DNA of 64,000 nt from a virus: positions 1 to 64,000 of the IMG/VR virus record IMGVR_UViG_3300042549_004948; one strand, given 5' to 3'. The notes under the pieces are model-generated. The model did no database searches. It was not told the origin of the DNA and saw nothing but the letters and a program-made list of their open reading frames with translations. This document shows positions 1 through 64,000 of this stretch, in pieces. Position 1 is the first letter of the stretch; each line of letters opens with the position of its first letter. Position numbers and translations under genes: made by a program.

Positions 1-46
1 CACCTATTTGACTTCCTGATATTGGGCCTGATAGAGGTAAAGGCAT
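1..46 (-). CDS. Tail-associated protein, N-terminal fragment (runs off window)
   Basis: An ATG at 46-44 (complement) overlaps the stop of the upstream fibre gene by one base (TAATG), a junction type used throughout this strand. Fifteen codons are visible before the window edge, reading MPLPLSGPISGSQIG. From memory, this resembles the N-terminus of short tail/structural proteins of marine T4-like and flavobacterial phages (MPLPxSGxIS..). Most of the gene lies outside the window, so function rests only on the N-terminus and position. Confidence 0.55.
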   Translation of the reverse strand, partial: MPLPLSGPISGSQIG

Positions 47-1950
47 TATAACTTATTTTTTATCGTCTCTCTTAATTCGTTTATTTCTTTTTGCTGCTCT
101 TTTATTGCTTGTATAAGAAGCGGAACAATTTTTTCATACTTGACTGCTTTGTAACCATTGTCTCTTGTTGTTACAACTTCAGGAAGTACTAATTCTATTT
201 CTTGAGCTATAACTCCAACATCAATGCCGGTATGATTGTGTATAGATGCTAAATCTTTATCATCGTTCCAGGTAAAAGTATATCCTCCTATCTGATTAAT
301 CTTATCAATTGCATTTACGATAGGTTTTATATTCTCTTTAAGTCTGATATCTGAAGTTGCAAAAGCAGTAATATCTCCAGTAGCGTCTATAGAACCTGTT
401 ACTACGAGATTACCTATCGAGGTTATAGATCCTGTGACTCCTAGGCTTCCTGTTATTAGAGCTGATCCTGTGTAGGGGAAAGAAGAAGCATATGCTACAT
501 ATGATGCGGTTAATGCTTGGGTAGCATATGATGCCGTTCCTGTTAAAGCTCCTACTAATGATCCTGTAAATGAACCTGTAGCTCTTAAAGTTGTTCCATC
601 AAATGTTAATGTTGATACGCCACCAAAAGCACCAGCATTATTGTATTGTATTTGTGTATTTGAACCACCAGGAGTTCCACCTCCTCCTACTAGGTTTGTA
701 CTAGCACCAGCTCCGCCTCCAGTAATGTCTATAAAATATCCACGAGCATCTCCACCTTGTTCAAAGAATCTTAATCTATTTTGATAAACATCAATAGTAA
801 CACCACTACCAGTTAATGTTGTATTAGTTTGTGGTTTTCCTAATAAAATTTCACCACCTTCATCACCTACCGAGTTAATTGATTTTAAATTTTGTTGAGC
901 TATTACATCTATTGTGGAATATAAATATGAAGATGCACTTATACCTCCATTAATTAAAACATTTTGGTTAAGTGTATTAATAAACGATGCTGTTGAAGCA
1001 AATGAAGATGATACTGCTTGAAGAATATAGGATGCTGTTTGTGCTGTTTTAACAAACGAAGCTGTAAAGGCAAATGATGAACTTACAGCATTTAAAATAT
1101 ATGATGATGTTAATGCATTGTTAGCCCACGATGATGTACCAAACAATGAACCAGTAAAAGATCCACTAAACGATCCTGTATTACTTAAAAATTGATCTAC
1201 TCTATTAACTGTTGCTATTACTGAAGGAATACCTGGTACTACTCCAAATCCAGGTTCTGCGTGTAAGCGTACATTAGCATCGGATGAATACCACATTAAT
1301 TGATAGTAATCGTTTGCAGCTGAATTAACAAAGAAATTCCATGCTGCTACATAATGATCTCCGTTACCAGTTAATTGTATTGATGTTGCAGTATCTTGTA
1401 AATTTGTTCCGTTTTTTCTTAACCAAATCCATATCTCATCTGTTCCTGAGTCTGTTTTATCTACTTGAGCAGAAAATTGTATATCATATACACCTGCATT
1501 TTCCGTCTTGATATAAGTATTAAAAGGATTTGTTGATCCTGATATTGATACTCCATTTGTAATATCTGTCGTATTGAAAGACATTGAGCGAGCAGTACCT
1601 GCTACATTAGTTTGAGTTGTAGTATCGTAAAAACTACCGTAAGATCCTGTTGCTGTATTAAAAGTTGAACCTCCTCCACCTGTTGCTGATATAGTAACCT
1701 GACCTTGGCCGTTTGTAGGAGCTATAGTAACATTAGCTCCTGCTAATATTTGTGTTACGCCACCGTTTATTGCATGTGATGCTGTTAAAGCATATGAAGC
1801 CGTTACGGCATTACTAGCCCAGCTAGAGGTGCCAAATAGAGATCCTGTAAATGATCCTGTAAAGCTACTACCAGTGATACTGGTTAGTACAAATAATGAG
1901 TTTAGAGAAGCATCGGAACCCGATACTATTACTTTTTTCCAGTTAGGCAT
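46..1950 (-). CDS. Tail fibre with C-terminal Peptidase_S74 chaperone
   Basis: A 634-residue fibre. The first ~25 residues (MPNWKKVIVSGSDASLNSL) match the N-terminus of the fibre at 2515-3756 and probably anchor it to the virion. Low-complexity repeats such as GSFTGSLFGTSSWA and NAVTASY recur at about residues 30-65 and 255-320. The last ~100 residues (from SDIRLKENIKP, about residue 533) are an S74 intramolecular chaperone: IGGYTFTW, a GVIAQEIE segment, then VPLLIQAIKEQQKEI. In this family the domain trimerises the fibre and then cuts itself off, so the mature fibre should end near residue 532. This is likely a receptor-binding fibre. Confidence 0.88.
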   Translation of the reverse strand: MPNWKKVIVSGSDASLNSLFVLTSITGSSFTGSFTGSLFGTSSWASNAVTASYALTASHAINGGVTQILAGANVTIAPTNGQGQVTISATGGGGSTFNTATGSYGSFYDTTTQTNVAGTARSMSFNTTDITNGVSISGSTNPFNTYIKTENAGVYDIQFSAQVDKTDSGTDEIWIWLRKNGTNLQDTATSIQLTGNGDHYVAAWNFFVNSAANDYYQLMWYSSDANVRLHAEPGFGVVPGIPSVIATVNRVDQFLSNTGSFSGSFTGSLFGTSSWANNALTSSYILNAVSSSFAFTASFVKTAQTASYILQAVSSSFASTASFINTLNQNVLINGGISASSYLYSTIDVIAQQNLKSINSVGDEGGEILLGKPQTNTTLTGSGVTIDVYQNRLRFFEQGGDARGYFIDITGGGAGASTNLVGGGGTPGGSNTQIQYNNAGAFGGVSTLTFDGTTLRATGSFTGSLVGALTGTASYATQALTASYVAYASSFPYTGSALITGSLGVTGSITSIGNLVVTGSIDATGDITAFATSDIRLKENIKPIVNAIDKINQIGGYTFTWNDDKDLASIHNHTGIDVGVIAQEIELVLPEVVTTRDNGYKAVKYEKIVPLLIQAIKEQQKEINELRETIKNKL

Positions 1951-2047
1951 ATTATAATGAGATCAACTTTTTTCTGTGGTTAGATACAAACACTTATGCC
2001 GTGTATGAGCCTACTTCCCTATTCGGGCCAACAGAGTTATCTCTTTT

Positions 2048-2055
2048 ATAAATAT
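2048..2055 (-). promoter_or_regulatory. ATATTTAT motif upstream of S74 fibre gene
   Basis: Sense-strand ATATTTAT lies about 98 nt upstream of the fibre start at 1950, in a 116-bp spacer. It is one of 15 same-orientation copies and a candidate late promoter -10 element. Confidence 0.45.
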
Positions 2056-2066
2056 ACGACTAACGA

Positions 2067-2282
2067 CTACTTTTTCTCTTTAGTCTTTAAAGCTTGTAGC
2101 TCTGCTTGTTTCTTAGATTCTTCTTGTGCTTTGACCTCTTGGATCTGTGCATACTCGCTTTCTAATTTGATTTGAAGACTCGCTAAAAACTTTGCATCTT
2201 TACCTGAAATTTGTACTAGATCTAAAGCTTGGCGCATGAAAGCGATTTCTGTAGACGTAACATCGATTGAAAAAATATCCAT
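2067..2282 (-). CDS. Small charged helical protein, paralogue of 2288-2491
   Basis: A 71-residue protein, unrecognised by name. It is probably all helical, with a Lys/Glu/Gln-rich C-terminus (KAQEESKKQAELQALKTKEKK) likely to form a coiled coil. The core (EIAFMRQAL..SGKDAKFLASLQIKLESEY) aligns with the next gene's core (ELEYLLRVL..KGKEVEMFYKLVIKLQQQY), sharing the E-hydrophobic pair, GK and L.IKL..Y positions. It sits between fibre genes, so it may be a fibre-assembly or late accessory protein. That role is inferred from position only. Confidence 0.6.
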   Translation of the reverse strand: MDIFSIDVTSTEIAFMRQALDLVQISGKDAKFLASLQIKLESEYAQIQEVKAQEESKKQAELQALKTKEKK

Positions 2283-2287
2283 AACAA

Positions 2288-2491
2288 TTATTGTTTACTT
2301 ATATACTGTTGCTGAAGTTTAATTACAAGTTTATAGAACATTTCAACTTCTTTACCTTTTAAGTCAGCATTACCTAATACTCTTAAAAGATACTCTAATT
2401 CAGGTTTATCTAGTTCGCTAGATGGTTGTTGATTGTTTGTAATATCTTGTTTTTTTTCATTACCATTAATGTGGTTAGAAATAAAAGCCAT
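2288..2491 (-). CDS. Small helical protein, paralogue of 2067-2282
   Basis: 67 residues from the ATG at 2491 (MAFISNHINGNEKK). An earlier in-frame ATG at 2554 would put the start inside the upstream fibre gene, so I prefer 2491. The C-terminal 35 residues (ELEYLLRVLGN.. to KLQQQY) align with the neighbouring gene. The N-terminal half is a polar linker (NNQQPSSELDKPE). Tandem duplication is likely. The function is unknown. Confidence 0.55.
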   Translation of the reverse strand: MAFISNHINGNEKKQDITNNQQPSSELDKPELEYLLRVLGNADLKGKEVEMFYKLVIKLQQQYISKQ

Positions 2492-2514
2492 AGACTTTAT
2501 TTTTGCTTTATTTA

Positions 2515-3756
2515 TTATGCGTAGATAAATATATCTCCAGCGTTGGTTACCCATATGTTACCAGATCCGTTTGTTGTACTTCCCCAAGTTGGTGCGGCTG
2601 ATGGGTCTGAAGCTTGATTAATTTTTGCACTTACCATGTACTCGTCTGCAGTTGCTGAACTTGCACTTGCATTAAGTTCGGATGCTACAGCCCAACGACC
2701 ATAAGTACCTGCAGAAGCTACTTCAAGATAGAAAGCTGATCCTGATAAGCCGCCGTTTGCTACAATGATACCACCGTCTACTAGCGTATTAGATCCAGAA
2801 GCAAGAAGAATAAATTGATCAGCAACTAATAGATTCTGAGTATTTTGGAAGCTAGCAGTACCAGCTACTGTTAAATCACCTGATACTACTAAGTTATTGT
2901 TAAATGTAGAGTTTCCTGTTACATTAATACCGCCGGCTGCTATACTTACTCCTGATACAGCGCTTGCTCCGATTTGAACTTGAGTTCCAGTATCTGATAT
3001 ATTTGATCCAACTAAAGCATTGCTGCCTAATTTAGGAAGTTGATTTGTAGTTAAGCTAGATGTAGTAACCATTACAGCATCAGCAGTAACTGTGATAAGA
3101 GCTCCGGCTCCTACTGCTGCAGTGATTGCAGAAGATCCGTCAAAAGCAGCTCCAGTTAATCCATCACCAAAAGTCAATGCATTATTTACTTTTGCTGCAG
3201 TAGATGCAAATGAAGCACTAGTAGCAAATGAAGCGCTAGTAGCATTTTCAACAAACGATGCCGTTGATGCAAATGAAGCACTTACAGCTTGAGATGCGGT
3301 TCCTTGTAAACTACCAGTAAAATTAGTAGATGTAATAGATGTAATTCCTGTTATAGTAGTAGCTAAAGTTAAACTATCAGTACTTTCTACTGCTAGGTTA
3401 GTTCCAGCTAGATCAGTTAATAGATTGTCATAAGTTATAAACTTATTAGTGCCATCGTTAATAAAAAACTGGTCTGATGAGGCTAAGTCTGTTTTTGCTA
3501 CGACAGGAAAATTTGCTGTAACACCAGTTAATCCACTACCATTACCAAAGAAAGAACCTGAAAAAGATCCAGATATAGATACTCCGGAAGCTCCAGTAGT
3601 AGCTAGAATATTACCAGTACCATTAATCGCTTGAGTAGTAAGATTACCTGCAACGCCTCCTCCAATTACTACTTGTCCAGAGGTAAGATTATCTACTTTT
3701 AATGCGGCAAGTTCTGCGCTACTGCCAGAAACTACGACTTTTTTCCAAGTTGCCAT
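2515..3756 (-). CDS. Tail fibre protein
   Basis: A 413-residue repetitive Ser/Thr/Gly/Ala-rich protein. Its N-terminus MATWKKVVVSGSSAELAAL is nearly the same as that of the S74 fibre (MPNWKKVIVSGSDASLNSL), implying a common docking site. The middle holds FTGSLQGTASQA and several ASFASTASF repeats, typical of trimeric beta-structured shafts. The C-terminal ~130 residues (VSGDLTVAGTASFQNTQNLLVADQFILLASG..) look like a folded tip domain. No S74 domain is present. It is probably an alternative or companion fibre. The exact structural role is inferred. Confidence 0.75.
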   Translation of the reverse strand: MATWKKVVVSGSSAELAALKVDNLTSGQVVIGGGVAGNLTTQAINGTGNILATTGASGVSISGSFSGSFFGNGSGLTGVTANFPVVAKTDLASSDQFFINDGTNKFITYDNLLTDLAGTNLAVESTDSLTLATTITGITSITSTNFTGSLQGTASQAVSASFASTASFVENATSASFATSASFASTAAKVNNALTFGDGLTGAAFDGSSAITAAVGAGALITVTADAVMVTTSSLTTNQLPKLGSNALVGSNISDTGTQVQIGASAVSGVSIAAGGINVTGNSTFNNNLVVSGDLTVAGTASFQNTQNLLVADQFILLASGSNTLVDGGIIVANGGLSGSAFYLEVASAGTYGRWAVASELNASASSATADEYMVSAKINQASDPSAAPTWGSTTNGSGNIWVTNAGDIFIYA

Positions 3757-3801
3757 TGTTAATTTTTATTTATGTTGATGCTTTTAGAGGCGTGGATGTT
3801 T

Positions 3802-3809
3802 ATAAATAT
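3802..3809 (-). promoter_or_regulatory. ATATTTAT motif upstream of fibre gene
   Basis: Sense-strand ATATTTAT lies 46 nt upstream of the fibre ATG at 3756, in a 68-bp spacer. It is a copy of the recurrent candidate late promoter motif. Confidence 0.45.
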
Positions 3810-3824
3810 CAAAATTTTTTACAA

Positions 3825-5036
3825 TTAATCAAGTGCTATGTATATATTATTTGTGGTAATCCAAATTGACCCAGCATCTATAGTTCCGGTTGGATCTAGA
3901 GATTGCGTGGCGATTTGAACTATACTTTGACTAACTGTCAATACAGGTTGCTGGGTAATGATGTTCTTTATTATAAACAGATTACTATTTATAGTCGTAT
4001 CTCCTGAGCTTGATATGTTTAGAAAAGTTACACTTCCTGATTTGATTAAGAAAGTCTCATTAGGATCAACTCCAACACTAGCAGTGATAGAACCTGTTGT
4101 AATTTGATACGGCGTATGCCCTATTAAAAATGATGCTGTTAAAGCGTTTTGAGCCCAACTTGCGGTTCCAAATAATGATGATGTAATACTCCCAAGAACA
4201 TTCATACTACCTGTTAACTGCATTGAGCCAGTAGTTATTAATGAACCAGTTAGTAATAAAGTGTCAATGTTTGCCGTAAATAAATCTCCTTGGCTTCCTG
4301 ATATACTAACAGAACCTGTTACTCCTAGTGAACCTGTTATTTGAGCAGAGCCAGTAAAAGGGAATGGCGATATGTATCCTTCTAAATAAGATGCTGTTAC
4401 TGCATTTTGTGCCCAAGATGCAGTTCCAAATAATGATCCTGTTATTGATCCAAATACTTTTACAGATCCTGATATTTGTACTTCATTTCCTGCGGCGTAT
4501 ATAAGATTACTTCTATTACTATCATCAGTTCCATTACCTACAATAAAAGCTGCAGGTACGGAAGATGTAGCGTTAAATTGGCCTTGTACGTGTTGATGGT
4601 CGGCTAATGCTATTGTTTGATAACCTTCGGCATGTGAATATGAACCTGATGCTATTGTATCTTGCCCTTCAGCGTGTGAGCGGCCTCCGTATGCTATTGT
4701 TCCTAATCCTTCTGCATGTGAAAAAAGTCCTATTGCCTGTGTACTATCTCCTTCGGCATGTGAGTTTTCTCCTATTGCTGTGCTTCCTAATCCTTGAATA
4801 AGAGAGCCTGTTATAGTTTGATTACCATTAAATTGATTAGAACCGGTTGTTGCAAATGAGCCTGTACCTATAGTAGAACCAATTGTTACTACCTCTTCAC
4901 CACTAGATCCAGACTTCTTCATGAAGGCAAGACCATCATAGGTATTTAAAGCTATTTCACCATATTCTAGTGAAGACGTTTCAGGTACCTTACCTGGCAC
5001 CGCTGAACGGCGCAGTTTAAGAAATTGGTTAGACAT
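3825..5036 (-). CDS. Tail fibre with SHAEG (trimeric head) repeats
   Basis: 403 residues. The N-terminus (LKLRRSAVPGKVPETSSLEYGEIALNTYD, about 6-34) is the attachment segment common in phage fibres (LxxGEIAlN..DG). Residues ~84-153 hold about five 14-residue repeats containing [SH]HAEG or HVQG, the left-handed beta-roll repeat of YadA/Hep_Hag trimeric adhesins. Residues 190-300 carry FGTASWAQNAVTASY cassettes shared with the S74 fibre. The short C-terminal domain ends ..GSIWITTNNIYIALD. It is probably a trimeric fibre. Receptor specificity cannot be read from sequence. Confidence 0.8.
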   Translation of the reverse strand: MSNQFLKLRRSAVPGKVPETSSLEYGEIALNTYDGLAFMKKSGSSGEEVVTIGSTIGTGSFATTGSNQFNGNQTITGSLIQGLGSTAIGENSHAEGDSTQAIGLFSHAEGLGTIAYGGRSHAEGQDTIASGSYSHAEGYQTIALADHQHVQGQFNATSSVPAAFIVGNGTDDSNRSNLIYAAGNEVQISGSVKVFGSITGSLFGTASWAQNAVTASYLEGYISPFPFTGSAQITGSLGVTGSVSISGSQGDLFTANIDTLLLTGSLITTGSMQLTGSMNVLGSITSSLFGTASWAQNALTASFLIGHTPYQITTGSITASVGVDPNETFLIKSGSVTFLNISSSGDTTINSNLFIIKNIITQQPVLTVSQSIVQIATQSLDPTGTIDAGSIWITTNNIYIALD

Positions 5037-5089
5037 GTGTCTGGACTCGTTTTAGTATATACTGGTTTCTTGAACTATATAGCTCAAGT

Positions 5090-5097
5090 ATAAATAT
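5090..5097 (-). promoter_or_regulatory. ATATTTAT motif upstream of SHAEG fibre gene
   Basis: Sense-strand ATATTTAT overlaps the end of the upstream gene's stop codon and lies 53 nt from the fibre start at 5036. It is a copy of the recurrent motif. Confidence 0.45.
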
Positions 5098-5315
5098 TAG
5101 TAATCTCCTAAATCCATAGTAAAGAAGCTTCCAGAATCCCCAAATGTATCAAGATTTTGAATTGTGATAGACCCAGTGTATGTATTATTAGAAACTACAT
5201 TAATAGTTCCTGATACTGCAAAATCAATAGGTCGGCTACCAGACAAGGTTAATATTGCGCTTGCTGTATCATATTGCAAATTAGAATATATTTGTTTAAA
5301 CTTTAATCTTGCCAT
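5097..5315 (-). CDS. Small tail-associated protein
   Basis: 72 residues from MARLKFKQIYSNLQYD. An ATG nine bases earlier (MDN) overlaps the preceding gene. The start at 5315 leaves a 1-nt gap, as elsewhere in this operon. The sequence is beta-rich (ILTLSGSRPIDFAVSGTINVV) with GSITIQ/GSFF segments reminiscent of fibre repeats. It lies between the gp15-like gene and the fibres, so a small fibre or collar component is plausible. No family is recognised. Confidence 0.5.
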   Translation of the reverse strand: MARLKFKQIYSNLQYDTASAILTLSGSRPIDFAVSGTINVVSNNTYTGSITIQNLDTFGDSGSFFTMDLGDY

Positions 5316-5316
5316 A

Positions 5317-6576
5317 TTATCCAAATTTACCTGACGCTAATATTACGTCTGTTTGATCAAAAGAATATCCTAAAGCGGTAGTATCAACAACTAAGCTTGA
5401 TACAGATCCGTTTGTTGTAAAACTAACTATACTAGAAGGTTCTACATACATACCATTAACAAAGAACATAAAGTTAACTACGCTAGTTGCAGGAAGCGGA
5501 CTAGGAGCTGTTAACCAACCTGAATTAAATATAGCCGTAGTTGGAGACGCATACGTTCCTTGAACAGTTGTGTTTGTATCAAGATATATAGCTAAATCGG
5601 AATTAAAATTGGCGTTAGTTATATTTATTACGTTATTCACAGAATCATTTAATAGTACTGATTTAACATTAGTATTTCTACCTTTATTAATTCTAGCTCC
5701 AAATTCCTCAGTTCCGGTAGAAGTTTCTAGTCCAAATACAATTTGAGATATTCCAAAATACCTTTCTACACTAGCTATTTTTTTATTAATACTATCCGGA
5801 ATTAAGTATCCGTTTAGAGTAAGATTAAAGTTTGTTCTAACCGCTCTATTGTCACCTAGATTGTACGTAATGCTATCTTGAAATGTTTCTATTGAGCTAT
5901 AGAACTGAAAGCGGTTTGGATCACCCCAATAGCTTCTGGATGCGAAGTTTAGGCTTTCTATAAGCTTATCCATCTGTTCTACAAAATAAGTCCAAAGTAT
6001 GCACTCGTACTCGACAGTTACATAGTCAGGAGTTACAGACACTACATATTTTTTTTCTGGCACTCTATTATTTAGAGCTTGGAAATTACTATAAAAGTTT
6101 CTCTTATTAAAATTAGATTCAAATACTTGTAGATTTTGAGCTGAGTTACCATCTAGTTTATTTCCTAAATTACGGTTCTGGGTTATTGTTGTTCTTTTAA
6201 ACATCAATAGTGGCGCCATTAATTTACCATTCTCATCACGATAATAGCCATCTAGTTGTATGCTTTTCCAGTTTTCTGGAGTTCCATAAATTACAGGAAC
6301 ATTTAATCTAGCATTATTCTGAACTACTGATAGTTTAAGTACTTTGTCAAAATAGTGCATTACAGCTTCGTCGATATCTTTTATACCTATATAAAAGTCT
6401 TTATCAGTATCTCCTTTTAAACTTACTTCAAGAGCTCTGTTATTTTCTGGCTGTCCTAGCTTAGCAGGTTCAGAAAATGGTTTAGCTACGGTTCCTTCTT
6501 TAGGATCATAAGCCGGACCTATGAGCTTACTCATGAACTCTTTTCTATTCTGTGGTCTAACTACTTGTATTGCCAT
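5317..6576 (-). CDS. gp15: Tail completion / sheath-stabilising protein, T4 gp15-like
   Basis: 419 residues directly after gp13 and gp14 homologues, the T4 order 13-14-15. Features fitting gp15: LNVPVIYGTPENWKSI at 91-106 (gp15 has a VPITYAS counterpart), a central VEYECILWTYFVEQMDKLIESLNF segment matching the two-strand ELSIFTRYEDDM..QI pattern, and NLTLNGYLIP before a divergent tail. It is longer than T4 gp15 (about 270 residues) because of an insert near 110-140 and a C-terminal extension (~300-419). It would cap the tail tube and join it to the neck. The assignment is from remembered motifs and synteny. Confidence 0.65.
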   Translation of the reverse strand: MAIQVVRPQNRKEFMSKLIGPAYDPKEGTVAKPFSEPAKLGQPENNRALEVSLKGDTDKDFYIGIKDIDEAVMHYFDKVLKLSVVQNNARLNVPVIYGTPENWKSIQLDGYYRDENGKLMAPLLMFKRTTITQNRNLGNKLDGNSAQNLQVFESNFNKRNFYSNFQALNNRVPEKKYVVSVTPDYVTVEYECILWTYFVEQMDKLIESLNFASRSYWGDPNRFQFYSSIETFQDSITYNLGDNRAVRTNFNLTLNGYLIPDSINKKIASVERYFGISQIVFGLETSTGTEEFGARINKGRNTNVKSVLLNDSVNNVINITNANFNSDLAIYLDTNTTVQGTYASPTTAIFNSGWLTAPSPLPATSVVNFMFFVNGMYVEPSSIVSFTTNGSVSSLVVDTTALGYSFDQTDVILASGKFG

Positions 6577-7067
6577 TATAATCTTTCTTGAGTTATACCA
6601 AGCTTATCAGGGCTTGCGTAGTGCGCATTTAAAATAATAGAATATGTTTCACCAAAACCTTGTAATGCATCTGAGTATATATAGTTAGGATCTTTTCCTA
6701 GGATGTATTGGTTTTCATTTACATTATCTATTTCATAATAGCCCTGATTATACATGATAACGTCACCTACTTCAGGAACTACTTCAGCTTCCATTAAATG
6801 ATCTTTAAAGAATCTAAATTTAGTATCGCGACGAGTATCAGGACCGTAGTCCGTACTCTCTCTTTCAAATTCCCCTCTTTCAATTAGGCACGGTATTAAA
6901 ACAGGTCCTATAAAATATTTATTCATTGCCTCACCATACATATTTACAGGCGTATCAGATAGCATAATTTTATAGTAGCCTATTTCTTGAGAAATAATAT
7001 CCTCAACAAGTTCTTTAGTAAATAATTTAAAAGTGCCTATGTCTCTAAACGATCCAAATAGTGCCAT
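6576..7067 (-). CDS. gp14: Neck protein, T4 gp14-like
   Basis: 163 residues. Diagnostic gp14-family motifs as I recall them: MYGEAMNKYF (43-52), a VLIPCLIE segment (56-63), YGPDTRRDTKFRFFKDHL (74-91), then GDVIMYNQGYYEIDN (101-115) followed by NQYILGKDPNY. In T4, gp14 binds gp13 and closes the connector so that a tail can dock. It overlaps the gp15-like gene by one base (TAATG) and follows gp13 after one base. Confidence 0.78.
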   Translation of the reverse strand: MALFGSFRDIGTFKLFTKELVEDIISQEIGYYKIMLSDTPVNMYGEAMNKYFIGPVLIPCLIERGEFERESTDYGPDTRRDTKFRFFKDHLMEAEVVPEVGDVIMYNQGYYEIDNVNENQYILGKDPNYIYSDALQGFGETYSIILNAHYASPDKLGITQERL

Positions 7068-7068
7068 A

Positions 7069-8244
7069 TTATCCTATGTATATAAACATCGGTACATCAT
7101 TTAATGTACTAGATATTGATTGATTTTCTGATTGTTTACGTTCTAACTGAGACCTTCGACTCATGTCTTCAAAATCCCCTCTAAGTCTTTCTCTAAGAGC
7201 AGTAAGTTGATCTCTACCTTTAGTAAGTAAGTCAGCGCCATTTAAAGTAACTTCAGAACCAGGTGCTGGGATTTGTGTGTATTTGCCTCTAATAAGACCT
7301 AAAAGTTCTGATGCTAGAGCTAATGTATACTCATAGATCCATTGGCGTCCTGGTTGGTTGATACCATTGTATGTTATATTAGCATAAGGTACTTTTGATG
7401 GGTTGCTAATTAAACCAGCGTTTGTACCATACGGACTATTTCCTGTTATGCTTGATACCTCACTTCTTTTAGCATAATCTATCCAAACAACAAGGCCTTC
7501 ACTATCAGGAAAAGGAAATATAGTTAGCGTATTATTTGTTATTTGAAAAGAATACATTGAACGTCTAACAATATTTGACATTTCTATCTCTTGTATTCTG
7601 GCTACATCCCAATAAATAGGAAATAAAACAAAATTTAGACCTGGTGAATAAGATGCCCAACCAAAGTTTTCTGTTGCTCCTTGATAGTTAATACTGCCTC
7701 CAATATATGGATCATAGTATTGATTAATTGCAGGCTGGGCTTCATAATAAATTCTATTAATAATAACTCCATCAGAAGATGAAATTAAATTATTATCGAT
7801 TGCCCATTTTTGTAAATCGTAATTTTGAACACTTGAGGTTAAATATAGTTCTGCTTTATATTGATTAACATAGCCTCCTACTTGAATAGGTGTTCCGTAG
7901 TTTTCAGCTATAGTGATTATAGAGTTTAAACTAGGAACTACAACTATATCATTTAAAGCAGAACCGGTTGCGCCGCCTTCTAAAGATAGATAATTATCTT
8001 TTATCTTAGATTGATAAAGCTCTTCTGAGTAAACAGACACGGCTTCTTCAAAACAAGTATAAAAATTAACATCTTGAAGTTCAACGTCCATAATAGGATA
8101 GCCTAACTTTTGAGCGCAGTAGTTAGCTACTTTAGGGCCATCTAATTGAAAGAGCGAATCATTATCATAGAATCCAAAAGGAGTTGATCCTGATATGGGA
8201 CCAGGAGATCCATCATAAATTACTGTGGTTGATACTACTGCCAT
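7069..8244 (-). CDS. gp13: Neck protein, T4 gp13-like
   Basis: 391 residues, in T4 order before gp14. Residues 30-80 (KVANYCAQKLGYPIMDVELQDVNFYTCFEEAVSVYSEELYQSK) match the start of gp13-type neck proteins: a helix with D(V/I)EL.D.NFYTCFEEA. The C-terminal helix (ELLGLIRGKYTQIP..GADLLTKGRDQLTALRERLRGDFEDMS) is also typical. It would form the ring on the portal after packaging. It overlaps phoH by one base (TAATG). Confidence 0.75.
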   Translation of the reverse strand: MAVVSTTVIYDGSPGPISGSTPFGFYDNDSLFQLDGPKVANYCAQKLGYPIMDVELQDVNFYTCFEEAVSVYSEELYQSKIKDNYLSLEGGATGSALNDIVVVPSLNSIITIAENYGTPIQVGGYVNQYKAELYLTSSVQNYDLQKWAIDNNLISSSDGVIINRIYYEAQPAINQYYDPYIGGSINYQGATENFGWASYSPGLNFVLFPIYWDVARIQEIEMSNIVRRSMYSFQITNNTLTIFPFPDSEGLVVWIDYAKRSEVSSITGNSPYGTNAGLISNPSKVPYANITYNGINQPGRQWIYEYTLALASELLGLIRGKYTQIPAPGSEVTLNGADLLTKGRDQLTALRERLRGDFEDMSRRSQLERKQSENQSISSTLNDVPMFIYIG

Positions 8245-8909
8245 TAATCGTGAGCTTTATATATTTCTAAAATGTGTTCTACTATTGGATCACGATGATT
8301 TGTTTTCAAAGTGACTACTGCAAAACCTGGTACCTCTTTAAAATTAGTACTTATGAAATTAAAACCGCTTATTTTTTTATCTTTTAGATCTATCTGAGCG
8401 GTATCTCCACAAATAATCATTCTACTACCATGACAAATACGACCTAAAACTAATTCCATTTGTCTGTGTGTAATATTCTGCCCTTCATCCACTACTACAC
8501 AACAGTTAGTTAAGTTTCTCCCTCTCATGAAAGCTAAAGGTATTACCTCTATATTGCCTTCTAAAATTTCTTTATCTATCTTTTCTTTACTATACAACCT
8601 ATACATATTGTCGTATATAGCTGCAGTGTAAGGAGCAAGTTTTTCATCTTTAGTTCCTGGTAGAAAACCAATGTCTTCACCAGAAGTTACAGCCGGCCTT
8701 GTTAAAATAATTTTTTCTACTTCTTTACGAAATAAAAGATCTAAAGCAACTTGAGCAGCTATCAAAGACTTTCCAGAACCTGCTTGTCCTTTTAAAACCG
8801 TTATTTTATTATTTAATATAACTGATTTGGCTTCTTTTTGTTCTTCATTTAGTTGAACATGAAACTTAATCTCATTCTTGGGTCTACGCTTAACACTTTT
8901 ATCAACCAT
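8244..8909 (-). CDS. phoH: PhoH-like P-loop ATPase
   Basis: 221 residues. Walker A is GQAGSGKS (40-47) and Walker B is VVVDEGQN. Conserved PhoH segments include LTRPAV..GEDIGFLPG, PLAFMRGRN and GDTAQIDL. PhoH-family ATPases are common in marine and freshwater myophages. Their role is unsettled (RNA-linked helicase/ATPase is proposed). It is the first gene after the capsid terminator and has its own ATATTTAT motif 17 nt upstream of the ATG, which points to independent expression together with the neck genes. Confidence 0.9.
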   Translation of the reverse strand: MVDKSVKRRPKNEIKFHVQLNEEQKEAKSVILNNKITVLKGQAGSGKSLIAAQVALDLLFRKEVEKIILTRPAVTSGEDIGFLPGTKDEKLAPYTAAIYDNMYRLYSKEKIDKEILEGNIEVIPLAFMRGRNLTNCCVVVDEGQNITHRQMELVLGRICHGSRMIICGDTAQIDLKDKKISGFNFISTNFKEVPGFAVVTLKTNHRDPIVEHILEIYKAHD

Positions 8910-8926
8910 AATTCTACACCTTTCAA

Positions 8927-8934
8927 ATAAATAT
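8927..8934 (-). promoter_or_regulatory. ATATTTAT motif between capsid terminator and phoH
   Basis: Sense-strand ATATTTAT lies 17 nt upstream of the phoH ATG and just downstream of the capsid-gene terminator. Transcription must restart here, which makes this the best-placed copy for a promoter role. Confidence 0.55.
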
Positions 8935-8949
8935 TGAATAACTATAAAT

Positions 8950-8980
8950 AAAAAGGCCCAACCGAAGTTGAGCCCTTTTA
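8950..8980 (-). terminator. Rho-independent terminator after major capsid gene
   Basis: On the minus strand GGGCTCAAC-TTCG-GTTGGGCC forms an 8-9 bp stem (one G.T pair) with a UUCG tetraloop, followed by TTTTTATTT. It starts about 20 nt after the capsid stop codon, so it should end the highly expressed gp22-gp23 transcript and separate it from phoH. Confidence 0.88.
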
Positions 8981-9002
8981 ATATAGATAGTGTAGATTAT
9001 AA

Positions 9003-10679
9003 TTACACTACGTTCAAGTCAGAAACACCTACTAAACCATAGTATTCCGGACGAGTCATGGTCATTGCGTAACGAGTCATGATACCTTTACGTGGAGTGA
9101 AGGTGTTTGGATCGTACACAAGTGGAGTCATGATCAATGGAACATATGGAGAGTAAACAGCGCCACACTCAAGGAATTGATTACCACGGAAACCGAGGAG
9201 GATCACATTCTCAAGCATGTAAGGGTTTTTGTAAACCTTGTAACGGCTGTTAAGTTGTCCGATTTTCTGAACACCGAAGGCATACTTCATTGTGTCAGCA
9301 GCTCCGTCAGTATCAGCAGCAAATCCAGGGATTGATTCAAGGATTGTAGCTACAGTTGGAGAACATACAAGGAAGTTTGCACCGCCACGAAGAGTTCTCT
9401 GATGGATGATGTTAGATACTTTTTGAAGTTTAATACCCAATGTCTGGAACCAGCTCATTTGAGTGTAGTAAACACCAGCAGTATTAGAATCGAACGCTGT
9501 ATTTGTAGAGTTGATTTGGTTACCAACTTTAGCAGACCAATACTCAACAGTTGGAGCGTTTTGGATCAACATGTCAAGAATTTCGAGGTCAATCTCCAAA
9601 GAGATGTGCTCAGAAAGAAGACCAGTCAATTCAGCTTCAGCATCAAGAGAATGGTATGCATTCAAATCTTGAGCGAATTCTGGAGTCCATTGTGCTTTCA
9701 ACTTACGAGTTTTAGCGCTTACGGTCTGAGACTTCATTTGTACGTTGATCTCAGGGATAACGATTGAAGTAGCAGAAAGACTGTTTGGAACAGATGGGTT
9801 ACCAGTTCTGTCTTCGAAGTCACCGCGAGAGTTAAAGTCTGTTGCTTTATTATAAAAAACAGTAAACGTAGCACCTGCGCCTGTTGTTACGACAGCAGCT
9901 TCATTAACAATAAAGTTAACGAATACACCACCAGCAGAAGATGATACTGTAGTGAATTGTTGCAAGTTATCAGCAGCAGTCAAGCTAGAGCCAGAAAGGA
10001 TGATAAAAGCTCTAACTCCATCTGCATTAATATTAGATGCAATAGAAGCTGTAGGGACAACAAGCTTAGTCAAACTCTTTGTAACAATAGATGCAGAAAA
10101 ATCAGAGTTAAATTCAACATCAGCAAAAGTTGCAGATGAAGAAGCAAATCCTGTTGCAGAAGAAGAAAGTGAAGAACTAAACTGGTTCAAAGAATAACCG
10201 AACTTACCAGCGCCATAAAGACCGCCAGCGGCTTGGTTACCAAAGTTTGCAGATGGAGTACCATATACAGAACTACCGTCAGTGAAAGGAGCTTTGCTGT
10301 TACCATATTGGAAATCCAAATAGAATACTAGACCTGCAGGAAGATTCATTGGTTGTACACTAACGAATTCTTTTGCAGCAATTTGACCGAAGATCTTACG
10401 AACCAAAGGAAGAGCAACACCAGCCCACTGCTCACCAGTACCAGGGGTAAAGGTTGCACCGCCAGAATTAAGGCCTCCGTTAGTTTGTGTAGATTCGACA
10501 ACCAATTGTTTTGCTTGATTTTCAAGAATTACTGCCATGTTGTTAGCATCGTAATCTTGTAGGCCTTCAAGAAGACCAGACCTGTTCCACTTCTTAGTAA
10601 GCTTCTGAGCAACACCATGTTGATCAGCGTGAGCTGTTTGAGCGGATTCAGTCAATAGGGATTGAACTAAATTTGCCAT
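9003..10679 (-). CDS. gp23: Major capsid protein, T4 gp23-like
   Basis: 558 residues. HK97-fold capsid protein of the gp23 type: an N-terminal region ending MAVILENQAKQLVVE-STQTNGG (cleavage expected after E62, compared with E65 in T4), then LPLVRKIFGQIAAKEFVSVQPMN, SKTRKLKAQWTPEFAQDLNAYHSLDAEAELTGLLSEHI and the C-terminal PLVYDPNTFTPRKGIMTRYAMTM. A second [LI]xE site lies at SLLTE11. Residues 74-87 (GATFTPGTGEQWAG) recur in the prohead gene at 13875-14792. A strong terminator follows it, fitting high expression. Codon use and GC look higher than in flanking genes. Confidence 0.95.
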   Translation of the reverse strand: MANLVQSLLTESAQTAHADQHGVAQKLTKKWNRSGLLEGLQDYDANNMAVILENQAKQLVVESTQTNGGLNSGGATFTPGTGEQWAGVALPLVRKIFGQIAAKEFVSVQPMNLPAGLVFYLDFQYGNSKAPFTDGSSVYGTPSANFGNQAAGGLYGAGKFGYSLNQFSSSLSSSATGFASSSATFADVEFNSDFSASIVTKSLTKLVVPTASIASNINADGVRAFIILSGSSLTAADNLQQFTTVSSSAGGVFVNFIVNEAAVVTTGAGATFTVFYNKATDFNSRGDFEDRTGNPSVPNSLSATSIVIPEINVQMKSQTVSAKTRKLKAQWTPEFAQDLNAYHSLDAEAELTGLLSEHISLEIDLEILDMLIQNAPTVEYWSAKVGNQINSTNTAFDSNTAGVYYTQMSWFQTLGIKLQKVSNIIHQRTLRGGANFLVCSPTVATILESIPGFAADTDGAADTMKYAFGVQKIGQLNSRYKVYKNPYMLENVILLGFRGNQFLECGAVYSPYVPLIMTPLVYDPNTFTPRKGIMTRYAMTMTRPEYYGLVGVSDLNVV

Positions 10680-10692
10680 TGTTTGTTAAATT

Positions 10693-11784
<1,092 letters not shown>

Positions 11785-11848
11785 TTTCAATAAATGGGTT
11801 TCGGGGATTGCTTATTAGATTAAAGCAATATAAGGATTGTGTATAGTA

Positions 11849-11870
11849 GCGCCATATTAGATAATGGCGC
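11849..11870. promoter_or_regulatory. Perfect inverted repeat in scaffold/capsid 5' leader
   Basis: GCGCCAT - 8 nt - ATGGCGC forms a perfect 7-bp GC-rich stem in otherwise AT-rich DNA. It lies between the ATATTTAT motif (11878-11885) and the scaffold ATG (11784), so it would be in the 5' untranslated leader. No T-tract follows on either strand, so it is not a terminator. It may be an mRNA-stabilising or RNase-processing hairpin, or an operator. Confidence 0.5.
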
Positions 11871-11877
11871 ATATCAA

Positions 11878-11885
11878 ATAAATAT
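11878..11885 (-). promoter_or_regulatory. ATATTTAT motif upstream of scaffold-capsid unit
   Basis: Sense-strand ATATTTAT lies 93 nt upstream of the scaffold ATG in a 141-bp spacer. It is a candidate late promoter for the gp22-gp23 transcript that ends at the 8950-8980 terminator. Confidence 0.5.
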
Positions 11886-11925
11886 CTAGTATCTACTTAA
11901 AAATATGTATTCTTGAAAATACTTT

Positions 11926-12552
11926 TTACTTAATACAGCAAACTCCTGACTGAGAACATATGATCTCTGAAATAAGATCATGTATTTTATTAGTTGTAGA
12001 AGATACAGAATAGTCTTTAGACTCTCTTAGCCCGGCTACCGGTCTTACATACGCGCCATAAGTAGATGGAGTAGACACAAAGTCCCAACATATTAATTCT
12101 AGATCATCTTCTACTTGAACTAAACCTTCACCAATAGGTGTAGTAGTTCCCATAGCTCTAGATGAAATGCCGACTGTTATATTATTCTTAAACAATTCTC
12201 TTAATATATTTCCGGATGGAGTCGGTAGTATTTCTATGTCTCCATATAAGTCTTTACCGTTCCAATACAATTTCATAATGTTATGACTAACATTTTTAAG
12301 GTTAATAACTGATGACTCTGGATGATCTAATTCACCTAGCGCTCTATTTTCAGCTATTGGACCTGCCATATATACATCTACCTGCTCTTTTAATACCTGA
12401 TAAGGATAGATCCTTCTGTTAGCGTTTGGCTTGTCTGTGGCTTGCACCAAACCAGACACGATCATATTACCATTAGCCAGACGTTTAGCCTCGTTTAATG
12501 AACCAGGAAGCGGCTGAAATGCGTTGTATTCTATTAAGAGTTGTTTATTCAT
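11926..12552 (-). CDS. gp21: Prohead maturation serine protease, T4 gp21-like
   Basis: 208 residues. Family S77 features: GELDHP with catalytic His77, and VGISSRAMG with the nucleophile at Ser130 or Ser131. A domain of NGNMIVSGLVQATDKPNANRRIYP type precedes them. In T4 this enzyme assembles in the core, activates itself and cuts capsid, core and internal proteins after [LI]xE. An LIE site follows its own N-terminus (MNKQLLIE-Y). It is the presumed processing enzyme for the MIKLxD[IL]LxE proteins in this window. It overlaps the upstream gene by one base. Confidence 0.92.
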   Translation of the reverse strand: MNKQLLIEYNAFQPLPGSLNEAKRLANGNMIVSGLVQATDKPNANRRIYPYQVLKEQVDVYMAGPIAENRALGELDHPESSVINLKNVSHNIMKLYWNGKDLYGDIEILPTPSGNILRELFKNNITVGISSRAMGTTTPIGEGLVQVEDDLELICWDFVSTPSTYGAYVRPVAGLRESKDYSVSSTTNKIHDLISEIICSQSGVCCIK

Positions 12553-13730
12553 TATTTACGTACTATGTCGATTTTTTGACCTGTTTTTATTGTAGGATCT
12601 GCTGCTACAATTTTATCTATTTGTGGTCCAGTTGCCGTTTTAGGTACAACTAAAGCACTAGCTTCTTTTAATTTCTTTATCGCCTCTTTAAGTTTACCCA
12701 TCTTATCTTTATTGCCTTTAAACTTCTCCATGTACTGTTTAATCTTTTCAGTTATAGTACTGCCTCCAAACGGATGGGAAAATCTCATATCTTTTGGCTT
12801 TTCTAACCCGTCTATATCGATAGAACTAAAGAACATACCTCTATTATATAGAGCCATTACTTTTCCTTGAGTCTCTTCGAATCCTGTTATCTTGATTCTT
12901 TTGTTTGTATCTCTAGTAATAGCCTCATCATTCATACTAAAAGTAACGCCTTCATCGTTTGTTGCTTGAACAAGCCTTCCAGAAATGTCTTTCTTAACGT
13001 TGTATTTAGGATTAGCTGGCTCGTCTGCAAAGTTCATACTAGCCTCTTCTTGAGCCTTTGCTGTATGATGATCTATAGTATTGATCTGATAATCTTTTAG
13101 CGTTCCGTCTTCAAGTTCAACGGTTAAGGTGCCTCCAATAATTTCTTTAATAGTTCCTTCACCATCTGGCGTGTGAACATTAGATCCTACTATATGACTC
13201 CAGTGGGCGTCTTCGTTAATTTGATCTTTTTTTTTAAGGGAGTCTTTAAGCTCTTTTAAAGCTGCTTGTTTAAGAGCCTTTACCTTAACTTTTTTCATTT
13301 CGTTATCGGTATCGTTTAGGTCTCCTTTCTTTATGTATTTCATTTCAAGCTTCTTATCTGCCTTTTTAACGTCTTTAGCATTAGCAAACATCTCTTCATC
13401 AAAAGCATGCGAATCGTTTTCAAGAGCTTTAGCAGCTTTATTAAGAGCATTTACATAAGAATCATTAGTTAATTCTTTTTCTTTTGACAGCATCTTATTA
13501 ATACCGCGCTTCAAAAAATATGGGTTTACTTTATCTACAGCTGGATCAGTTGCTACATTAGCATCTGCTTCACTGATAATACTCTTGTTCTTAAGTATCT
13601 TTACAGCATCATCATAAGATGTAAGGTTAGTTACCCAAGGAAGATTAGAATCTCTACGAACTTCATAGATGAATCTGTCACGGCTGACTTCTCCAGCCTT
13701 GTGTTTGCGATATAGTTCTATTGTTGTCAT
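12552..13730 (-). CDS. Prohead-associated protein, hypothetical
   Basis: 392 residues from the ATG at 13730 (MTTIELYRKHKAGEVSRDRF). A longer reading from a TTG at 13811 would overlap the 43-codon gene at 13744-13875, and an ATATTTAT motif sits 7 nt before this ATG. It is Lys-rich and mostly helical. A central beta segment (GSNVHTPDGEGTIKEIIGGTLTVELEDGTLKDYQ) resembles a small KOW/SH3-like barrel. It contains several [LI]xE sites (IISE, QINE, KLKE), so it may be a core component processed by gp21. Role inferred from position before the protease. Confidence 0.65.
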   Translation of the reverse strand: MTTIELYRKHKAGEVSRDRFIYEVRRDSNLPWVTNLTSYDDAVKILKNKSIISEADANVATDPAVDKVNPYFLKRGINKMLSKEKELTNDSYVNALNKAAKALENDSHAFDEEMFANAKDVKKADKKLEMKYIKKGDLNDTDNEMKKVKVKALKQAALKELKDSLKKKDQINEDAHWSHIVGSNVHTPDGEGTIKEIIGGTLTVELEDGTLKDYQINTIDHHTAKAQEEASMNFADEPANPKYNVKKDISGRLVQATNDEGVTFSMNDEAITRDTNKRIKITGFEETQGKVMALYNRGMFFSSIDIDGLEKPKDMRFSHPFGGSTITEKIKQYMEKFKGNKDKMGKLKEAIKKLKEASALVVPKTATGPQIDKIVAADPTIKTGQKIDIVRK

Positions 13731-13736
13731 ACTTTT

Positions 13737-13744
13737 ATAAATAT
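13737..13744 (-). promoter_or_regulatory. ATATTTAT motif 7 nt before ATG at 13730
   Basis: Sense-strand ATATTTAT begins within the stop codon of the 43-codon gene (TAATATTTAT) and ends 6 nt before the ATG at 13730. It helps to choose this start over the upstream TTG. Confidence 0.45.
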
Positions 13745-13875
13745 TAGGATCTTCCTTGTCCACGATAGTTTTTTTCTGATCTATCATGTTTGTTAAACGA
13801 TTTCTTTGCAACCCCTCTTTTCTTTTTACCGAAATTGATCTTTATAGAACCGCCGGCTGATTTTGATTTTGCCAT
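13744..13875 (-). CDS. Very small basic protein with C-terminal YRGQGR
   Basis: An unlisted 43-codon gene: it starts at the ATG at 13875, overlapping the preceding stop by one base (TAATG), and ends at 13744. It encodes MAKSKSAGGSIKINFGKKKR, then GVAKKSFNKHDRSEKNYRGQGRS. It is strongly basic (many K/R). From memory, short phage proteins ending NKH..K.YRGQGR occur near head genes in T4-like marine phages. It may bind DNA or RNA, or act in the prohead core. The function is unknown. Confidence 0.72.
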   Translation of the reverse strand: MAKSKSAGGSIKINFGKKKRGVAKKSFNKHDRSEKNYRGQGRS

Positions 13876-14792
13876 TACTTAAACTTTTTAATGCTTTGAT
13901 TTAGAGCAGAAACCATTTCCTTGATCTTCTCAAGGGCTTTTTCAGTGTGTATTTTATATTTAAGACCGTCTTCACCTTCAGATAGTTCTGATTTTAAACG
14001 GCTAACATATTCGAATAATTTATTAATCTCTTGTACTTTCTTTCTTACTTGACGGACTGCTTGATGGAATTGATCTGACTTACCTCTAGTCTTAGTCTCG
14101 GTTTTGAACTTAGAATAGCTTTCTTCAATAGGTATAGGCCCATAACCATCTTCAGGGTTATCTGAACCGTAGTCGTCATCGTCGTCCTCCTCATCTTCTA
14201 TCTCTTCTACACCATTTGCATCTTTATTCTTTAAGGCAGAAATAAAGTCATTATAAGATTTAACTGGTTGGCCGTATACTTTTATTGTGTCATTATCTAG
14301 ATCAACATAAATTGCACTGTCTTGATATCCTAGGTCAATAATCAAGGTATCATAATTCTTACCAATCGCTGTTCCTCCGGTTATCTTTTTACCGGCCTTT
14401 TCTGCCCAATTAGCTATAGTATTAACTATACTAGTGGCACCTTTTCTTTTAGCAAACTTAACTATATTTTCAGGAACACTTCCTTCACTAATAGCACTAG
14501 AAAGCTCTTCAAATAATTGCTTATAGATAAAACCACCTTTTGAAGGGCGGTTAGGTATTGATGGAGCGTCTTTCCAACCCCACTTATCTTTCATATATAT
14601 TTTAGCTTTGCCTGCAGCTAGTTTAGGCTCGACGTCTTTTTGCTCAGGCTTTAGTTTCTTTCTAACTATTTTCTTTGTGGCTATTGGACCTGCTTGTTCA
14701 CCAGTTCCGGCAGTAAAGGTAGCTCCGGTTCCGGTAACTGATCCTTCTTCACGAAGTCTTTGAGTTGCAAATTGGTTGTTAAAGCTATTCAT
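13875..14792 (-). CDS. Prohead-associated protein with capsid-like GATFTxGTGEQ motif
   Basis: 305 residues, no named family. The N-terminus reads MNSFNNQFATQRLREEGSVT. An LRE site (E15) is followed at 23-35 by GATFTAGTGEQAG, which matches capsid protein residues 74-87 (GATFTPGTGEQWAG), also located downstream of a putative gp21 cut. The middle holds a KRKGATSIVNTIANWAEKAGKKITGGTAIG segment; an acidic stretch (EEIEDEEDDDDDYG) and a C-terminal coiled coil follow. It is likely a prohead core or capsid-interacting protein. Confidence 0.65.
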   Translation of the reverse strand: MNSFNNQFATQRLREEGSVTGTGATFTAGTGEQAGPIATKKIVRKKLKPEQKDVEPKLAAGKAKIYMKDKWGWKDAPSIPNRPSKGGFIYKQLFEELSSAISEGSVPENIVKFAKRKGATSIVNTIANWAEKAGKKITGGTAIGKNYDTLIIDLGYQDSAIYVDLDNDTIKVYGQPVKSYNDFISALKNKDANGVEEIEDEEDDDDDYGSDNPEDGYGPIPIEESYSKFKTETKTRGKSDQFHQAVRQVRKKVQEINKLFEYVSRLKSELSEGEDGLKYKIHTEKALEKIKEMVSALNQSIKKFK

Positions 14793-14794
14793 TA

Positions 14795-15643
14795 TTAAGC
14801 CTTTTTAAGCTCGTCAATTAAATCGCAATACTGAAGAATTCCTGAAATAGTCTCATCTTTGATCGATTGATTTTCTTTAATCGGCCTGATAAACTTTAGT
14901 ACTTCTTCTAGTTTGATTTTAACAACCTGATCTTTTGTAGATTCTTTTAATTCTATTAATTCACTTTTAATTGACTCTAATTCTTCATTTAAATAAGTCT
15001 TAAGATTCTTAGTGTCAGAAATATTAGTGATGTATTCTTTTAGCACTTCTTTTTGTCTCTCAGACAAGTCTTTATACTTGTTATTGAACTTCTCAATTAG
15101 AATTTTATATGTTAAAAGTCTAATCTCTTTATCTTCTTTCATAAACTCTTCTACTAAAGATCTAGGAGCTTTAGAATCGGCACCGTTTTTAAGGGTGATG
15201 TGTTCTAGAAGATTAATCTTATTTAGAAGAATTTGCTTAGTGTCAATAGTTTTTGCAGTCTGAGATTCAAATATAGTATAGATAGAAGCGAATGGCTTAT
15301 AGTTTTCTATTTTAGCTTTAAAGAAGTTATCTAATTCATAAGTACCCTTGATTTCTCTAATTAGGTTGTACTTCAATTTGTTAATCTTTTCAAAATCAAG
15401 CTTCTTATATTGCTCAATAATAGTAGAAATTAAAATCTCAGCCCTAGCTTCAGAAAGCTTTGGACTAGATGCAAAAGTACTATATAAGCTATATTCTTTA
15501 CCTAATTCGGTATTGCTAAAGTACTTCTTAAGGATTTTGACAGCCTTAGAGTCTTGATTATTTATTAAATCAGATGTAGTTTGTCTGACTAATAATTCGA
15601 ATAAAATACCGGTATTGCGATATTTTGAGTGTTTTATTGCCAT
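14795..15643 (-). CDS. Conserved helical structural/assembly protein next to portal
   Basis: 282 residues from the ATG at 15643 (MAIKHSKYRNTGILFELLVRQTT). A TTG five codons upstream is less likely. It is entirely Lys/Glu/Leu-rich helical, with heptad-like stretches near 150-260. The N-terminal motif KYRNTG.LFELLVRQ is distinctive, and I believe it recurs in related T4-like phages next to the portal gene. It may be a head assembly or core protein. The specific function is unknown. Confidence 0.65.
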   Translation of the reverse strand: MAIKHSKYRNTGILFELLVRQTTSDLINNQDSKAVKILKKYFSNTELGKEYSLYSTFASSPKLSEARAEILISTIIEQYKKLDFEKINKLKYNLIREIKGTYELDNFFKAKIENYKPFASIYTIFESQTAKTIDTKQILLNKINLLEHITLKNGADSKAPRSLVEEFMKEDKEIRLLTYKILIEKFNNKYKDLSERQKEVLKEYITNISDTKNLKTYLNEELESIKSELIELKESTKDQVVKIKLEEVLKFIRPIKENQSIKDETISGILQYCDLIDELKKA

Positions 15644-15669
15644 AGTTTTTTTATACAAGTCGACTAGTA

Positions 15670-15677
15670 ATAAATAT
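15670..15677 (-). promoter_or_regulatory. ATATTTAT motif downstream of portal gene
   Basis: Sense-strand ATATTTAT lies 26 nt upstream of the ATG at 15643, in the 41-bp spacer after the portal gene. Confidence 0.45.
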
Positions 15678-15684
15678 CTATATA

Positions 15685-17592
15685 TTATTCTAAACCGCCC
15701 TTAATGTTATCCTCACTTAAAAGATCAGATTCCTCGAATAATTTAGTTTTTCTAGAGCCAAATTTCTTACCTAGACCCGTTAACATTGTTTGATTTTTTA
15801 AAAATTCTGTCATTGCTCCTTCAAGAGCTAAAGGACTTCCTCCTTTGTAATTAACCCCCATACTATCTTCTCCTGTTTCAGCATTTTTAGAATATGCAGC
15901 TTGTCCAATAGGATCTCTGCCGAATCTAGAATTATCTGTACCAATAATTGATGTTACAGATTTAGGACGGCCTGGTTTCTTCTCATCATATCCTTGAGGA
16001 ACATTTAATACAGAATCTTCTTTTCCTCCATATAGACTAGCTATTTGGTGAGGTGTTCCGTATGATTGTCCTGATTCTGCTGGATCATTTCCTTCTTCTT
16101 GAATTTGAGCATATCTGAATTGTCTTTTCTTATCTTCAACAATCATATCTTCAAGTTCAGCATATTGATCTTCAGAGAAGTGGAATATCTTGTCATAGAT
16201 AAAGTCTCTTGGAAGTAAGTTTCCTTCCATCGCTTGTTTAGCAAGATCGATCTTCTCTTTGAATAGTGCTATCCTTTCTTGATCATAAATGATTGACGGA
16301 TTAGTAAGAGATAGACTAAAGTTAGCAGCTGATTCGTTAGTGTAACCATGAGCATATAAATGCACCAAGGCTATTTTAGTTAATTCAGATACTAAAATCC
16401 TTTGAAGCCTTTCTATAGTTCTAGCGAATCGAATATCTTCAGCCGCTAGTGTAGCTTTGCCTGTCAAATCCTTTTCATAGCCCATGAAAGCCTTAGGTAT
16501 CTTGAGAGCAGCAAATAGCTTTTCACGGAAGTATGCAACGTCTTCAATACCATTATATTCTAATCCTTTTGCAGTATCAATCTTTGTAGATGTATCATTA
16601 CCACGAACCGGGATAAAGAAGTCTTCTAGTAGATTTTGCTGGTTATATTTAAGGTTATAGTTGCCAGTCTGGGGATCCATAAGAGGAGTTTTCTTCATCT
16701 TCTGAATCATTCTCTGCATGTAGTTATCAACTTCGCCTGGTGGGATAGCTCCTACGTTTACATAGAAGATACGTCTCTCAGGAGCACGAACAATACGGTG
16801 AATCAACATTGCATCTTCGATCAATACATATTGCTTAAACAACTTACGAGCGGGCTCTAAATAAGATCTACCATAAGGAAGATAATTAACATCTCCGGTC
16901 AAACGGAAGTGGGCCATCTCAAAGTTATCAAACCAAATACCAGTATCTTCATTTCTTTGTGAACTATATCCTGTAGATGAAGCAAGAGTCGCGTTAGGAT
17001 CGTACTTAAATCTAACCTCTTGTGGGTTTTGAGGATTGAATCCTTCTTCTCTGATAATATTATAAGCTGAGAATGGGATTACATTATAAACACCATAGTT
17101 TTCTGCGATCTCTAGTTTTAAGTAGAAGTCCCCGTACTTAGCCATATTGCGAACCCAAGACCAAAGATTAAATTCAATATTAAGTACAGAATAAAATAAG
17201 TTGTAGAGGAGTTTCTGTATGTTTTCATCAGAAGACCTAATTTGTAATACTTCACCTTGTTCATTTTTAAGTGTACATTCGTCTGCTACGATATCTAGGG
17301 CAGAGCAACAGATTGCATCTGTATCCATTGCATCATAGTCGGCATAAATCTGAACCCTTGCAGACTGATAATTTTGAGATAAGTTAAGGTTAACGCCATA
17401 GGCAGTTGAAGTAGTGTATACCTTGTTAAACCTGTCTACAAGAGAGTTGGTTTGAATAACACCAGATCTTTGTATAGTGTCCGTGTCGATAACTTTTAAC
17501 ATGTCTCCACCTTCATTTCGAATAATTACGTCTGTTGAAAATAGACGCTTTAGAGTAGAGAATAAATTGTTTTGTTTTTGTTGTTCTGCCAT
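15685..17592 (-). CDS. gp20: Portal vertex protein, T4 gp20-like
   Basis: 635 residues. Typical gp20 features: YADYDAMDTDAICCSALDIVADECTLKN near 88-115, LPYGRSYLEPARKLFKQYVLIEDAMLIHRIVRAPERRIFYVNVG around 238-282, VDNYMQRMIQKMKKTPLMD, then IEDVAYFREKLFAALKIPKAFMGYEKDLTGKATLAAEDIRFARTIERLQ near 343-392. It forms the dodecameric DNA channel, nucleates the prohead and docks the terminase. It directly follows terminase, as in T4 clusters. The C-terminus (after ~520) is Gly/Lys-rich and variable. Confidence 0.95.
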   Translation of the reverse strand: MAEQQKQNNLFSTLKRLFSTDVIIRNEGGDMLKVIDTDTIQRSGVIQTNSLVDRFNKVYTTSTAYGVNLNLSQNYQSARVQIYADYDAMDTDAICCSALDIVADECTLKNEQGEVLQIRSSDENIQKLLYNLFYSVLNIEFNLWSWVRNMAKYGDFYLKLEIAENYGVYNVIPFSAYNIIREEGFNPQNPQEVRFKYDPNATLASSTGYSSQRNEDTGIWFDNFEMAHFRLTGDVNYLPYGRSYLEPARKLFKQYVLIEDAMLIHRIVRAPERRIFYVNVGAIPPGEVDNYMQRMIQKMKKTPLMDPQTGNYNLKYNQQNLLEDFFIPVRGNDTSTKIDTAKGLEYNGIEDVAYFREKLFAALKIPKAFMGYEKDLTGKATLAAEDIRFARTIERLQRILVSELTKIALVHLYAHGYTNESAANFSLSLTNPSIIYDQERIALFKEKIDLAKQAMEGNLLPRDFIYDKIFHFSEDQYAELEDMIVEDKKRQFRYAQIQEEGNDPAESGQSYGTPHQIASLYGGKEDSVLNVPQGYDEKKPGRPKSVTSIIGTDNSRFGRDPIGQAAYSKNAETGEDSMGVNYKGGSPLALEGAMTEFLKNQTMLTGLGKKFGSRKTKLFEESDLLSEDNIKGGLE

Positions 17593-17601
17593 ATTTTTAT
17601 T

Positions 17602-19197
17602 TTATAAAAGCCATGTTAAATCTTCATTCATTTCTCCTTGAGCCGTATGATGTGTCATATTCCAAGGATTTTGATTATATTGATTGTTTGCGTTATATGA
17701 TATAGTGTTATCTTGTGTTTTAGTAAAACTATTTAAAGCTGCGTAAGTTAAGTTTTCTACCGTCTTCTTATATCTTAATGATGTTTCTCTCAAATACATT
17801 GCTACAGCAAAACTCATAACAAGATCATCATTATAACTCTGCATGGCTTGAGCTTTACCGTTCTTCCAGATAAACACTCTAAGCTCTTCTAATAATCTAA
17901 CCGATCTTATATTAGCTAGTTTATTTTCTATTGAGTCTCTCATCTTCTCTACAGCTAATGGCCTGGTTTTCTCAGTCATACTAAATCCAGGAACTAGTCC
18001 TGTTTGAGTATTGATTCTATCCACGTATTTTGTAAAGTCCATATTGCTGTCTTGCTTATAACTATAGTGGATATTTGTATATCCTCTTTCTAATACTGTC
18101 TGCACCACATCCCAACCTATATTATTATTTTCTACAACTAGTAGAGCATTATTATATTCAGAGGCTATGCTTAGTAATATATTGGCATAATCTCTTGTAT
18201 CTGGCTGTGACTTATATTCTGCAACCTGGGTAATTGATTCAATTTCAATAACATGAAAAGAAGAATAGTCATTACCGTCTCCGCGTGCAACGTCAGCAAC
18301 AACTGCGTAGTATTTAGTAGGGTCTGGATAATCCCAGATCCATAGCGCTCTGTCAAGCCCTCTTCTTTCAATCGGTTCTGATAACATATTTTCTTCATAC
18401 CAAGTTAGTATTTCTGGTTCTATTACACTATTACCTGAGGTAGCAAAGTCACAATCACATTCTTGCGCAGCATTTCGTTTACCTAATATCTTATCTTGCT
18501 CGTCTCTCCATACTTGATCTCTTTCAGGATGGACAGACCAAGGTAGCGATATCGGCAGAAATTTATTTTGTTGCTCTTGAGCAGACACATATGATTTGTG
18601 AAACCAATTGCCCACACCATTTGGAGTAGATAAAGCTATGCACCCACCACCAGTAGCCAACGTTTGTTGAGCCGCTGTAAAGATCTCCTCAATTCTGTCA
18701 ATGAACGCAGCCTCGTCTATGACTAGGAGTGATACCGCTTCAGAACGACCCGCGTCACCTGCCGCCGACACCGCTTTGATTTGAGAACCATTCGCTAGTC
18801 TAAGACTCAGTCTGTTATCTTCTGATGTTCCTATCTTAAGCCAAGTTGGTAGGTTCTGATAAGCAAATCTTACCTTTGTTACCATGTTCTTGGCGGTATC
18901 TTGCTTAGTCGCAATAATAAGAACATTCTTATCTTTATTGAACAACATTAACCATAAAGAATAAGCAGAAACAAGAGTAGATATACCTAGCTGTCTTGAC
19001 TTATTAATTATAGAGTAGTCATGCTTCTGAAACAATTTTAAAACCTTTTCTTGAAATGGATATAGATTAAAAAACTGCCTTCCTCTTTGTGGGTGTTGGA
19101 TCATATAGTACTTCTTCATGAAGTACACGGGATCCGTGGCACACTTAACAAACTCCTCCTTTATTCTTTCTTTTATCGTTATCTGTTGATCAGACAT
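17602..19197 (-). CDS. gp17: Terminase large subunit, T4 gp17-like
   Basis: 531 residues. ATPase domain: Walker A-like KSRQLGIST (66-74), Walker B LLVIDEAAF (157-165) and a coupling motif ALSTPNG (188-194). Nuclease domain (RNase H fold): VVADVARGDGNDYSSF starting at 299 with D302, VVENNNIGW, and a later acidic NDDLVMSF. It packages concatemeric DNA through the portal and cuts at headful. No small terminase subunit is recognised nearby. It overlaps the next upstream gene by one base. Confidence 0.96.
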   Translation of the reverse strand: MSDQQITIKERIKEEFVKCATDPVYFMKKYYMIQHPQRGRQFFNLYPFQEKVLKLFQKHDYSIINKSRQLGISTLVSAYSLWLMLFNKDKNVLIIATKQDTAKNMVTKVRFAYQNLPTWLKIGTSEDNRLSLRLANGSQIKAVSAAGDAGRSEAVSLLVIDEAAFIDRIEEIFTAAQQTLATGGGCIALSTPNGVGNWFHKSYVSAQEQQNKFLPISLPWSVHPERDQVWRDEQDKILGKRNAAQECDCDFATSGNSVIEPEILTWYEENMLSEPIERRGLDRALWIWDYPDPTKYYAVVADVARGDGNDYSSFHVIEIESITQVAEYKSQPDTRDYANILLSIASEYNNALLVVENNNIGWDVVQTVLERGYTNIHYSYKQDSNMDFTKYVDRINTQTGLVPGFSMTEKTRPLAVEKMRDSIENKLANIRSVRLLEELRVFIWKNGKAQAMQSYNDDLVMSFAVAMYLRETSLRYKKTVENLTYAALNSFTKTQDNTISYNANNQYNQNPWNMTHHTAQGEMNEDLTWLL

Positions 19198-19889
19198 TAT
19201 TTATGTGTTACAGCAAGACCTATTACTAAAGCTCCAAGTACAAACTTTTGTATTTTACCCATTTTCATTCTTCTATCAAACTTCTTGATGTCTCCTTTTA
19301 AGCCATCAATTTGAATTTTATAGTTTTGCCCTTGCTCTATTTGTTTTTGTATAATTGATTGATAATTAGTTTCTTTTTGTCTAAAAACTGTAATTACTTG
19401 ATCTCTATTATTAAGAGACTGGGCTTGGGTTTGAATTACACTGTCTTGCGCAATTACTATTTTCTCATTCACCTCTCCTTCTTTTAAATCAACTACTACA
19501 GCCTTACTAACTTCAATAGGTAACATTGTAGTGTCACTAGAAACTTTATCATATTCCTCTTTATATGTAGCTACAAAGAAACTATCAACTTGAGTTGGTG
19601 TATAAGATAAAGCATCTTTAGCATCTTTTAAATCATCTTTAAGATCTTTTACCTTATCCTTTAAATATACGACTTTTTCTGCTAAATAATCATTATCTTT
19701 TTCTAGTACGCTAATTCCTATTTCTAGAGTATCATTTACTAAATGAATAGAGTCAATGTTTTGTTGAAGTGAGTCTATCTTTGCTTCATAGGGTTTGGTA
19801 TCAAATCTTTTTGGTTGTAAGATAAAAATATACCAGATGGCTAATAATGCTAATAAGGCTAATGCTGTACTAAATACTATCTTCTTCAT
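19197..19889 (-). CDS. Membrane-anchored coiled-coil protein (possible spanin-like)
   Basis: 230 residues. A hydrophobic N-terminal segment (residues ~4-25, IVFSTALALLALLAIWYIFIL) is followed by a long coiled coil (~38-95, LQQNIDSIHLVNDTLEIGISVLEKDND..) and a second one (~150-205). A short hydrophobic C-terminus (KFVLGALVIGLAVTHK) ends the protein. The N-in anchor plus periplasmic coiled coil resembles an i-spanin, but the C-terminal hydrophobic segment and lack of an o-spanin partner argue for caution. It overlaps the upstream gene by 20 bases. Confidence 0.5.
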   Translation of the reverse strand: MKKIVFSTALALLALLAIWYIFILQPKRFDTKPYEAKIDSLQQNIDSIHLVNDTLEIGISVLEKDNDYLAEKVVYLKDKVKDLKDDLKDAKDALSYTPTQVDSFFVATYKEEYDKVSSDTTMLPIEVSKAVVVDLKEGEVNEKIVIAQDSVIQTQAQSLNNRDQVITVFRQKETNYQSIIQKQIEQGQNYKIQIDGLKGDIKKFDRRMKMGKIQKFVLGALVIGLAVTHK

Positions 19890-20223
19890 CTGAATCTAAT
19901 TTAGGGTTTTCAACTTGGTCTATTTGTTGTTTAAGTAATTTTATTCTATCAGGAATATTACCTACTGCTTTTTTATACCCGCCTACATCTTTCAGTTTTA
20001 GGATACCATCAGCATCTCTTTCAGTATACTTTGCTAGAATAGATTTTACTTGAGCTTGTAGATTTTGTAGCTCTTTTTTCTTCTTGTCAAGTCCTCTAAA
20101 GTCTTTTTCAGATTTTTTAAGGTCTGTTGTTGAAGGTTCTATATCATCTTCTGCCTCTTCTCTAATTTTAGAGATGATAGTAAGATTGTTCTCTGTTAAA
20201 TATTTTTCTAAGTTAAACGACAT
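19870..20223 (-). CDS. Small helical protein with LTE leader (candidate internal protein)
   Basis: 117 residues. It begins MSFNLEKYLTE-NNLTIISKIREEAEDD: an 11-residue leader ending in LTE resembles the capsid-targeting peptides of the genes upstream (acidic at 6, YL before xE). The rest is a charged coiled coil (KKSEKDFRGLDKKKKELQNLQAQVKSILAKY) with an acidic end. An ATATTTAT motif sits 16 nt before the ATG. Function unknown. Packaging into the head is an inference from the leader. Confidence 0.5.
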   Translation of the reverse strand: MSFNLEKYLTENNLTIISKIREEAEDDIEPSTTDLKKSEKDFRGLDKKKKELQNLQAQVKSILAKYTERDADGILKLKDVGGYKKAVGNIPDRIKLLKQQIDQVENPKLDSDEEDSI

Positions 20224-20239
20224 ATTGGTCTATTTACTT

Positions 20240-20247
20240 ATAAATAT
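20240..20247 (-). promoter_or_regulatory. ATATTTAT motif before gene at 20223
   Basis: Sense-strand ATATTTAT lies 16 nt upstream of the ATG at 20223 in the 27-bp spacer. Confidence 0.45.
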
Positions 20248-20250
20248 TTA

Positions 20251-20496
20251 TTAATCCTGTAAATCGTCTTCTGATTTTACCCTTCTTAGTGGCCTAGATA
20301 ATTCTAACCATTTATCATAGTCGTACTTGATACCAAATAAATAGTATTCATCTGGCTTATTATGTCCTTTTAGATACATGATCGCGGGTCCGGTTGGACA
20401 GTGGGGTTTTACGATACCTTTATCGTCTTCGTAGATTTTAAGTATAATATTCTCTACTGTCTTAATAGTTCTATACTGCGGTTCTTTTTTAGCCAT
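20251..20496 (-). CDS. Small hypothetical protein
   Basis: 81 residues, unrecognised. Beta-rich with basic and aromatic residues (GPAIMYLKGHNKPDEYYLFGIKYDYDKWLELSRPLRR). The segment PTGPAIMYLKGH..YYLFGIKYDYDKWLELS resembles small MORN/anti-repressor-like phage proteins that combine a Y.L.G..Y....W pattern, but I cannot name a family. No capsid-targeting leader is present. It sits alone between two short spacers in the leftward operon. Confidence 0.5.
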   Translation of the reverse strand: MAKKEPQYRTIKTVENIILKIYEDDKGIVKPHCPTGPAIMYLKGHNKPDEYYLFGIKYDYDKWLELSRPLRRVKSEDDLQD

Positions 20497-20539
20497 AGAC
20501 TTAATTTATGATCAATATACAATAAAAATATAAACTAAA

Positions 20540-22066
20540 TTAATTAAAGTCTATAGTATTATCAAATTCTATATCGCTATCTTGTAAAGTATCTCCAAAT
20601 AAAAATTTAGTAAGAGAATATACTCCATTATCTATATAATCTTTAACTTTGTAAATATATGATTTTATAGTATCCATAACCCCTTCTTTTAGTTTAGTTG
20701 GATCTGATATTAAAGAAACAACGCTCCAAAATCTATATCTTCCTGTTTTTTCTCCTTTTAGTTTTTCAGAAGATGATTTAAATCTTACAGTTAATTTCAT
20801 CTGATCTGCTATCTTTGCTGCGTATCCTGAATTTTGAGTAGAATGCAATTTAGGGCTAGATAAATCTGGACTTACTGATAATACGTAATCAGCTGATGCA
20901 TCACTATTAGAACCAAATTTTTCATATCCTGACATTGCCTCTTGAGCAAACGCTATTTTAAATTCTGGGCTTTTATTAAAAAGATCTTCTAATTTACTAG
21001 ACATTTCTTTGTGGGCTTTATCTCCTGCCGTGAGCATTTTATTTTTACCTGATTTTAATCCAGCTTCTACTGCTCCAGATTTTGTATATCCTACTTCAAT
21101 AAATTTGTCAAATGTATCTAATACGGCTTTAGCTTCATCCGTCTCTAAAATACCAGGAACTTTTTTTGCCGCAGCATAGAAAGTAGCGACAGATTCATTT
21201 TTTCCTCCGGACATTAATTGAGAGTTTCCTACTTTTACAGATATCTTTTTATTTCCTAAAATAACATCTGTTTTAGGAGTTGTATTACTGGCTCCTTGAA
21301 TTTTCCAAAATTCAGTTAGTGTAGCTTTTTCTCCAGTTCTTCCTGTAGCTCTAGCAGATTTACCTTTTTGCAATCCTAAATCAATTATAGCCTCTTCAGC
21401 TTTTTTTACCATTGTTTTATTAGACTTCAGTTTGCTTAATTCATCTGGTAGTATTGCTCCTTTTGGAACAGGTATTCCATTGACTTTATACCAAGCATAA
21501 ACAAGAGCAGACTCAAATAAAGTTGCCTGTCCTGTTTCAGCCTCTTTCAATATAGCTTCTAATATTCTTGATTCTGTTAACTCCTCTCCGCCTTCTGGTT
21601 CAGATGTTTCTGATGGAGGTGTTGGTCCTGCTTCTTCTGTAGGACCTTCTTGATCTCTAGTAGCTTGTTCAGAACCTTCAGGACCTTTGGTCTTTAAAGG
21701 ATTTCCGTTCCTCAATATTCTTGAGATGGCAACCATGCATCTTTCTTTCTCGCCAATTGACATCAAATAATACTTCTTACCCTGAACAGTTGCTTCATAA
21801 GCCTTTCCCATGAACTGTAAAAAGAAGAATTCTCCATTATGAAGAACTACTTTAAATGTAGTTGGCTTAGGTGCTACTACATAAATTCCGGTTATATACT
21901 CCTCAAATGAAGGAGTCATTAAATACTCTAATGTATTCTTAAGACCTGCATATTTTTTCAATATAAACTGCATAGGATCATCCTCAAATGTAGAGGTTTC
22001 TGGCTCCATCCTATCTAACTCTTGTAAGAGTATAGTCTTTAGTATATCATGTTTTGACACAGGCAT
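20540..22066 (-). CDS. Large candidate virion protein, possible nuclease-like fold
   Basis: 508 residues. N-terminus MPVSKHDILKTILLQE-LD resembles the [LI]xE leaders nearby. Residues 30-120 form one domain, then a Pro/Glu/Gly-rich linker (~128-165). A second [LI]xE cluster follows (ESRILE170-AILKE175-AETG). Residues 262-288 read TTPKTDVILGNKKISVKVG then NSQLMSGG. The D..(8)..S-V-K arrangement is reminiscent of PD-(D/E)XK nucleases but lacks the usual acidic residue. I recall similar T.TD....G...S.K....QLMSGG proteins in other large phages without known function. It is possibly packaged and cut between domains by gp21. Confidence 0.55.
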   Translation of the reverse strand: MPVSKHDILKTILLQELDRMEPETSTFEDDPMQFILKKYAGLKNTLEYLMTPSFEEYITGIYVVAPKPTTFKVVLHNGEFFFLQFMGKAYEATVQGKKYYLMSIGEKERCMVAISRILRNGNPLKTKGPEGSEQATRDQEGPTEEAGPTPPSETSEPEGGEELTESRILEAILKEAETGQATLFESALVYAWYKVNGIPVPKGAILPDELSKLKSNKTMVKKAEEAIIDLGLQKGKSARATGRTGEKATLTEFWKIQGASNTTPKTDVILGNKKISVKVGNSQLMSGGKNESVATFYAAAKKVPGILETDEAKAVLDTFDKFIEVGYTKSGAVEAGLKSGKNKMLTAGDKAHKEMSSKLEDLFNKSPEFKIAFAQEAMSGYEKFGSNSDASADYVLSVSPDLSSPKLHSTQNSGYAAKIADQMKLTVRFKSSSEKLKGEKTGRYRFWSVVSLISDPTKLKEGVMDTIKSYIYKVKDYIDNGVYSLTKFLFGDTLQDSDIEFDNTIDFN

Positions 22067-22069
22067 AAT

Positions 22070-22546
22070 TTATTTTCTCTTCTTTTTACCTTTACCTATT
22101 TCCATTAAACTTTGAAGACTCATCTCCATATCTTCTGCATCTCCGGCTGGTAGTTCTTCTGTTCCATCAGGAAGTTCATCCATATCATGTTCGCCTCCAT
22201 TATATTCATGGTAGTTTTTAGAAGCTTGATTAATAAAGTTCTCGGCATTTGTAATATGATCTTGAATCCAAGCAGGAACGTCTTTCTCATCTTGGCCTAA
22301 CAAGTTCATTAATTGACTTGCCGAACTTATAATAGACTTAAGACTATTCTGAGCCATTGACACTTCATGGTCTTGGCCTTCACCTTCTTTCTTCATGCCT
22401 TTCTTTGCACGAAGTGCTTTAAAGTCAGCAGCTGTTATTTTATCTTTTGGTTCTGCAGCTCCTGCAATTTTTTCTTGATTTCCAGGAAGGTCTTTTTCGT
22501 TTAGCTCTCTCATTAAGATAGCTTTAAAGAATGCAATACTATTCAT
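22070..22546 (-). CDS. Candidate internal/head protein, hypothetical
   Basis: 158 residues from MNSIAFFKAILMRELNE at 22546. The upstream in-frame ATG (22609) lies inside the previous gene, and the chosen start leaves a 1-nt gap. A short hydrophobic-acidic leader ending in LNE is similar in style to its neighbours' targeting peptides. The body is polar and acidic (EYNGGEHDMDELPDGTEELPAGDAEDMEMS), with a basic end (GKGKKKRK). Function unknown. Confidence 0.5.
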   Translation of the reverse strand: MNSIAFFKAILMRELNEKDLPGNQEKIAGAAEPKDKITAADFKALRAKKGMKKEGEGQDHEVSMAQNSLKSIISSASQLMNLLGQDEKDVPAWIQDHITNAENFINQASKNYHEYNGGEHDMDELPDGTEELPAGDAEDMEMSLQSLMEIGKGKKKRK

Positions 22547-22547
22547 T

Positions 22548-22835
22548 TTATTTTTTCTTTTTAGATTTTTGTGCTCTTTTCCATAACTTAGCATCTGCTT
22601 TTCTAGCACCGCCTTTGCCTGTTATAAAACTATTCACTCTACCCATTCCCCACTGATGTTGACCGGCTCCTGGTCTATGTCCTGTTTTCCAGGCAGCAAG
22701 ACCTAAAGCATATACGCTTTTAAGTATAGATTTAGATATCCCAGAGGCTTTAGCTTTATTTGCTAATCCTTTTTCTACTGCGGCGTCATACTCAAGGAGT
22801 AGTAACTGCTTTAATATATCTAAATTATTTATCAT
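22548..22835 (-). CDS. Small basic candidate internal protein (LLLLE leader)
   Basis: 95 residues. It starts MINNLDILKQLLLLE-YDAAVEKG: an amphipathic leader with DIL and a terminal LLE site. The body is basic, with a Gly/His patch (KTGHRPGAGQHQWGMGRVNSFITGKGG) and the tail KRAQKSKKKK. A basic protein with a cleavable leader fits the picture of T4 internal proteins packaged with DNA. It overlaps the upstream gene by four bases (ATGA). Confidence 0.55.
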   Translation of the reverse strand: MINNLDILKQLLLLEYDAAVEKGLANKAKASGISKSILKSVYALGLAAWKTGHRPGAGQHQWGMGRVNSFITGKGGARKADAKLWKRAQKSKKKK

Positions 22836-23107
22836 TTTTTTTTCTTTTTGTCTAGTTTTTTTTTGACTATCTCTCTAGTTCTATCCATCTTTCTGGCATA
22901 AGCAGGGTCGTCCTTCTTATTAAAGTTGGCTTGTTGATTTAGTGAGCCTGTTATCTTACTCATATTACCTTTTCTAGTTTTGATTAACCAGTTAGCTAAC
23001 TTTTCTGCTGATAACTCTTTAAACTTTCCTTTTGCCTCTGGTGCATTGGAATGCTGAAACTTTAGTCTCTCTTCAAATAACTGTTGTAGTAATTCGTGAA
23101 GCTTCAT
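22832..23107 (-). CDS. Small basic candidate internal protein (LFE leader)
   Basis: 91 residues. Leader MKLHELLQQLFE-ERLKF, then a strongly basic body (KLANWLIKTRKGNMSKITGSLNQQANFNKKDD) with a Lys-run tail (KKKLDKKKKK). The K-E/D-LL-E pattern and the [LI]xE site at residue 12 place it with the putative capsid-targeted set, though its leader is longer than the 10-residue form. It probably binds nucleic acid, given its charge. Confidence 0.55.
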   Translation of the reverse strand: MKLHELLQQLFEERLKFQHSNAPEAKGKFKELSAEKLANWLIKTRKGNMSKITGSLNQQANFNKKDDPAYARKMDRTREIVKKKLDKKKKK

Positions 23108-23649
23108 TACTTTTCTTTTTTACCAAATCTTTTTGCATACGCAATAGTTGCAGCAGACTTTCTAGTCTTATACTTCTTTGTTTTATCTTTATCTATATAA
23201 TCGGCATCCCATTTACCATAAGCTGCAGGATCATCTGATTTTAGGTTCTTTCTTGCTTTTATATCTTTTTTCATCTGCGCAGCATCTTTAGTAAGATATG
23301 CAGCATTAACCTTACCTGTTTTCTTTGCCTCACTTATTCTAACACAATTAGGAACCATTCTATTCCCTTTCTTTTTCATACCGTCTTGTCTGTATCCATC
23401 CCAACAAGCCTCGTTTAAATTATGAAGTCCTAGATCTTTTAGTTTCTCATCAAAATCGGCTTTATCCATACCTTGAATAATATCCAAAATAGAATCTATA
23501 GGAGCTTCAGTTTGGCCAGCAAATGCTATTGATATTTCTCTTGCTTTATTAGGATTTCTTTTGTAGGAATCTATAATATTTTGCACTCCCCAATCATTTA
23601 ATCCCATTTCAGAGACCATTTCTTTTAATATGTCTTTTAACTTTATCAT
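23107..23649 (-). CDS. Capsid-targeted candidate, MIKLKDILKE leader, CWDGYRQ motif
   Basis: 180 residues. It begins MIKLKDILKE-M, the 10-residue leader shared with three other genes. Residues ~80-105 carry CWDGYRQDGMKKKGNRMVPNC, a Cys-bounded basic motif that I recall from many phage proteins of unknown function. The C-terminal ~75 residues are very basic (KKDIKARKNLKSDDPAAYGKWDAD..RKSAATIAYAKRFGKKEK). Processing after E10 by gp21 would leave a basic 170-residue protein. It overlaps its downstream neighbour by one base and its upstream neighbour by four. Confidence 0.6.
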   Translation of the reverse strand: MIKLKDILKEMVSEMGLNDWGVQNIIDSYKRNPNKAREISIAFAGQTEAPIDSILDIIQGMDKADFDEKLKDLGLHNLNEACWDGYRQDGMKKKGNRMVPNCVRISEAKKTGKVNAAYLTKDAAQMKKDIKARKNLKSDDPAAYGKWDADYIDKDKTKKYKTRKSAATIAYAKRFGKKEK

Positions 23650-23963
23650 TTGTTTCTTATGATTAGCTCTCCTAATACCTCCATGCGTCCAACTTCACGT
23701 TGAAATTCAATTTGTGTCATATTTAATGATATGCTTTTTAATGTTTTTTCAAATTCTTTCACAGCAGCTTCTTTATCGAATTTACCCTCTTCTGCTTTTT
23801 TATAATAAGGAGCTTTTACTTTAAAATGATGCCATGTTAATAATGACAACCCACCTTTCTCTTCAGCAGTAGCTGCAATTTTAGCAGCGCCTTTAGCACG
23901 AGTAATAGCAAAATTTTCAAATGTTTCTTTTACTTCAGTTAGAATGTCCTTTAACTTAATCAA
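23646..23963 (-). CDS. Capsid-targeted candidate, MIKLKDILTE leader, TTG start
   Basis: 105 residues starting at a TTG (23963). The reading MIKLKDILTE-V reproduces the leader of its neighbours exactly, so the TTG start is supported by homology. The gene overlaps the upstream stop by eight bases. The body is helical and basic (TRAKGAAKIAATAEEKGGLSLLTWHHFKVKAPYYKKAEEGKFDKEAAVKEFEKTLK). No family is recognised. Packaging and cleavage after E10 are inferred. Confidence 0.6.
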   Translation of the reverse strand: MIKLKDILTEVKETFENFAITRAKGAAKIAATAEEKGGLSLLTWHHFKVKAPYYKKAEEGKFDKEAAVKEFEKTLKSISLNMTQIEFQREVGRMEVLGELIIRNK

Positions 23964-24219
23964 TTTTAGTTATTTTAATTTTTAAAGGTCCAGTCCCTTT
24001 AATAGTCCTGTGCCAAATATACTTTGGTATAAATATCGGCCTATCGATTAAAGTTGGGAGCTCGTTGTCTAATTGTACTTGCCAGTCTGTAGATTCTATG
24101 GCCTCTACTATCCTGTCTTCTTGATCTCTATGCCACATGAGTTCAATAGGATCTATATCTTGATCAAAAACCCTAGTAATTGTTTTATTTTCTTGTTGTA
24201 TGTCCTGGTACGGTTTCAT
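23956..24219 (-). CDS. Small conserved phage protein, hypothetical
   Basis: 87 residues. The motif ELMWHRDQEDRIVEAIESTDWQVQLDNELP is characteristic. I recall similar small proteins (WHRD.EDR..E...W..Q.D..LP) in cyanophages and other T4-like phages, without a known role. The first ten residues, MKPYQDIQQE, resemble T4's MKTYQEFIAE in spacing (K2, Y4, Q5, acidic 6, E10) but have Gln at position 8, so cleavage by the [LI]xE rule is doubtful. Confidence 0.6.
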   Translation of the reverse strand: MKPYQDIQQENKTITRVFDQDIDPIELMWHRDQEDRIVEAIESTDWQVQLDNELPTLIDRPIFIPKYIWHRTIKGTGPLKIKITKID

Positions 24220-24823
24220 TTATATCATAGTAATAAGAGTCAGAATCTTCAGATACCCACCTATCAGAAACAGACTCTACATTTAATAGTTCAGTATCTA
24301 CCTTGATCATTTTAGGATCTACAGGAAACTCTTTAGTTATCCAGTTAGAGTCTTTCCAGTATATTCTATTGTTAGGCATACACATCAAATAACCATCGTC
24401 TGCCACTAAAACATGGCCACATTTATAGTCTGATGGTTCGTTTGAATAGGTATTGTTTTGCCAATCTATAGTTATTAAATATGTTGCCCAGACAAGGGTT
24501 TTATCTCTCAACATAACTTTACACCTCTTATCTTTTAGAAAATCGTATTTGATAACTGCCGCATCTGGGCCAAAGCAATCCCATAATTGTTTGAAATAGT
24601 ACGGAATGTCTTTAGTCGGAGGCTTTATGTATATCTCAGAAATAGGAACTCTACTTCTAAGCATGCCATAATCAGTCATCACATGAAATGTAAGTATCTT
24701 AGCATCTGCAGATTGAACTCCAAAAGCATAACAATTGTGAAAGACATTATCGTCTTTTATATTTTTTGTAAAGTAAGATTGCTTAACAAGGCATTTAAAG
24801 CCTTCTATATTATAGTTTAGCAT
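24185..24823 (-). CDS. Hypothetical protein, beta-rich
   Basis: 212 residues, no recognised family. It has many aromatic and Cys residues (HNCYAFGVQSADAKILTFHVMTDYGMLRSRVPISEIYIKPP; QLWDCFGPDAAVIKYDFLKDKRCKVMLRDKTLVWATYLITIDWQNN) and a GHVLVADDGYLMCMPNNRIYWKDSNW segment that looks like a small beta domain. It overlaps the downstream gene by 35 bases. From memory, phage proteins with VPISE..... and QLWDCFS/G segments occur in cyanophages, function unknown. Confidence 0.55.
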   Translation of the reverse strand: MLNYNIEGFKCLVKQSYFTKNIKDDNVFHNCYAFGVQSADAKILTFHVMTDYGMLRSRVPISEIYIKPPTKDIPYYFKQLWDCFGPDAAVIKYDFLKDKRCKVMLRDKTLVWATYLITIDWQNNTYSNEPSDYKCGHVLVADDGYLMCMPNNRIYWKDSNWITKEFPVDPKMIKVDTELLNVESVSDRWVSEDSDSYYYDINETVPGHTTRK

Positions 24824-24840
24824 AACTCTGTCCTAATTTA

Positions 24841-25347
24841 TTAAAGTTTAATAGGAGCATAACCAGATCCATATGGAGCAGCTTTGCCTGATTGTGGATC
24901 TGATGTTTCTTTTATTTTATTTAAACGCTGTGTTTTTTCTTTAGATGCTTCTTTACGTTTTTCTATATATTCTAAAGCTTTTTTTAATCTGCTTTTAACT
25001 TCAGGATTCTTAGAGTTTTTATAAGCCGCTCTAACTCTTTGATGTACAAGATTTATAATCTGTGATTGTCTAGCGTGAGATTTTGATTTAAAATCACTTT
25101 TAGATAACGTGTCTCTTATATCTTGAACAGTCTTAAATTTTACCTTAACAGTATCTTTAGGATTCTCATCTGTGTAAAGCCTTCTATCAGATCCTTTTGG
25201 TTTTTTTCCTGTTCCTTTTTTAGGATCTGCTTCAGTTATATCAGGATCATTAGTCCAGGTATCAGACGCTTTGTATCTAACCTTCTTAACCATATTTGCT
25301 CTATATGGTGGATACATCTCATTTAATATGTCAATTAGTTTTATCAT
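24841..25347 (-). CDS. Capsid-targeted candidate, MIKLIDILNE leader
   Basis: 168 residues. MIKLIDILNE-M is followed by a basic, mostly disordered region (YPPYRANMVKKVRYKASDTWTND; KKGTGKKPKGSDRRLYTDENP) and a helical basic domain (KSHARQSQIINLVHQRVRAAYKNSKNPEVKSRLKKALEYIEKRKEASKEK). The Lys/Arg content is high throughout, as in T4 internal proteins that enter the cell with DNA. No domain is recognised. It is the second member of the exact 10-residue leader group in transcription order. Confidence 0.6.
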   Translation of the reverse strand: MIKLIDILNEMYPPYRANMVKKVRYKASDTWTNDPDITEADPKKGTGKKPKGSDRRLYTDENPKDTVKVKFKTVQDIRDTLSKSDFKSKSHARQSQIINLVHQRVRAAYKNSKNPEVKSRLKKALEYIEKRKEASKEKTQRLNKIKETSDPQSGKAAPYGSGYAPIKL

Positions 25348-25350
25348 ATA

Positions 25351-26196
25351 CTACCAAAATCCTGAGAAGTTGGATTTCAACCCTATTAGTTTTGCATATC
25401 TTGGAAGCCTACAAGACCAATACCTTGCGCTTGTTTTATCTTTAGCTTGTGCACATTTATGTCTTGCTGCAAAACTCTTTCTTGCTGCTGGATTATTAAT
25501 CTTAGCAGACAATCCTGATGTATCTCCGAATGATACTTTTTTTATACCGCCATCTGGCTTGCGTACATAAACGTAGAACTTCTTTGAACCTCCACGCTTT
25601 GGCTTATTTAATTCAGGTTGTTTCTTTTTCGCTTTTACTTCTAACAAAAAGTCAATAGTCATCGGGAAATCAAGAGGTACTTTTACCCCATTATACTGTC
25701 CACAATTTCCTAGTTCTGTATTCTTAAAGTACCAACTGTCTTGTTCTGATAGTTGTAATTTCCCACTATCATATAAAGATCTAGCCTCTTCAAATAGCTC
25801 AAGAAATTTTGTTGATTGAGGGCGGTAAATTGATTCGTTAAGATCAATCTTATTTTGTAAGTGATAGTTAAGCCCTTCTGATATTAATAGTCTATTAGCT
25901 GTTTCATGAAGCTGAATTTGTCTTGAACAGCAATCTTCATTTAAACTATTGTTTGTACCACATTTATGACAAATATAAGGATCTTTTCCTCCATCAGATA
26001 GTTTCCATTCCCAACCACAATTTTTACATTTGATCATTTCTGCTTCTTCAAGACCTGCCTTAACTAATTTATCATAGTATTTAGGATCTTCTTTAATATG
26101 ATCCATAGCAATTTTTAAAGCCACTTTTGGATCATTAGTATGTTCCATTTCAACTTTAACGCCTTTCTTGATTTGCTTAAGTAAGGCCTTATCCAT
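25351..26196 (-). CDS. Multidomain head-associated protein with zinc ribbon
   Basis: 281 residues. N-terminal ~45: GVKVEMEHTNDPKVALKIAMDHIKEDPKYYDKL, resembling the DUF5661-type helical domain. Residues 57-79 form a four-Cys zinc ribbon (C57, C60, C76, C79). The middle has many [LI]xE sites (ISE, LNE, LSE, LLE). C-terminal ~210-265 (KKFYVYVRKPDGGIKKVSFGD..RKSFAARHKC..K..ARYWSCRLP) is the DUF5872-type domain found in many T4-like phage proteins. The domain names are from memory. It may be processed by gp21 into separate parts. The role is unknown. Confidence 0.65.
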   Translation of the reverse strand: MDKALLKQIKKGVKVEMEHTNDPKVALKIAMDHIKEDPKYYDKLVKAGLEEAEMIKCKNCGWEWKLSDGGKDPYICHKCGTNNSLNEDCCSRQIQLHETANRLLISEGLNYHLQNKIDLNESIYRPQSTKFLELFEEARSLYDSGKLQLSEQDSWYFKNTELGNCGQYNGVKVPLDFPMTIDFLLEVKAKKKQPELNKPKRGGSKKFYVYVRKPDGGIKKVSFGDTSGLSAKINNPAARKSFAARHKCAQAKDKTSARYWSCRLPRYAKLIGLKSNFSGFW

Positions 26197-26567
26197 TATT
26201 GTAAAAATTTAAGCTTATACTTTGTAGATTCAATAAGATCAACGATCTCATCTACTTGATTTTGTATGTAAGAATCCTGAGGTATTTGTTTTCTGATACC
26301 TTCAACGAATTTAGAAAGACCGTCAAAATACATTCTAGCATTATTGTCTTCTCTGATAGTATCGGCCATTCTATAGCCAGTTATAATACCATAGCGTCCT
26401 TGAATACCTTCAGCTAAGCCGTCTATTTTATCTACAATCTCATCGTAGTATTTATTTAAAGCTTTGTGGGCTGCATAAGATCCAACTCCTTGTACTTGAA
26501 GGTGGTATATATGAGCTTGATTTCTGCTCTGCATTAATGTTCCTAAAAGTAGTCCTACTGATTCCAT
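26196..26567 (-). CDS. Ferritin-like / DUF5856-type helical protein
   Basis: 123 residues, all helical. The pattern LLGTLMQSRNQAHIYHLQVQGVGSYAAHKALNKYYDEIVDKIDGLAEGIQGRYG resembles Dps/ferritin-like four-helix proteins (H..H..., AHKAL..YYDEI.D.ID.LAE) and the phage DUF5856 family as I remember it. Whether metal ligands are complete is unclear. It overlaps the next gene by one base. It may be a virion or DNA-protection protein. The function is unproven. Confidence 0.6.
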   Translation of the reverse strand: MESVGLLLGTLMQSRNQAHIYHLQVQGVGSYAAHKALNKYYDEIVDKIDGLAEGIQGRYGIITGYRMADTIREDNNARMYFDGLSKFVEGIRKQIPQDSYIQNQVDEIVDLIESTKYKLKFLQ

Positions 26568-27202
26568 TACTTTTCTTTTTTATCTTCTGCTTTTGCTATT
26601 TGTTTCTTAGATTTTTCAATCTTTTCCATCTTGGTCATAAGATCATCGATCTGTCCTGCTATCTTTGCAATGCCCTCTTTATGTTTAGAAGCATTCTTAG
26701 GATCTTCTTTAGCCATATCAACATGCTCCTTACGCTTCTTTTCTAGTTGATCGATAACCTTCTTGAGTTTATCTCCAACTTTACCTTTCTTTTCTTCTAG
26801 TTGTAAAGCTTCATCACAATATGCTTTATACGCTTCTACAGCGATTCTTCTTGCTTCTGTTTCATCGTCATGTACTGAATAAACATCATGCATTCCTATT
26901 CCTTTTTCTTGAATTCCCATTAAAGGGTTGATCTCAAGAACCATATCAGATTCTGGAAGTTCACCGGAAGGCTTACGAACAACATACATACTAGGAGTTC
27001 CCATGTTTTCTTTCTTAGTCTTTTTAACTTTTTTAGGTAGGCCTTTATGTTTAGTTGAGGCAAAATCTTCTACGTCTCCTTTTTTCATTGATTTAGCCAT
27101 TTCTTTTGCTTTTTCTGATGCTTTTCCGGGTTTCATATCTCCTGTTTGTAAGGCTCTAACGATACCCATTAATTTTTGTTGTTGTTGAGATGTAGCTGGC
27201 AT
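26567..27202 (-). CDS. DUF3008-type N-terminus plus charged coiled-coil protein
   Basis: 211 residues. The first ~50 (MPATSQQQQKLMGIVRALQTGDM..GKASEKAKEMAKSMKKGDVEDFASTKHKGLP) match the DUF3008 pattern MPAxSxxQQxLMG..A...G, seen in phage and bacterial proteins of unknown role. Residues ~70-145 form a small mixed domain (MYVVRKPSGELP..MVLEINPLMGIQEKGIGMHDVYSVHDDETEARRIAVEAYKAY). The C-terminal ~70 is a Lys/Glu coiled coil. It is preceded by an ATATTTAT motif. Confidence 0.6.
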   Translation of the reverse strand: MPATSQQQQKLMGIVRALQTGDMKPGKASEKAKEMAKSMKKGDVEDFASTKHKGLPKKVKKTKKENMGTPSMYVVRKPSGELPESDMVLEINPLMGIQEKGIGMHDVYSVHDDETEARRIAVEAYKAYCDEALQLEEKKGKVGDKLKKVIDQLEKKRKEHVDMAKEDPKNASKHKEGIAKIAGQIDDLMTKMEKIEKSKKQIAKAEDKKEK

Positions 27203-27216
27203 ATACTCTAAATTTA

Positions 27217-27795
27217 CTAATAAATATCCTTGTTCTTCAGTTCTTCTATTTTCTTTTTAACCTCGTCGTACATCTTAGCCTTATCTCCGCCAGACCAGGA
27301 TTCTATATCTCCTGCCTCTGAAACAAATGTATCTTTATCTAACATCCATGATTCTACTGCCTGTTCAAACTCTTCTAGGCTAGCGTTCTTATTGGCATTT
27401 ATAACATTTTTGGCGTATTCATCCCATTTGCCTTCTAGCTTTATTTTACTTTCCATATCTACCACACAATCTAAACACATCTTATGAATAGAGAACATCT
27501 TCTTATTGAGATCATTGTCTTTCATTGACTTTTTACAACTAGGACAACATAGAGGTAGGTGAACTAAGTACTTGAATTTGTCTAACTTCGTAATGGACTG
27601 TTTGATGTTATTCTTTATAGTCCAGACTTTGCCATTCTCTTCCCAGGTGTCTCCTTCTTTATGCTCATCTTTTTTATTTTCCCAACCTCCAATTATTTGA
27701 GTCCTATCACCAGATTTACCTGTTATTAGGTTTCTCATTCTTTGAACATCACTTTTCTTAAACTCTTTCTTCAGCGTAGACTCTTTAGGTATCAT
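27217..27795 (-). CDS. Conserved zinc-binding phage protein, hypothetical
   Basis: 192 residues. The N-terminus has KSDVQRMRNLITGKSGDRTQIIGG, then EGDTWEENGKVWTIKNNIKQSITKLDK. Two Cys pairs (C84..C87 in CPSC, C107..C110 in CLDC) with flanking IHKMCLDCVVDMESKIK likely bind zinc. From memory this whole pattern is well conserved in T4-like phages of marine origin, always uncharacterised. It lies between the zincin-HAD fusion and the DUF3008 gene. Confidence 0.65.
   Translation of the reverse strand: MIPKESTLKKEFKKSDVQRMRNLITGKSGDRTQIIGGWENKKDEHKEGDTWEENGKVWTIKNNIKQSITKLDKFKYLVHLPLCCPSCKKSMKDNDLNKKMFSIHKMCLDCVVDMESKIKLEGKWDEYAKNVINANKNASLEEFEQAVESWMLDKDTFVSEAGDIESWSGGDKAKMYDEVKKKIEELKNKDIY
27220..27227 (-). 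promoter_or_regulatory. ATATTTAT motif before gene at 27202
   Basis: Sense-strand ATATTTAT lies 17 nt upstream of the ATG at 27202. It overlaps the final codons and stop of the preceding gene. Confidence 0.4.
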
Positions 27796-27797
27796 AA

Positions 27798-28691
27798 CTA
27801 CTTTATTCTAAATTTACTTAATATATCTTTTGTTTTATTAATATCTTTATGCAATATTGAAATACCTCCCAGAGCTTTCCATGGAGCCAAGTTTGGCCAA
27901 TAGTCATCTATTAGCATAGAGTTCTTTGGATCTGAAGTTAGATATTCATGCTTATTTCCTGTTTGGGCAAATAATATTTTCTTTGGTTGTGGATTAAGAT
28001 TTTTTTCTACCCATATCTTCTTTCCTTCTTTTGCATATAAAAACTTACTAGGACTAGTTAGAATGATAGGTCTATATTTACCTATAATAGACCAAAGTTC
28101 TTGACCTCCAGGCATCCAATTCATCTTGCTCCAGAATTCAACACCAGCCTCATTTACGGCATCTTCAAATCCTTTAGCTCCTTTTTCTCCTCTATATTCC
28201 ATAGGCATAACTCCATAATAATGTTCAAATCTATCATCAAAATCGCAGAGAACTCCATCCATATCACAATAGATTTGTATTCCTCTTGAATCTTGTGCTT
28301 CGTATATCTGCTTAAGGGATGGCATTAAATGCTCATAGATCATGTCGTGATTCTTACCAAATTCACGCATCATCATTCCTGCTAAAGCATTAGCTTGATT
28401 CTCTATATTTGAGCCAGTCTTTCCAGAATCGGCCACAAGCATATTCAATTCTCTTTGTCTATGATGAACTAATTCGTGGCCTAGAGTTCTAAGTATATCA
28501 GCTAAATTACGATTCCCGGTATATACTTCTAGTCTATTTGTATCAGGAGAATATTGACCAAAACTCTTTCTTTCTACTGCCCACTCGCGATCGTTTGTAA
28601 ATTCTATAATAGGGAGCTTATTAATATTAAGCTGGTCTTTACAAAATTGTATAAACTCTTCAATTATATTTTGTCTTTGTTGATCTATCAT
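27798..28691 (-). CDS. Zincin-like metalloprotease domain fused to HAD 5'-nucleotidase-like domain
   Basis: 297 residues. Residues 1-125: a zincin with HELVHH (H72, E73, H76) inside LRTLGHELVHHRQ, preceded by a strand that reads DTNRLEVYTGNRNLADILR. This resembles the virion zincin domains of large phages. Residues ~137-297: HAD hydrolase with IYCDMDGVLCDFDDRF (D143, D145), ILTSPSK and KNSMLIDDYWPNL, similar to 5'(3')-deoxyribonucleotidases. The linker contains QIYE-AQ, an [LI]xE site where gp21 could separate the halves. Substrates are unknown. Confidence 0.75.
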   Translation of the reverse strand: MIDQQRQNIIEEFIQFCKDQLNINKLPIIEFTNDREWAVERKSFGQYSPDTNRLEVYTGNRNLADILRTLGHELVHHRQRELNMLVADSGKTGSNIENQANALAGMMMREFGKNHDMIYEHLMPSLKQIYEAQDSRGIQIYCDMDGVLCDFDDRFEHYYGVMPMEYRGEKGAKGFEDAVNEAGVEFWSKMNWMPGGQELWSIIGKYRPIILTSPSKFLYAKEGKKIWVEKNLNPQPKKILFAQTGNKHEYLTSDPKNSMLIDDYWPNLAPWKALGGISILHKDINKTKDILSKFRIK

Positions 28692-29278
28692 TTCATTATT
28701 TTCAACAGTCTTCCAAATACATCTTTTGTGACTCCTTTATTATATGCTGCATCTGGTATAAACTTTTCGAACTCTTCGTAATTACCATCTTTTATATATG
28801 ATCTCATTTGAGTTGAGCTAATTCTTTCAAACTGATCTGGTATAATTTCTTTTCTAACTTTATTAGGAAATCTTTTTTGTATAGAATCGAAATACCCTAT
28901 ACCTTCAACTTCTTCTGTTGCGCCGGCAACATAGATAGGGTCTACATCCGGGTTTTCTGCCATGAAAGAGAAGACATCTTTTATAGGAGTCGATTCTTTA
29001 GATATCGATACGCTAATTTTAGGATTAGGTTCTGCATTAAGATACTGTTTCCATATTTGAAAAGAGTCTTCAGCAGTAATGCCATACTTAGTAACATTAG
29101 AAATAATAACATATACTTTATTTATATACGGTTTAGATGCTAAGTATTTTGCTGCTTCAAAGTGTCCTTTATGAGGAGGCTTAAATTTACCAGGATAAAA
29201 ACAAGGTCCTACATCAGAAGACGCTTCTTTTAATATATCTTCGGCTATTTGACGGCCTAATTGTTCTGGATTAATCAT
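28688..29278 (-). CDS. HxGH nucleotidyltransferase (cytidylyl/adenylyltransferase family)
   Basis: 196 residues. Class I nucleotidyltransferase fold: FYPGKFKPPHKGHFEAAKYL with HKGH at 36-39, and ISSTQMRSYI near 153 (the ISST.(I/V)R motif that binds triphosphate). Family members make NAD, CoA precursors, FAD or CDP-alcohols. The substrate here cannot be read. It may be an NMN adenylyltransferase or cytidylyltransferase. The N-terminus MINPEQLGRQIAEDILKE-ASSD carries [LI]xE at E13 and E18, so the enzyme may be packaged. It overlaps both neighbours by four bases. Confidence 0.72.
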   Translation of the reverse strand: MINPEQLGRQIAEDILKEASSDVGPCFYPGKFKPPHKGHFEAAKYLASKPYINKVYVIISNVTKYGITAEDSFQIWKQYLNAEPNPKISVSISKESTPIKDVFSFMAENPDVDPIYVAGATEEVEGIGYFDSIQKRFPNKVRKEIIPDQFERISSTQMRSYIKDGNYEEFEKFIPDAAYNKGVTKDVFGRLLKIMK

Positions 29279-30060
29279 GATTTAATAAAGGATTTAGCTT
29301 TATTCACAACCTGTGACATATCAGATGTTTTTAACTTTTCTACTTGTTTTTCAATGTTATCGAACTGCCCTGATAGAATATCGATTTGTTGGTTTACTAA
29401 CTCTTTAGACTTTGCTATTTCATCCGGAGTTTTTTCTTTAGCTGGGTCTTTTCTAAATGTTGATTTATATTGGCCAGAAGACAGAATATCTTCAAAGTAT
29501 TCTTTTAACTTATCTGCTTTATGAGCCTTTTCAAACTCTCCGACCATTTTCTTTTCCTCTTCAGACATCTCTGTTGGTACTAAATAGAACATATCTCCAA
29601 ACATACTTTTATATGCTTCAATATTTTTGTATATATTATTCCAACTAGATAGTACTCCAACGGTTGGCACCTTTCTTTCTCTTGCGAAGTTACGAAGGAA
29701 GCTAACTATGGGGTTGGTATAAATCATTACCATCATTATATCATAGCCAGAATTTTTTATACCCTCAATTTTTTGTACATTAGTTGCAGTAGTATCATAA
29801 AGAAAATTATCTCCAGCATTTATAACACTTGGAAGATCTACCTTGTCTATTTGAATAGCTGCTCTAGCCAGATTATTATACATTGGACTGTCTTTGTCCT
29901 CTACATACTTGTCTGCATTAAGCTCTCCCCAGCCTGCTTTTTGCAGATCTGGTTTGATTTGTCTAGCAAAATAAGACTTTCCAGCGCCTGCGCCTCCAGC
30001 CATTATAATAGCTTTTTTGCCTTCTTTGGCTTCTAATAATAAGTCTAATAGCTTTATCAT
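29275..30060 (-). CDS. P-loop kinase with MIKLLDLLLE leader (capsid-targeted candidate)
   Basis: 261 residues. MIKLLDLLLE-AKEGKKAIIM is directly followed by Walker A GGAGAGKS (22-29). FLYDTTATNVQKIEGIKNSGYDIMMVMIYTNP and RNFARERKVPTVGVLSSWNNIYKN resemble zeta-toxin/polynucleotide-kinase-type phosphotransferases (lid arginines R..R.R). The C-terminus is a coiled coil (QQIDILSGQFDNIEKQVEKLK). Cleavage after E10 would leave the kinase intact. Target may be a nucleotide, RNA 5' end or UDP-sugar. An ATATTTAT motif lies 7 nt upstream. Confidence 0.68.
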   Translation of the reverse strand: MIKLLDLLLEAKEGKKAIIMAGGAGAGKSYFARQIKPDLQKAGWGELNADKYVEDKDSPMYNNLARAAIQIDKVDLPSVINAGDNFLYDTTATNVQKIEGIKNSGYDIMMVMIYTNPIVSFLRNFARERKVPTVGVLSSWNNIYKNIEAYKSMFGDMFYLVPTEMSEEEKKMVGEFEKAHKADKLKEYFEDILSSGQYKSTFRKDPAKEKTPDEIAKSKELVNQQIDILSGQFDNIEKQVEKLKTSDMSQVVNKAKSFIKS

Positions 30061-30067
30061 ACTACTT

Positions 30068-30075
30068 ATAAATAT
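30068..30075 (-). promoter_or_regulatory. ATATTTAT motif before kinase gene
   Basis: Sense-strand ATATTTAT begins in the stop codon of the nuclease gene and ends 7 nt before the kinase ATG at 30060. It would start the block of putative packaged proteins. Confidence 0.48.
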
Positions 30076-30869
30076 TAATCTACTAACTTAACAGTATTCG
30101 GAAGTGTTAATAGTTCAATTTCTGTCTCTGGATGCATAATTTTATATGTCTCATAGGTATGGAGGAACATATTGAAGTACTCGTCTAAGGTCTTTTTTCC
30201 TTCAATAATCTCCCAACCGGCTCCTTGCATTTTCTTTCCAGACTTATCAGCTCCTCGTTTTGAAGACTTAAGCCATATGATACCGTTACGATCAACCTTC
30301 TCTCCAAACCTTTCTTCATATGCCTTAGTGTAGGCTGACATTTGTAAGTGATAGCTTTCATGAATTGCATTTGACGTTTTGATATCTAGTACCCACCTTT
30401 GATTATCGATCTCTACAAGTAGATCCAATGTTCCTGAGTATTTATGAGTATCGCTAAACATAAACTCTTCTGATAGGATTAGCTTTGGTTTATAAGTTGT
30501 CCAGAAATCGGTAAAAGATAAAATCATTTTCCATACATGGGTATGATAATTAACATGCCCGGTTGATTCAATCCAGCGAATCTCTTCTCCATTCAAGAAT
30601 TTTTCTATTGCTTCATGAACTTGCGTACCTTCATCGCCGGCTCTACGCATAACAATATCAGCATTATGTCCCATATCTTTTATCCATGTTTCAAAGAACT
30701 GACCTTTAGGAAAATAACCCAAGATAGTTGTAACAGACGGATAGAAAACGCCAGGACTGCGTTGATAATACCTAGAGTCGTGCAATGTTATTTGTCTTAA
30801 TTCAGGATCTGTCTCGACAATTCGTTTTAAGAACTTGTCCTTTTGGATGTTCTTAGATTTTTCAATCAT
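30075..30869 (-). CDS. PD-(D/E)XK nuclease, RecB/Cas4-like
   Basis: 264 residues. The motif set is that of the PDDEXK_1/RecB family: GTQVHEAIEKFL (H85), SGTLDLLVEIDNQRWVLDIKTS (D149, D162-x-K164) and YHLQMSAYTKAYEE (Q176, Y180). Such exonucleases in T4-like phages act in replication/recombination or host DNA degradation. It overlaps the primase gene by four bases, so it is co-transcribed with it. The N-terminal SVTTILGYFPKG.FFETWIKD is a common feature of phage members. Confidence 0.85.
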   Translation of the reverse strand: MIEKSKNIQKDKFLKRIVETDPELRQITLHDSRYYQRSPGVFYPSVTTILGYFPKGQFFETWIKDMGHNADIVMRRAGDEGTQVHEAIEKFLNGEEIRWIESTGHVNYHTHVWKMILSFTDFWTTYKPKLILSEEFMFSDTHKYSGTLDLLVEIDNQRWVLDIKTSNAIHESYHLQMSAYTKAYEERFGEKVDRNGIIWLKSSKRGADKSGKKMQGAGWEIIEGKKTLDEYFNMFLHTYETYKIMHPETEIELLTLPNTVKLVD

Positions 30870-31795
30870 AATAGTTGAAGTTTTTTGAAAAGCAAATCAC
30901 CAAAAGATAGTGGCTTCGCATGATGTAATAGTTTTGTCATTTTATCGAAACCTAAATCAGAAGGATCTTTTCCTTCTAACTCTATTAAGTATACTTCTTT
31001 TCCTAAGTTAAGAAGGTTTTGTGAATAATCTAATGCCTCTTTAAGTGCATCTTTGTCTAGTGCTAAATATACTGTTTTTACATCAGACTCTACTAATTTT
31101 AACATGAGTGACTTAGGAATAGTTTTACCAAATAATGGAATTGCGTTTCTTCTTATCGCTATTGCATCAAATATTCCTTCACAAAGTATAATTGGAATAG
31201 ACCAATTTACGAAATACTCTAGACCTACTAACTCTGATTTATTACATGTAGGAGCATCGTACTTCCTACTTGGATCTTGTTCAAAAGATCTAGCTATAAA
31301 ATAGTTAAGTATCCCATCTTTATCGTATGACGGAATTATAACTCTATTTCTATATCTTCCATTTTTACAATATCCCATGCCATATTTTTGTATATCTTGA
31401 GTAGATATACCTCTTCTCTTTAAATAAGCTAGAGCATGTCTACACTCAAGAGATTTATCTGGGTTAGTTAGTGAAATGAATTCTTCTGGAAGGGTTACTT
31501 TATTAGGTTTTGTGGAATCAATCTTAGTATTATCATTCTGGAAATAAGACTTCATCTCTATCAGTCTTTCTGTAGGAGCTTCTATTTTCTTAAATAGTGA
31601 TACAGGCGTTTTACCTTTAGTAGGAGGGTGACAAGTCCAGCAATTATACTGTCCAGATCTAATATTCACTATTAACTTTGGGTTATGGTGCTTACAAACT
31701 GGGCAATAAAATGCATAATCCATTGTGGTTTTTGAACCTTTGCCTCTTCCTAGAACATTTTCCAGAAGGCCTAAAACAAGCATTTCTTTATCCAT
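30866..31795 (-). CDS. DNA primase (zinc finger + TOPRIM)
   Basis: 309 residues. Zinc ribbon C31-x2-C34 .. C52-x2-C55 (YCPVCKHH..YNCWTCH). RNA-polymerase/TOPRIM domain: NRVIIPSYDKDGILNYFIARSF, IILCEGIFDAIAIR with catalytic E206, and VYLALDKDA (~242-250). This is the layout of DnaG/T4 gp61-like primases, shorter than DnaG because no helicase-binding domain is visible. It is the first gene of the leftward transcription unit next to the divergent spacer, and so probably early/middle expressed. Confidence 0.88.
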   Translation of the reverse strand: MDKEMLVLGLLENVLGRGKGSKTTMDYAFYCPVCKHHNPKLIVNIRSGQYNCWTCHPPTKGKTPVSLFKKIEAPTERLIEMKSYFQNDNTKIDSTKPNKVTLPEEFISLTNPDKSLECRHALAYLKRRGISTQDIQKYGMGYCKNGRYRNRVIIPSYDKDGILNYFIARSFEQDPSRKYDAPTCNKSELVGLEYFVNWSIPIILCEGIFDAIAIRRNAIPLFGKTIPKSLMLKLVESDVKTVYLALDKDALKEALDYSQNLLNLGKEVYLIELEGKDPSDLGFDKMTKLLHHAKPLSFGDLLFKKLQLL

Positions 31796-32151
31796 TATCT
31801 AAATATAAGACAAAAAAACGACATAAAAAAATATTTATTAAAAAAAATTTTTTTGTTTCGAATATTTGTTGTATATTAGATTCTGTTAATGTCGTATACT
31901 CAGGATCTATGCCATAGCTTGGTTGAATTCCATGAGTGCGTTTTAGAATGAGTAAGTACTACGACTACCAGGAGCTAAGACTAAGAATAATGCTTCAGGT
32001 ATATAAACATAGTCTAAAGTGAAAGTTTAAAAGAATATCGGTACATCCGACGGTTCAATCCGCTAGGGCTTTTAAATATAAACTAAGATAAAAAACAAAG
32101 TCAATTATCCACTCTAAATATAGGCGAATACCCTATAAAAAATACTATTAA
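31796..32151. other. Divergent intergenic region with promoter-like and structured sequence
   Basis: 356 bp between the leftward and rightward units with no convincing ORF. It contains A/T tracts and a promoter-like element (31845-31882). An inverted pair AGACTA (31978-31983) / TAGTCT (32010-32015) has a 26-nt loop. The near-direct repeats CGGTACATCCG (32039-32049) and CGGTTCAATCCG (32051-32062) follow. The part from about 31900 to 32075 is less AT-rich than the flanks, which suggests a structured RNA or regulatory region. I could not fold it into a tRNA. Early promoters for both directions are expected here. Confidence 0.6.
31845..31882 (+). promoter_or_regulatory. Promoter-like element A (spacer copy)
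   Basis: AAA, seven Ts, GTTTC, 11 nt, GTATATTA. The same layout with identical spacing occurs at 51146-51183 before the glycan cassette. It is probably a host-type (early) promoter for the rightward unit that begins at 32152. The distance to the first ATG (about 270 nt) leaves a long leader. Confidence 0.45.
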
Positions 32152-32310
32152 ATGGAATTTGAAATAAGTGATAATAAAATAACAGAAGAACAGCTACAAG
32201 CATTGTATATCTATCTATCATTAAATTATGATAGTATGAAAGAAGATGAAAAGGTTGTTTGGTATGAACTAATGAAAAAAATAGATAAAGAATTTAATGA
32301 CTATGACTAA
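32152..32310 (+). CDS. Small acidic protein, first rightward gene
   Basis: An unlisted 52-codon gene (MEFEISDNKITEEQLQALYIYLSLNYDSMKEDEK..). It ends at 32310, overlapping the next gene's start by 14 bases. It is acidic and helical; the C-terminus KVVWYELMKKIDKEFNDYD is typical of small phage early proteins. No family is recognised. Its frame, A/T-rich leader and overlap with a real gene support it as coding. Confidence 0.6.
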   Translation: MEFEISDNKITEEQLQALYIYLSLNYDSMKEDEKVVWYELMKKIDKEFNDYD

Positions 32311-32614
32311 ATTATTGGTATTAGAAGGATGCAAGAAATGCAAAAAATTAAAAGAAGAACTTGATAGTAAAGGAATAGAGTATTCATTAGTAGTTTGTAA
32401 TGATAGTACAACTATTTGTGATGAAGTAGAAGATTTAACCGGAGTTTATCAATATCCTATGATTATACACACCGATAACTTCGGGTCTATTACCGACATC
32501 TTTTATGTTACCGATAAGTACGATCATGTAGGTAAATTACGAAAGTTATCTAATGCCGTAACAGGATTAGGATTTCACTCTATAGATCAATTAATAAGTT
32601 ACATAATAAAGTAG
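32297..32614 (+). CDS. Glutaredoxin/thioredoxin-like protein
   Basis: 105 residues, with a possible second start two codons in (MTKLLVLEG). LLVLEGCKKCKKLKEELDSKGIEY fits the glutaredoxin pattern: strand, CxxC (C12, C15), helix. YQYPMIIHTDNFGSI is the later strand containing the expected proline (P at ~54 in QYPM, cis-Pro). It may supply electrons to a ribonucleotide reductase, as T4 NrdC does, though no reductase gene is in this window. Confidence 0.72.
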   Translation: MTMTKLLVLEGCKKCKKLKEELDSKGIEYSLVVCNDSTTICDEVEDLTGVYQYPMIIHTDNFGSITDIFYVTDKYDHVGKLRKLSNAVTGLGFHSIDQLISYIIK

Positions 32615-32626
32615 TAGATTTATAAT

Positions 32627-32806
32627 ATGAAATACAAACAAATAATATTAAAGAAGATGTCCGAATTAAACAACTTCTTAAATGCTCAAGATGCGCTTCT
32701 ATCGACAAGCAGGAGTGTAGACGAAATAAGATCTCAAATAGAAAAAATTAGATCTAAAGTACATGAGATAGAAGTTCTAATAAATGGAGAGCAAGAATCA
32801 TTTTAA
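32627..32806 (+). CDS. Small coiled-coil protein
   Basis: An unlisted 59-codon gene in the gap between the glutaredoxin and HD genes, preceded by TTTATAAT. It encodes MKYKQIILKKMSELNNFLNA followed by a heptad-rich helix (VDEIRSQIEKIRSKVHEIEV) and ends LINGEQESF. It is likely a dimeric coiled coil. Function unknown. Confidence 0.55.
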   Translation: MKYKQIILKKMSELNNFLNAQDALLSTSRSVDEIRSQIEKIRSKVHEIEVLINGEQESF

Positions 32807-32818
32807 AATAAAATAGTT

Positions 32819-33460
32819 ATGATCAAATTATCTGCCGAACAGATTATGGAGAATCTAGATAAGTTTTATTCCATAATAAATAAATACCTTACTGGAGAAA
32901 GGAAAGATGCGCTTATTGAGTTTTATAAATCTATTGAAGAAACTTTAGCTACTTCGCCTGCTTCAACTAAGTTAGATCATCACAATGCTTTTGCTGGAGG
33001 TTATGTTGATCATGTTATTAGGGTGGTTGAAGGATCTTTAGTATTTGAGAAAGTATGGGATAAGTTTGGCCAGAAAAAGAATTATACTACAGAAGAATTA
33101 GTATTCTCGGCAATCAACCACGATCTTGGTAAGTTAGGCACTAATGAAGAACCTATGTATCTCCCTAACGATTCTCAGTGGCATATTGAAAAACAAGGGG
33201 CTGTTTATAAGTATAACCCTAATATAACTTACATGAGAGTTGCAGATAGGAGTTTATTCTATCTTCAACAAGCAGGTATTCCAATATCAGAGAATGAATA
33301 TCTAGCTATAAAACTTCATGATGGTCTTTATGAAGAATCAAATAAAGCATATTATATTACGTATAATAAAGATAACGAATTAAGATCTAATATAGCATAT
33401 ATCTTACATCAAGCAGACATGATGGCAAGTAAAGTAGAATTACAAATAAATAAAATATGA
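32819..33460 (+). CDS. HD-domain phosphohydrolase-like protein
   Basis: 213 residues. HD superfamily ligands are visible: H54/H55 in LDHHNAFAGGYVDHVIRVVE, HD at 101-102 in AINHDLGKLG, later KLHDGLYEE and ILHQADMMAS (final Asp). Such phage enzymes may hydrolyse nucleotides or cyclic/alarmone signals. The substrate is not predictable. It overlaps the membrane protein gene by four bases (ATGA). The N-terminus MIKLSAEQIME is superficially similar to the leader peptides but lacks the [LI]xE at position 10. Confidence 0.75.
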   Translation: MIKLSAEQIMENLDKFYSIINKYLTGERKDALIEFYKSIEETLATSPASTKLDHHNAFAGGYVDHVIRVVEGSLVFEKVWDKFGQKKNYTTEELVFSAINHDLGKLGTNEEPMYLPNDSQWHIEKQGAVYKYNPNITYMRVADRSLFYLQQAGIPISENEYLAIKLHDGLYEESNKAYYITYNKDNELRSNIAYILHQADMMASKVELQINKI

Positions 33461-33729
33461 TAACAGCAATAGTATCCGCATCCATATGGGTTTTAACGGT
33501 AATTATATATATAATTTGGAACCTATACAATAAAAATAGAAAATTAGAAAAAATGGTTGTTAATCAACAGGTCTTTATAGGAGGCATTAAAGAAGCTATG
33601 AGAGAAGTTAATATGTGTGCAAATCTTATTGATTCTAAATTATGGGTACAATCAGATCCAGAATTTCTTTCTCTAATGGAGAATGTTAAAGAAATGCAAT
33701 CTAAAATGAGTAATTTTGTAGAAGAATAA
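33457..33729 (+). CDS. Small membrane-anchored protein
   Basis: 90 residues. One N-terminal transmembrane helix (~2-24, ITAIVSASIWVLTVIIYIIWNLY) followed by a basic stop (KNRKLEK) and a cytoplasmic helical tail. The tail motif QQVFIGGIKEAMREVN..LIDSKLWVQSDPEFLSLMENVKE is, I believe, conserved in small membrane proteins next to late sigma genes of related phages. Function unknown. Confidence 0.6.
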   Translation: MITAIVSASIWVLTVIIYIIWNLYNKNRKLEKMVVNQQVFIGGIKEAMREVNMCANLIDSKLWVQSDPEFLSLMENVKEMQSKMSNFVEE

Positions 33730-33731
33730 AT

Positions 33732-34484
33732 ATGGACGAATTAATAACTGGTGAGGTTGAGGTATTACTTACAAAGAAAGGTGATCCAAGAAAAAGAAAG
33801 CCAAAGGTAAAAAATAACTACTTTACAATAGATACAGAAGAGGCTATCTTAAGATATAGGAATAATAAAAATCAAGCAGAAAGAAATTCTATTTACAACA
33901 AAGATATCCATTACGGATTTTATAAACTAGTAGAAAATATTATCCACACATTTAAATTCTACTATACTGAAGTTGATAATATAGAAGATCTAAAGTACGA
34001 AGTGATCTCATTTCTTTTGCAAAAATTAGATCTTTACGATCAATCTAAAGGTAAGGCATACTCTTATTTTGGCACAATTGCCAAGAGGTATTTGATTATT
34101 TACAATCAAAAGAATTATAAGAAACTAGTATCTAAGGCAGAGATTGGAGAACAGCATGATGACAATGCACTAGTTAACTCCATCATCGTCAAGGAACCAG
34201 AGCCAGAGCTAGATAGACTAGATGTGGTCGAGCTTTTTGTAAAATATGTAGATGACAATCTCTTAGATCTTTTCGACAAGACAGATGAGGCTAAAGTGGC
34301 CGATGCCATCCTTGAGATATTTAAAAAGAGGGAAAACATAGACATTTTTAACAAAAAGGCTGTTTTTATCTATGTTAAAGAGATGACAGACACGCAGTCT
34401 AATACAATAACTAAAGTAATTAAAAAGCTTAAAGTAATTTATAAGAAGATCCTTGATAACTATCTTGAAAACAATGACTATTAA
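33732..34484 (+). CDS. gp55: Late transcription sigma factor, T4 gp55-like
   Basis: 250 residues. The central segment (VDNIEDLKYEVISFLLQKLDLYDQSKGKAYSYFGTIAKRYLIIYNQKNYKKLVS) matches sigma region 2 of phage late sigma factors (..FD..k.k.aysYF..i..r..i...k..kk). There is no region 4 helix-turn-helix, consistent with gp55, which reads only a -10 element. It would direct host RNA polymerase to late promoters. The ATATTTAT motif found upstream of many late genes in this window is my candidate target. Confidence 0.75.
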   Translation: MDELITGEVEVLLTKKGDPRKRKPKVKNNYFTIDTEEAILRYRNNKNQAERNSIYNKDIHYGFYKLVENIIHTFKFYYTEVDNIEDLKYEVISFLLQKLDLYDQSKGKAYSYFGTIAKRYLIIYNQKNYKKLVSKAEIGEQHDDNALVNSIIVKEPEPELDRLDVVELFVKYVDDNLLDLFDKTDEAKVADAILEIFKKRENIDIFNKKAVFIYVKEMTDTQSNTITKVIKKLKVIYKKILDNYLENNDY

Positions 34485-34491
34485 TATTTAT
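34484..34491 (+). promoter_or_regulatory. ATATTTAT motif before baseplate unit
   Basis: Sense-strand ATATTTAT overlaps the stop codon of the gp55-like gene (TAATATTTAT) and ends 11 nt before the ATG at 34503. It would start the baseplate transcript. Confidence 0.48.
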
Positions 34492-34502
34492 TCTAAAAAG
34501 TC

Positions 34503-34865
34503 ATGGAACTTGATAAGGAAATATTCAAAGGAAAAACAGTCGCAGACCTCGTAGAAGAGGTATATAATAAGCATAAAAATCAAGACGGTACTATAAAACA
34601 GGAGATCATGAGGCTAGCTGATATGATCGAAACACCTGGTGATGCTATAGTAATTGTGCCTCTTCTCAAAGGCTTTATGGATTCCAGTCTTAAAAATGAC
34701 GAGGTTCTCATGAAGTTATTAGCCTTATTCCAAAAGGCTGCAGCGGATGCTAAAAAGGGAGATTCTGAAGATTCTAGCATTTTGACAGAAAAGGACATAG
34801 AGCAACTATTTGCCGATGTTACTAATTCTAAGATTAAAGAACTAAAACAACTCCCTAGCGCCTAA
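34503..34865 (+). CDS. Conserved small protein preceding baseplate genes
   Basis: 120 residues, helical and acidic-basic mixed (VADLVEEVYNKHKNQDGTIKQEIMRLADMIETPGDAIVIVPLLKGFMDSSLKNDEVLMKLLALFQKAA). It is unnamed. Its position at the head of the baseplate unit, and a 1-nt overlap (TAATG) with the gp5-like gene, suggest an assembly chaperone or a hub component. Basis is context only. Confidence 0.55.
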   Translation: MELDKEIFKGKTVADLVEEVYNKHKNQDGTIKQEIMRLADMIETPGDAIVIVPLLKGFMDSSLKNDEVLMKLLALFQKAAADAKKGDSEDSSILTEKDIEQLFADVTNSKIKELKQLPSA

Positions 34866-35761
34866 TGTCGTATTCATTAGTACAACCCCAGGTAGCCAAT
34901 AGAGGACAAACAGGAGGCCAATATTTTCAAATTGGTCGAGTTAAATCTGTAGTGCTTGGACCTTTTAAAGGAAACAGCAGAGAAGTAGACCCAGATTATG
35001 GGAGTCCTTCTGACATAGGTAAAATTAGATATGAACTTATTTATTCAGCTTTAGCAACTTCTAAATCTGATCAGGTTTCAGAACCAGCATTTCCTTTATT
35101 TAGCTTTCTAAAGCAGTATCCTATAGTAAATGAAATAGTTTTTATTATAGCAGGACCTACTGAAAGGCAGAATGACAGGATATCTAATCAACAATTTTTC
35201 TATCTTCCTCCTTACGATGTTTGGAATAGTGCTAACCACGGCGCATTTCCTAATATGTCAGAGTATGCCCAGTATTTAAACCAGTTTGCCAATCAACCAG
35301 GATATTCAGGAAATGCCACCTCCGGATCTCTTCCTCTAGGATATACATTTCAAGAGAAAAAAGATGTAAAAAACCTAAGACCTTTTGAAGGTGATGTTAT
35401 TATGCAGGCTAGATTTGGACAGTCTATAAGATTTGGTAGCACAGTTCCTGTAATGAAAGACTTTAATACCTGGTCTAATTCTGGAACTAATGGAAGTCCT
35501 ATAACTATAATATCCAATAGCCAAGGAAGGAGACCTGGACTAACTAAATTTGATCCATTAGTTGAGGATATCAATCAAGATGGATCTGCTATATGGATGA
35601 CTTCAGATCAACAAATTAATTTAGTAGATATTAATTCATTTCCTTTATCTTCATTTGGAGTCGGAATAAATCAGATCTCGCAAAATGTTATAACATCTCA
35701 AATTAATAATCCGACATCATCATTATCTGCACAAGCACAAGATCAGAATAATATAAGCTAA
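34865..35761 (+). CDS. Baseplate hub protein, gp5 OB-fold-like
   Basis: 298 residues. N-terminal ~110: YFQIGRVKSVVLGPFKG..DYGSPSDIGKIRYELIYSA..AFPLFSFLKQYPIVNEIVFIIAGP, which reads as the OB-like barrel of gp5/VgrG-type hub proteins (IG.V..V.LGP, G.I.Y, P.F...K.YP..NE.V.I..GP). From memory this is the common form in T4-like phages lacking a lysozyme insert. The C-terminal Ser/Gln/Asn-rich tail (NQISQNVITSQINNPTSSLSAQAQDQ) may link to the spike encoded next. Confidence 0.65.
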   Translation: MSYSLVQPQVANRGQTGGQYFQIGRVKSVVLGPFKGNSREVDPDYGSPSDIGKIRYELIYSALATSKSDQVSEPAFPLFSFLKQYPIVNEIVFIIAGPTERQNDRISNQQFFYLPPYDVWNSANHGAFPNMSEYAQYLNQFANQPGYSGNATSGSLPLGYTFQEKKDVKNLRPFEGDVIMQARFGQSIRFGSTVPVMKDFNTWSNSGTNGSPITIISNSQGRRPGLTKFDPLVEDINQDGSAIWMTSDQQINLVDINSFPLSSFGVGINQISQNVITSQINNPTSSLSAQAQDQNNIS

Positions 35762-35762
35762 A

Positions 35763-36194
35763 ATGTTTAAACCTGTATTTCCATATAAAGGCAATCAATT
35801 AATACTAACTTCTGATAGAGTTACTATATATTCTAAGAATGATGCTGTATTTATATTTGGTAAAGAAGCGGTATCTATATCTTCTGTGAAAACAATTAAT
35901 TTAGATGCAAATGAAAAAATTTTAATAAACTGTACAAAAATAGAATTAGGAAGTAAAGCAGAAATAGAAGGAGAACCTGTTATTTTAGGAGATAAATTAA
36001 ATAGCCAATTAAAAGGTCTTATTGATGGATTAACAACTTCTGCTATTCTTATGAAACAAGTATCGGCAGGAAATTTAGGGGTTAGTATGGAAGTAATAAG
36101 ACAGGCGGCTGATATTTTATATGATGCTTGTGAGGAAGCTAATGCATATATAACTTCTAAAACTACTTTATCAAAAAATACATTTACTAGATAG
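35763..36194 (+). CDS. Baseplate spike protein, gp5 C-terminal/gpV-like
   Basis: 143 residues. Short alternating strands (LILTSDRVTIYSKNDAVFIFGKEAVSISSVKTINLDANEKILINCTKIELGSKAEIEGEPVILGDKL) match the triple-stranded beta-helix of phage spikes: the I.L.A...I.I....I.LG..A..P.VLGD signature is typical of hub proteins. The C-terminal ~60 residues are helical. Together with the preceding OB protein, this looks like gp5 split over two genes. It ends overlapping the next gene's GTG start (TAGTG). Confidence 0.68.
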   Translation: MFKPVFPYKGNQLILTSDRVTIYSKNDAVFIFGKEAVSISSVKTINLDANEKILINCTKIELGSKAEIEGEPVILGDKLNSQLKGLIDGLTTSAILMKQVSAGNLGVSMEVIRQAADILYDACEEANAYITSKTTLSKNTFTR

Positions 36195-37498
36195 TGGCTA
36201 ATACAAACACCATAATACCAAAAGATAACCAGTCTATAAATATGAATACTGGTAGCGGTAAAGGATTAGAAAAGGCGATTTCTACCATATCTACATTTGT
36301 AATTAAAGCTCAAAGCAAAATTAATAAAATAATATATGGATCTGCTAGAGCTGATATAAAAAATAAAAGTACTAATAAAGGTGACGTTCAAGCTACTATG
36401 GAAAGGGGTATTATTCCTATATTAGATCAAATATCCACTGTAAATTTATGTGCATTAAATGATCCAACACAAGATATATCAAATGTTACAAAAATAATAA
36501 ATAAAACAAGAGTAGTCGATCTCATAAGAGCTATATTAGTACAATCAAATAATATAAATTCTATAGCTAGAAAAATATTAGGATTTATAAACTCAGGAAG
36601 ATCTATCGTTCAAATAATAGTTTTATTACTAAAAGTGTTTAAACTAATTGCTAATTTTTTAAAAACACTTCCTATTCCTTCAATATTTACTACAGTTGGA
36701 GTTTCAGTAACCATATCTGATACACTACAAACAAAAATAAATAAGTTTGTTGATACTAGTATTGATAGATTAAATCAAATAAATACAGTATTAAATTTAA
36801 TTGTAATAGTTGCAACTAGTCTAATAATCGGAATAGATCAAATCATTCTTAGATTAAAAATGATTTTGATGAATATAGAAAGCTGCTCTACTCCTGAACT
36901 TTTAGCAGATTTAAATTCAACTATTTCTAATCTGCAAGATTCTAGAGACGGACTTCAGAAATTCATAAATGATTACAATAACAACAAGACTCAAAAAGAT
37001 ACTAATTTTGGTGGCTATAAAATAGAAATAGTTACAGAACAAGTAGTAGACGAAGGTATTAATTTAAAAAGAAGATTTGGTATAGCTATAGATCAAAAAG
37101 GATATATAGTAGTTCAATCTACTCCAACATTTGCTTCTCTAGACTTAATAATAATAAACGAAGTAAAAGTATTATTAATATCCAAAGGATTAGTAGATTC
37201 TAGTTTACAATCTTTATCTACAGATCAAGTTTTAGTAGTTACAGAAGCATTAAACTATCTAGAAGACAATTCTTTAAATATACAAGACCTAGATATATCC
37301 CCAGATCTTACCTTAGAATCTGAAAATATACAAGCAAATGATTCTCTTGGATTAAATAACTTTATTAATAATTTGAAAGGTGGTTCTGCTCTTCGCAAAC
37401 AAATGAGAAGGGTATTAGCTATTTCTATTGCTAAATTAGGAACCGGGATTAAAAATACAGATCCAAACAATAAATTTTCTATAACTCAAAAAGTATAA
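36194..37498 (+). CDS. Putative baseplate/tail structural protein with hydrophobic helices
   Basis: 434 residues with a GTG start (TAGTG overlap with the spike gene). Two long hydrophobic helical segments occur at about 134-162 (SIVQIIVLLLKVFKLIANFLKTLPIPSIF) and 195-222 (LNLIVIVATSLIIGIDQIILRLK). A beta domain follows (YKIEIVTEQVVDEGINLKRRFGIAIDQKGYIVVQSTPTFASLDLIIINEVKVLLISKG, ~272-330), and then a disordered tail. It is unnamed. Position among hub and wedge genes supports a baseplate role, perhaps a membrane-interacting component. Confidence 0.6.
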   Translation: MANTNTIIPKDNQSINMNTGSGKGLEKAISTISTFVIKAQSKINKIIYGSARADIKNKSTNKGDVQATMERGIIPILDQISTVNLCALNDPTQDISNVTKIINKTRVVDLIRAILVQSNNINSIARKILGFINSGRSIVQIIVLLLKVFKLIANFLKTLPIPSIFTTVGVSVTISDTLQTKINKFVDTSIDRLNQINTVLNLIVIVATSLIIGIDQIILRLKMILMNIESCSTPELLADLNSTISNLQDSRDGLQKFINDYNNNKTQKDTNFGGYKIEIVTEQVVDEGINLKRRFGIAIDQKGYIVVQSTPTFASLDLIIINEVKVLLISKGLVDSSLQSLSTDQVLVVTEALNYLEDNSLNIQDLDISPDLTLESENIQANDSLGLNNFINNLKGGSALRKQMRRVLAISIAKLGTGIKNTDPNNKFSITQKV

Positions 37499-37517
37499 CA
37501 GTAAACTTATAAAAATA

Positions 37518-37525
37518 ATATTTAT
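37518..37525 (+). promoter_or_regulatory. ATATTTAT motif before gene at 37531
   Basis: Sense-strand ATATTTAT ends 5 nt before the ATG at 37531, in a 32-bp spacer. If it is a promoter, the transcript would be nearly leaderless. Confidence 0.45.
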
Positions 37526-37530
37526 AACAT

Positions 37531-37974
37531 ATGGGACAATTAGACCAATTAAGAAAGCTTATAAGAGAAGAACTCAGGTCCGTTATCAAGGAGGAGCTTC
37601 CTAAAATATTAAAGGAAAGCTATAAGCCTGTCATGTCTGATCCTAAAAAGAACCTTCAGGAGCAGGTTAAATCAAAAATACCAGGCACATTAAATACTCA
37701 TGCATCTAGACCTCAAATCAAATTTGCAGGTAATAATCCTATGGCAGCCTTATTAAATGATACTGCTAATAGTATGTTAAATGAAGACTTTTCTATGACA
37801 TCTGCCGATGTACACCCAGGGATGGGTTTCCAGCCTAAAGAGGTTTCTGTAGGATCTGTTGAAGGAATGCTTGGATCAGCTAGACCTAGCTCAAATATAG
37901 ACGCTGTTCAAATAAATGAAGTTCCTGATTTTTCTGGCCTAATGGCTAAGTTTAAAGAGAGAGGCGAAATATAA
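37531..37974 (+). CDS. Small structural protein preceding gp25
   Basis: 147 residues. The N-terminal amphipathic helix is rich in repeated [LI]xE sites (LIRE-ELRSVIKE-ELPKILKE). A disordered middle and a conserved-looking C-terminal motif (VPDFSGLMAKFKERGEI) follow. I recall similar short proteins upstream of gp25 in related phages. It ends in a 1-nt overlap with gp25 (TAATG). Probable baseplate accessory. The [LI]xE motifs may be coincidental to the helix. Confidence 0.55.
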   Translation: MGQLDQLRKLIREELRSVIKEELPKILKESYKPVMSDPKKNLQEQVKSKIPGTLNTHASRPQIKFAGNNPMAALLNDTANSMLNEDFSMTSADVHPGMGFQPKEVSVGSVEGMLGSARPSSNIDAVQINEVPDFSGLMAKFKERGEI

Positions 37975-38387
37975 TGGCATACGGATTAAAGAAAATAGCT
38001 GTAATAGATTTAAAACCATCAACCGGAGTTGGGGTGGCTATTCCATTTTCTGCCGATAATGTATTCACTACAACATATACCACCAAAGATCAGACTAAAT
38101 ATAATTTAATTAACTTCTTATTGACTGATCCTAGAGAGAGGCCGTTTAATCCTAATTTTGGAGCCGGTTTAAGGGCAAGACTTTTTGAACAGATAGATCA
38201 GACTACTTTTGAAGATATGAAGCAGTCTATAAGAACTCAAATAGAAAATAATTTTCCAAACGTTGAAATAGTTACTCTAGAAATAACAGGAAATCCTGAT
38301 TATAATTCAATAAACATTAAATTTAGTTATAGACTATTAAGATCAAATGAAAATGATTCAGTTATATTGACCATTCAAAATATGTAA
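37974..38387 (+). CDS. gp25: Baseplate wedge protein gp25 (GPW/gp25 family)
   Basis: 137 residues. The family signature NLINFLLTDPRERPFNPNFGAGLR (44-67) contains the [DE]PRER.F.P.FG core that connects to the sheath initiator. C-terminal strands (FPNVEIVTLEITG..YNSINIKFSYRL) complete the fold. gp25 starts sheath polymerisation at the baseplate. It is directly followed by gp6, as in most contractile tails. Confidence 0.92.
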   Translation: MAYGLKKIAVIDLKPSTGVGVAIPFSADNVFTTTYTTKDQTKYNLINFLLTDPRERPFNPNFGAGLRARLFEQIDQTTFEDMKQSIRTQIENNFPNVEIVTLEITGNPDYNSINIKFSYRLLRSNENDSVILTIQNM

Positions 38388-38389
38388 AA

Positions 38390-40246
38390 ATGCCAGATCA
38401 AATAGATATAAAATATCTGAATAAAGACTTTTCTACTTTCAAAGCAGATTTGATTGAGTATGCCAAGTCTTACTATCCTACAGTCTATAATGACTTTACT
38501 CAGGCTTCTCCTGGAAGTATGTTTATTGAAATGGCTTCTTATGTAGGAGACGTTCTTTCATTTTACTTAGACAATCAACTTCAAGAGACTTTCTTACAAT
38601 ACGCTAAGCAAAAAAATAATTTATATACTCTAGCTTATATGCTAGGATATAGACCAAAGGTTACTTCTGCTGCTATAGTAAATTTAGATGTATTTCAACA
38701 AATTCCTGCTATTACTGTAGGAATAGATACACTTCCTGATTTTAGCTACGCTATGACTATTGAGCAAGGTATGCAAGTTAAATCAAATGTAAATAGCTCT
38801 GTTTTGTTCTTTGCTTCTCAAAAAGTTGATTTTACTACTTCATCTTCATATGATCCTACTACAATAGAAGTTTACACAGTAGATGGAACTAATACGCCGA
38901 CATCTTATTTGATGAAGAAAACAGTTCAAGCACTTTCTGGTGAAGTAAAAACACAATCATTTACTTTTGGCGCAGCTCAAAGATTTGTTAATGTTACAAT
39001 ACAAGATAATTCTATTATCACAATACTAAATGCAAAAGATTCAAATGGTAATACGTGGTATGAGGTACCCTATTTAGCGCAAGATTATATACTTCAGCCT
39101 GTAGAAAATACCGCCGCAAATTATCCTAGCTTATATCAGTATCAAAATCAGGTGCCATATGTAATTCAAAAAGTTTCTGTTCCTAGACGTTTTGTTTCTA
39201 GGTTTAAAACAGATGGATCTTTAGATATTGAATTTGGTTCTGGCATCAATTCTGTAGCAGACTCTGTAGTTGTACCTAATCCTAATTCTGTAAGCGTAGG
39301 TTTAACTGGTGGCGGGCTTAGCACCCTATCGAGTTCTTTCGATCCTACTAATTTTGTAACTACACAGACTTATGGTCTAGCTCCAAAAAATACTACTATA
39401 ACTTTTCAATATTTAGTAGGCGGTGGCGCATCGGCGAATGTTTTATCAAATCAATTAACACAAATTGTTTCTTCTACAGTATCAGGAAATACAACATACC
39501 AAAATACTATAGTAGTTAATAATACAGATCCTGCCTCAGGAGGCGGTGATGGAGAATCTGTAGAAGAATTAAGATTTAATATAGCAAATGAATTTCCAAC
39601 TCAGCTTAGAGCAGTTACTCAACAAGATTACTTAGCTAGAACAATGAGTATGCCTTCTCAGTATGGTAAAGTTGCAAAAGCATATATTACTAAAGATGAT
39701 GCAACATTTGCAAATTACATGCTAGCTGATCAAAGTCAATTTGATCCAATGCTAGTAAGCTTATATGCACTAGGTTTAGATGCTAATAGTAACTTAGCAG
39801 ATCCATCTCCTGCTCTTCTTAAAAATATTCAAGAATACTTGAAAGAATATAGAATGCTGACAGACTCTGTTAATATTAAGCCAGCTTATATTATAAACAT
39901 AGGATGTAATTTTGATATAATTATAAGACCAAACTATACTAGTCAAGATGTTATAGCAAGGTGTATTCTATCTTTACAAGATTATTTTAATATAGATAAT
40001 TGGCAAATAAATGAACCTATAGTATTAGGAGATACATACTCACTATTAGATTCAATAGATGGAGTTCAAACTGTTAAAACAGTTAATATAGTTAATAAAA
40101 CAGGAGAGGCTAATGGATATTCAAAATACTCGTATGATATTTCAGCAGGTACTTTAGATGGCGTTATATATCCTTCATTAGATCCATCTATTTTTGAATT
40201 AAAATATCCAAATTCAGATATTCAAGGTAGAGTAGTAACATTATAA
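38390..40246 (+). CDS. gp6: Baseplate wedge protein gp6 (baseplate J-like)
   Basis: 618 residues. The N-terminus IDIKYLNKDFSTFKADLIEYAKSYYPTVYNDFTQASPGSMFIEMASYVGDVLSFYLDNQLQETFLQYAKQKNNLYTLAYMLGYRPK is the T4 gp6 pattern. The later segment ESVEELRFNIANEFPTQLRAVTQQDYLARTMSMPSQYGKVAKAYI is the baseplate J-like core. gp6 dimers form the continuous inner ring that triggers sheath contraction. Neighbouring gp25 supports the call. Confidence 0.92.
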   Translation: MPDQIDIKYLNKDFSTFKADLIEYAKSYYPTVYNDFTQASPGSMFIEMASYVGDVLSFYLDNQLQETFLQYAKQKNNLYTLAYMLGYRPKVTSAAIVNLDVFQQIPAITVGIDTLPDFSYAMTIEQGMQVKSNVNSSVLFFASQKVDFTTSSSYDPTTIEVYTVDGTNTPTSYLMKKTVQALSGEVKTQSFTFGAAQRFVNVTIQDNSIITILNAKDSNGNTWYEVPYLAQDYILQPVENTAANYPSLYQYQNQVPYVIQKVSVPRRFVSRFKTDGSLDIEFGSGINSVADSVVVPNPNSVSVGLTGGGLSTLSSSFDPTNFVTTQTYGLAPKNTTITFQYLVGGGASANVLSNQLTQIVSSTVSGNTTYQNTIVVNNTDPASGGGDGESVEELRFNIANEFPTQLRAVTQQDYLARTMSMPSQYGKVAKAYITKDDATFANYMLADQSQFDPMLVSLYALGLDANSNLADPSPALLKNIQEYLKEYRMLTDSVNIKPAYIINIGCNFDIIIRPNYTSQDVIARCILSLQDYFNIDNWQINEPIVLGDTYSLLDSIDGVQTVKTVNIVNKTGEANGYSKYSYDISAGTLDGVIYPSLDPSIFELKYPNSDIQGRVVTL

Positions 40247-40256
40247 AAGATAAAAA

Positions 40257-41366
40257 ATGGCCATATATAAAATATTTCCTTCTGCTGATGCCTCGATATA
40301 TTCATCCGCTCCTGCACAAAACACAGGGTTAGATGAAATTCTTGAAGTTGGAGTTAAGAATAATTTAACCCCTCTAAACTATTTTGTTGATCCAGTTACA
40401 AGCCAGCCATTACTTGCTGATGATTTAAGAAGATCATTAATACTATTCTCTAATGAAGATATTAGTACACTAAAAACATATGCAACTGGTTCTTGGAAAA
40501 CAAGTCTTAAATTGTATTTAGCAAATGCTGAGAATCTTAGTACAACATATAGTGTAGAAATTAGACAGGTTTCTCAATCTTGGGAAATGGGAACTGGTAA
40601 AAGAGCCGATGTACCTGAAACAAGAAATGGTGTTTGTTGGTATAATACAGGATCTTTTACTACTGCTGGTAATAACTGGTCGCTAAATAGATCTGCATAT
40701 TTAACACCAGGAGGAGGATCTTGGACAAATTTATATGCTACAGAATCATTTACATATACGGCAAATAAAGATATTGATAGTGACGTAACTTCTATAGTAG
40801 ACACATGGTTTAGCGGTAGCGCAAATAACGCAGGATTTATTTTAAAGTTTCCTGATTCTGTGGAACAAAATGATAAGTCTTATATTAATTTAAGCTTCTT
40901 TTCAGTGGATACACATACAATCTATCCACCAGTACTTGAAATTAAATGGGATGATAGTTCTTATTCTACAGGAAGCTTAGCTATTATCAATAACTCAAAT
41001 ACGATAATAACTTTAAACAATAATCAAGGAACATATAAGTACGGAACTAACAAATATAGATTTAGAATAAACTCAAGAGATAAATATCCTGCTAGAGTGT
41101 TTACTACGTCTTCTCTGTATACATCAAATAAAGCGCTACCGCAGACAGCTTATTGGGCTTTACAAGATTTAAAAACAGAAGATATAGTTATAGACTACGA
41201 TACAGATTATACTAAAATAAGCTGCGATAATACTAGTAGTTACTTTGATCTTTATATGAAAGGTTTAGAACCAGAAAGATATTATAAAATATTAGTTAGA
41301 ACAGTTTTATCAGACGGAGAATCTTATGACACCGATAATAATCTAATATTTAAAATAATTAGGTAA
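40257..41366 (+). CDS. DNRLRE-like structural protein of the tail/baseplate
   Basis: 369 residues. AIYKIFPSADASIYSSAPAQNTGLDEILEVG at the start, then RRSLILFSNEDISTLKTYATGSWKTSLKLYLANAENLSTTYSVEIRQVSQSWEMGTGKR, recall the DNRLRE fold (P..DA.I......N.G....L.VG..... R.L..F). DNRLRE domains are beta-sandwiches found in surface and structural proteins. Position between gp6 and gp7-like genes implies a baseplate or short-fibre element. It ends with a TAATG overlap. Confidence 0.6.
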   Translation: MAIYKIFPSADASIYSSAPAQNTGLDEILEVGVKNNLTPLNYFVDPVTSQPLLADDLRRSLILFSNEDISTLKTYATGSWKTSLKLYLANAENLSTTYSVEIRQVSQSWEMGTGKRADVPETRNGVCWYNTGSFTTAGNNWSLNRSAYLTPGGGSWTNLYATESFTYTANKDIDSDVTSIVDTWFSGSANNAGFILKFPDSVEQNDKSYINLSFFSVDTHTIYPPVLEIKWDDSSYSTGSLAIINNSNTIITLNNNQGTYKYGTNKYRFRINSRDKYPARVFTTSSLYTSNKALPQTAYWALQDLKTEDIVIDYDTDYTKISCDNTSSYFDLYMKGLEPERYYKILVRTVLSDGESYDTDNNLIFKIIR

Positions 41367-41704
41367 TGGCAAATATAGATTTAGTAAAAGAAATTTATGG
41401 TGTCAATACTTATTCAAAAGCAGTAGATACTAGCTTTACTGAATTAGTAGCACCTGTTCAAGAACTGACAGCCAGCTTAATTACAGTAGATCAGTTTTTT
41501 ACTTATTATGATGAATTATTCTTTAATATACCAGTATCAGGATCTATAAATTCACACACATACTTGGTTGAAAGAAGCCAACAATATATTGGAGGTTCTG
41601 TAATTGATGCTGAAAAGCAAGCACTTATAGAAGAAATTAACTCACTTCGTCAACAATTATTAGATTTAAACCAATCGTTTAGTAATATTAACGATCTACT
41701 ATAA
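41366..41704 (+). CDS. Small structural protein with C-terminal coiled coil
   Basis: 112 residues. The N-terminal part (SFTELVAPVQELTASLITVDQFFTYYDELFFNIPVSGSINSHTYLVERSQQYIGG) precedes a coiled coil (AEKQALIEEINSLRQQLLDLNQSFSN). Similar short proteins with FF.YYDELF.NIP..G..NSH..L...S..Y.G occur, I believe, in related phages beside the large wedge gene. It overlaps that gene by one base (TAATG). Probable wedge partner, function inferred from context. Confidence 0.6.
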   Translation: MANIDLVKEIYGVNTYSKAVDTSFTELVAPVQELTASLITVDQFFTYYDELFFNIPVSGSINSHTYLVERSQQYIGGSVIDAEKQALIEEINSLRQQLLDLNQSFSNINDLL

Positions 41705-44700
41705 TGGAATTAATAAACATAACATATTCAGGAGAGGGTAAACAACCAATAGAGCTTACGCCCAGTGATAGTCAATTAGTTACTTCTAACTTTATTAATT
41801 CTAATTTTGGTGCCACAGATGACTATATGGAGTTATTCATATCTGATCAATCAGGGCAGTTATTAGATCAAGATTATGACGCATTTGATTATTATCCTTT
41901 TTTATTAAACAATCCTCAAAATAATACATTCTCTGCTTTAACTTTAGATCCAGAAAGAGATCTTAAAAACAGAGGTTTTAATAGAGGGAGTCTTAATGCC
42001 CAATATAATTTTTATAAGAAGTTATTTAATTCAGAATTTGGAGTTTACTATTGGATTAAAGAAATTTCAACTTCTAGAACAGAATTAAAATTAGCTTCTC
42101 AAGTAATACCTAATCAGCAAATTTTAGATGGGTTTAATGCGTATCAAGCTTATATATCTACTAAAAACTACTATCCTATATTTTATTTGAATTTTGGTGA
42201 TAATGTTTTAGTAACAGCAAATAATGTAGCATACACAGAAGATGAACAGGGGGGTTATTTATTAGTTAAGCTTTATGAACCGCTACCTACAGAATTTGAT
42301 ATAAAAAATCAATTGTGGATAATAGATAAGGTAGCAGAGTCTGTAAGTTTTGATGTTGATATTCAAGTTCAAGTAGAAGATACAGTAAATGTAAATAGAC
42401 TAAGAGGTCCTAATTTTAATGTTAGATTAAATACAAAAAACGGACAAACAACTCCATATTATAATTATAACAATTTATTAGCGAGTCCAGTAACTTCATC
42501 ATATCAAAAGTTATTAAGTTATTATCAAGATAAATCTGTAGACATTAATGTAAATTATTCTAGTTTTGATAATTTTATTCACTGGTCTAGTGCTGTTGAG
42601 AGAGTTAGTAACTTTGTTTATAAACTCCAACTTATTGAATCTAGTTCCGCTGATTTATCTGCTCAACAATCAATTATAGGAGGCTCTGGGGCATTATCTA
42701 TTGCGTCTTCAAGTATAGGAGCAATAGAATCTTATATAGATAATATTATACAAAATTTTGATCCATACGAATATTTTTTATATTTTGAATCTTCAAGTTT
42801 TGCTTGGCCAAAATCTACTTCTACTCAACCTTATAGCATATATTCTGTATCATCTTCTATAGCTAAAAACTTTTTAGGTGGAGTAAACACAATCCCAACT
42901 CCGACTACTCAATCTTTATTATTTTCTGCATCTTATTACGACACTACTAACAAAGACCTACTTCATAATTCTATACCTCAGTACTTATTAGACGATTCAA
43001 GTAACGAGCCGTATATGACTTTTATTGATATGGTAGGTCAGCACTTTGATAATATTTGGATCTACTATAAAGATATTTCTAATAGGTATGATGCTACAAA
43101 TAATCCTGAGACTGGTATATCATTAGACGTGGTTTCAGACGCACTGAGGAACTTTGGTATTCAATTATATACAAACACTAACGTATCAGATAACCTCTAT
43201 TATACGTTGTTTGGAATCAACCCAGATGGATCCCTACTGCCTCCTACAGGTTCTGAAATTATAACTAACTATGTTACTTCAAGTTTAACCACACTTCCTG
43301 CCCAGACTATACAGGACGAAATATATAAGAGACTCTATCACAACTTACCGTATTTACTTAAAACAAAAGGTACAGAAAGAGGAGTAAAAGCTTTAATCGC
43401 TACTTATGGTATTCCCGATAGTATTTTAACTGTTCGCGAATTTGGTGGAAACTTTGTAGATGATGTAGATGGAGTATTTGATTTAGATACATCAGAATAT
43501 AAAATTGCCATTGCTACAGGATCCAATGGAAATGTGACAGGTAGTTTAACTTTATCATCTTCACTACTCTCTCCATATACTACTATACAATACTATGAAA
43601 AAAATCATAGAGTTAATAGTACAAATATAGAGGTTGGATTTTCTCCGGCCGATGTAATTAATAATAATATATCTTCTCAAGGGTTTTTTAGCATAAATCA
43701 ATTAATAGGAAAACCATCAGACCAGTATTCTTCATCCTATCAACCTTTAGTAAGTGCAAGTAATGCGTACTTTAGCACATATACTCAACCAAATAGTGTT
43801 TGGGAATACATTAGACTGCTGAAGTTTTATAACAATAGTATATTCAAATTAGTAAAAGATTTTATTCCTGCTAGAGCAAATGTTTCTACCGGCATTATTG
43901 TTAAATCACACATGCTAGAAAGAAACAAATATGCTCGCCATGAACCTGATGTAAATATAGAAAATAACTTCTCCCAGTCTATAGATATGGTTTCAATAAC
44001 TGGCTCAGAAGCTGGTGCAATTTCTGGGTCTACTTATTGGGATGGATTTATACAATCTCCAAATGGGCTTTCTTCATATACTAGTTCTCAAAATATAGAA
44101 CTATATAATGGTGAATTTAGTGGATCAACAATAGTAGTTACAGATGGAAATACTTTTAATAATCAATCTGAAATTTCTTCTATTAGTATTAGTGGATCTT
44201 CATTTGTAACATACTCACTTGGAGCACTGTATCAAAATATCACAGAATCAGTAAACTCTTTATATTTCTTCGATTTAGATTATAATTCAGATCAATTAAA
44301 GCCTGTTAATTATAATGCTGTTACTTATTCATTGAGTCAATCTCAAATAGATAATTATACAACATACAACAATCCTAATAACCCTTACGCTCAACTTCAA
44401 GATTATAATTACTTTTTGAAAAGATCAATTATACCAAGATACGAAGGATCTAAAATTCAAAGTGCTACATATAATGTTTATACAGACGGAGATAATTCAT
44501 ACGGTAAAACAGCCGTAATAGATAAAGGAAAATATCAATACGCATATTTAATTGACATCTATACATCGTCAGCTTATTTCCCAGGTAGATCTAATGCGCA
44601 GATCAAATATTTAATTGATAATAATGAAAACATACTTGATCTAACTAAAGCTAACACTAATATATTTGAAATACAAAATGTATTTCAATCTCAACAAACT

Positions 44701-45927
44701 TGTGATATTGGATTGTTTAAATATGATGAAGAGAATCCATATTCTCAACTATTAGCAAATAATCCAACTCAGGTAATATATGAAGGAGGATTTAGATATC
44801 TTCCAATGTTACATAATATTACTGGAGGGGTAAGTGTAACTCAATCATATACTTTAGATTCTCCTATACAAATAACTGTTCAAGGAAGTACCACCACAGC
44901 TCCAACATCAAGTGAAACTAATCCTGATAATTATATTCTAGATCATTGGTCTAAAGAAATTGTTTATGGAGGAGGGTATAGTGCGTATTTTATAAGTATA
45001 AGAGCATATTTTAATGGGCCCAATCTTTCTGAAGATGTTACTCTACAAGTACGTACGTTTTTAAATAATGATGGAGTATGTGGAACTGCAAGAACATTTA
45101 GTGTAACAATTTTACAGGGTGACACTATTGGATTTAGTAGTCAAGACGTGCTTGTTATTCCACCACCCGCACCAGGTCAACCACTAAATAGCACTGGAAA
45201 TGGCGCGCCATTTGAAAGTACAGCATTCGCGTCTCCGACTACTACTCACTGGCCTCCTACAGGAGTTACAAAAACATGCGGATTAGATGTATTAAGCATT
45301 GCAGGCGGTAGTACGGGCGGTGGCGGTAGCACAACAACTTTTGAATCAACATTTTTGGTTTCTCAGGTAACAGGAAGTCCTTGTTTATACTATCTATCAG
45401 AATCTCAAGAAGTAGTATTCAATTCAACATTAGGATATCACTTTACCAATCCTGTAACTTTTAATTCTACTAGTGATCCATCTTGGCCAGCAGAAACTTT
45501 AGAAAGGGTAGTAATTCCATTTAGTTTAAACTCAGGAGATAAAATATCATTTTTTGATACTGGTTCATTGGGTTGGAGTGAAAATTCTGAGTATACTATA
45601 AAAAATGCCTATGTCACTGGTTCAGGTATTACAGGATCTAGGCTTATTGCCCAACTAGATAGATCACTTAATGCTGCGGTATTATCCTCAGGATCTGGTG
45701 TACCTGTTGATCCTTTTACAGGGTCTCCTTTTAGAGTTTGTAGATATATAGTATGGAAACACGTCCCAGATGAAACTAATGTAATTTTAAGATTTAATCC
45801 AGTAAGCCCTACATTAACAGAAGAAGGATTATTATTTCCTCAATATATATCAGAAATAGTTAAGCAAAACTCAGGTAATGTAATTAAAGCATTAAGATCT
45901 CAGAATCTTTTGCCACCATCACCTTAA
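41704..45927 (+). CDS. Large baseplate wedge protein, gp7-like
   Basis: 1407 residues, the largest gene in the window, in the gp7 position after gp6. Residues ~549-570 (LPYLLKTKGTERGVKALIATYGIP) match the KGT..(G)(V)..L...GI. motif of P2 gpI/T4 gp7-type wedge proteins. Upstream are FIDMVGQHFDNIWIYYKDISNRYDA (~440-465) and downstream FIPARANVSTGIIVKSHMLERNKY (~721-744). The C-terminal third (~1040-1407) is beta-rich with GGGSTTT linkers and likely a species-specific extension. The call is by synteny and motif, not by full-length similarity. Confidence 0.62.
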   Translation: MELINITYSGEGKQPIELTPSDSQLVTSNFINSNFGATDDYMELFISDQSGQLLDQDYDAFDYYPFLLNNPQNNTFSALTLDPERDLKNRGFNRGSLNAQYNFYKKLFNSEFGVYYWIKEISTSRTELKLASQVIPNQQILDGFNAYQAYISTKNYYPIFYLNFGDNVLVTANNVAYTEDEQGGYLLVKLYEPLPTEFDIKNQLWIIDKVAESVSFDVDIQVQVEDTVNVNRLRGPNFNVRLNTKNGQTTPYYNYNNLLASPVTSSYQKLLSYYQDKSVDINVNYSSFDNFIHWSSAVERVSNFVYKLQLIESSSADLSAQQSIIGGSGALSIASSSIGAIESYIDNIIQNFDPYEYFLYFESSSFAWPKSTSTQPYSIYSVSSSIAKNFLGGVNTIPTPTTQSLLFSASYYDTTNKDLLHNSIPQYLLDDSSNEPYMTFIDMVGQHFDNIWIYYKDISNRYDATNNPETGISLDVVSDALRNFGIQLYTNTNVSDNLYYTLFGINPDGSLLPPTGSEIITNYVTSSLTTLPAQTIQDEIYKRLYHNLPYLLKTKGTERGVKALIATYGIPDSILTVREFGGNFVDDVDGVFDLDTSEYKIAIATGSNGNVTGSLTLSSSLLSPYTTIQYYEKNHRVNSTNIEVGFSPADVINNNISSQGFFSINQLIGKPSDQYSSSYQPLVSASNAYFSTYTQPNSVWEYIRLLKFYNNSIFKLVKDFIPARANVSTGIIVKSHMLERNKYARHEPDVNIENNFSQSIDMVSITGSEAGAISGSTYWDGFIQSPNGLSSYTSSQNIELYNGEFSGSTIVVTDGNTFNNQSEISSISISGSSFVTYSLGALYQNITESVNSLYFFDLDYNSDQLKPVNYNAVTYSLSQSQIDNYTTYNNPNNPYAQLQDYNYFLKRSIIPRYEGSKIQSATYNVYTDGDNSYGKTAVIDKGKYQYAYLIDIYTSSAYFPGRSNAQIKYLIDNNENILDLTKANTNIFEIQNVFQSQQTCDIGLFKYDEENPYSQLLANNPTQVIYEGGFRYLPMLHNITGGVSVTQSYTLDSPIQITVQGSTTTAPTSSETNPDNYILDHWSKEIVYGGGYSAYFISIRAYFNGPNLSEDVTLQVRTFLNNDGVCGTARTFSVTILQGDTIGFSSQDVLVIPPPAPGQPLNSTGNGAPFESTAFASPTTTHWPPTGVTKTCGLDVLSIAGGSTGGGGSTTTFESTFLVSQVTGSPCLYYLSESQEVVFNSTLGYHFTNPVTFNSTSDPSWPAETLERVVIPFSLNSGDKISFFDTGSLGWSENSEYTIKNAYVTGSGITGSRLIAQLDRSLNAAVLSSGSGVPVDPFTGSPFRVCRYIVWKHVPDETNVILRFNPVSPTLTEEGLLFPQYISEIVKQNSGNVIKALRSQNLLPPSP

Positions 45928-45955
45928 ACTTAAATTTTAAAAAGTCAAAAGAAAG

Positions 45956-45963
45956 ATATTTAT
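45956..45963 (+). promoter_or_regulatory. ATATTTAT motif before gene at 45985
   Basis: Sense-strand ATATTTAT lies in a 57-bp spacer, ending 21 nt before the ATG at 45985. It would start the transcript for the structural/adhesin genes. Confidence 0.48.
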
Positions 45964-45984
45964 TTATAAAACAAAAGATTATAT

Positions 45985-46644
45985 ATGTCATATTTAAGTA
46001 GCACATCAGTAGTAGTTGACGCCATCCTTACTAAAAAAGGCAGGGAACTTCTAGCCAAGAATGACGGATCATTCAGGATCACTCAATTTTCTCTAGCAGA
46101 TGATGAGATCGACTATACCCTCTACAATCCTAATCACCCATCAGGATCTGCATTCTATGGTGAAGCTATTGAAGCTATGCCAATTATTCAGGCATATCCT
46201 AATGATCAAGAGATTATGAGGTACAAGTTAATCACGCTCCCTAGAGGAACTGCTAAAATCCCAGTACTTGATCTTGGATATACTAATATAACTCTTAAAC
46301 AAGGAGCTTCACTTTCAATAACTCCTCAGACGCTTAACTATCTTGGAGCAACATCAACATTTGAACAATCAGGATACACTGCCACGATTGGTGATGTTAG
46401 AACAGTGAGTAGTTTTAATGGAGTCGGCATTAACACACCAGAAGCTACCAGCTTAAACTCAACGACCACAATTGGTACTAATGTAAGTAAAACCGTAATT
46501 GGAACTACAATTAATATATCTGCTACTACGGTTAATACATTGTTTGGTGCTAATACATCTTTACAAACAACATTAATTGTGGTTGGTCGTGATTCTGGAG
46601 CTAGAATTTCTGTACCTGTAACAATAGTAAAAGTAAATCAATAA
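45985..46644 (+). CDS. Conserved phage structural protein
   Basis: 219 residues. The N-terminal half carries a highly patterned segment: VDAILTKKGRELLAKNDGSFRITQFSLADDEIDYTLYNPNHPSGSAFYGEAIEAMPIIQAYPNDQEIMRYKLITLPRGTAKIPVL. I recall this as common in structural proteins of flavobacterial and marine T4-like phages, function unassigned. The C-terminal half is a Ser/Thr-rich beta domain (TTIGTNVSKTVIGTTINISATTVNTLF). It is the first gene of its transcript. Confidence 0.72.
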   Translation: MSYLSSTSVVVDAILTKKGRELLAKNDGSFRITQFSLADDEIDYTLYNPNHPSGSAFYGEAIEAMPIIQAYPNDQEIMRYKLITLPRGTAKIPVLDLGYTNITLKQGASLSITPQTLNYLGATSTFEQSGYTATIGDVRTVSSFNGVGINTPEATSLNSTTTIGTNVSKTVIGTTINISATTVNTLFGANTSLQTTLIVVGRDSGARISVPVTIVKVNQ

Positions 46645-46655
46645 TAGATTAAAAT

Positions 46656-47702
46656 ATGTCATTCACTAGATTAGACCCATCAGATTTTGTAGTATCAGCT
46701 GATTCAGTTACAGCGCCGGCATGGAGCAATAATGTACCTACTCTAACTGCTTTTTTTACAGCCTCTTCTACAGCAACAGGTAGTTATTATGTAGATGTTT
46801 ATAATGGAATTTTTACTAATATTAGTTCATCAGTACAATTCTCAGTAGCATACGGAAATATTTACGGTTCTGGATCTGCGCCTCTAAATTCATTAGTACC
46901 GGGAAACAGCCCTACTAGAATTACATTTGGGCAATTTAGAAATATTATTTATGGAGATGCAGAAAGCCCAGTAAATTTTGGGTCTGGTAATACTGGTTCT
47001 GTAGATTTAATTGCTATTCAAGTTGATAGAAATAGATATAAAGAGTCTTTGTTCCCAGGAACATTTAACCTTAAACTATCTTATAAAACAAATACAGCTC
47101 CAATTCAATTAACAGATAATTCAAATGATATATCTACTATAACATATTTAGATTGTGGTAGGGCTTTTAATATTATCTCTGGATCTAATGGAAGTGCTGC
47201 AGCCTCTCCTCTATTGAGTGGAGCTCCTGATAAAGGATACACTGCTTCTGGGTCATATGGACTATATCTTCCGGATGTTGGATTGATCTTATTAAATCCA
47301 AAGGCTTTATATTTAAATGCTGCCGGCGGAGGAATAGACTTAGCCTTTCTTACAGGATCAGCTAATAGTACAGTTCAAGCTTCTTCGTATAATAACAATG
47401 CTATTTTTGAAGCCATTAATTCAGGAAGTTTCTTTCAATTAAATTCTCAAGAAACAATATCTTCAGATTATATCTTTGTAAGGATTAAAAACCAAGATTA
47501 TAATTATACAACTAACCCATCATTTATATCTGGATCTGGTACTTTGATATACTCAAATTTTATCAACAGTCCTCAGACATTCCCTACAAGTGTTGGATTG
47601 TATAATGATAATAATGAACTACTTGCTGTAGCTAAAATGTCAAAACCTCTTACGAAAGATTTTACTAAAGAGGCTTTAATTAGAGTAAAACTAGACTTTT
47701 AA
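46656..47702 (+). CDS. Structural protein with C-terminal YNYxxNPS domain
   Basis: 348 residues, beta-rich throughout. The C-terminal ~85 residues (YIFVRIKNQDYNYTTNPSFISGSG..FPTSVGLYNDNNELLAVAKMSKPL..EALIRVKLDF) align with most of the small protein at 63187-63492 (..EVRCLVNENDFNYTQNPSAVQLGTSGSY..YSSMVGLYNDKDELLVVGKLARPY), showing a shared domain. It probably belongs to the tail tip or baseplate periphery. The family name is unknown to me. Confidence 0.65.
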   Translation: MSFTRLDPSDFVVSADSVTAPAWSNNVPTLTAFFTASSTATGSYYVDVYNGIFTNISSSVQFSVAYGNIYGSGSAPLNSLVPGNSPTRITFGQFRNIIYGDAESPVNFGSGNTGSVDLIAIQVDRNRYKESLFPGTFNLKLSYKTNTAPIQLTDNSNDISTITYLDCGRAFNIISGSNGSAAASPLLSGAPDKGYTASGSYGLYLPDVGLILLNPKALYLNAAGGGIDLAFLTGSANSTVQASSYNNNAIFEAINSGSFFQLNSQETISSDYIFVRIKNQDYNYTTNPSFISGSGTLIYSNFINSPQTFPTSVGLYNDNNELLAVAKMSKPLTKDFTKEALIRVKLDF

Positions 47703-47708
47703 AAATAA

Positions 47709-48938
47709 ATGTCAAGAGCGAAGAATACGATAAAGTTATCTGATATATCTTCGACTCCTATTAAAGTATTTTATTCTTCCTCTTATGCTAGTCAGTCTTT
47801 AATAGACTCAGGAATAACTACTAATAGGGGTACGAATATACCTCTGTCAGCTTCTATGTCTACAACTAATCAGACTAGAATGGTGAATTATAGAGTCATG
47901 AAACAACTCTATTATCAACCCTATTTAACAGGATCATTACTTAATTCAGCTTCTTATTGGGCACAGTCTTGGCAATCTACTGCCGCCTCTGGTACTTTTG
48001 ATGATACCAATCTAACATTTCCAGGTGAAATAGGAAAGAACATTAGCTTTTTAGCAATTCCTCCAATCACATTTGGTGAACAAATAAGTAGAAAGAGTTT
48101 TAATATAGCTTCAACAGATTCTGTTAGTTATAATATAATTGATGATGGAAATGGAAATATAGTTGACTCGCTTTCCAATTCTATTCACGTAGGAAACATA
48201 TTTTATGCACAAGGTATAGTTACGATCACAAATAACGATTATGTTGGCATAGCTTTAAATAATAACTTTACTATTAGTAGTAGTGTTATTCCTTCACCGT
48301 CAACTACTCCTAGCGTTTCTGTTACACCTAGTATATCAGCAACTCCTAGTGTAACTCCTAGTATATCTGTAACTCCTAGTATATCTGTAACTCCTAGTAT
48401 ATCTGTAACTCCTAGTGTAACTCCTAGTATATCTGTAACTCCTAGTATTTCTATGACTCCTACTTTGAGTCCTGGTATTTCATTAACACCTAGTATAACA
48501 GTAACTCCTAGTATTTCTCCTACTCGTACAGTGTCTGTCACCCCTAGTGTTACTAGAACGCCTAGTCCGACCCCGGCTTTTTATACTGTAACTGTAGATA
48601 GGGCATTTCAATCTGCTGTAACTGTTCCACCTCCTGCAAGATTCTGGTATAAATTAGGAGCTGGCGGTACTAAAACAGAAATAGGAACATCAACAAAAAC
48701 CCCTGTTTGTAATACAACAGCAACTCAAGGAACTATAACAAATATACCGGCCGGAACCGTATTATATCTAGGTGTAGAAGCTGATAGCGTAGGTGTTAGA
48801 TTTGGTCCAGGCGGTTGTGCAGGATCAGCTCTTTCAAATTGTGGTTTTGATTTCTCACCTTATTCATTTACGGTAACCTCTAGTACTACTGTGACATTAA
48901 AAGTTGCTATAAATACTGGAGATTATATGACATGTTAA
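47709..48938 (+). CDS. Virion protein with TPSxSx stalk and Cys-containing C-terminal domain
   Basis: 409 residues. Residues 1-190: a globular attachment domain (KNTIKLSDISSTPIKVFYSSSYASQSLIDSGI.. MKQLYYQPYLTGSLLNSASYW). Residues ~194-288: a Thr/Pro/Ser stalk of hexapeptides TPSISV and tetrapeptides TPSV. Residues ~289-409: a C-terminal domain with FYTVTVDRAF..WYKLGAGG.. and GCAGSALSNCGFDFSPY, ending GDYMTC. The same C-terminal domain ends the next gene. This looks like an adhesin or whisker: attachment base, extended stalk, tip. It is a likely substrate of the downstream glycosylation genes. Confidence 0.7.
   Translation: MSRAKNTIKLSDISSTPIKVFYSSSYASQSLIDSGITTNRGTNIPLSASMSTTNQTRMVNYRVMKQLYYQPYLTGSLLNSASYWAQSWQSTAASGTFDDTNLTFPGEIGKNISFLAIPPITFGEQISRKSFNIASTDSVSYNIIDDGNGNIVDSLSNSIHVGNIFYAQGIVTITNNDYVGIALNNNFTISSSVIPSPSTTPSVSVTPSISATPSVTPSISVTPSISVTPSISVTPSVTPSISVTPSISMTPTLSPGISLTPSITVTPSISPTRTVSVTPSVTRTPSPTPAFYTVTVDRAFQSAVTVPPPARFWYKLGAGGTKTEIGTSTKTPVCNTTATQGTITNIPAGTVLYLGVEADSVGVRFGPGGCAGSALSNCGFDFSPYSFTVTSSTTVTLKVAINTGDYMTC
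48290..48575 (+). repeat. Coding tandem repeat, TPSxSx (18-bp/12-bp units)
   Basis: About 95 codons of hexapeptide repeats (ACTCCTAGTATATCTGTA-like units) with interspersed 12-bp TPSV units. In-frame, imperfect at the third base, so unit number could change by slippage or recombination without a frameshift. Confidence 0.85.
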
Positions 48939-48983
48939 ATAGTTTTATAATATTAGATAATAGCAAATAAATATATATATTAA

Positions 48984-51134
48984 GTGCAGGTATTAATAAC
49001 ATTATCATCATACGGAGACGCGGTAGGTCCTTTCGACATCTACTATGGCTACTATGCACCTGCATCAGAAACTCTGGTTATAGGTAATATAGATATAGAT
49101 ACATTAGCTTTAGGATATATAGTTAATTCTCCTGATGATATTAGTTATATTAGAGTAGAAAATTTAGACGAGTACGGTGGAAATGATCAGTATGTTTATT
49201 TTACACCTCCATCTCCTACGCCATCAGTATCTATTACTCCTAGCGTATCTGTAACTCCTAGTATATCTATTACTCCTAGTGTAACTCCTAGCGTATCTAG
49301 AACTCCTAGTGTATCCAAAACACCTAGCGTGTCTGTAACACCTAGCATATCCAAAACACCTAGTGTATCTGTAACTCCTAGCGTATCTGTAACACCTAGC
49401 ATATCCAAAACACCTAGTATATCTGTAACACCTAGCGTATCTGTGACACCTAGCGTATCTGTGACACCTAGCGTATCTGTGACACCTAGTGTATCTGTGA
49501 CTTCTAGTGTAACACCTAGCTTGTCAGCAACTCCATCAATATCTGTAACGCCTAGCATATCTAAAACTCCTAGTATATCTGTGACTCCTAGTGTAACACC
49601 TAGTGTGTCTATCACGCCTAGTATATCTATTACTCCATCTATATCAGTAACACCTAGTATTTCAATCACACCTACTATTTCAGTAACACCAGGCATATCA
49701 CCAACGCCTAGTGTATCAATAACACCAAGTATTAGTATAACACCTAGTATTTCTATAACTCCTAGTATTTCAGTTACTCCTAGTATTTCAGTAACTAGAA
49801 GTGTTACTCCTAGCATATCAATAACTCCTAGTATTTCAGTTACTCCTAGTATTTCAGTTACTCCTAGTATTTCAGTAACTAGAAGTGTTACTCCTAGCAT
49901 TTCAGTTACACCTAGTATATCTAGAACTCCTAGCGTATCTGTTACTTCTAGTGTAACTCCTAGTATTTCTGTAACGCCTAGTGTATCTGTAACTCCAAGC
50001 ATATCCGTAACTCCAAGTGTAACTCCTAGCGTATCGGTTACACCTTCTATATCTAGAACTCCTAGTATATCTGTAACTCCAAGTGTAACTCCTAGCGTAT
50101 CGGTTACGCCTTCTATATCTAGAACTCCTAGTATATCTGTAACTCCAAGTGTAACTCCTAGTATTTCTGTAACGCCTAGTATATCTAGAACTCCTAGCGT
50201 GTCTAGAACTCCTAGCGTAACACCTAGTATATCAAAAACTCCTAGTGTAACTCCAACTGTAACTCCTAGTACATCAGTACCTGCTATAGCATTTACTACA
50301 TCTACTAGCGATTTCGTAGGATTCTTTGAAGCTTGCGCATCTGGAACTCCAACTGGAGCTACTATATATCAAAGCCCGGTATATTCTGTTCCTACAGTTG
50401 GTCAGCAATTATATTCAAATCCTAATTTGATTTTTGCTAATCATTGGGCTCCAACTATAAGTTCAGAAGGATGGTTTAAATTTAATAGATCTAGTAGTAA
50501 TTGGGCAGTTCAAGTTAACTCTAATGGATTAATAATAGATGTTCTAGATTGTACAGTTGTTCCTTCAGTAACTCCTAGTATTTCAGTAACTCCTAGCGTC
50601 TCTGTTACTCCTAGTGTATCTGTAACTCCATCGATATCAGTTACACCTAGCATATCTGTAACACCAAGTATTTCTGTAACTCCTAGTATTAGTATAACAC
50701 CTAGTATTAGTATAACTCCAAGTATTTCTGTTACACCTAGTGTAACTATAACTCCAAGTAATACTGCTAAATACACAGTAACAGTTAGACATGGAAACTC
50801 TGCTACAAGAAGTGTTGGGGGTGTTACATCTGTAGTTTATAGGTTAGGTAGCGGCCCCCATACTAAGACTACATTAGCGTCAGGTATAACAGGACCAGAT
50901 TGTGGTACAACTGCTTTAACAGGAACTATTACTAATGTAACAGCAGGAACTGTACTTACTATAGGAGCTCAAATTGGAGGTACTTCAGATCAAACATTTG
51001 GTGTAGCTGGATGTGCCGGTGGATCAACTACCAATTGTGGATATGATACAACTCCTTATCAAGTAACAGTAAACTCTAATATTACTATAGAATTAAAACT
51101 AAACGTATCAGCAGGTGCTTATACTACTTGTTAA
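48984..51134 (+). CDS. Giant TPSxSx stalk protein with two tip-like domains
   Basis: 716 residues with a GTG start (48984). Residues 1-73: small N-terminal domain (MQVLITLSSYGDAVGPFDIYYGYYAPASE). ~75-432: about 350 residues of TPS[IV]S[VIKRT] and TPSV repeats. ~433-523: a globular insert (FTTSTSDFVGFFEACASGTPTGATIYQSPVYSVPTVGQQLY). ~524-592: second repeat block. ~594-716: C-terminal domain homologous to that of the preceding gene (YTVTVRHGN..GCAGGSTTNCGYDTTPYQVTV, ending AYTTC). Every hexapeptide offers two or three Ser/Thr hydroxyls beside proline, as in O-glycosylated mucin-like stalks. A promoter-like element and glycosyltransferases follow. Confidence 0.72.
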   Translation: MQVLITLSSYGDAVGPFDIYYGYYAPASETLVIGNIDIDTLALGYIVNSPDDISYIRVENLDEYGGNDQYVYFTPPSPTPSVSITPSVSVTPSISITPSVTPSVSRTPSVSKTPSVSVTPSISKTPSVSVTPSVSVTPSISKTPSISVTPSVSVTPSVSVTPSVSVTPSVSVTSSVTPSLSATPSISVTPSISKTPSISVTPSVTPSVSITPSISITPSISVTPSISITPTISVTPGISPTPSVSITPSISITPSISITPSISVTPSISVTRSVTPSISITPSISVTPSISVTPSISVTRSVTPSISVTPSISRTPSVSVTSSVTPSISVTPSVSVTPSISVTPSVTPSVSVTPSISRTPSISVTPSVTPSVSVTPSISRTPSISVTPSVTPSISVTPSISRTPSVSRTPSVTPSISKTPSVTPTVTPSTSVPAIAFTTSTSDFVGFFEACASGTPTGATIYQSPVYSVPTVGQQLYSNPNLIFANHWAPTISSEGWFKFNRSSSNWAVQVNSNGLIIDVLDCTVVPSVTPSISVTPSVSVTPSVSVTPSISVTPSISVTPSISVTPSISITPSISITPSISVTPSVTITPSNTAKYTVTVRHGNSATRSVGGVTSVVYRLGSGPHTKTTLASGITGPDCGTTALTGTITNVTAGTVLTIGAQIGGTSDQTFGVAGCAGGSTTNCGYDTTPYQVTVNSNITIELKLNVSAGAYTTC
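49200..50280 (+). repeat. Long coding tandem repeat, TPSxSx
   Basis: About 1.08 kb of 18-bp (TPSISV-type) and 12-bp (TPSV) units. Higher-order duplication is visible: blocks near 50000-50075 and 50076-50155 (GTAACTCCAAGTGTAACTCC, then TAGCGTATCGGTTAC..) are nearly identical, showing recent segmental duplication. Confidence 0.88.
50553..50762 (+). repeat. Second coding TPSxSx repeat block
   Basis: About 210 bp of the same 18-bp repeat type, separating the globular insert from the C-terminal domain of the giant stalk protein. Confidence 0.85.
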
Positions 51135-51145
51135 TAATTAAAAAT

Positions 51146-51183
51146 AAATTTTTTTATTTGAAATAAATTTTGTATATTAAGTT
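51146..51183 (+). promoter_or_regulatory. Promoter-like element B before glycan cassette
   Basis: AAA, seven Ts, ATTTG, 11 nt, GTATATTA, then the ATG of the first glycosyltransferase 4 nt later. Spacing is identical to the element at 31845-31882. It replaces the ATATTTAT motif at this boundary, so the cassette may be expressed on an early (host-type) schedule. If GTATATTA is the -10 region, transcription would begin at or just after the ATG. Confidence 0.45.
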
Positions 51184-52443
51184 ATGGCTAAAATATTCGT
51201 TTCGATCGCAGCATACAGAGATCCCGAACTTCTTCCTACTTTAAAAGATCTCTTAAATAATTGTTCTGAACCTGATAATCTACACGTTTGTATCGGTTGG
51301 CAGCACTCTGAAGAAGATACTTGGGATAATTTAGATGAATATAAAAATGATTCTAGATTTACTATCTTAGACTATAACTATAAAGATGCTAAAGGTGTTT
51401 GTTGGATTAGAAAAAGAATTCAAGAACAATATAAAGGAGAGGATTATTACTTTCAGTTAGATTCTCACCATAGATTTAGTAAAGGTTGGGATACTACACT
51501 AAAAGATTATATTCACTATTTTCAGTCTAAAGGAAACAAAAAGCCTTTGCTATCAGCATATATACCAGGATACTTTCCAAAGAACGATCCAGAAGGTAGA
51601 AATGAAGAAGTGTGGAGTTTAAACATACAAAGGTTTATGCCTTCAGGAGTTATATTCTTAGAGCCTCATGGAGTAACTGAATGGAAAGAATTAACAGAGC
51701 CTTTTCCTACTAGATTTATATCGGCACACTTTATATTTACTTTAGGTAAGTTTGTTGAAGAAGTACCTTACGATGAGCATTTATATTTTCATGGCGAAGA
51801 ATCTTCTTTAGCTGCTAGAGCATTTACATTTGGTTATGATTTATTCTCTCCTCATAGAGCTATAGTTTGGCATGAATATACTAGAGATGGCAAGAAAAAA
51901 CATTGGGACGATAGTCAAGACTGGGCACAAAGAGATCAAGCATCTTATGCAAGATATAGAAAGTTAATGGGAGTAGAAGGTACTTGCAGTCCTTGTACAA
52001 GAAAATCATTGGGAGTAGAAAATTATTTTGGTGAAGAGAGAACATTCGAAGAATATGAAAAGTACGCAGGTTTAAAATTCTCTACACAACAAATACATAT
52101 AGAGGCAAAGAATGGTGAGTTTCCTCCAATCAAAAGTGACTATGAATCTGGTTTAGCTCACATAAGAAAATATTGCATCGATATTTATAAAGGATCACTT
52201 ACTGAGCAAGACTACGACTTTTTTGCTATAGCATTTCTAGATGATAAAGGAAATGATATTCATAGAAGAGATGCAGAAAAGAGTGAAGTATTAGCACTAT
52301 TTACAGAAAATAAAGATGATCAATTTATCCATATTTGGAGAACATTTGAACATCCAGATAAGCCTTACTCATGGAGAGTTTGGCCTCACACCGAATCTAA
52401 AGGGTGGATGGAAAGAATAGAACAAGTTATATCATATGAATAA
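51184..52443 (+). CDS. Glycosyltransferase, GlcNAc family (Skp1 GnT1-like), copy 1
   Basis: 419 residues. The N-terminus IFVSIAAYRDPELLPTLKDLLNNCSEPDNLHVCIGWQH is the PF11397-type start. QLDSHHRF (92-98, D93) is the metal-binding DxH motif that replaces DxD. FISAHFIFTLGKFVEEVPYDEHLYFHGEESSLAARAFTFGYDLFSPHRAIVWHEY fits the catalytic region. The eukaryotic prototype adds GlcNAc to a hydroxyproline of Skp1. Bacterial and phage members are mostly uncharacterised. A cytosolic enzyme acting on the Thr/Pro/Ser stalk made by the preceding gene is my inference. The gene's last eight bases overlap copy 2. Confidence 0.82.
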   Translation: MAKIFVSIAAYRDPELLPTLKDLLNNCSEPDNLHVCIGWQHSEEDTWDNLDEYKNDSRFTILDYNYKDAKGVCWIRKRIQEQYKGEDYYFQLDSHHRFSKGWDTTLKDYIHYFQSKGNKKPLLSAYIPGYFPKNDPEGRNEEVWSLNIQRFMPSGVIFLEPHGVTEWKELTEPFPTRFISAHFIFTLGKFVEEVPYDEHLYFHGEESSLAARAFTFGYDLFSPHRAIVWHEYTRDGKKKHWDDSQDWAQRDQASYARYRKLMGVEGTCSPCTRKSLGVENYFGEERTFEEYEKYAGLKFSTQQIHIEAKNGEFPPIKSDYESGLAHIRKYCIDIYKGSLTEQDYDFFAIAFLDDKGNDIHRRDAEKSEVLALFTENKDDQFIHIWRTFEHPDKPYSWRVWPHTESKGWMERIEQVISYE

Positions 52444-53707
52444 GAAACCTACAATATTAGTTCACTTACCGGCATACCGCGATCCTGAATTAATTCCAAC
52501 AATTAAAGACGCATTAGACAAAGCAAAGTATCCTAATCGTATACACTTCGGTATATGTAGGCAGTACCATCCAGAAGACGGATTTGATGATCTAACAGAA
52601 TATAAAACAGATAAAAGATTTAAAATCTATGAGTGCTTATATAGTGAAGCTCAAGGTCTTCCTTGGGCAAGAGCTATAATTAATGAGCAGTTATTAACTG
52701 ATGAAGACTATGTATGCCAACTAGATTCACATCATAGATTTGCTCAGGATTGGGATGAGACATTAATACAAATGCATCTTGATTTAGAAGCTAAAGGATA
52801 TAAGCCAATCATAGCAGGATACTCTCCTCTATATGATCCATTTAATGAACCTGCTGGTAGATCAATGGAACCATGGCAATCTCAATTTGTTTGTTTCTAT
52901 CCTCATGGAACTATATTCATTAGACCTGGTTTATTACACGGTTATGAGAATATGACTGAACTTCCGATGTCTAGATTCTTATGCGGACATTTTGACTTCG
53001 CAAGATCAGAATGGGCAAGAGATGTAAGACACGATCCTAATATATATTTCTCAGGTGAAGAGATTAATCTAACAGTCAGATCATACACTCATGGCTATGA
53101 TATGTTTCACCCGAATAAAATAGTAGTGTGGCATTCAACTATGCGTGAAGAAAGAGCTGGAAAATTAAAGTGGGATGATGATGTTAAACTAGGCAATGAT
53201 TGGTATAACAAGCAAGAGACCGCTAGGAAAAGAATAAGAGTCTTACTAGGGTCTGAACAGGATAGCTCGGTGGATTTGACTGGATACGGCCTGGGAACAG
53301 TCAGAACAGTTAGGGACTACGAGAAGTACGCAGGCGTTAATTTTAAAACAAGATCTGTTCAAAAGTATACTCTAGATAATCAATATCCTCCTAATCCACA
53401 TATTCAAGATGATCAACTTTGGGAAAAATCATTCATGGAATCATTTTATCACTTAGTAACAATATATAGACACGATTTCCCTAGGAATAATTATAAGCAC
53501 ATATTAGTAGCCTTTGATGATGATCAAGGTAATTCACTAAATAGTAAGTTTATAACAGATTATGAATTGCAGAATTTCATGACTAATGGAAACCACATTC
53601 ATTATGAAGAGTATTTCTTAACAGACAAAACGCCTGCTAGAGTAGTATTCTGGGGATACACAGAAGAAGACGGCTGGGTAGAAAGAATAGAACACAAAAT
53701 AGACTAG
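52436..53707 (+). CDS. Glycosyltransferase, GlcNAc family, copy 2
   Basis: 423 residues, clear paralogue of copy 1: ILVHLPAYRDPELIPTIKDALDKAKYPNRIHFGICRQ, QLDSHHRF (D97), FLCGHFDFARSEWARDVRHDPNIYFSGEEINLTVRSYTHGYDMFHPNKIVVWHSTMRE. The C-terminus (NNYKHILVAFDDDQGNSL.., EDGWVERIEHKID) also aligns with copy 1 (FFAIAFLDDKGND.., KGWMERIEQVISYE), so the whole two-domain protein was duplicated. The two copies may add successive sugars or act on different sites. It overlaps the next gene by one base (TAGTG). Confidence 0.82.
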   Translation: MNKKPTILVHLPAYRDPELIPTIKDALDKAKYPNRIHFGICRQYHPEDGFDDLTEYKTDKRFKIYECLYSEAQGLPWARAIINEQLLTDEDYVCQLDSHHRFAQDWDETLIQMHLDLEAKGYKPIIAGYSPLYDPFNEPAGRSMEPWQSQFVCFYPHGTIFIRPGLLHGYENMTELPMSRFLCGHFDFARSEWARDVRHDPNIYFSGEEINLTVRSYTHGYDMFHPNKIVVWHSTMREERAGKLKWDDDVKLGNDWYNKQETARKRIRVLLGSEQDSSVDLTGYGLGTVRTVRDYEKYAGVNFKTRSVQKYTLDNQYPPNPHIQDDQLWEKSFMESFYHLVTIYRHDFPRNNYKHILVAFDDDQGNSLNSKFITDYELQNFMTNGNHIHYEEYFLTDKTPARVVFWGYTEEDGWVERIEHKID

Positions 53708-54993
53708 TGATAAATAAAAACGATATACAAAGTTTAGTAGGAAATCATGTAGCGCCCTACATTTATAATTCAAAAGTATTTGAACCAGGAAAAACTCCTA
53801 TTTACTATTCCGGACCTTATTGGGATAATAAAGAAGTAGAAGCCGCAATAGATACGTTTCTAAATGGGAAGTGGATAACTGCAGGAGAAAAGGTTTACAA
53901 GTTTGAAAATGCTTTTAGTAAAAAGTTTAACGTTAAGCATTCTCACATGGTTAATTCTGGAAGTTCTGCTAATCTAGTTTTAATAGCTGCTCTAAAGAAA
54001 AGATTTAACTGGGCAGATGATGATGAGATTATAGTGTCTCCGGTAGGGTTTGCTACAACTGTTTCTGTTCTATATCAAAATAAACTAAAAGCTGTTTTTG
54101 TTGATATTGAATGGCAAACGCTTAACTTTGATGTAAGTAGAATAGAAGAGAAAATAACTTCTAGAACAAAAGGTATTTTCGTATCGCCGGTATTGGGAAA
54201 TCCTCCTGATATGGATAAGCTTAAAGCTTTAGCAGACAAATATGATCTTAAACTTATAGGAGATAATTGTGATAGTTTAGGGAGTGCATGGAATGGTAAT
54301 TATATAACAGACTACTATGTAGCTTTTTCTAATTCATTTTATCCAGCCCATCATATTTCTACTGGTGAAGGTGGAATGATATGCACTAATGACGATGAGC
54401 TAAAGTCTTTATTCGTAAGCCTTTCATGGTGGGGAAGAGATTGTTATTGTATAGGATCTGCTAATTTACTTTCATGTGGAACATGCGGAAATAGATTTGA
54501 TAAATGGTTAGAAAACTATGATGGCATTATTGATCATAAGTATGTGTTTAGTGAAATGGGATATAATTTAAAACCATTAGATTTACAAGGTGCGATTGGT
54601 TTAGTACAACTTGATAAATTAGATGAAATTGAAACTAATAGAAAAGTTTCTAGAAATACTTTATCTAAAATATTCACTGATAATATACCTGGTTTAAGAA
54701 TACCAGACGTATTATCTAAAGCGGATCCATGTTGGTTTGGTACTCCATTTATATGTGACGAACCAGGATTAAAACATAGACTAGTAGAATATCTAGAGGC
54801 AAATAAAATACAAACTAGAAATTATTTTGCAGGCAATATCTTATTACACCCAGGTTATTCTAAACTTGATGACTATACTTTATATCCGGAAGCAAATAAA
54901 GTACTTGATAAGGTATTTTTTATAGGAGCGGCTCCACATTATACAGAACCGGTATTTGATTATATAAATGATGTTATAACTAAATTTAAATGA
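53707..54993 (+). CDS. Sugar 3-dehydratase, E1/RfbH-like (DegT fold, Fe-S Cys, His for Lys)
   Basis: 428 residues, GTG start. DegT/DnrJ/EryC1 fold: HMVNSGSSANL (80-90), DNCDSLGS (186-193). The usual PLP lysine is replaced by His216 in SFYPAHHISTGEGG, as in CDP-4-keto-6-deoxyglucose 3-dehydratase (E1/DdhC/AscC) and ColD. Unlike ColD it has C188-x57-C246-x1-C248-x8-C257, close to the [2Fe-2S] pattern of E1 (C-x57-C-x1-C-x7-C as I recall it). C260 is one more Cys. WGRDC and DHKYVFSEMGYNLKPLDLQGAIGLVQLDKLD also match RfbH. It would remove the 3-OH of a 4-keto-6-deoxyhexose. No E3 reductase is seen. Confidence 0.85.
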   Translation: MINKNDIQSLVGNHVAPYIYNSKVFEPGKTPIYYSGPYWDNKEVEAAIDTFLNGKWITAGEKVYKFENAFSKKFNVKHSHMVNSGSSANLVLIAALKKRFNWADDDEIIVSPVGFATTVSVLYQNKLKAVFVDIEWQTLNFDVSRIEEKITSRTKGIFVSPVLGNPPDMDKLKALADKYDLKLIGDNCDSLGSAWNGNYITDYYVAFSNSFYPAHHISTGEGGMICTNDDELKSLFVSLSWWGRDCYCIGSANLLSCGTCGNRFDKWLENYDGIIDHKYVFSEMGYNLKPLDLQGAIGLVQLDKLDEIETNRKVSRNTLSKIFTDNIPGLRIPDVLSKADPCWFGTPFICDEPGLKHRLVEYLEANKIQTRNYFAGNILLHPGYSKLDDYTLYPEANKVLDKVFFIGAAPHYTEPVFDYINDVITKFK

Positions 54994-55667
54994 AAATATT
55001 AGTACTAGGAGATGGTTTATTAGGAAGTGAGATTGTAAGGCAAACAGGGTGGAATTATATTTCTAGAAAAAAAGACAATATTGATTTTATTAATGACTCA
55101 CTATCTTTTTATTTAGGACATTATGATATTATACTAAATTGTTTAGCTAATACAGATACGTACTCAACAGATAGAGAGCGTGTATATTCTATCAATTATC
55201 ATTTTATTATTAAGTTATCAAATCTTTGTAAAATATTAAATAAAAAATTAATTCACATATCTACAGATCATGTTTATGCTGATTCAGATTCTGATATTGA
55301 TGAAAATGGTTTAGCTATACCGGCTCCAAATTTTTATTCATATTCAAAATTATTAGCAGATGAATATGTTATGTTTAATAATAATGATCATTTAATATGT
55401 AGATGTTCATTTAAACCAAAACCATTTCCGTATAATAAAGGTTGGGTTGATCAATATGGAAATTTTGATTATGTTGATGTTATAGCTAATTTAATTATAC
55501 AATTAATAAATAAAAATGCTAATGGAGTTTATAATGTAGGAACAGAGAAAAAAACAATATATCAATTAGCTAAACAAACAAATCCAGATATCATGCCAGG
55601 TTATAGACCAAATAATGTACCTAGTGATATAACAATGAACTTAGATAAACTAAATTCTATTTTATGA
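54990..55667 (+). CDS. SDR sugar reductase, RmlD-like
   Basis: 225 residues, shorter than RmlD (about 290). NAD(P)-binding LGDGLLGSE (6-14), LNCLANTDTY (49-58), HISTDHVYAD (89-98) and the catalytic Y116-x3-K120 in YSYSKLLADEY. GVYNVGTEKKTIYQLAK near the C-terminus is typical. It probably reduces the 4-keto group of the sugar made by the preceding dehydratase, giving a 3,6-dideoxyhexose (inference from order). The gene is visibly more AT-rich than the structural genes. It overlaps both neighbours by four bases. Confidence 0.8.
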   Translation: MKILVLGDGLLGSEIVRQTGWNYISRKKDNIDFINDSLSFYLGHYDIILNCLANTDTYSTDRERVYSINYHFIIKLSNLCKILNKKLIHISTDHVYADSDSDIDENGLAIPAPNFYSYSKLLADEYVMFNNNDHLICRCSFKPKPFPYNKGWVDQYGNFDYVDVIANLIIQLINKNANGVYNVGTEKKTIYQLAKQTNPDIMPGYRPNNVPSDITMNLDKLNSIL

Positions 55668-56596
55668 ATTTAACTTTTTTCTTTGATAAAGAAGGAGCCG
55701 GGAATCCTTATTTTAAATATATCTACAATACTATATTTGATTTATTTAATTTAAAATTTCCTGAGCACTCTATAAAGCACCGACAACCAGAAGGGTCATA
55801 TCAAAGTTCTCCTGGTGGGATGTCTAATTTTCAAATTATAAATGATGAAAATAATAAAACTATTTTAATGTCTTTTTGGGACAGAGGAATGAATACATTT
55901 TTACCTGGTTTAGGATGGGAAAAATATAAAATAGTTCAATATATAGGAGGTCTAGGAATGAACTTAAATTCTAACCAGATAAAAGAAACTTATGGAATAG
56001 ACCATTCTAATTTCCAATATCCATTAGGAGTTCCTAATAGTTATGATTATCTAGATCAAGTAAGAGTAGAATATAATCCAGAACAAAAGATAAGAAAAGC
56101 TATTTTTATAGGCGCTATATATGGAACAAGAACTCCACTGTCAGAGCTACTATCAAAACATGAATTATTTGAAGTACTAGATAACTCAACAGGGTATCAC
56201 GGTTTGGAATATTATAAAAAGATAAATGAATATAGAGTATCGTTATCTTTTAATGGAAATGGTGAATTTTGTTTACGAGATTTAGAATCTATGGGGTTAG
56301 GAATACCATGCCTAAGATCTGAGTTAAAGACGCAGTTTTATAATCCACTTATACAAGACTACCATTATATTAATGGAGGGAGAGTTTGTTCAAATGCTTG
56401 GTTTACATATTCTGATTCTAAAATAGAAGATATCGCAGATGAATACATAAATGCATTAGAACTTATTATAGATGATTATGATAAATTAAAAAAAATCTCT
56501 TCTAATGGGCAACAGTATTTTAATTCTTATTCTAAACCTGATTATATTATTGACTTATTTTTTAAACTAGTTAAAATACATGAACTCAATAATTAA
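55664..56596 (+). CDS. Glycosyltransferase-like protein (GT-B-like C-terminal half)
   Basis: 310 residues, family uncertain. The C-terminal half has KAIFIGAIYGTRTPLSELLSKH.LFEVLDNSTGYHGLEYYKKINEYRVSLSFNGNGEFCLRDLESMGLGIPCLRSELKTQFYNPL. The order (G-x-R, then a stretch resembling GNGE.C.R.LE.MG.G.P.L.S) is that of GT-B sugar-nucleotide binding lobes or exostosin-like transferases. The N-terminal half (FFFDKEGAGNPYFKYIYNTIFDL) is unrecognised. It overlaps both flanking genes, so it belongs to the glycan operon. Confidence 0.62.
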   Translation: MNLTFFFDKEGAGNPYFKYIYNTIFDLFNLKFPEHSIKHRQPEGSYQSSPGGMSNFQIINDENNKTILMSFWDRGMNTFLPGLGWEKYKIVQYIGGLGMNLNSNQIKETYGIDHSNFQYPLGVPNSYDYLDQVRVEYNPEQKIRKAIFIGAIYGTRTPLSELLSKHELFEVLDNSTGYHGLEYYKKINEYRVSLSFNGNGEFCLRDLESMGLGIPCLRSELKTQFYNPLIQDYHYINGGRVCSNAWFTYSDSKIEDIADEYINALELIIDDYDKLKKISSNGQQYFNSYSKPDYIIDLFFKLVKIHELNN

Positions 56597-57458
56597 AGAA
56601 AAGATTGCCATTTGTTACTCGTGCGCAGGAGAAAGTTATCGAGAGAGTGCGGTCCGTCAATTAACAGAACACTACTTCGATGATGACAATTTATTTTACT
56701 TTATAATAACAGATGATAAAAAGTATTTTGATAATATAAAAAGGAAAAACCTAATTGTCAATGAATTAAAAGACTTTTATGAAGAGTTTCCTCACGTAGA
56801 AAAATATGAGGCTTTATTAGAATCAGTAGATAAAAATGATTATGCTAAACAATTTGTAGAATCGGGGTATTTATATTCTTTTTCATTGATGAGATTTCAT
56901 TTATTACAAGCTTATAAACATGGAATAACTAATGTATCTATAATGTGTACAGATACTAATATAAATTTTGAATTATTTAATAATAATTTATTTGATATTA
57001 AAAATACAATTTATAATGCGGTATCAGAATGGGATACAAATATCGATAAAAAAGATATGGATATTATTAAAAACTATTTAAAAGAAAACCATAATCTAGT
57101 ACCTTCAGAAGTCGTACGTGTTTTAGACGCAGCTGCAAGATTTTTTATTTTTAGTGATTTAGATAATATGTATAATTTTTTTAATATATGGAATCAAACT
57201 ATTATATATCTCTATGAAAATAACTTAATGAGAAGATTCGCAGGCTCATATGTATATCATGATGAATATATATTAGCTCCTATCTATAATGTATTTAAAC
57301 TCACCGAAAGAGATTATCATTCAACAAGTAGAATATTCACTGTTATACATAACCAAATTCATGAAAGATTTTGGAAAGCAGGAGGATCTATTGATGGTAT
57401 CATGGATCACATTAATTATAATGAATTTTTAAAAATAAACAATTTATCTAATGGCTAA
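56580..57458 (+). CDS. Putative transferase, paralogue of 59126-60142
   Basis: 292 residues with no family name I can give. The layout AICYSCAGESYRESAVRQLTEHYF...YFIITDDKKYF...YSFSLMRFHLLQAYKHGITNVSIMCTDTNI resembles the start of 59126-60142 (VTWGLGPSYRDRVKQNFLE..YIILTDLPSDF..FSYSLNRFSLPRIAELGYTKFIMHDPDAN). Shared points are SYR(E/D), I(I/L)TD, S(F/Y)SL.RF.L, G(I/Y)T and M..D.(D)N. A D-x-D/N-like motif suggests GT-A-type transferases. It is strongly AT-rich. Function inferred from operon context. Confidence 0.55.
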   Translation: MNSIIKEKIAICYSCAGESYRESAVRQLTEHYFDDDNLFYFIITDDKKYFDNIKRKNLIVNELKDFYEEFPHVEKYEALLESVDKNDYAKQFVESGYLYSFSLMRFHLLQAYKHGITNVSIMCTDTNINFELFNNNLFDIKNTIYNAVSEWDTNIDKKDMDIIKNYLKENHNLVPSEVVRVLDAAARFFIFSDLDNMYNFFNIWNQTIIYLYENNLMRRFAGSYVYHDEYILAPIYNVFKLTERDYHSTSRIFTVIHNQIHERFWKAGGSIDGIMDHINYNEFLKINNLSNG

Positions 57459-59136
57459 TATAAGTTATCACGGATCTCATAATGGAGGTTTAGTTATAGA
57501 AAACAATGGTGAAATCCTATGTGTTGTAGAATTTGAAAGATTCATCAATAGTAAAAATGTTGGGATGTCTCAATATAAAATGCCTAGACATATTATAATT
57601 TGTCTTGAGCAAATATTAGATTGGGTTTATAAAGAGTATGGAATAGAAGAATTTGAAAATTGTTATTTTTCATCTACAGATTTTATAGGAGAATCTTTTA
57701 CAGGCCCCTATCAGCTTTTTCAAACTTACAACATGATAAAAGCTAAAAACTATATTCATGGAACGCATCACGAATCTCATGCGGCTGGTTGTTTTTATCA
57801 ATCGCCATTTAAAGAAGCTATAGTATTCTCTTTCGATGGAGGCGGAGACGATGGAGAGTTTAATGTATACCATGCCGTAAGAGGTCAAGAGCTTAATAGA
57901 TTAGCTCAACTTTTAAATCCAACATATAATAGACCTCACCTATATTATAACTTAGGATTTGCGTATATGATATTCGGGCAATATCTAAAAGACATAACCA
58001 TAGATAATGTTTCAGATGGTAACTTAGTATGGCCAGGAAAAATAATGGGATTAGTTTCCTACGGTAAATGGAAAGAAGAGTGGTTAGATGCATTCATAAC
58101 ATTTTTTAAAGATGATCCAGACGGGCATGAAAATGATTATGTTGGTAAATTAAATACTCTAGGTGAAAAAATAGGAATCTCATTTGATATAAATAATAGA
58201 TTTGAAGGACAGTTAGCTTATGATGTTGCGGCTACCGCACAAAGAGCTTTTGAAGAGTGCTTTATAGAAGTAGCAAAACCATATTTCGAAGAGTATCCAG
58301 ATCTTCCTATTTGTATAACTGGAGGCTGTGCTTTAAACATTATATTGAATACTAGAATAAAACAAGAGTTTAATAAAGAAGTTTTTGTAGGACCTAATCC
58401 AAATGATTGCGGAATAGCTTTAGGATTAATGTTAAAACATTTAAAGCCTGAAAATGCTATTGATATAACTTATAAAGGGCTTCCTATATTAGATAAAAAT
58501 TTACTAGTCCAAAGAGTTTGTGAGCATAATAATGTTAGGAGATTAATGGAAAGAGACGAGGCATATCATCCGGTTGAACAATATGATCCTTCGATAGTAG
58601 TTCAAGATTTATTAAGTGGTAAAATAATTGGTGTAGTTAAAGGACAATCAGAGCACGGTCCTAGAGCATTAGGACATAGAAGTATATTATGTAACCCATC
58701 CATACCAGAAATGAAAGATGTATTAAATGCTAAAGTTAAAAATAGAGAGTGGTATAGACCATTTGCACCGGTTGTTAGATTAGAAGACGTAAGTAAATAT
58801 TTTGAATGGGAAGGAGAATCTAGGTGGATGAGTTTCTGCCCGACAGTTAGAGAAGAGTGGAGAGAAAAGTTAGCCGCTATTACTCATGTTGATGGAACTG
58901 CTAGAGTACAAACAGTAACAAAAGATCAAAATGAATTTTTATATAACCTACTTACTGAATTTGAAAAATTAACAGGCGTAGGAGTTTTACTAAATACGTC
59001 TTTTAATGTTAATGGAAAACCTATACTATCTACATATGCAGACGCATTTGAAATTTATACCAAGACACAGTTAGATTGTTTATTATTAGAAGATTATTAT
59101 ATAAGAAAAGAAGATTATAAAAGATATGAAAAATAA
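57451..59136 (+). CDS. Carbamoyltransferase, NodU/CmcH/TobZ family
   Basis: 561 residues, the family's usual length. N-terminal Kae1-like domain: YHGSHNGGLVIENNGEILCVVEFERF, GTHHESHAAG (H106, H107, H110), VFSFDGGGDDGEFNVYH (126-141), and ICITGGCALNIILNTRI (~285-301). C-terminal domain: GQSEHGPRALGHRSIL (~398-413), NREWYRPFAPVV and VGVLLNTSFNVNGKPI. It makes carbamoyl-adenylate from carbamoyl phosphate and ATP and moves the carbamoyl to a hydroxyl of a sugar. In this operon the acceptor is probably the glycan on the stalk or its nucleotide precursor. Confidence 0.92.
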   Translation: MANISYHGSHNGGLVIENNGEILCVVEFERFINSKNVGMSQYKMPRHIIICLEQILDWVYKEYGIEEFENCYFSSTDFIGESFTGPYQLFQTYNMIKAKNYIHGTHHESHAAGCFYQSPFKEAIVFSFDGGGDDGEFNVYHAVRGQELNRLAQLLNPTYNRPHLYYNLGFAYMIFGQYLKDITIDNVSDGNLVWPGKIMGLVSYGKWKEEWLDAFITFFKDDPDGHENDYVGKLNTLGEKIGISFDINNRFEGQLAYDVAATAQRAFEECFIEVAKPYFEEYPDLPICITGGCALNIILNTRIKQEFNKEVFVGPNPNDCGIALGLMLKHLKPENAIDITYKGLPILDKNLLVQRVCEHNNVRRLMERDEAYHPVEQYDPSIVVQDLLSGKIIGVVKGQSEHGPRALGHRSILCNPSIPEMKDVLNAKVKNREWYRPFAPVVRLEDVSKYFEWEGESRWMSFCPTVREEWREKLAAITHVDGTARVQTVTKDQNEFLYNLLTEFEKLTGVGVLLNTSFNVNGKPILSTYADAFEIYTKTQLDCLLLEDYYIRKEDYKRYEK

Positions 59137-60142
59137 ACCTGTAGTTGTTACTTGGGGATTAGGACCTAGTTATAGAGATAGAGTCAAACAAAATTTTTTA
59201 GAAAGTATTTCTATGGGATATAGTGATACCATGGATTATATTATTTTAACTGACTTACCGTCTGATTTTGATGAATTAAGAAGTAGCACAAATAAAATAA
59301 TAGATGTCATTAATATTCATGAAGTAAGAAAAGATTATCTATGGTCTATAGATATAGAATATATACCTACTAATCAAGAAACTTATGGAAAAGATTATAG
59401 AGATAATTTATATAATAAAAACTTTTTTTCTTATTCTTTAAATAGATTCTCTTTACCAAGAATAGCAGAACTAGGATACACTAAGTTTATAATGCATGAT
59501 CCAGATGCAAATTTAAAATATGATAAAATAGTTTCTGGAGAAATATCTGAAGAAGAATTCTGGAGTGAATTTGATACTCCAATAAATTCAATGAAGGCAT
59601 GTCATAAAGAAGAATTAAAAATAGAGTTAGGAAAATTTCATGATACCGCAGCAATGGGATCTGCAAGTTACTCTGGTTTACAATTAGCATCTATTATAAT
59701 GGATAGGCTAAATAATAAATATGATACGCATAATACAGATCCTATAATACGTAATCTACCAATAACAGAAGGTCCTTTTAGATATTATAATTTTGATTCT
59801 GTAGACACTGTTAAAAAATATTTTGATGTTTGGAATAAATGTTGTAAAATTAGTTATTCAAATAACATTTTTAGAGGGTGTTCTGAATGTGGTGGGTATA
59901 TGCTTTGTGATTATATTCCTGTAGGAGTAGCTAACAAGTACTGTGACATTAAAGTTTTAGACTTTAGTAAAAAATATTATGACATAAAAATATATTTTAC
60001 AGATAGATACTTTATTCCAAAGTCTATGAACTTCGCAGATGGGAGTGGGTTCATACCAGCAGATACTATAGAACAGTTTTATGAAATAAATAAAGAAAAA
60101 ATACAAATTTTAAAGTCAGAAAATAGATGGCCGATATTTTAA
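59126..60142 (+). CDS. Putative transferase, paralogue of 56580-57458
   Basis: 338 residues. It shares the order SYRDR.., YIILTD, FSYSLNRFSLPRIAELGYTKFIMHDPDAN with the gene at 56580, with HDPDAN as a plausible metal-binding site. Unlike it, there is a Cys pair near the C-terminus (NKCCKISYSNNIFRGCSECGGYMLCDYIPVG). No family is recognised. A GT-A-type glycan-modifying role is inferred from the motif and from its place between the carbamoyltransferase and the four-domain enzyme. Confidence 0.55.
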   Translation: MKNKPVVVTWGLGPSYRDRVKQNFLESISMGYSDTMDYIILTDLPSDFDELRSSTNKIIDVINIHEVRKDYLWSIDIEYIPTNQETYGKDYRDNLYNKNFFSYSLNRFSLPRIAELGYTKFIMHDPDANLKYDKIVSGEISEEEFWSEFDTPINSMKACHKEELKIELGKFHDTAAMGSASYSGLQLASIIMDRLNNKYDTHNTDPIIRNLPITEGPFRYYNFDSVDTVKKYFDVWNKCCKISYSNNIFRGCSECGGYMLCDYIPVGVANKYCDIKVLDFSKKYYDIKIYFTDRYFIPKSMNFADGSGFIPADTIEQFYEINKEKIQILKSENRWPIF

Positions 60143-60151
60143 AATATTAAT

Positions 60152-63100
60152 ATGAAAAAAAAGCTATTCAAAAAAGTAAGGGGTTTTGAGAATATAAAAT
60201 TAGAACCTACTATAATAAATGATGATCAATTAGATTATCTTGTTCTTTATTTATTAGATTGTATAGATAATAATATAGACGGCGATGTTGTAGAACTAGG
60301 TTGCTTTGTAGGAGAGTCTAGTAAGTATTTAAGAAAATCAATTGAACAATCAGAATCTAGTAAGAAGCTATATGTGTATGATTCATTTGAAGGACTTCCA
60401 GAGTTAACAAAATATGAAGAGGGCACTGGTTGGAGAGAGGGTACTTTAAATACTACGGAAGATATATTAACAAAGAATTTTGTACAGAATGGCTTAGAGC
60501 TTCCAATTATTACTAAATCTTGGTTTAAAGATATACCAAATGAAAGACTCCCAGAAAAAATATCATTTGCTTTTCTTGATGGAGATTTTTATAATTCAAT
60601 ATATGACAGTCTAACTAAAATATATGATAGAGTAGAAAACGGCGGATACATTTGTTTTCATGATTATGATAGAAACGATTTACCAGGAGTGAAAGCTGCT
60701 ATAGTAGACTTCTTCTCAGAAAGGTCTATTAACTATGAAATACTAAAAGTATGTGATCAATTAGCTATAATCAAAAAAAATGAAAAAATAGTATCTTTAA
60801 GTATAGAAAAATATGATAGAGCAAATATAGAATCAGAAGAATCTTTGGACTATTATATAAAAAAATATGGCACAGATAAATCTATAAGTGGATATACTCC
60901 AATGTATGAATGTATATTTGATGATCTTAGATCTGAAAGATTAGCTTTATTAGAAATAGGAATAGGTAGTTTAGATAATCATGTAATAGGAAATTTTATA
61001 CAAACAAAATCAATTTACTATGATCACTATGTACAAGGCGGATCTTTAAGAGTCTGGAGAGATTATTTTCCAAAAGCAGAAATACACGGCATCGATATCG
61101 CAGACGATTGTAAATTTTCAGAAGATAGAATTTCAACATTTATTTGTGATTCTAGAGATAAAAGTGAATGCGATTCGTATCTAAAAGAAAACACTTATGA
61201 TATTATAATTGATGACGGACTCCACAAAGCAAGTGCACAACTTCAAACGTTAAAAAACTTTTTTGATAGAGTTAAAAAAAATGGGTATTATATTATAGAA
61301 GACTTAGGTGGTGGCGGAGATGGAACTAATTTATATGCAGATAGAAAACAAGACGTTATTGATATTATAAAAGATCATGAATGGTTTTTTAAAAATAATT
61401 TTTTAGCTATTAAAAAAACAAATTCAAAAAGAGGAGAGTTATCTTCATTAACAGAATTTAAAAAGGAAAATAATCGTCCTAAATCTGACTTAACAATAGT
61501 TTCTGGATTATGGGATATAGGAAAACAAAATAGATCATTTGATCATTACTTAATGTGCTTTGAAAAATTCCTAGAAATAGATCAAAATCTGTTTTTATTT
61601 ATACCTAAAGAATTAGAAGACTTAGTATGGACCAAAAGAAGTAAACATAACACAAGAATAAAAATAGTTGAATTAGAAGATGTTAAAAATCTATATGGTC
61701 CTTTTTGGGATAGGACACAAGAAATAAGAAAGTCTGAAGACTGGATTAATCAAGCAAATTGGTTAGCTAACTCTCCACAAGGATCTCTTGAGTGGTATAA
61801 TCCTATTGTGATGTCTAAACTTGCAATACTTCATGATGCTAGCATTTATAATCCATTTAGAACAGAGAATTTTATTTGGTTAGATGCTGGAATTAGTAAT
61901 ACTATAAACTATAATTTATTAATAGAATCTGATTTCTTTGATAAGCTACCATCATATCTAGATCCATTCTTATTTATTCAATATCCATATCCATATTATA
62001 ATAAAGGTATCGGAGAAGTACATGGTTTTAATTGGGAAAAACTAAATGAATATGCCGGTGGAGTTGTTGAGTGGATTAGTAGAGGTGGATTATTTGGAGG
62101 AAAAAAAGAAGTTATCTCTGATGTTAATAGTTACTATTGGCACTTGCTAGATAATAGTCTGAATGAAAACTTAATGGGAACAGAGGAAAGTCTGTTTTCT
62201 ATTCTAGCAAAGAAATACCCTGAGATATTTAGAACTTCAAAAATAAATATAAATGGGCATATTCAAGAATTTGTAGAAGCAGTTATAAATAATACGGCAG
62301 TACTAGATCCTATTCCTGAAGATAGGATAAAAAGCAAACACAAATTTGTAAATGTAGATAATTTAAAGGTCAGTCTTTATATGCTTACGTTTAACTTCCC
62401 GCATCAAGTTGAACACACTATTCAAAAATGGTTGAAGCATGAGAAGTGGATAACTAATACCAGAAATATACTTATAGATAATTCTACAAACGATGAAGCT
62501 AGAATAGCTAATGCAGAAATTTGTAAGAAGTATAATTTTGAGCATATAATAACAAATGAAAATACTGGGATCAATGGCGGTAGATTTAGAGCGGCTCAAC
62601 ACTTTCAAGAATCGGATAGCGATTACTATATATTCTTAGAAGACGATATGGGAATAAACTCTCCTAGTGATACTACATTTTGTAGAAATGGATTTAGAAG
62701 GCACATTCCGAACTTATATGATAGGGTTTTAAAAATAATTCATGATACAGATATAGACTTCTTAAAACTATCTTACACAGAAGTTTACATGGACAATAAT
62801 ATCCAAGTATCTTGGTATAATGTTCCTCAAAATATAAGGTCAGAATTTTGGCCTGACTATGATAAACTGCCAGTGCAAGGTTTAGATCCAAATTGTCCTA
62901 GAACTAAGTTCAATGAAATAGAAGTATTAGACGGATTAAGTTATGCTACAGGAGAGATCTACTATTGTAACTGGCCAACTATATGTGGTAAGAAGGGAAA
63001 CCAGAAAATGTTCTTAGATGTTACGTGGCAAAGTCCTTTTGAACAAACTTGGATGAGTTATATGTATCAAGAAACTAAAAAGGGAAATTTGAAACCTGCG

Positions 63101-63172
63101 GTATTATTGGCCAGCCCAATAGATCATGATAGAATAGCTCACTATAAGCCTGAAGAAAGAAGGGAAAACTAA
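60152..63172 (+). CDS. Four-domain fusion: two methyltransferases and two glycosyltransferase-like domains
   Basis: 1006 residues. (1) ~30-215: TylF/macrocin O-methyltransferase-like, VVELGCFVGESSKYL, LYVYDSFEGLPE, FAFLDGDFYNSI and CFHDYDR. (2) ~228-425: second SAM methyltransferase, LLEIGIGSLDN, HGIDIADDCKF, IIDDGLHKASAQL and YIIEDLGGGG, like demethylmacrocin/rhamnosyl O-methyltransferases. (3) ~446-725: HtrL/YibB (WlaTC)-type putative glycosyltransferase, TIVSGLWDIGKQNRS..., EWYNPIVMSKLAIL and FIWLDAGISNTI. (4) ~731-1006: GT-A/GT2-like with VSLYMLTFNFPHQVEHTIQKWLKH, NTGINGGRFRAAQHF and LEDDMG (829-833). It would cap and extend a glycan in one polypeptide. Domain limits are by eye. Confidence 0.78.
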   Translation: MKKKLFKKVRGFENIKLEPTIINDDQLDYLVLYLLDCIDNNIDGDVVELGCFVGESSKYLRKSIEQSESSKKLYVYDSFEGLPELTKYEEGTGWREGTLNTTEDILTKNFVQNGLELPIITKSWFKDIPNERLPEKISFAFLDGDFYNSIYDSLTKIYDRVENGGYICFHDYDRNDLPGVKAAIVDFFSERSINYEILKVCDQLAIIKKNEKIVSLSIEKYDRANIESEESLDYYIKKYGTDKSISGYTPMYECIFDDLRSERLALLEIGIGSLDNHVIGNFIQTKSIYYDHYVQGGSLRVWRDYFPKAEIHGIDIADDCKFSEDRISTFICDSRDKSECDSYLKENTYDIIIDDGLHKASAQLQTLKNFFDRVKKNGYYIIEDLGGGGDGTNLYADRKQDVIDIIKDHEWFFKNNFLAIKKTNSKRGELSSLTEFKKENNRPKSDLTIVSGLWDIGKQNRSFDHYLMCFEKFLEIDQNLFLFIPKELEDLVWTKRSKHNTRIKIVELEDVKNLYGPFWDRTQEIRKSEDWINQANWLANSPQGSLEWYNPIVMSKLAILHDASIYNPFRTENFIWLDAGISNTINYNLLIESDFFDKLPSYLDPFLFIQYPYPYYNKGIGEVHGFNWEKLNEYAGGVVEWISRGGLFGGKKEVISDVNSYYWHLLDNSLNENLMGTEESLFSILAKKYPEIFRTSKININGHIQEFVEAVINNTAVLDPIPEDRIKSKHKFVNVDNLKVSLYMLTFNFPHQVEHTIQKWLKHEKWITNTRNILIDNSTNDEARIANAEICKKYNFEHIITNENTGINGGRFRAAQHFQESDSDYYIFLEDDMGINSPSDTTFCRNGFRRHIPNLYDRVLKIIHDTDIDFLKLSYTEVYMDNNIQVSWYNVPQNIRSEFWPDYDKLPVQGLDPNCPRTKFNEIEVLDGLSYATGEIYYCNWPTICGKKGNQKMFLDVTWQSPFEQTWMSYMYQETKKGNLKPAVLLASPIDHDRIAHYKPEERREN

Positions 63173-63179
63173 TATTTAT
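63172..63179 (+). promoter_or_regulatory. ATATTTAT motif before gene at 63187
   Basis: Sense-strand ATATTTAT overlaps the stop codon of the fusion gene and ends 7 nt before the ATG at 63187. Late-type regulation would resume after the cassette here. Confidence 0.48.
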
Positions 63180-63186
63180 TCTTGAT

Positions 63187-63492
63187 ATGCCAATAATTAC
63201 ACCAAGACCATACACAGTTTCTTTTGTAGCAGAAAGTACTATATACCAAAATGAGGTTAGATGCTTAGTTAATGAGAATGACTTTAACTATACTCAGAAC
63301 CCATCTGCCGTACAATTAGGAACCTCAGGATCATATATAAATGCCGTAACCGGATCTGATTTTCATCCGTACTCTTCAATGGTAGGATTATATAATGACA
63401 AGGATGAACTTCTAGTCGTAGGTAAATTAGCTAGGCCATATCCAGTACCACAGAACACAGACGTTACCTTTATTATAAGATGGGATTCATAG
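63187..63492 (+). CDS. Small tail-type protein, paralogue of the C-terminus of 46656-47702
   Basis: 101 residues. EVRCLVNENDFNYTQNPSAVQLGTSGSYINAVTGSDFHPYSSMVGLYNDKDELLVVGKLARPYPVPQNTDVTFIIRWD aligns with the last ~85 residues of the structural protein upstream of the stalk genes (YIFVRIKNQDYNYTTNPSF..VGLYNDNNELLAVAKMSKPL..IRVKLDF). It is flanked by ATATTTAT motifs on both sides and stands alone after the glycan cassette, as a free-standing version of the domain. Confidence 0.68.
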   Translation: MPIITPRPYTVSFVAESTIYQNEVRCLVNENDFNYTQNPSAVQLGTSGSYINAVTGSDFHPYSSMVGLYNDKDELLVVGKLARPYPVPQNTDVTFIIRWDS

Positions 63493-63499
63493 TATTCTC

Positions 63500-63507
63500 A
63501 TATTTAT
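63500..63507 (+). promoter_or_regulatory. ATATTTAT motif before nuclease gene
   Basis: Sense-strand ATATTTAT ends 5 nt before the ATG at 63513, in the 20-bp spacer after 63187-63492. Confidence 0.45.
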
Positions 63508-63512
63508 AATAA

Positions 63513-63974
63513 ATGGGTTTTATGAAAAAGTGGTTATATAAAGAATTAGACTCTACTAAGGAGTTTTACACCCTAGAAGATTTTCCTCAAGACACTATTG
63601 GATTCGTATATAAAGTTACTAATATATGTGACGGCCGCATATACGTGGGAAAGAAGGTTCTTTTCAATAATCTAACAAAGACATTAACCAAGAAAGAGAT
63701 CGCGGCATGGTCATCGCCTGGGCGCGTCCCACGCAAGAAGAAGGTGATAAAGGAGTCTGACTGGGAGTCTTATTGGGGAAGCAACAAGCACATAAAAGAG
63801 GATTTAAAGAATCTGGGTGAAAAGTGCTTCACTAGAGAGATCCTGACATTCTGTAAGACTAAGAAACAACTAACCTACTATGAAGTTTATTGGCAAATGA
63901 AATTAGAAGTGCTTGCCATAAACTCTTACAATGATAATATTCAAGGTAGGTTTTATAGAAAGGATCTAGAATAA
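63513..63974 (+). CDS. GIY-YIG-like nuclease
   Basis: 153 residues. The N-terminal core IGFVYKVTNICDGRIYVGKK (29-48) has the two strands of a GIY-YIG domain (GFVY / YVG in place of GIY / YIG). SDWESYWGSNKHIKEDLKNLGEKCFTREIL and KQLTYYEVYWQ (candidate catalytic Glu) continue the fold. A free-standing homing endonuclease is the usual role for such genes in T4-like phages. A small virion or repair nuclease is also possible. A second in-frame ATG lies three codons in. GC is higher and codon choice differs from the glycan genes. Confidence 0.72.
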   Translation: MGFMKKWLYKELDSTKEFYTLEDFPQDTIGFVYKVTNICDGRIYVGKKVLFNNLTKTLTKKEIAAWSSPGRVPRKKKVIKESDWESYWGSNKHIKEDLKNLGEKCFTREILTFCKTKKQLTYYEVYWQMKLEVLAINSYNDNIQGRFYRKDLE

Positions 63975-63975
63975 A

Positions 63976-63998
63976 AAACCCGACCTTACGGGGCCGGG
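63976..63998. terminator. Hairpin terminator at right edge
   Basis: CCCGACC-TTACGG-GGCCGGG-type stem (4 bp, A.C mismatch, 2 bp) starts right after the nuclease stop codon. The six As before it give a U-tract on the minus strand, so it ends leftward transcription. The plus-strand tail lies beyond the window. It is likely bidirectional. Confidence 0.65.
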
Positions 63999-64000
63999 AA

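Follow-up and report, generated by a model that had tools for sequence, protein, structure and literature searches.

Exchangeable N-terminal leaders resembling the T4 capsid-targeting peptide on putative head cargo proteins of a T4-like phage

Leader-bearing genes between primase and terminase

The window (the whole 64,000-nucleotide stretch analysed) is part of a 162-kb record from a T4-like myovirus encoding gp23, an S77-family gp21, and a terminase; Flavobacterium phage immuto is a relative. As originally proposed, the primase gene (30866-31795) and the terminase gene (17602-19197) enclose a block of about 20 genes, for which all of the N-termini quoted in the original prediction were recovered in the translations, every one on the minus strand, as are the other leaders, cargo regions, capsid site, and gp21 gene of the window given below. 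Four non-homologous genes of this block open with MIKLxD[IL]LxE (class A leader). The regular expression of the original prediction matched four gene starts in the 162-kb record, all of them inside the block, compared with 0.012 expected from internal positions, and a chance origin of these starts is excluded. Beyond the window, the same record has leader-like starts at 70596 (MIKLIDILLLE) and 71034 (MKLSKILKE). Searches of the window for RNA families and tRNAs found none.

The class A leader of gene 29275-30060 (MIKLLDLLLE; 30031-30060) precedes a zeta-toxin-type P-loop kinase with a mature length of 251 aa (29275-30030; Pfam Zeta_toxin, 5.2e-10; mature pI 8.4). Gene 24841-25347 combines MIKLIDILNE (25318-25347) with a cargo of unknown fold, a mature pI of 10.0, and no PHROG or NCBIfam match (24841-25317), and gene 23107-23649 combines MIKLKDILKE (23620-23649) with a cargo of mature pI 9.5 and unknown function that has only weak PHROG matches (23107-23619). 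Gene 23646-23963 starts at TTG ([TTG]IKLKDILTE; 23934-23963) and encodes a 95-aa cargo (23646-23933) modelled by AlphaFold2 as a compact, all-helical domain (pLDDT ~97), with the leader as a separate helix at residues 4-10; the cargo had no PDB match at E ≤ 0.001.

At least six neighbouring genes have variant leaders that end in [LI]xE, as had been suggested. The long leader of gene 28688-29278 (MINPEQLGRQIAEDILKE; 29225-29278) precedes a nicotinamide-nucleotide adenylyltransferase-like domain (28688-29224; TIGR00482, 1.1e-5 and PHROG cytidyltransferase, 1.5e-6, both weak), and in relatives other [IL]LxE leaders immediately precede the same domain; neither this domain nor the 29275 kinase had a convincing match in a PDB sequence search. 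Gene 22832-23107 (MKLHELLQQLFE; 23072-23107) encodes a small basic cargo of 79 aa (22832-23071; pI 10.4), and a homologue has MRLIDILTE ahead of the same body. A second small basic cargo of 80 aa (22548-22790; pI 10.8; PHROG 3041 at the C-terminus, 8.6e-11) follows the leader of gene 22548-22835 (MINNLDILKQLLLLE; 22791-22835), homologues of which use MISLLKLLLE or MKLTQLLKEIFIKE. One leader had been overlooked, that of gene 22070-22546 (MNSIAFFKAILMRE; 22505-22546), where the start was chosen on the basis of homologues and the stop of gene 22548. Homologue comparison delimits its cargo (22070-22504), which has a conserved DHEVSMAQNSL...PAWIQDHITNAENFI domain that, depending on the relative, stands behind class A, B-like, C, D, or FFK leaders. 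Gene 19870-20223 starts with MSFNLEKYLTE (20191-20223), a member of class B, which was detected de novo and is present in 41 of the 43 members of this gene family. There is no clear leader on gene 27798-28691, in which an N-terminal domain is fused to a 5'(3')-deoxyribonucleotidase (PHROG 2643, 1.3e-25); in relatives the domain is either bare or behind a class A leader.

Approximately half of the block is leader-bearing and half is not, which qualifies the proposal of a cargo set. Likewise, the 'family' of internal proteins described originally has its leader in common, but the proteins themselves do not form a family. Several cargos in the window are basic (pI 9.4-10.8); the prediction that cargos are basic as a class found no support, with class A cargo families overall no more basic than other families (p = 0.46), in contrast to the small, basic T4 internal proteins. 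PADLOC returned no matches for the window cargo, and no Pfam or PHROG profile match was named IPI, IPII, or IPIII, though no direct comparison was made with these proteins.

The most elaborate arrangement occurs in gene 20540-22066, where a leader (MPVSKHDILKTILLQE; 22019-22066; helix at residues 5-18, low pLDDT) is followed by a conserved 105-aa domain (residues 27-131; 21674-21988). This putative carrier domain has 106 matches in relatives, with <60 aa after it in 48 and tails of ≥150 aa in 43. The AlphaFold2 model places an internal leader-like site, SRILEAILKE (residues 166-175; 21542-21571), in a disordered linker (residues 124-176, <50 pLDDT) with a helix at 162-173, and such sites also occur in the linkers of family relatives. 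In this model and that of 23646-23963, the leader is a separate, lower-confidence helix ahead of the folded domain. The C-terminal domain (KTDVIL...KISVKVG; 20540-21541) possibly has a restriction-endonuclease fold, with HinP1I (E 7.1e-3, probability 0.92) and MspI (E 0.089) as the top two Foldseek matches; TM values are low over the whole chain, and a PDB sequence search gave nothing convincing. The long tails of the 43 proteins form eight clusters without mutual similarity at E ≤ 1e-3. The family meets the description of a polymorphic layout, in which a conserved carrier and a putative processing site precede non-homologous C-terminal domains; cleavage at the site is inferred.

Leader exchange and residue constraint across relatives

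A comparison of 551 families, not selected by pattern, identified four leader classes, each ending in [ILV]xE, with the consensuses MIKLxDILxE, [DN]FDL[RK]K[FY]LxE, MKKSELRxIIREE..., and RMQxLAGIITE. Similar N-termini were shared by 643 between-family pairs, versus 11-19 pairs when internal windows were compared and 1-4 after shuffling. A single enzyme domain may be found in relatives bare, with a class A-type leader, or with another leader, and two homologues of 23646-23963 have a class B leader. Where leaders are swapped or missing on one domain, the boundary sits at the Glu. Comparison of these predicted proteins shows the leader to be a detachable module with classes that are interchangeable between proteins. 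Phage immuto has a homologue starting MRLLELLRE/AKEAIEDF as well as MENFDLKKFLVE proteins.

Leaders occur on 124 mature families across relatives, including zeta-type kinases, nicotinamide mononucleotide adenylyltransferase-like enzymes, deoxynucleotidases, ADP-ribosyltransferases, acetyltransferases, and small basic proteins; some bare deoxynucleotidases occupy similar gene blocks, a point against the capsid-targeting reading. Because these families were selected by pattern, their consensus is partly circular, and the conclusions are therefore based on the 551-family comparison and on families picked by mature domain. A broad regular expression for class C gave false positives on terminase (MSDQQITIKERIKEEF) and was tightened. 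Gene 37531, a conserved member of the tail module, also has a class C-like start, so class C may have another meaning.

Two families with homologues picked by mature domain were used to assess constraint. The leader of the MIKLLDLLLE gene is kept, with its [LIVMF]xE, in 52/55 distinct homologue N-termini, and [LIVMF]xE is present at residues 8-13 in 59/60 for the family of 23646-23963. P3 of the leaders is L, I, or V. Entropy past Met1 is minimal at positions 4, 7, 8, and 10, with position 2 near, and the leader codons differ synonymously as the residues stay fixed. In T4 IPIII, positions 4 and 7 are required for targeting and positions 8 and 10 for processing (PMC9026906). The coincidence of these positions with the most constrained positions of the leaders supports a reading as T4-like capsid-targeting peptides (CTS). 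In the leaders, Glu10 is mostly followed by V, I, or A, whereas S or A follows the sites in the phage's own capsid protein (Gp23, 2.6e-79), one of which (10647-10679) is kept in most close relatives and the second of which (ILENQAKQLVVE/S) is likewise conserved; as such, exact cleavage after the leaders is less certain than targeting.

Genome context and the case for head loading

The predicted gp21 homologue was confirmed at 11926-12552 (Pfam Peptidase_S77, 6.1e-22; PHROG 207, head maturation protease, 1e-46) and is the proposed processing enzyme. Among leader-bearing records of ≥135 kb, all eight encode both gp21 and gp23, and 34/34 leaders lie on the gp21 strand. Relative to terminase, class A leaders occur on 33 of 386 genes upstream and on 0 of 202 downstream (p = 7e-7). 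A motif search across related phages, one of the checks that had been suggested, found leaders recurring on many families, with class A never on conserved cytosolic or tail genes (zero on primase, exonuclease, terminase, portal, and tail genes). Widespread occurrence on cytosolic proteins would have refuted the original prediction, and was not seen, the class A leader being near chance frequency in 257 Gb of prokaryote genomes.

Leader exchange, residue constraint, the co-occurrence and co-orientation with gp21, the placement upstream of terminase, the absence from cytosolic and tail genes, and the near-chance frequency in prokaryotes together support the original interpretation, though packaging, cleavage after Glu10, and injection remain inferred. 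The leaders are probably CTS-like propeptides that would load diverse enzymes into the prohead and be cut by gp21, freeing the cargo for injection. Late in infection, the leader, forming a short amphipathic helix whose positions 4, 7, and 8 are hydrophobic, would dock an unrelated protein on the assembling prohead core. gp21 would then cut behind the Glu that ends [ILV]xE, as suggested by the motif, its position, and the presence of the gp21 gene, and the released cargo, by analogy with T4 IPI and Alt, may remain with the packaged DNA and enter the next host alongside it. Gene 20540-22066 unites a leader, the putative carrier domain, an internal leader-like site, and a C-terminal domain that is swapped among relatives.

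The P1' residues unlike those at capsid sites, the few homologues that keep the helix without Glu10 (MIKLLEILRG, MIKLVDILNK), and the separability of targeting from cleavage in T4 (PMC9026906) leave room for an uncut helix that docks to the prohead core or a late assembly site, on proteins that would be scaffold or core parts and not injected. We regard this as unlikely: docking alone does not explain the constraint on Glu10, one of the strongest in the leader, catalytic enzymes are among the cargo domains, and further [LIVM]xE sites shortly past the leader are twofold enriched (0.386 vs 0.190 background).

An amphipathic N-terminal helix could also send cytosolic proteins to a non-virion site, such as the membrane or a replication compartment, or tune translation or stability, and leader-less relatives of some enzymes exist. 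Such a role seems very improbable given that the leader is tied to phages with gp21 and gp23, to the gp21 strand, and to positions upstream of terminase, is missing from conserved replication genes, is near chance in bacterial genomes, and is constrained in its residues and not in its codons. Least credible is that the shared starts are hitch-hiking 5' gene ends with little function of their own, copied by recombination among neighbours; leader exchange between genes would be expected from such recombination, but not synonymous divergence under fixed residues, entropy minima at the functional positions of the T4 CTS, or the convergence of several dissimilar leader classes on [ILV]xE.

On the preferred CTS-like reading, the close match of the leader to the T4 head-loading tag allows the probable set of injected proteins to be deduced from sequence. 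The broader proposal, on which we are evenly divided, is of a lineage-wide code for head entry, in which four or more mutually exchangeable leader classes direct the packing and injection of >100 families (enzymes included), and of a carrier in the 20540 family that brings in interchangeable cargo domains, of which some have a restriction-enzyme fold, to be released at the internal leader by the prohead protease. If correct, the first ten residues would suffice to list the injected proteins of a large uncultured T4-like group, mostly of unknown function, which would turn 'hypothetical proteins' into a testable class. These proteins would provide a catalogue of candidate enzymes for host takeover or anti-defence in the first minute of infection (ADP-ribosyltransferases, kinases, acetyltransferases, NAD and nucleotide enzymes, and possible nucleases) and a new set of short tags with which proteins of choice could be packed into phage heads.

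Comparison with known systems

Like the T4 CTS of IPI, IPII, IPIII, and Alt, the leaders are N-terminal peptides of ~10 residues with hydrophobic positions 4, 7, and 8, an acidic position 6, and Glu10, carried by proteins unrelated in sequence in a phage that encodes gp21. The same tools recovered MKTYQEFIAE on T4 IPII and IPIII and MAKINELLRE on gp24 as controls. The sequence MIKLxDILxE differs from MKTYQEFIAE, and the mostly V, I, or A at P1' is a further difference from the T4 CTS. In its pattern, the start of gp24 is close both to MIKLxDILxE and to the start of the source phage's capsid protein (MANLVQSLLTE); however, gp24 is a shell protein and not injected cargo, unlike the proposed leader cargos. 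T4 has three internal proteins plus Alt, whereas a single window here holds four class A genes, 124 mature families have leaders across relatives, at least four leader classes occur, and many of the cargos are enzymes.

Many head proteins of phiKZ and SPN3US, including ejection proteins, lose their propeptides to a diverged gp21-type protease (PMC9026906), which, in contrast to the source phage, belongs to another protease branch with another cut motif. The constant N-terminal part and exchangeable C-terminal domains of the 20540 family are reminiscent of polyvalent proteins and polymorphic toxins (PMC5512222), and the injected ART, ParB-type, and other domains of polyvalent proteins (PMC5512222) overlap the cargo list here. 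Unlike in polyvalent proteins, domains are swapped downstream of a leader-like site at which gp21 could cut, and most cargos have a single domain. No virion proteomics for the source phage or its relatives and no published description of these leaders were found in the literature (open-access for the latter); the T4 CTS is already known, and it is the scale, the leader classes, and the carrier that appear to be new.

The phage and the placement of its leaders

The window spans positions 1 to 64,000 of an IMG/VR virus record 162,469 bases long, and every gene from 46 to 31795 lies on the minus strand. The original prediction rested on four MIKL starts and a series of variant starts, all of which were found in the window translation, with four gene starts matching its pattern vs 0.012 expected; the protease at 11926, proposed as a gp21 homologue, is confirmed as such by profile matches to peptidase family S77. 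The capsid protein is gp23. Based on the terminase, the closest named phages are Flavobacterium phage immuto (56%) and Microcystis phage Mel-JY01 (54%), from which a Bacteroidota host appears likely but is not shown.

Beyond the window, the record carries class A-like leaders at 70596–70985 (MIKLIDILLLE) and 71034–72074 (MKLSKILKE; weak DUF6934 match), while class B-like starts (MAFNFEKYKTNN, MKDFNIAKYLKE) and a class D-like start (MKQQLNESKRLQQLAGILKE) are spread over the regions 64027–65377 and 131992–132765. The record also encodes adjoining GroEL-like chaperonin (Cpn60, 6.3e-59) and co-chaperonin (Cpn10, 5.9e-19) genes at 132813–134734. Within the window, the tail-fibre-like protein encoded at 46–1950 has TGSFTGS repeats as well as an S74 intramolecular chaperone (7.2e-18) at its C-terminus, and the motif GATFT[AP]GTGEQ is common to the gene at 13875–14792 and the capsid protein at 9003–10679, near their N-terminal parts.

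In terminase-anchored loci, class A leaders (MIKLxDILxE) were present on 33 of 386 genes upstream of the terminase (353 without) and on none of 202 downstream (p = 7e-7), and none was found on primase, exonuclease, portal, gp21, gp22, or tail genes. The leader DNA pattern matched at least 120 stretches in IMG/VR, and 133 of the 151 matches listed begin an ORF of ≥60 aa. Prokaryote genomes (257 Gb) contained 40 matching stretches, only 18 of them start-like with an ORF of ≥60 aa; several of the latter sit on apparent phage contigs, one of which (L411) has three leaders, including one on a family known from these phages. Among leader-bearing records >40 kb (n = 42), 22 contained the S77 protease and 20 contained Gp23, without a rate for random large IMG/VR records, and both were present in all eight records ≥135 kb. 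A 102-kb record, possibly a fragment, lacked both. Where gp21 was present, each of the 34 leader matches fell on the gp21 strand.

Leader classes and their exchange between proposed cargo proteins

An unbiased comparison of residues 2–12, using a single representative per family for 551 families and a BLOSUM pair score of ≥28, yielded 643 N-terminal pairs vs 11–19 for internal windows and 1–4 for shuffled N-termini, and its main clusters were the four leader classes, A to D. Pattern-based grouping gave 124 leader-bearing mature families, with Pfam matches that include zeta toxin, ART-PolyVal, GNAT acetyltransferase, nucleotidyltransferase, ParB_N, and methyltransferase. Interpretation is least certain for class C (MKKSELRxIIREE), as the conserved tail-module gene at 37531–37974 has a similar start (MGQLDQLRKLIREELRSVIKEELPKILKE), kept in 8/8 relatives (family 56). 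In the 484-kb phage LR756508, more than 10 small genes within 29000–40900, between portal and protease and beyond, have starts of the MKI.E.KLR.IIREE[IL] type.

Amongst IMG/VR homologues retrieved by whole protein or by terminase, families keep the mature domain while the leader switches class or is absent, and by sequence the leader is a module. Family 26 has MIKLxxILxE, MDNFDLKKYIAE, or degenerate leaders, two members of family 11 (helical cargo 23646) have MDNFDLRKYLAE, and family 43 has classes A, B, and D. A relative of 22832 has MRLIDILTE in place of MKLHELLQQLFE, and the 22070 domain occurs with class A, B-like, C, D, and FFK-type leaders. The deoxyribonucleotidase domain is found bare (MYTIYCDMDGV), after MIKLTDILKE or MGNLADLLLE, or fused. 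In Pelagibacter phage HTVC008M (11656–16812), zeta-kinase, NMNAT-like, and deoxynucleotidase genes are again together without the MIKL leader, with starts MIPFILKE, MKTLKELLRKK, and MKYSAFKAETL.

The modeled 23646 leader forms a separate helix (residues 4–10, pLDDT about 72) followed by a domain that is compact and helical (pLDDT about 97) and has no PDB match at E ≤ 0.001. The gene at 20540–22066 combines a leader, a conserved carrier domain, an internal leader-like site, and an exchangeable C-terminal domain. In its model, low-confidence stretches containing the helix of the leader and an internal one (162–173) flank a beta domain (31–119) and a C-terminal domain (178–454). The latter, of a possible restriction-endonuclease fold, has its best PDB matches, of modest significance, to the restriction endonucleases HinP1I and MspI. 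In relatives, the 105-aa carrier domain is followed by a tail of <60 aa in 48 proteins and of ≥150 aa in 43, the latter forming eight clusters without detectable similarity to each other; these long tails often come after an internal [IL]xE helix.

Comparison with the T4 capsid-targeting sequence

Capsid targeting by a processed leader, as originally predicted, is the best explanation, with the leaders working like the T4 capsid-targeting sequence (CTS), though packaging, cutting, and injection have no experimental evidence. A basic character is not a general property of the cargo. No earlier description of these leaders was found in the open-access literature, to which the search was limited.

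Constraint was assessed in the families of 29275 (zeta-type kinase) and 23646, with homologues picked on their mature domain irrespective of the leader, though one of six 23646 search peptides contained Glu10, a small bias. In both, the most constrained set after Met1 was positions 4, 7, 8, and 10 (0.85, 1.00, 0.95, and 0.53 bits for 29275; 0.68, 1.16, 0.89, and 0.94 bits for 23646), with position 2 close behind (0.87 and 1.10) and positions 5, 6, and 9 variable. Codons of the fixed residues differ synonymously, and therefore selection acts on the peptide. In work by Black and co-workers on T4 IPIII, targeting was governed by residues 4 and 7 and processing by residues 8 and 10, with Asp at 10 stopping processing but not targeting (PMC9026906). 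The T4 starts, read from sequence, are MKTYQEFIAE (IPII/IPIII) and MAKINELLRE (gp24). Glu10 is usually followed by V, I, or A in the leaders and by S or A at the phage's own capsid protein sites; except for this P1' residue, the leaders meet every sequence feature of a T4-type CTS that was tested.
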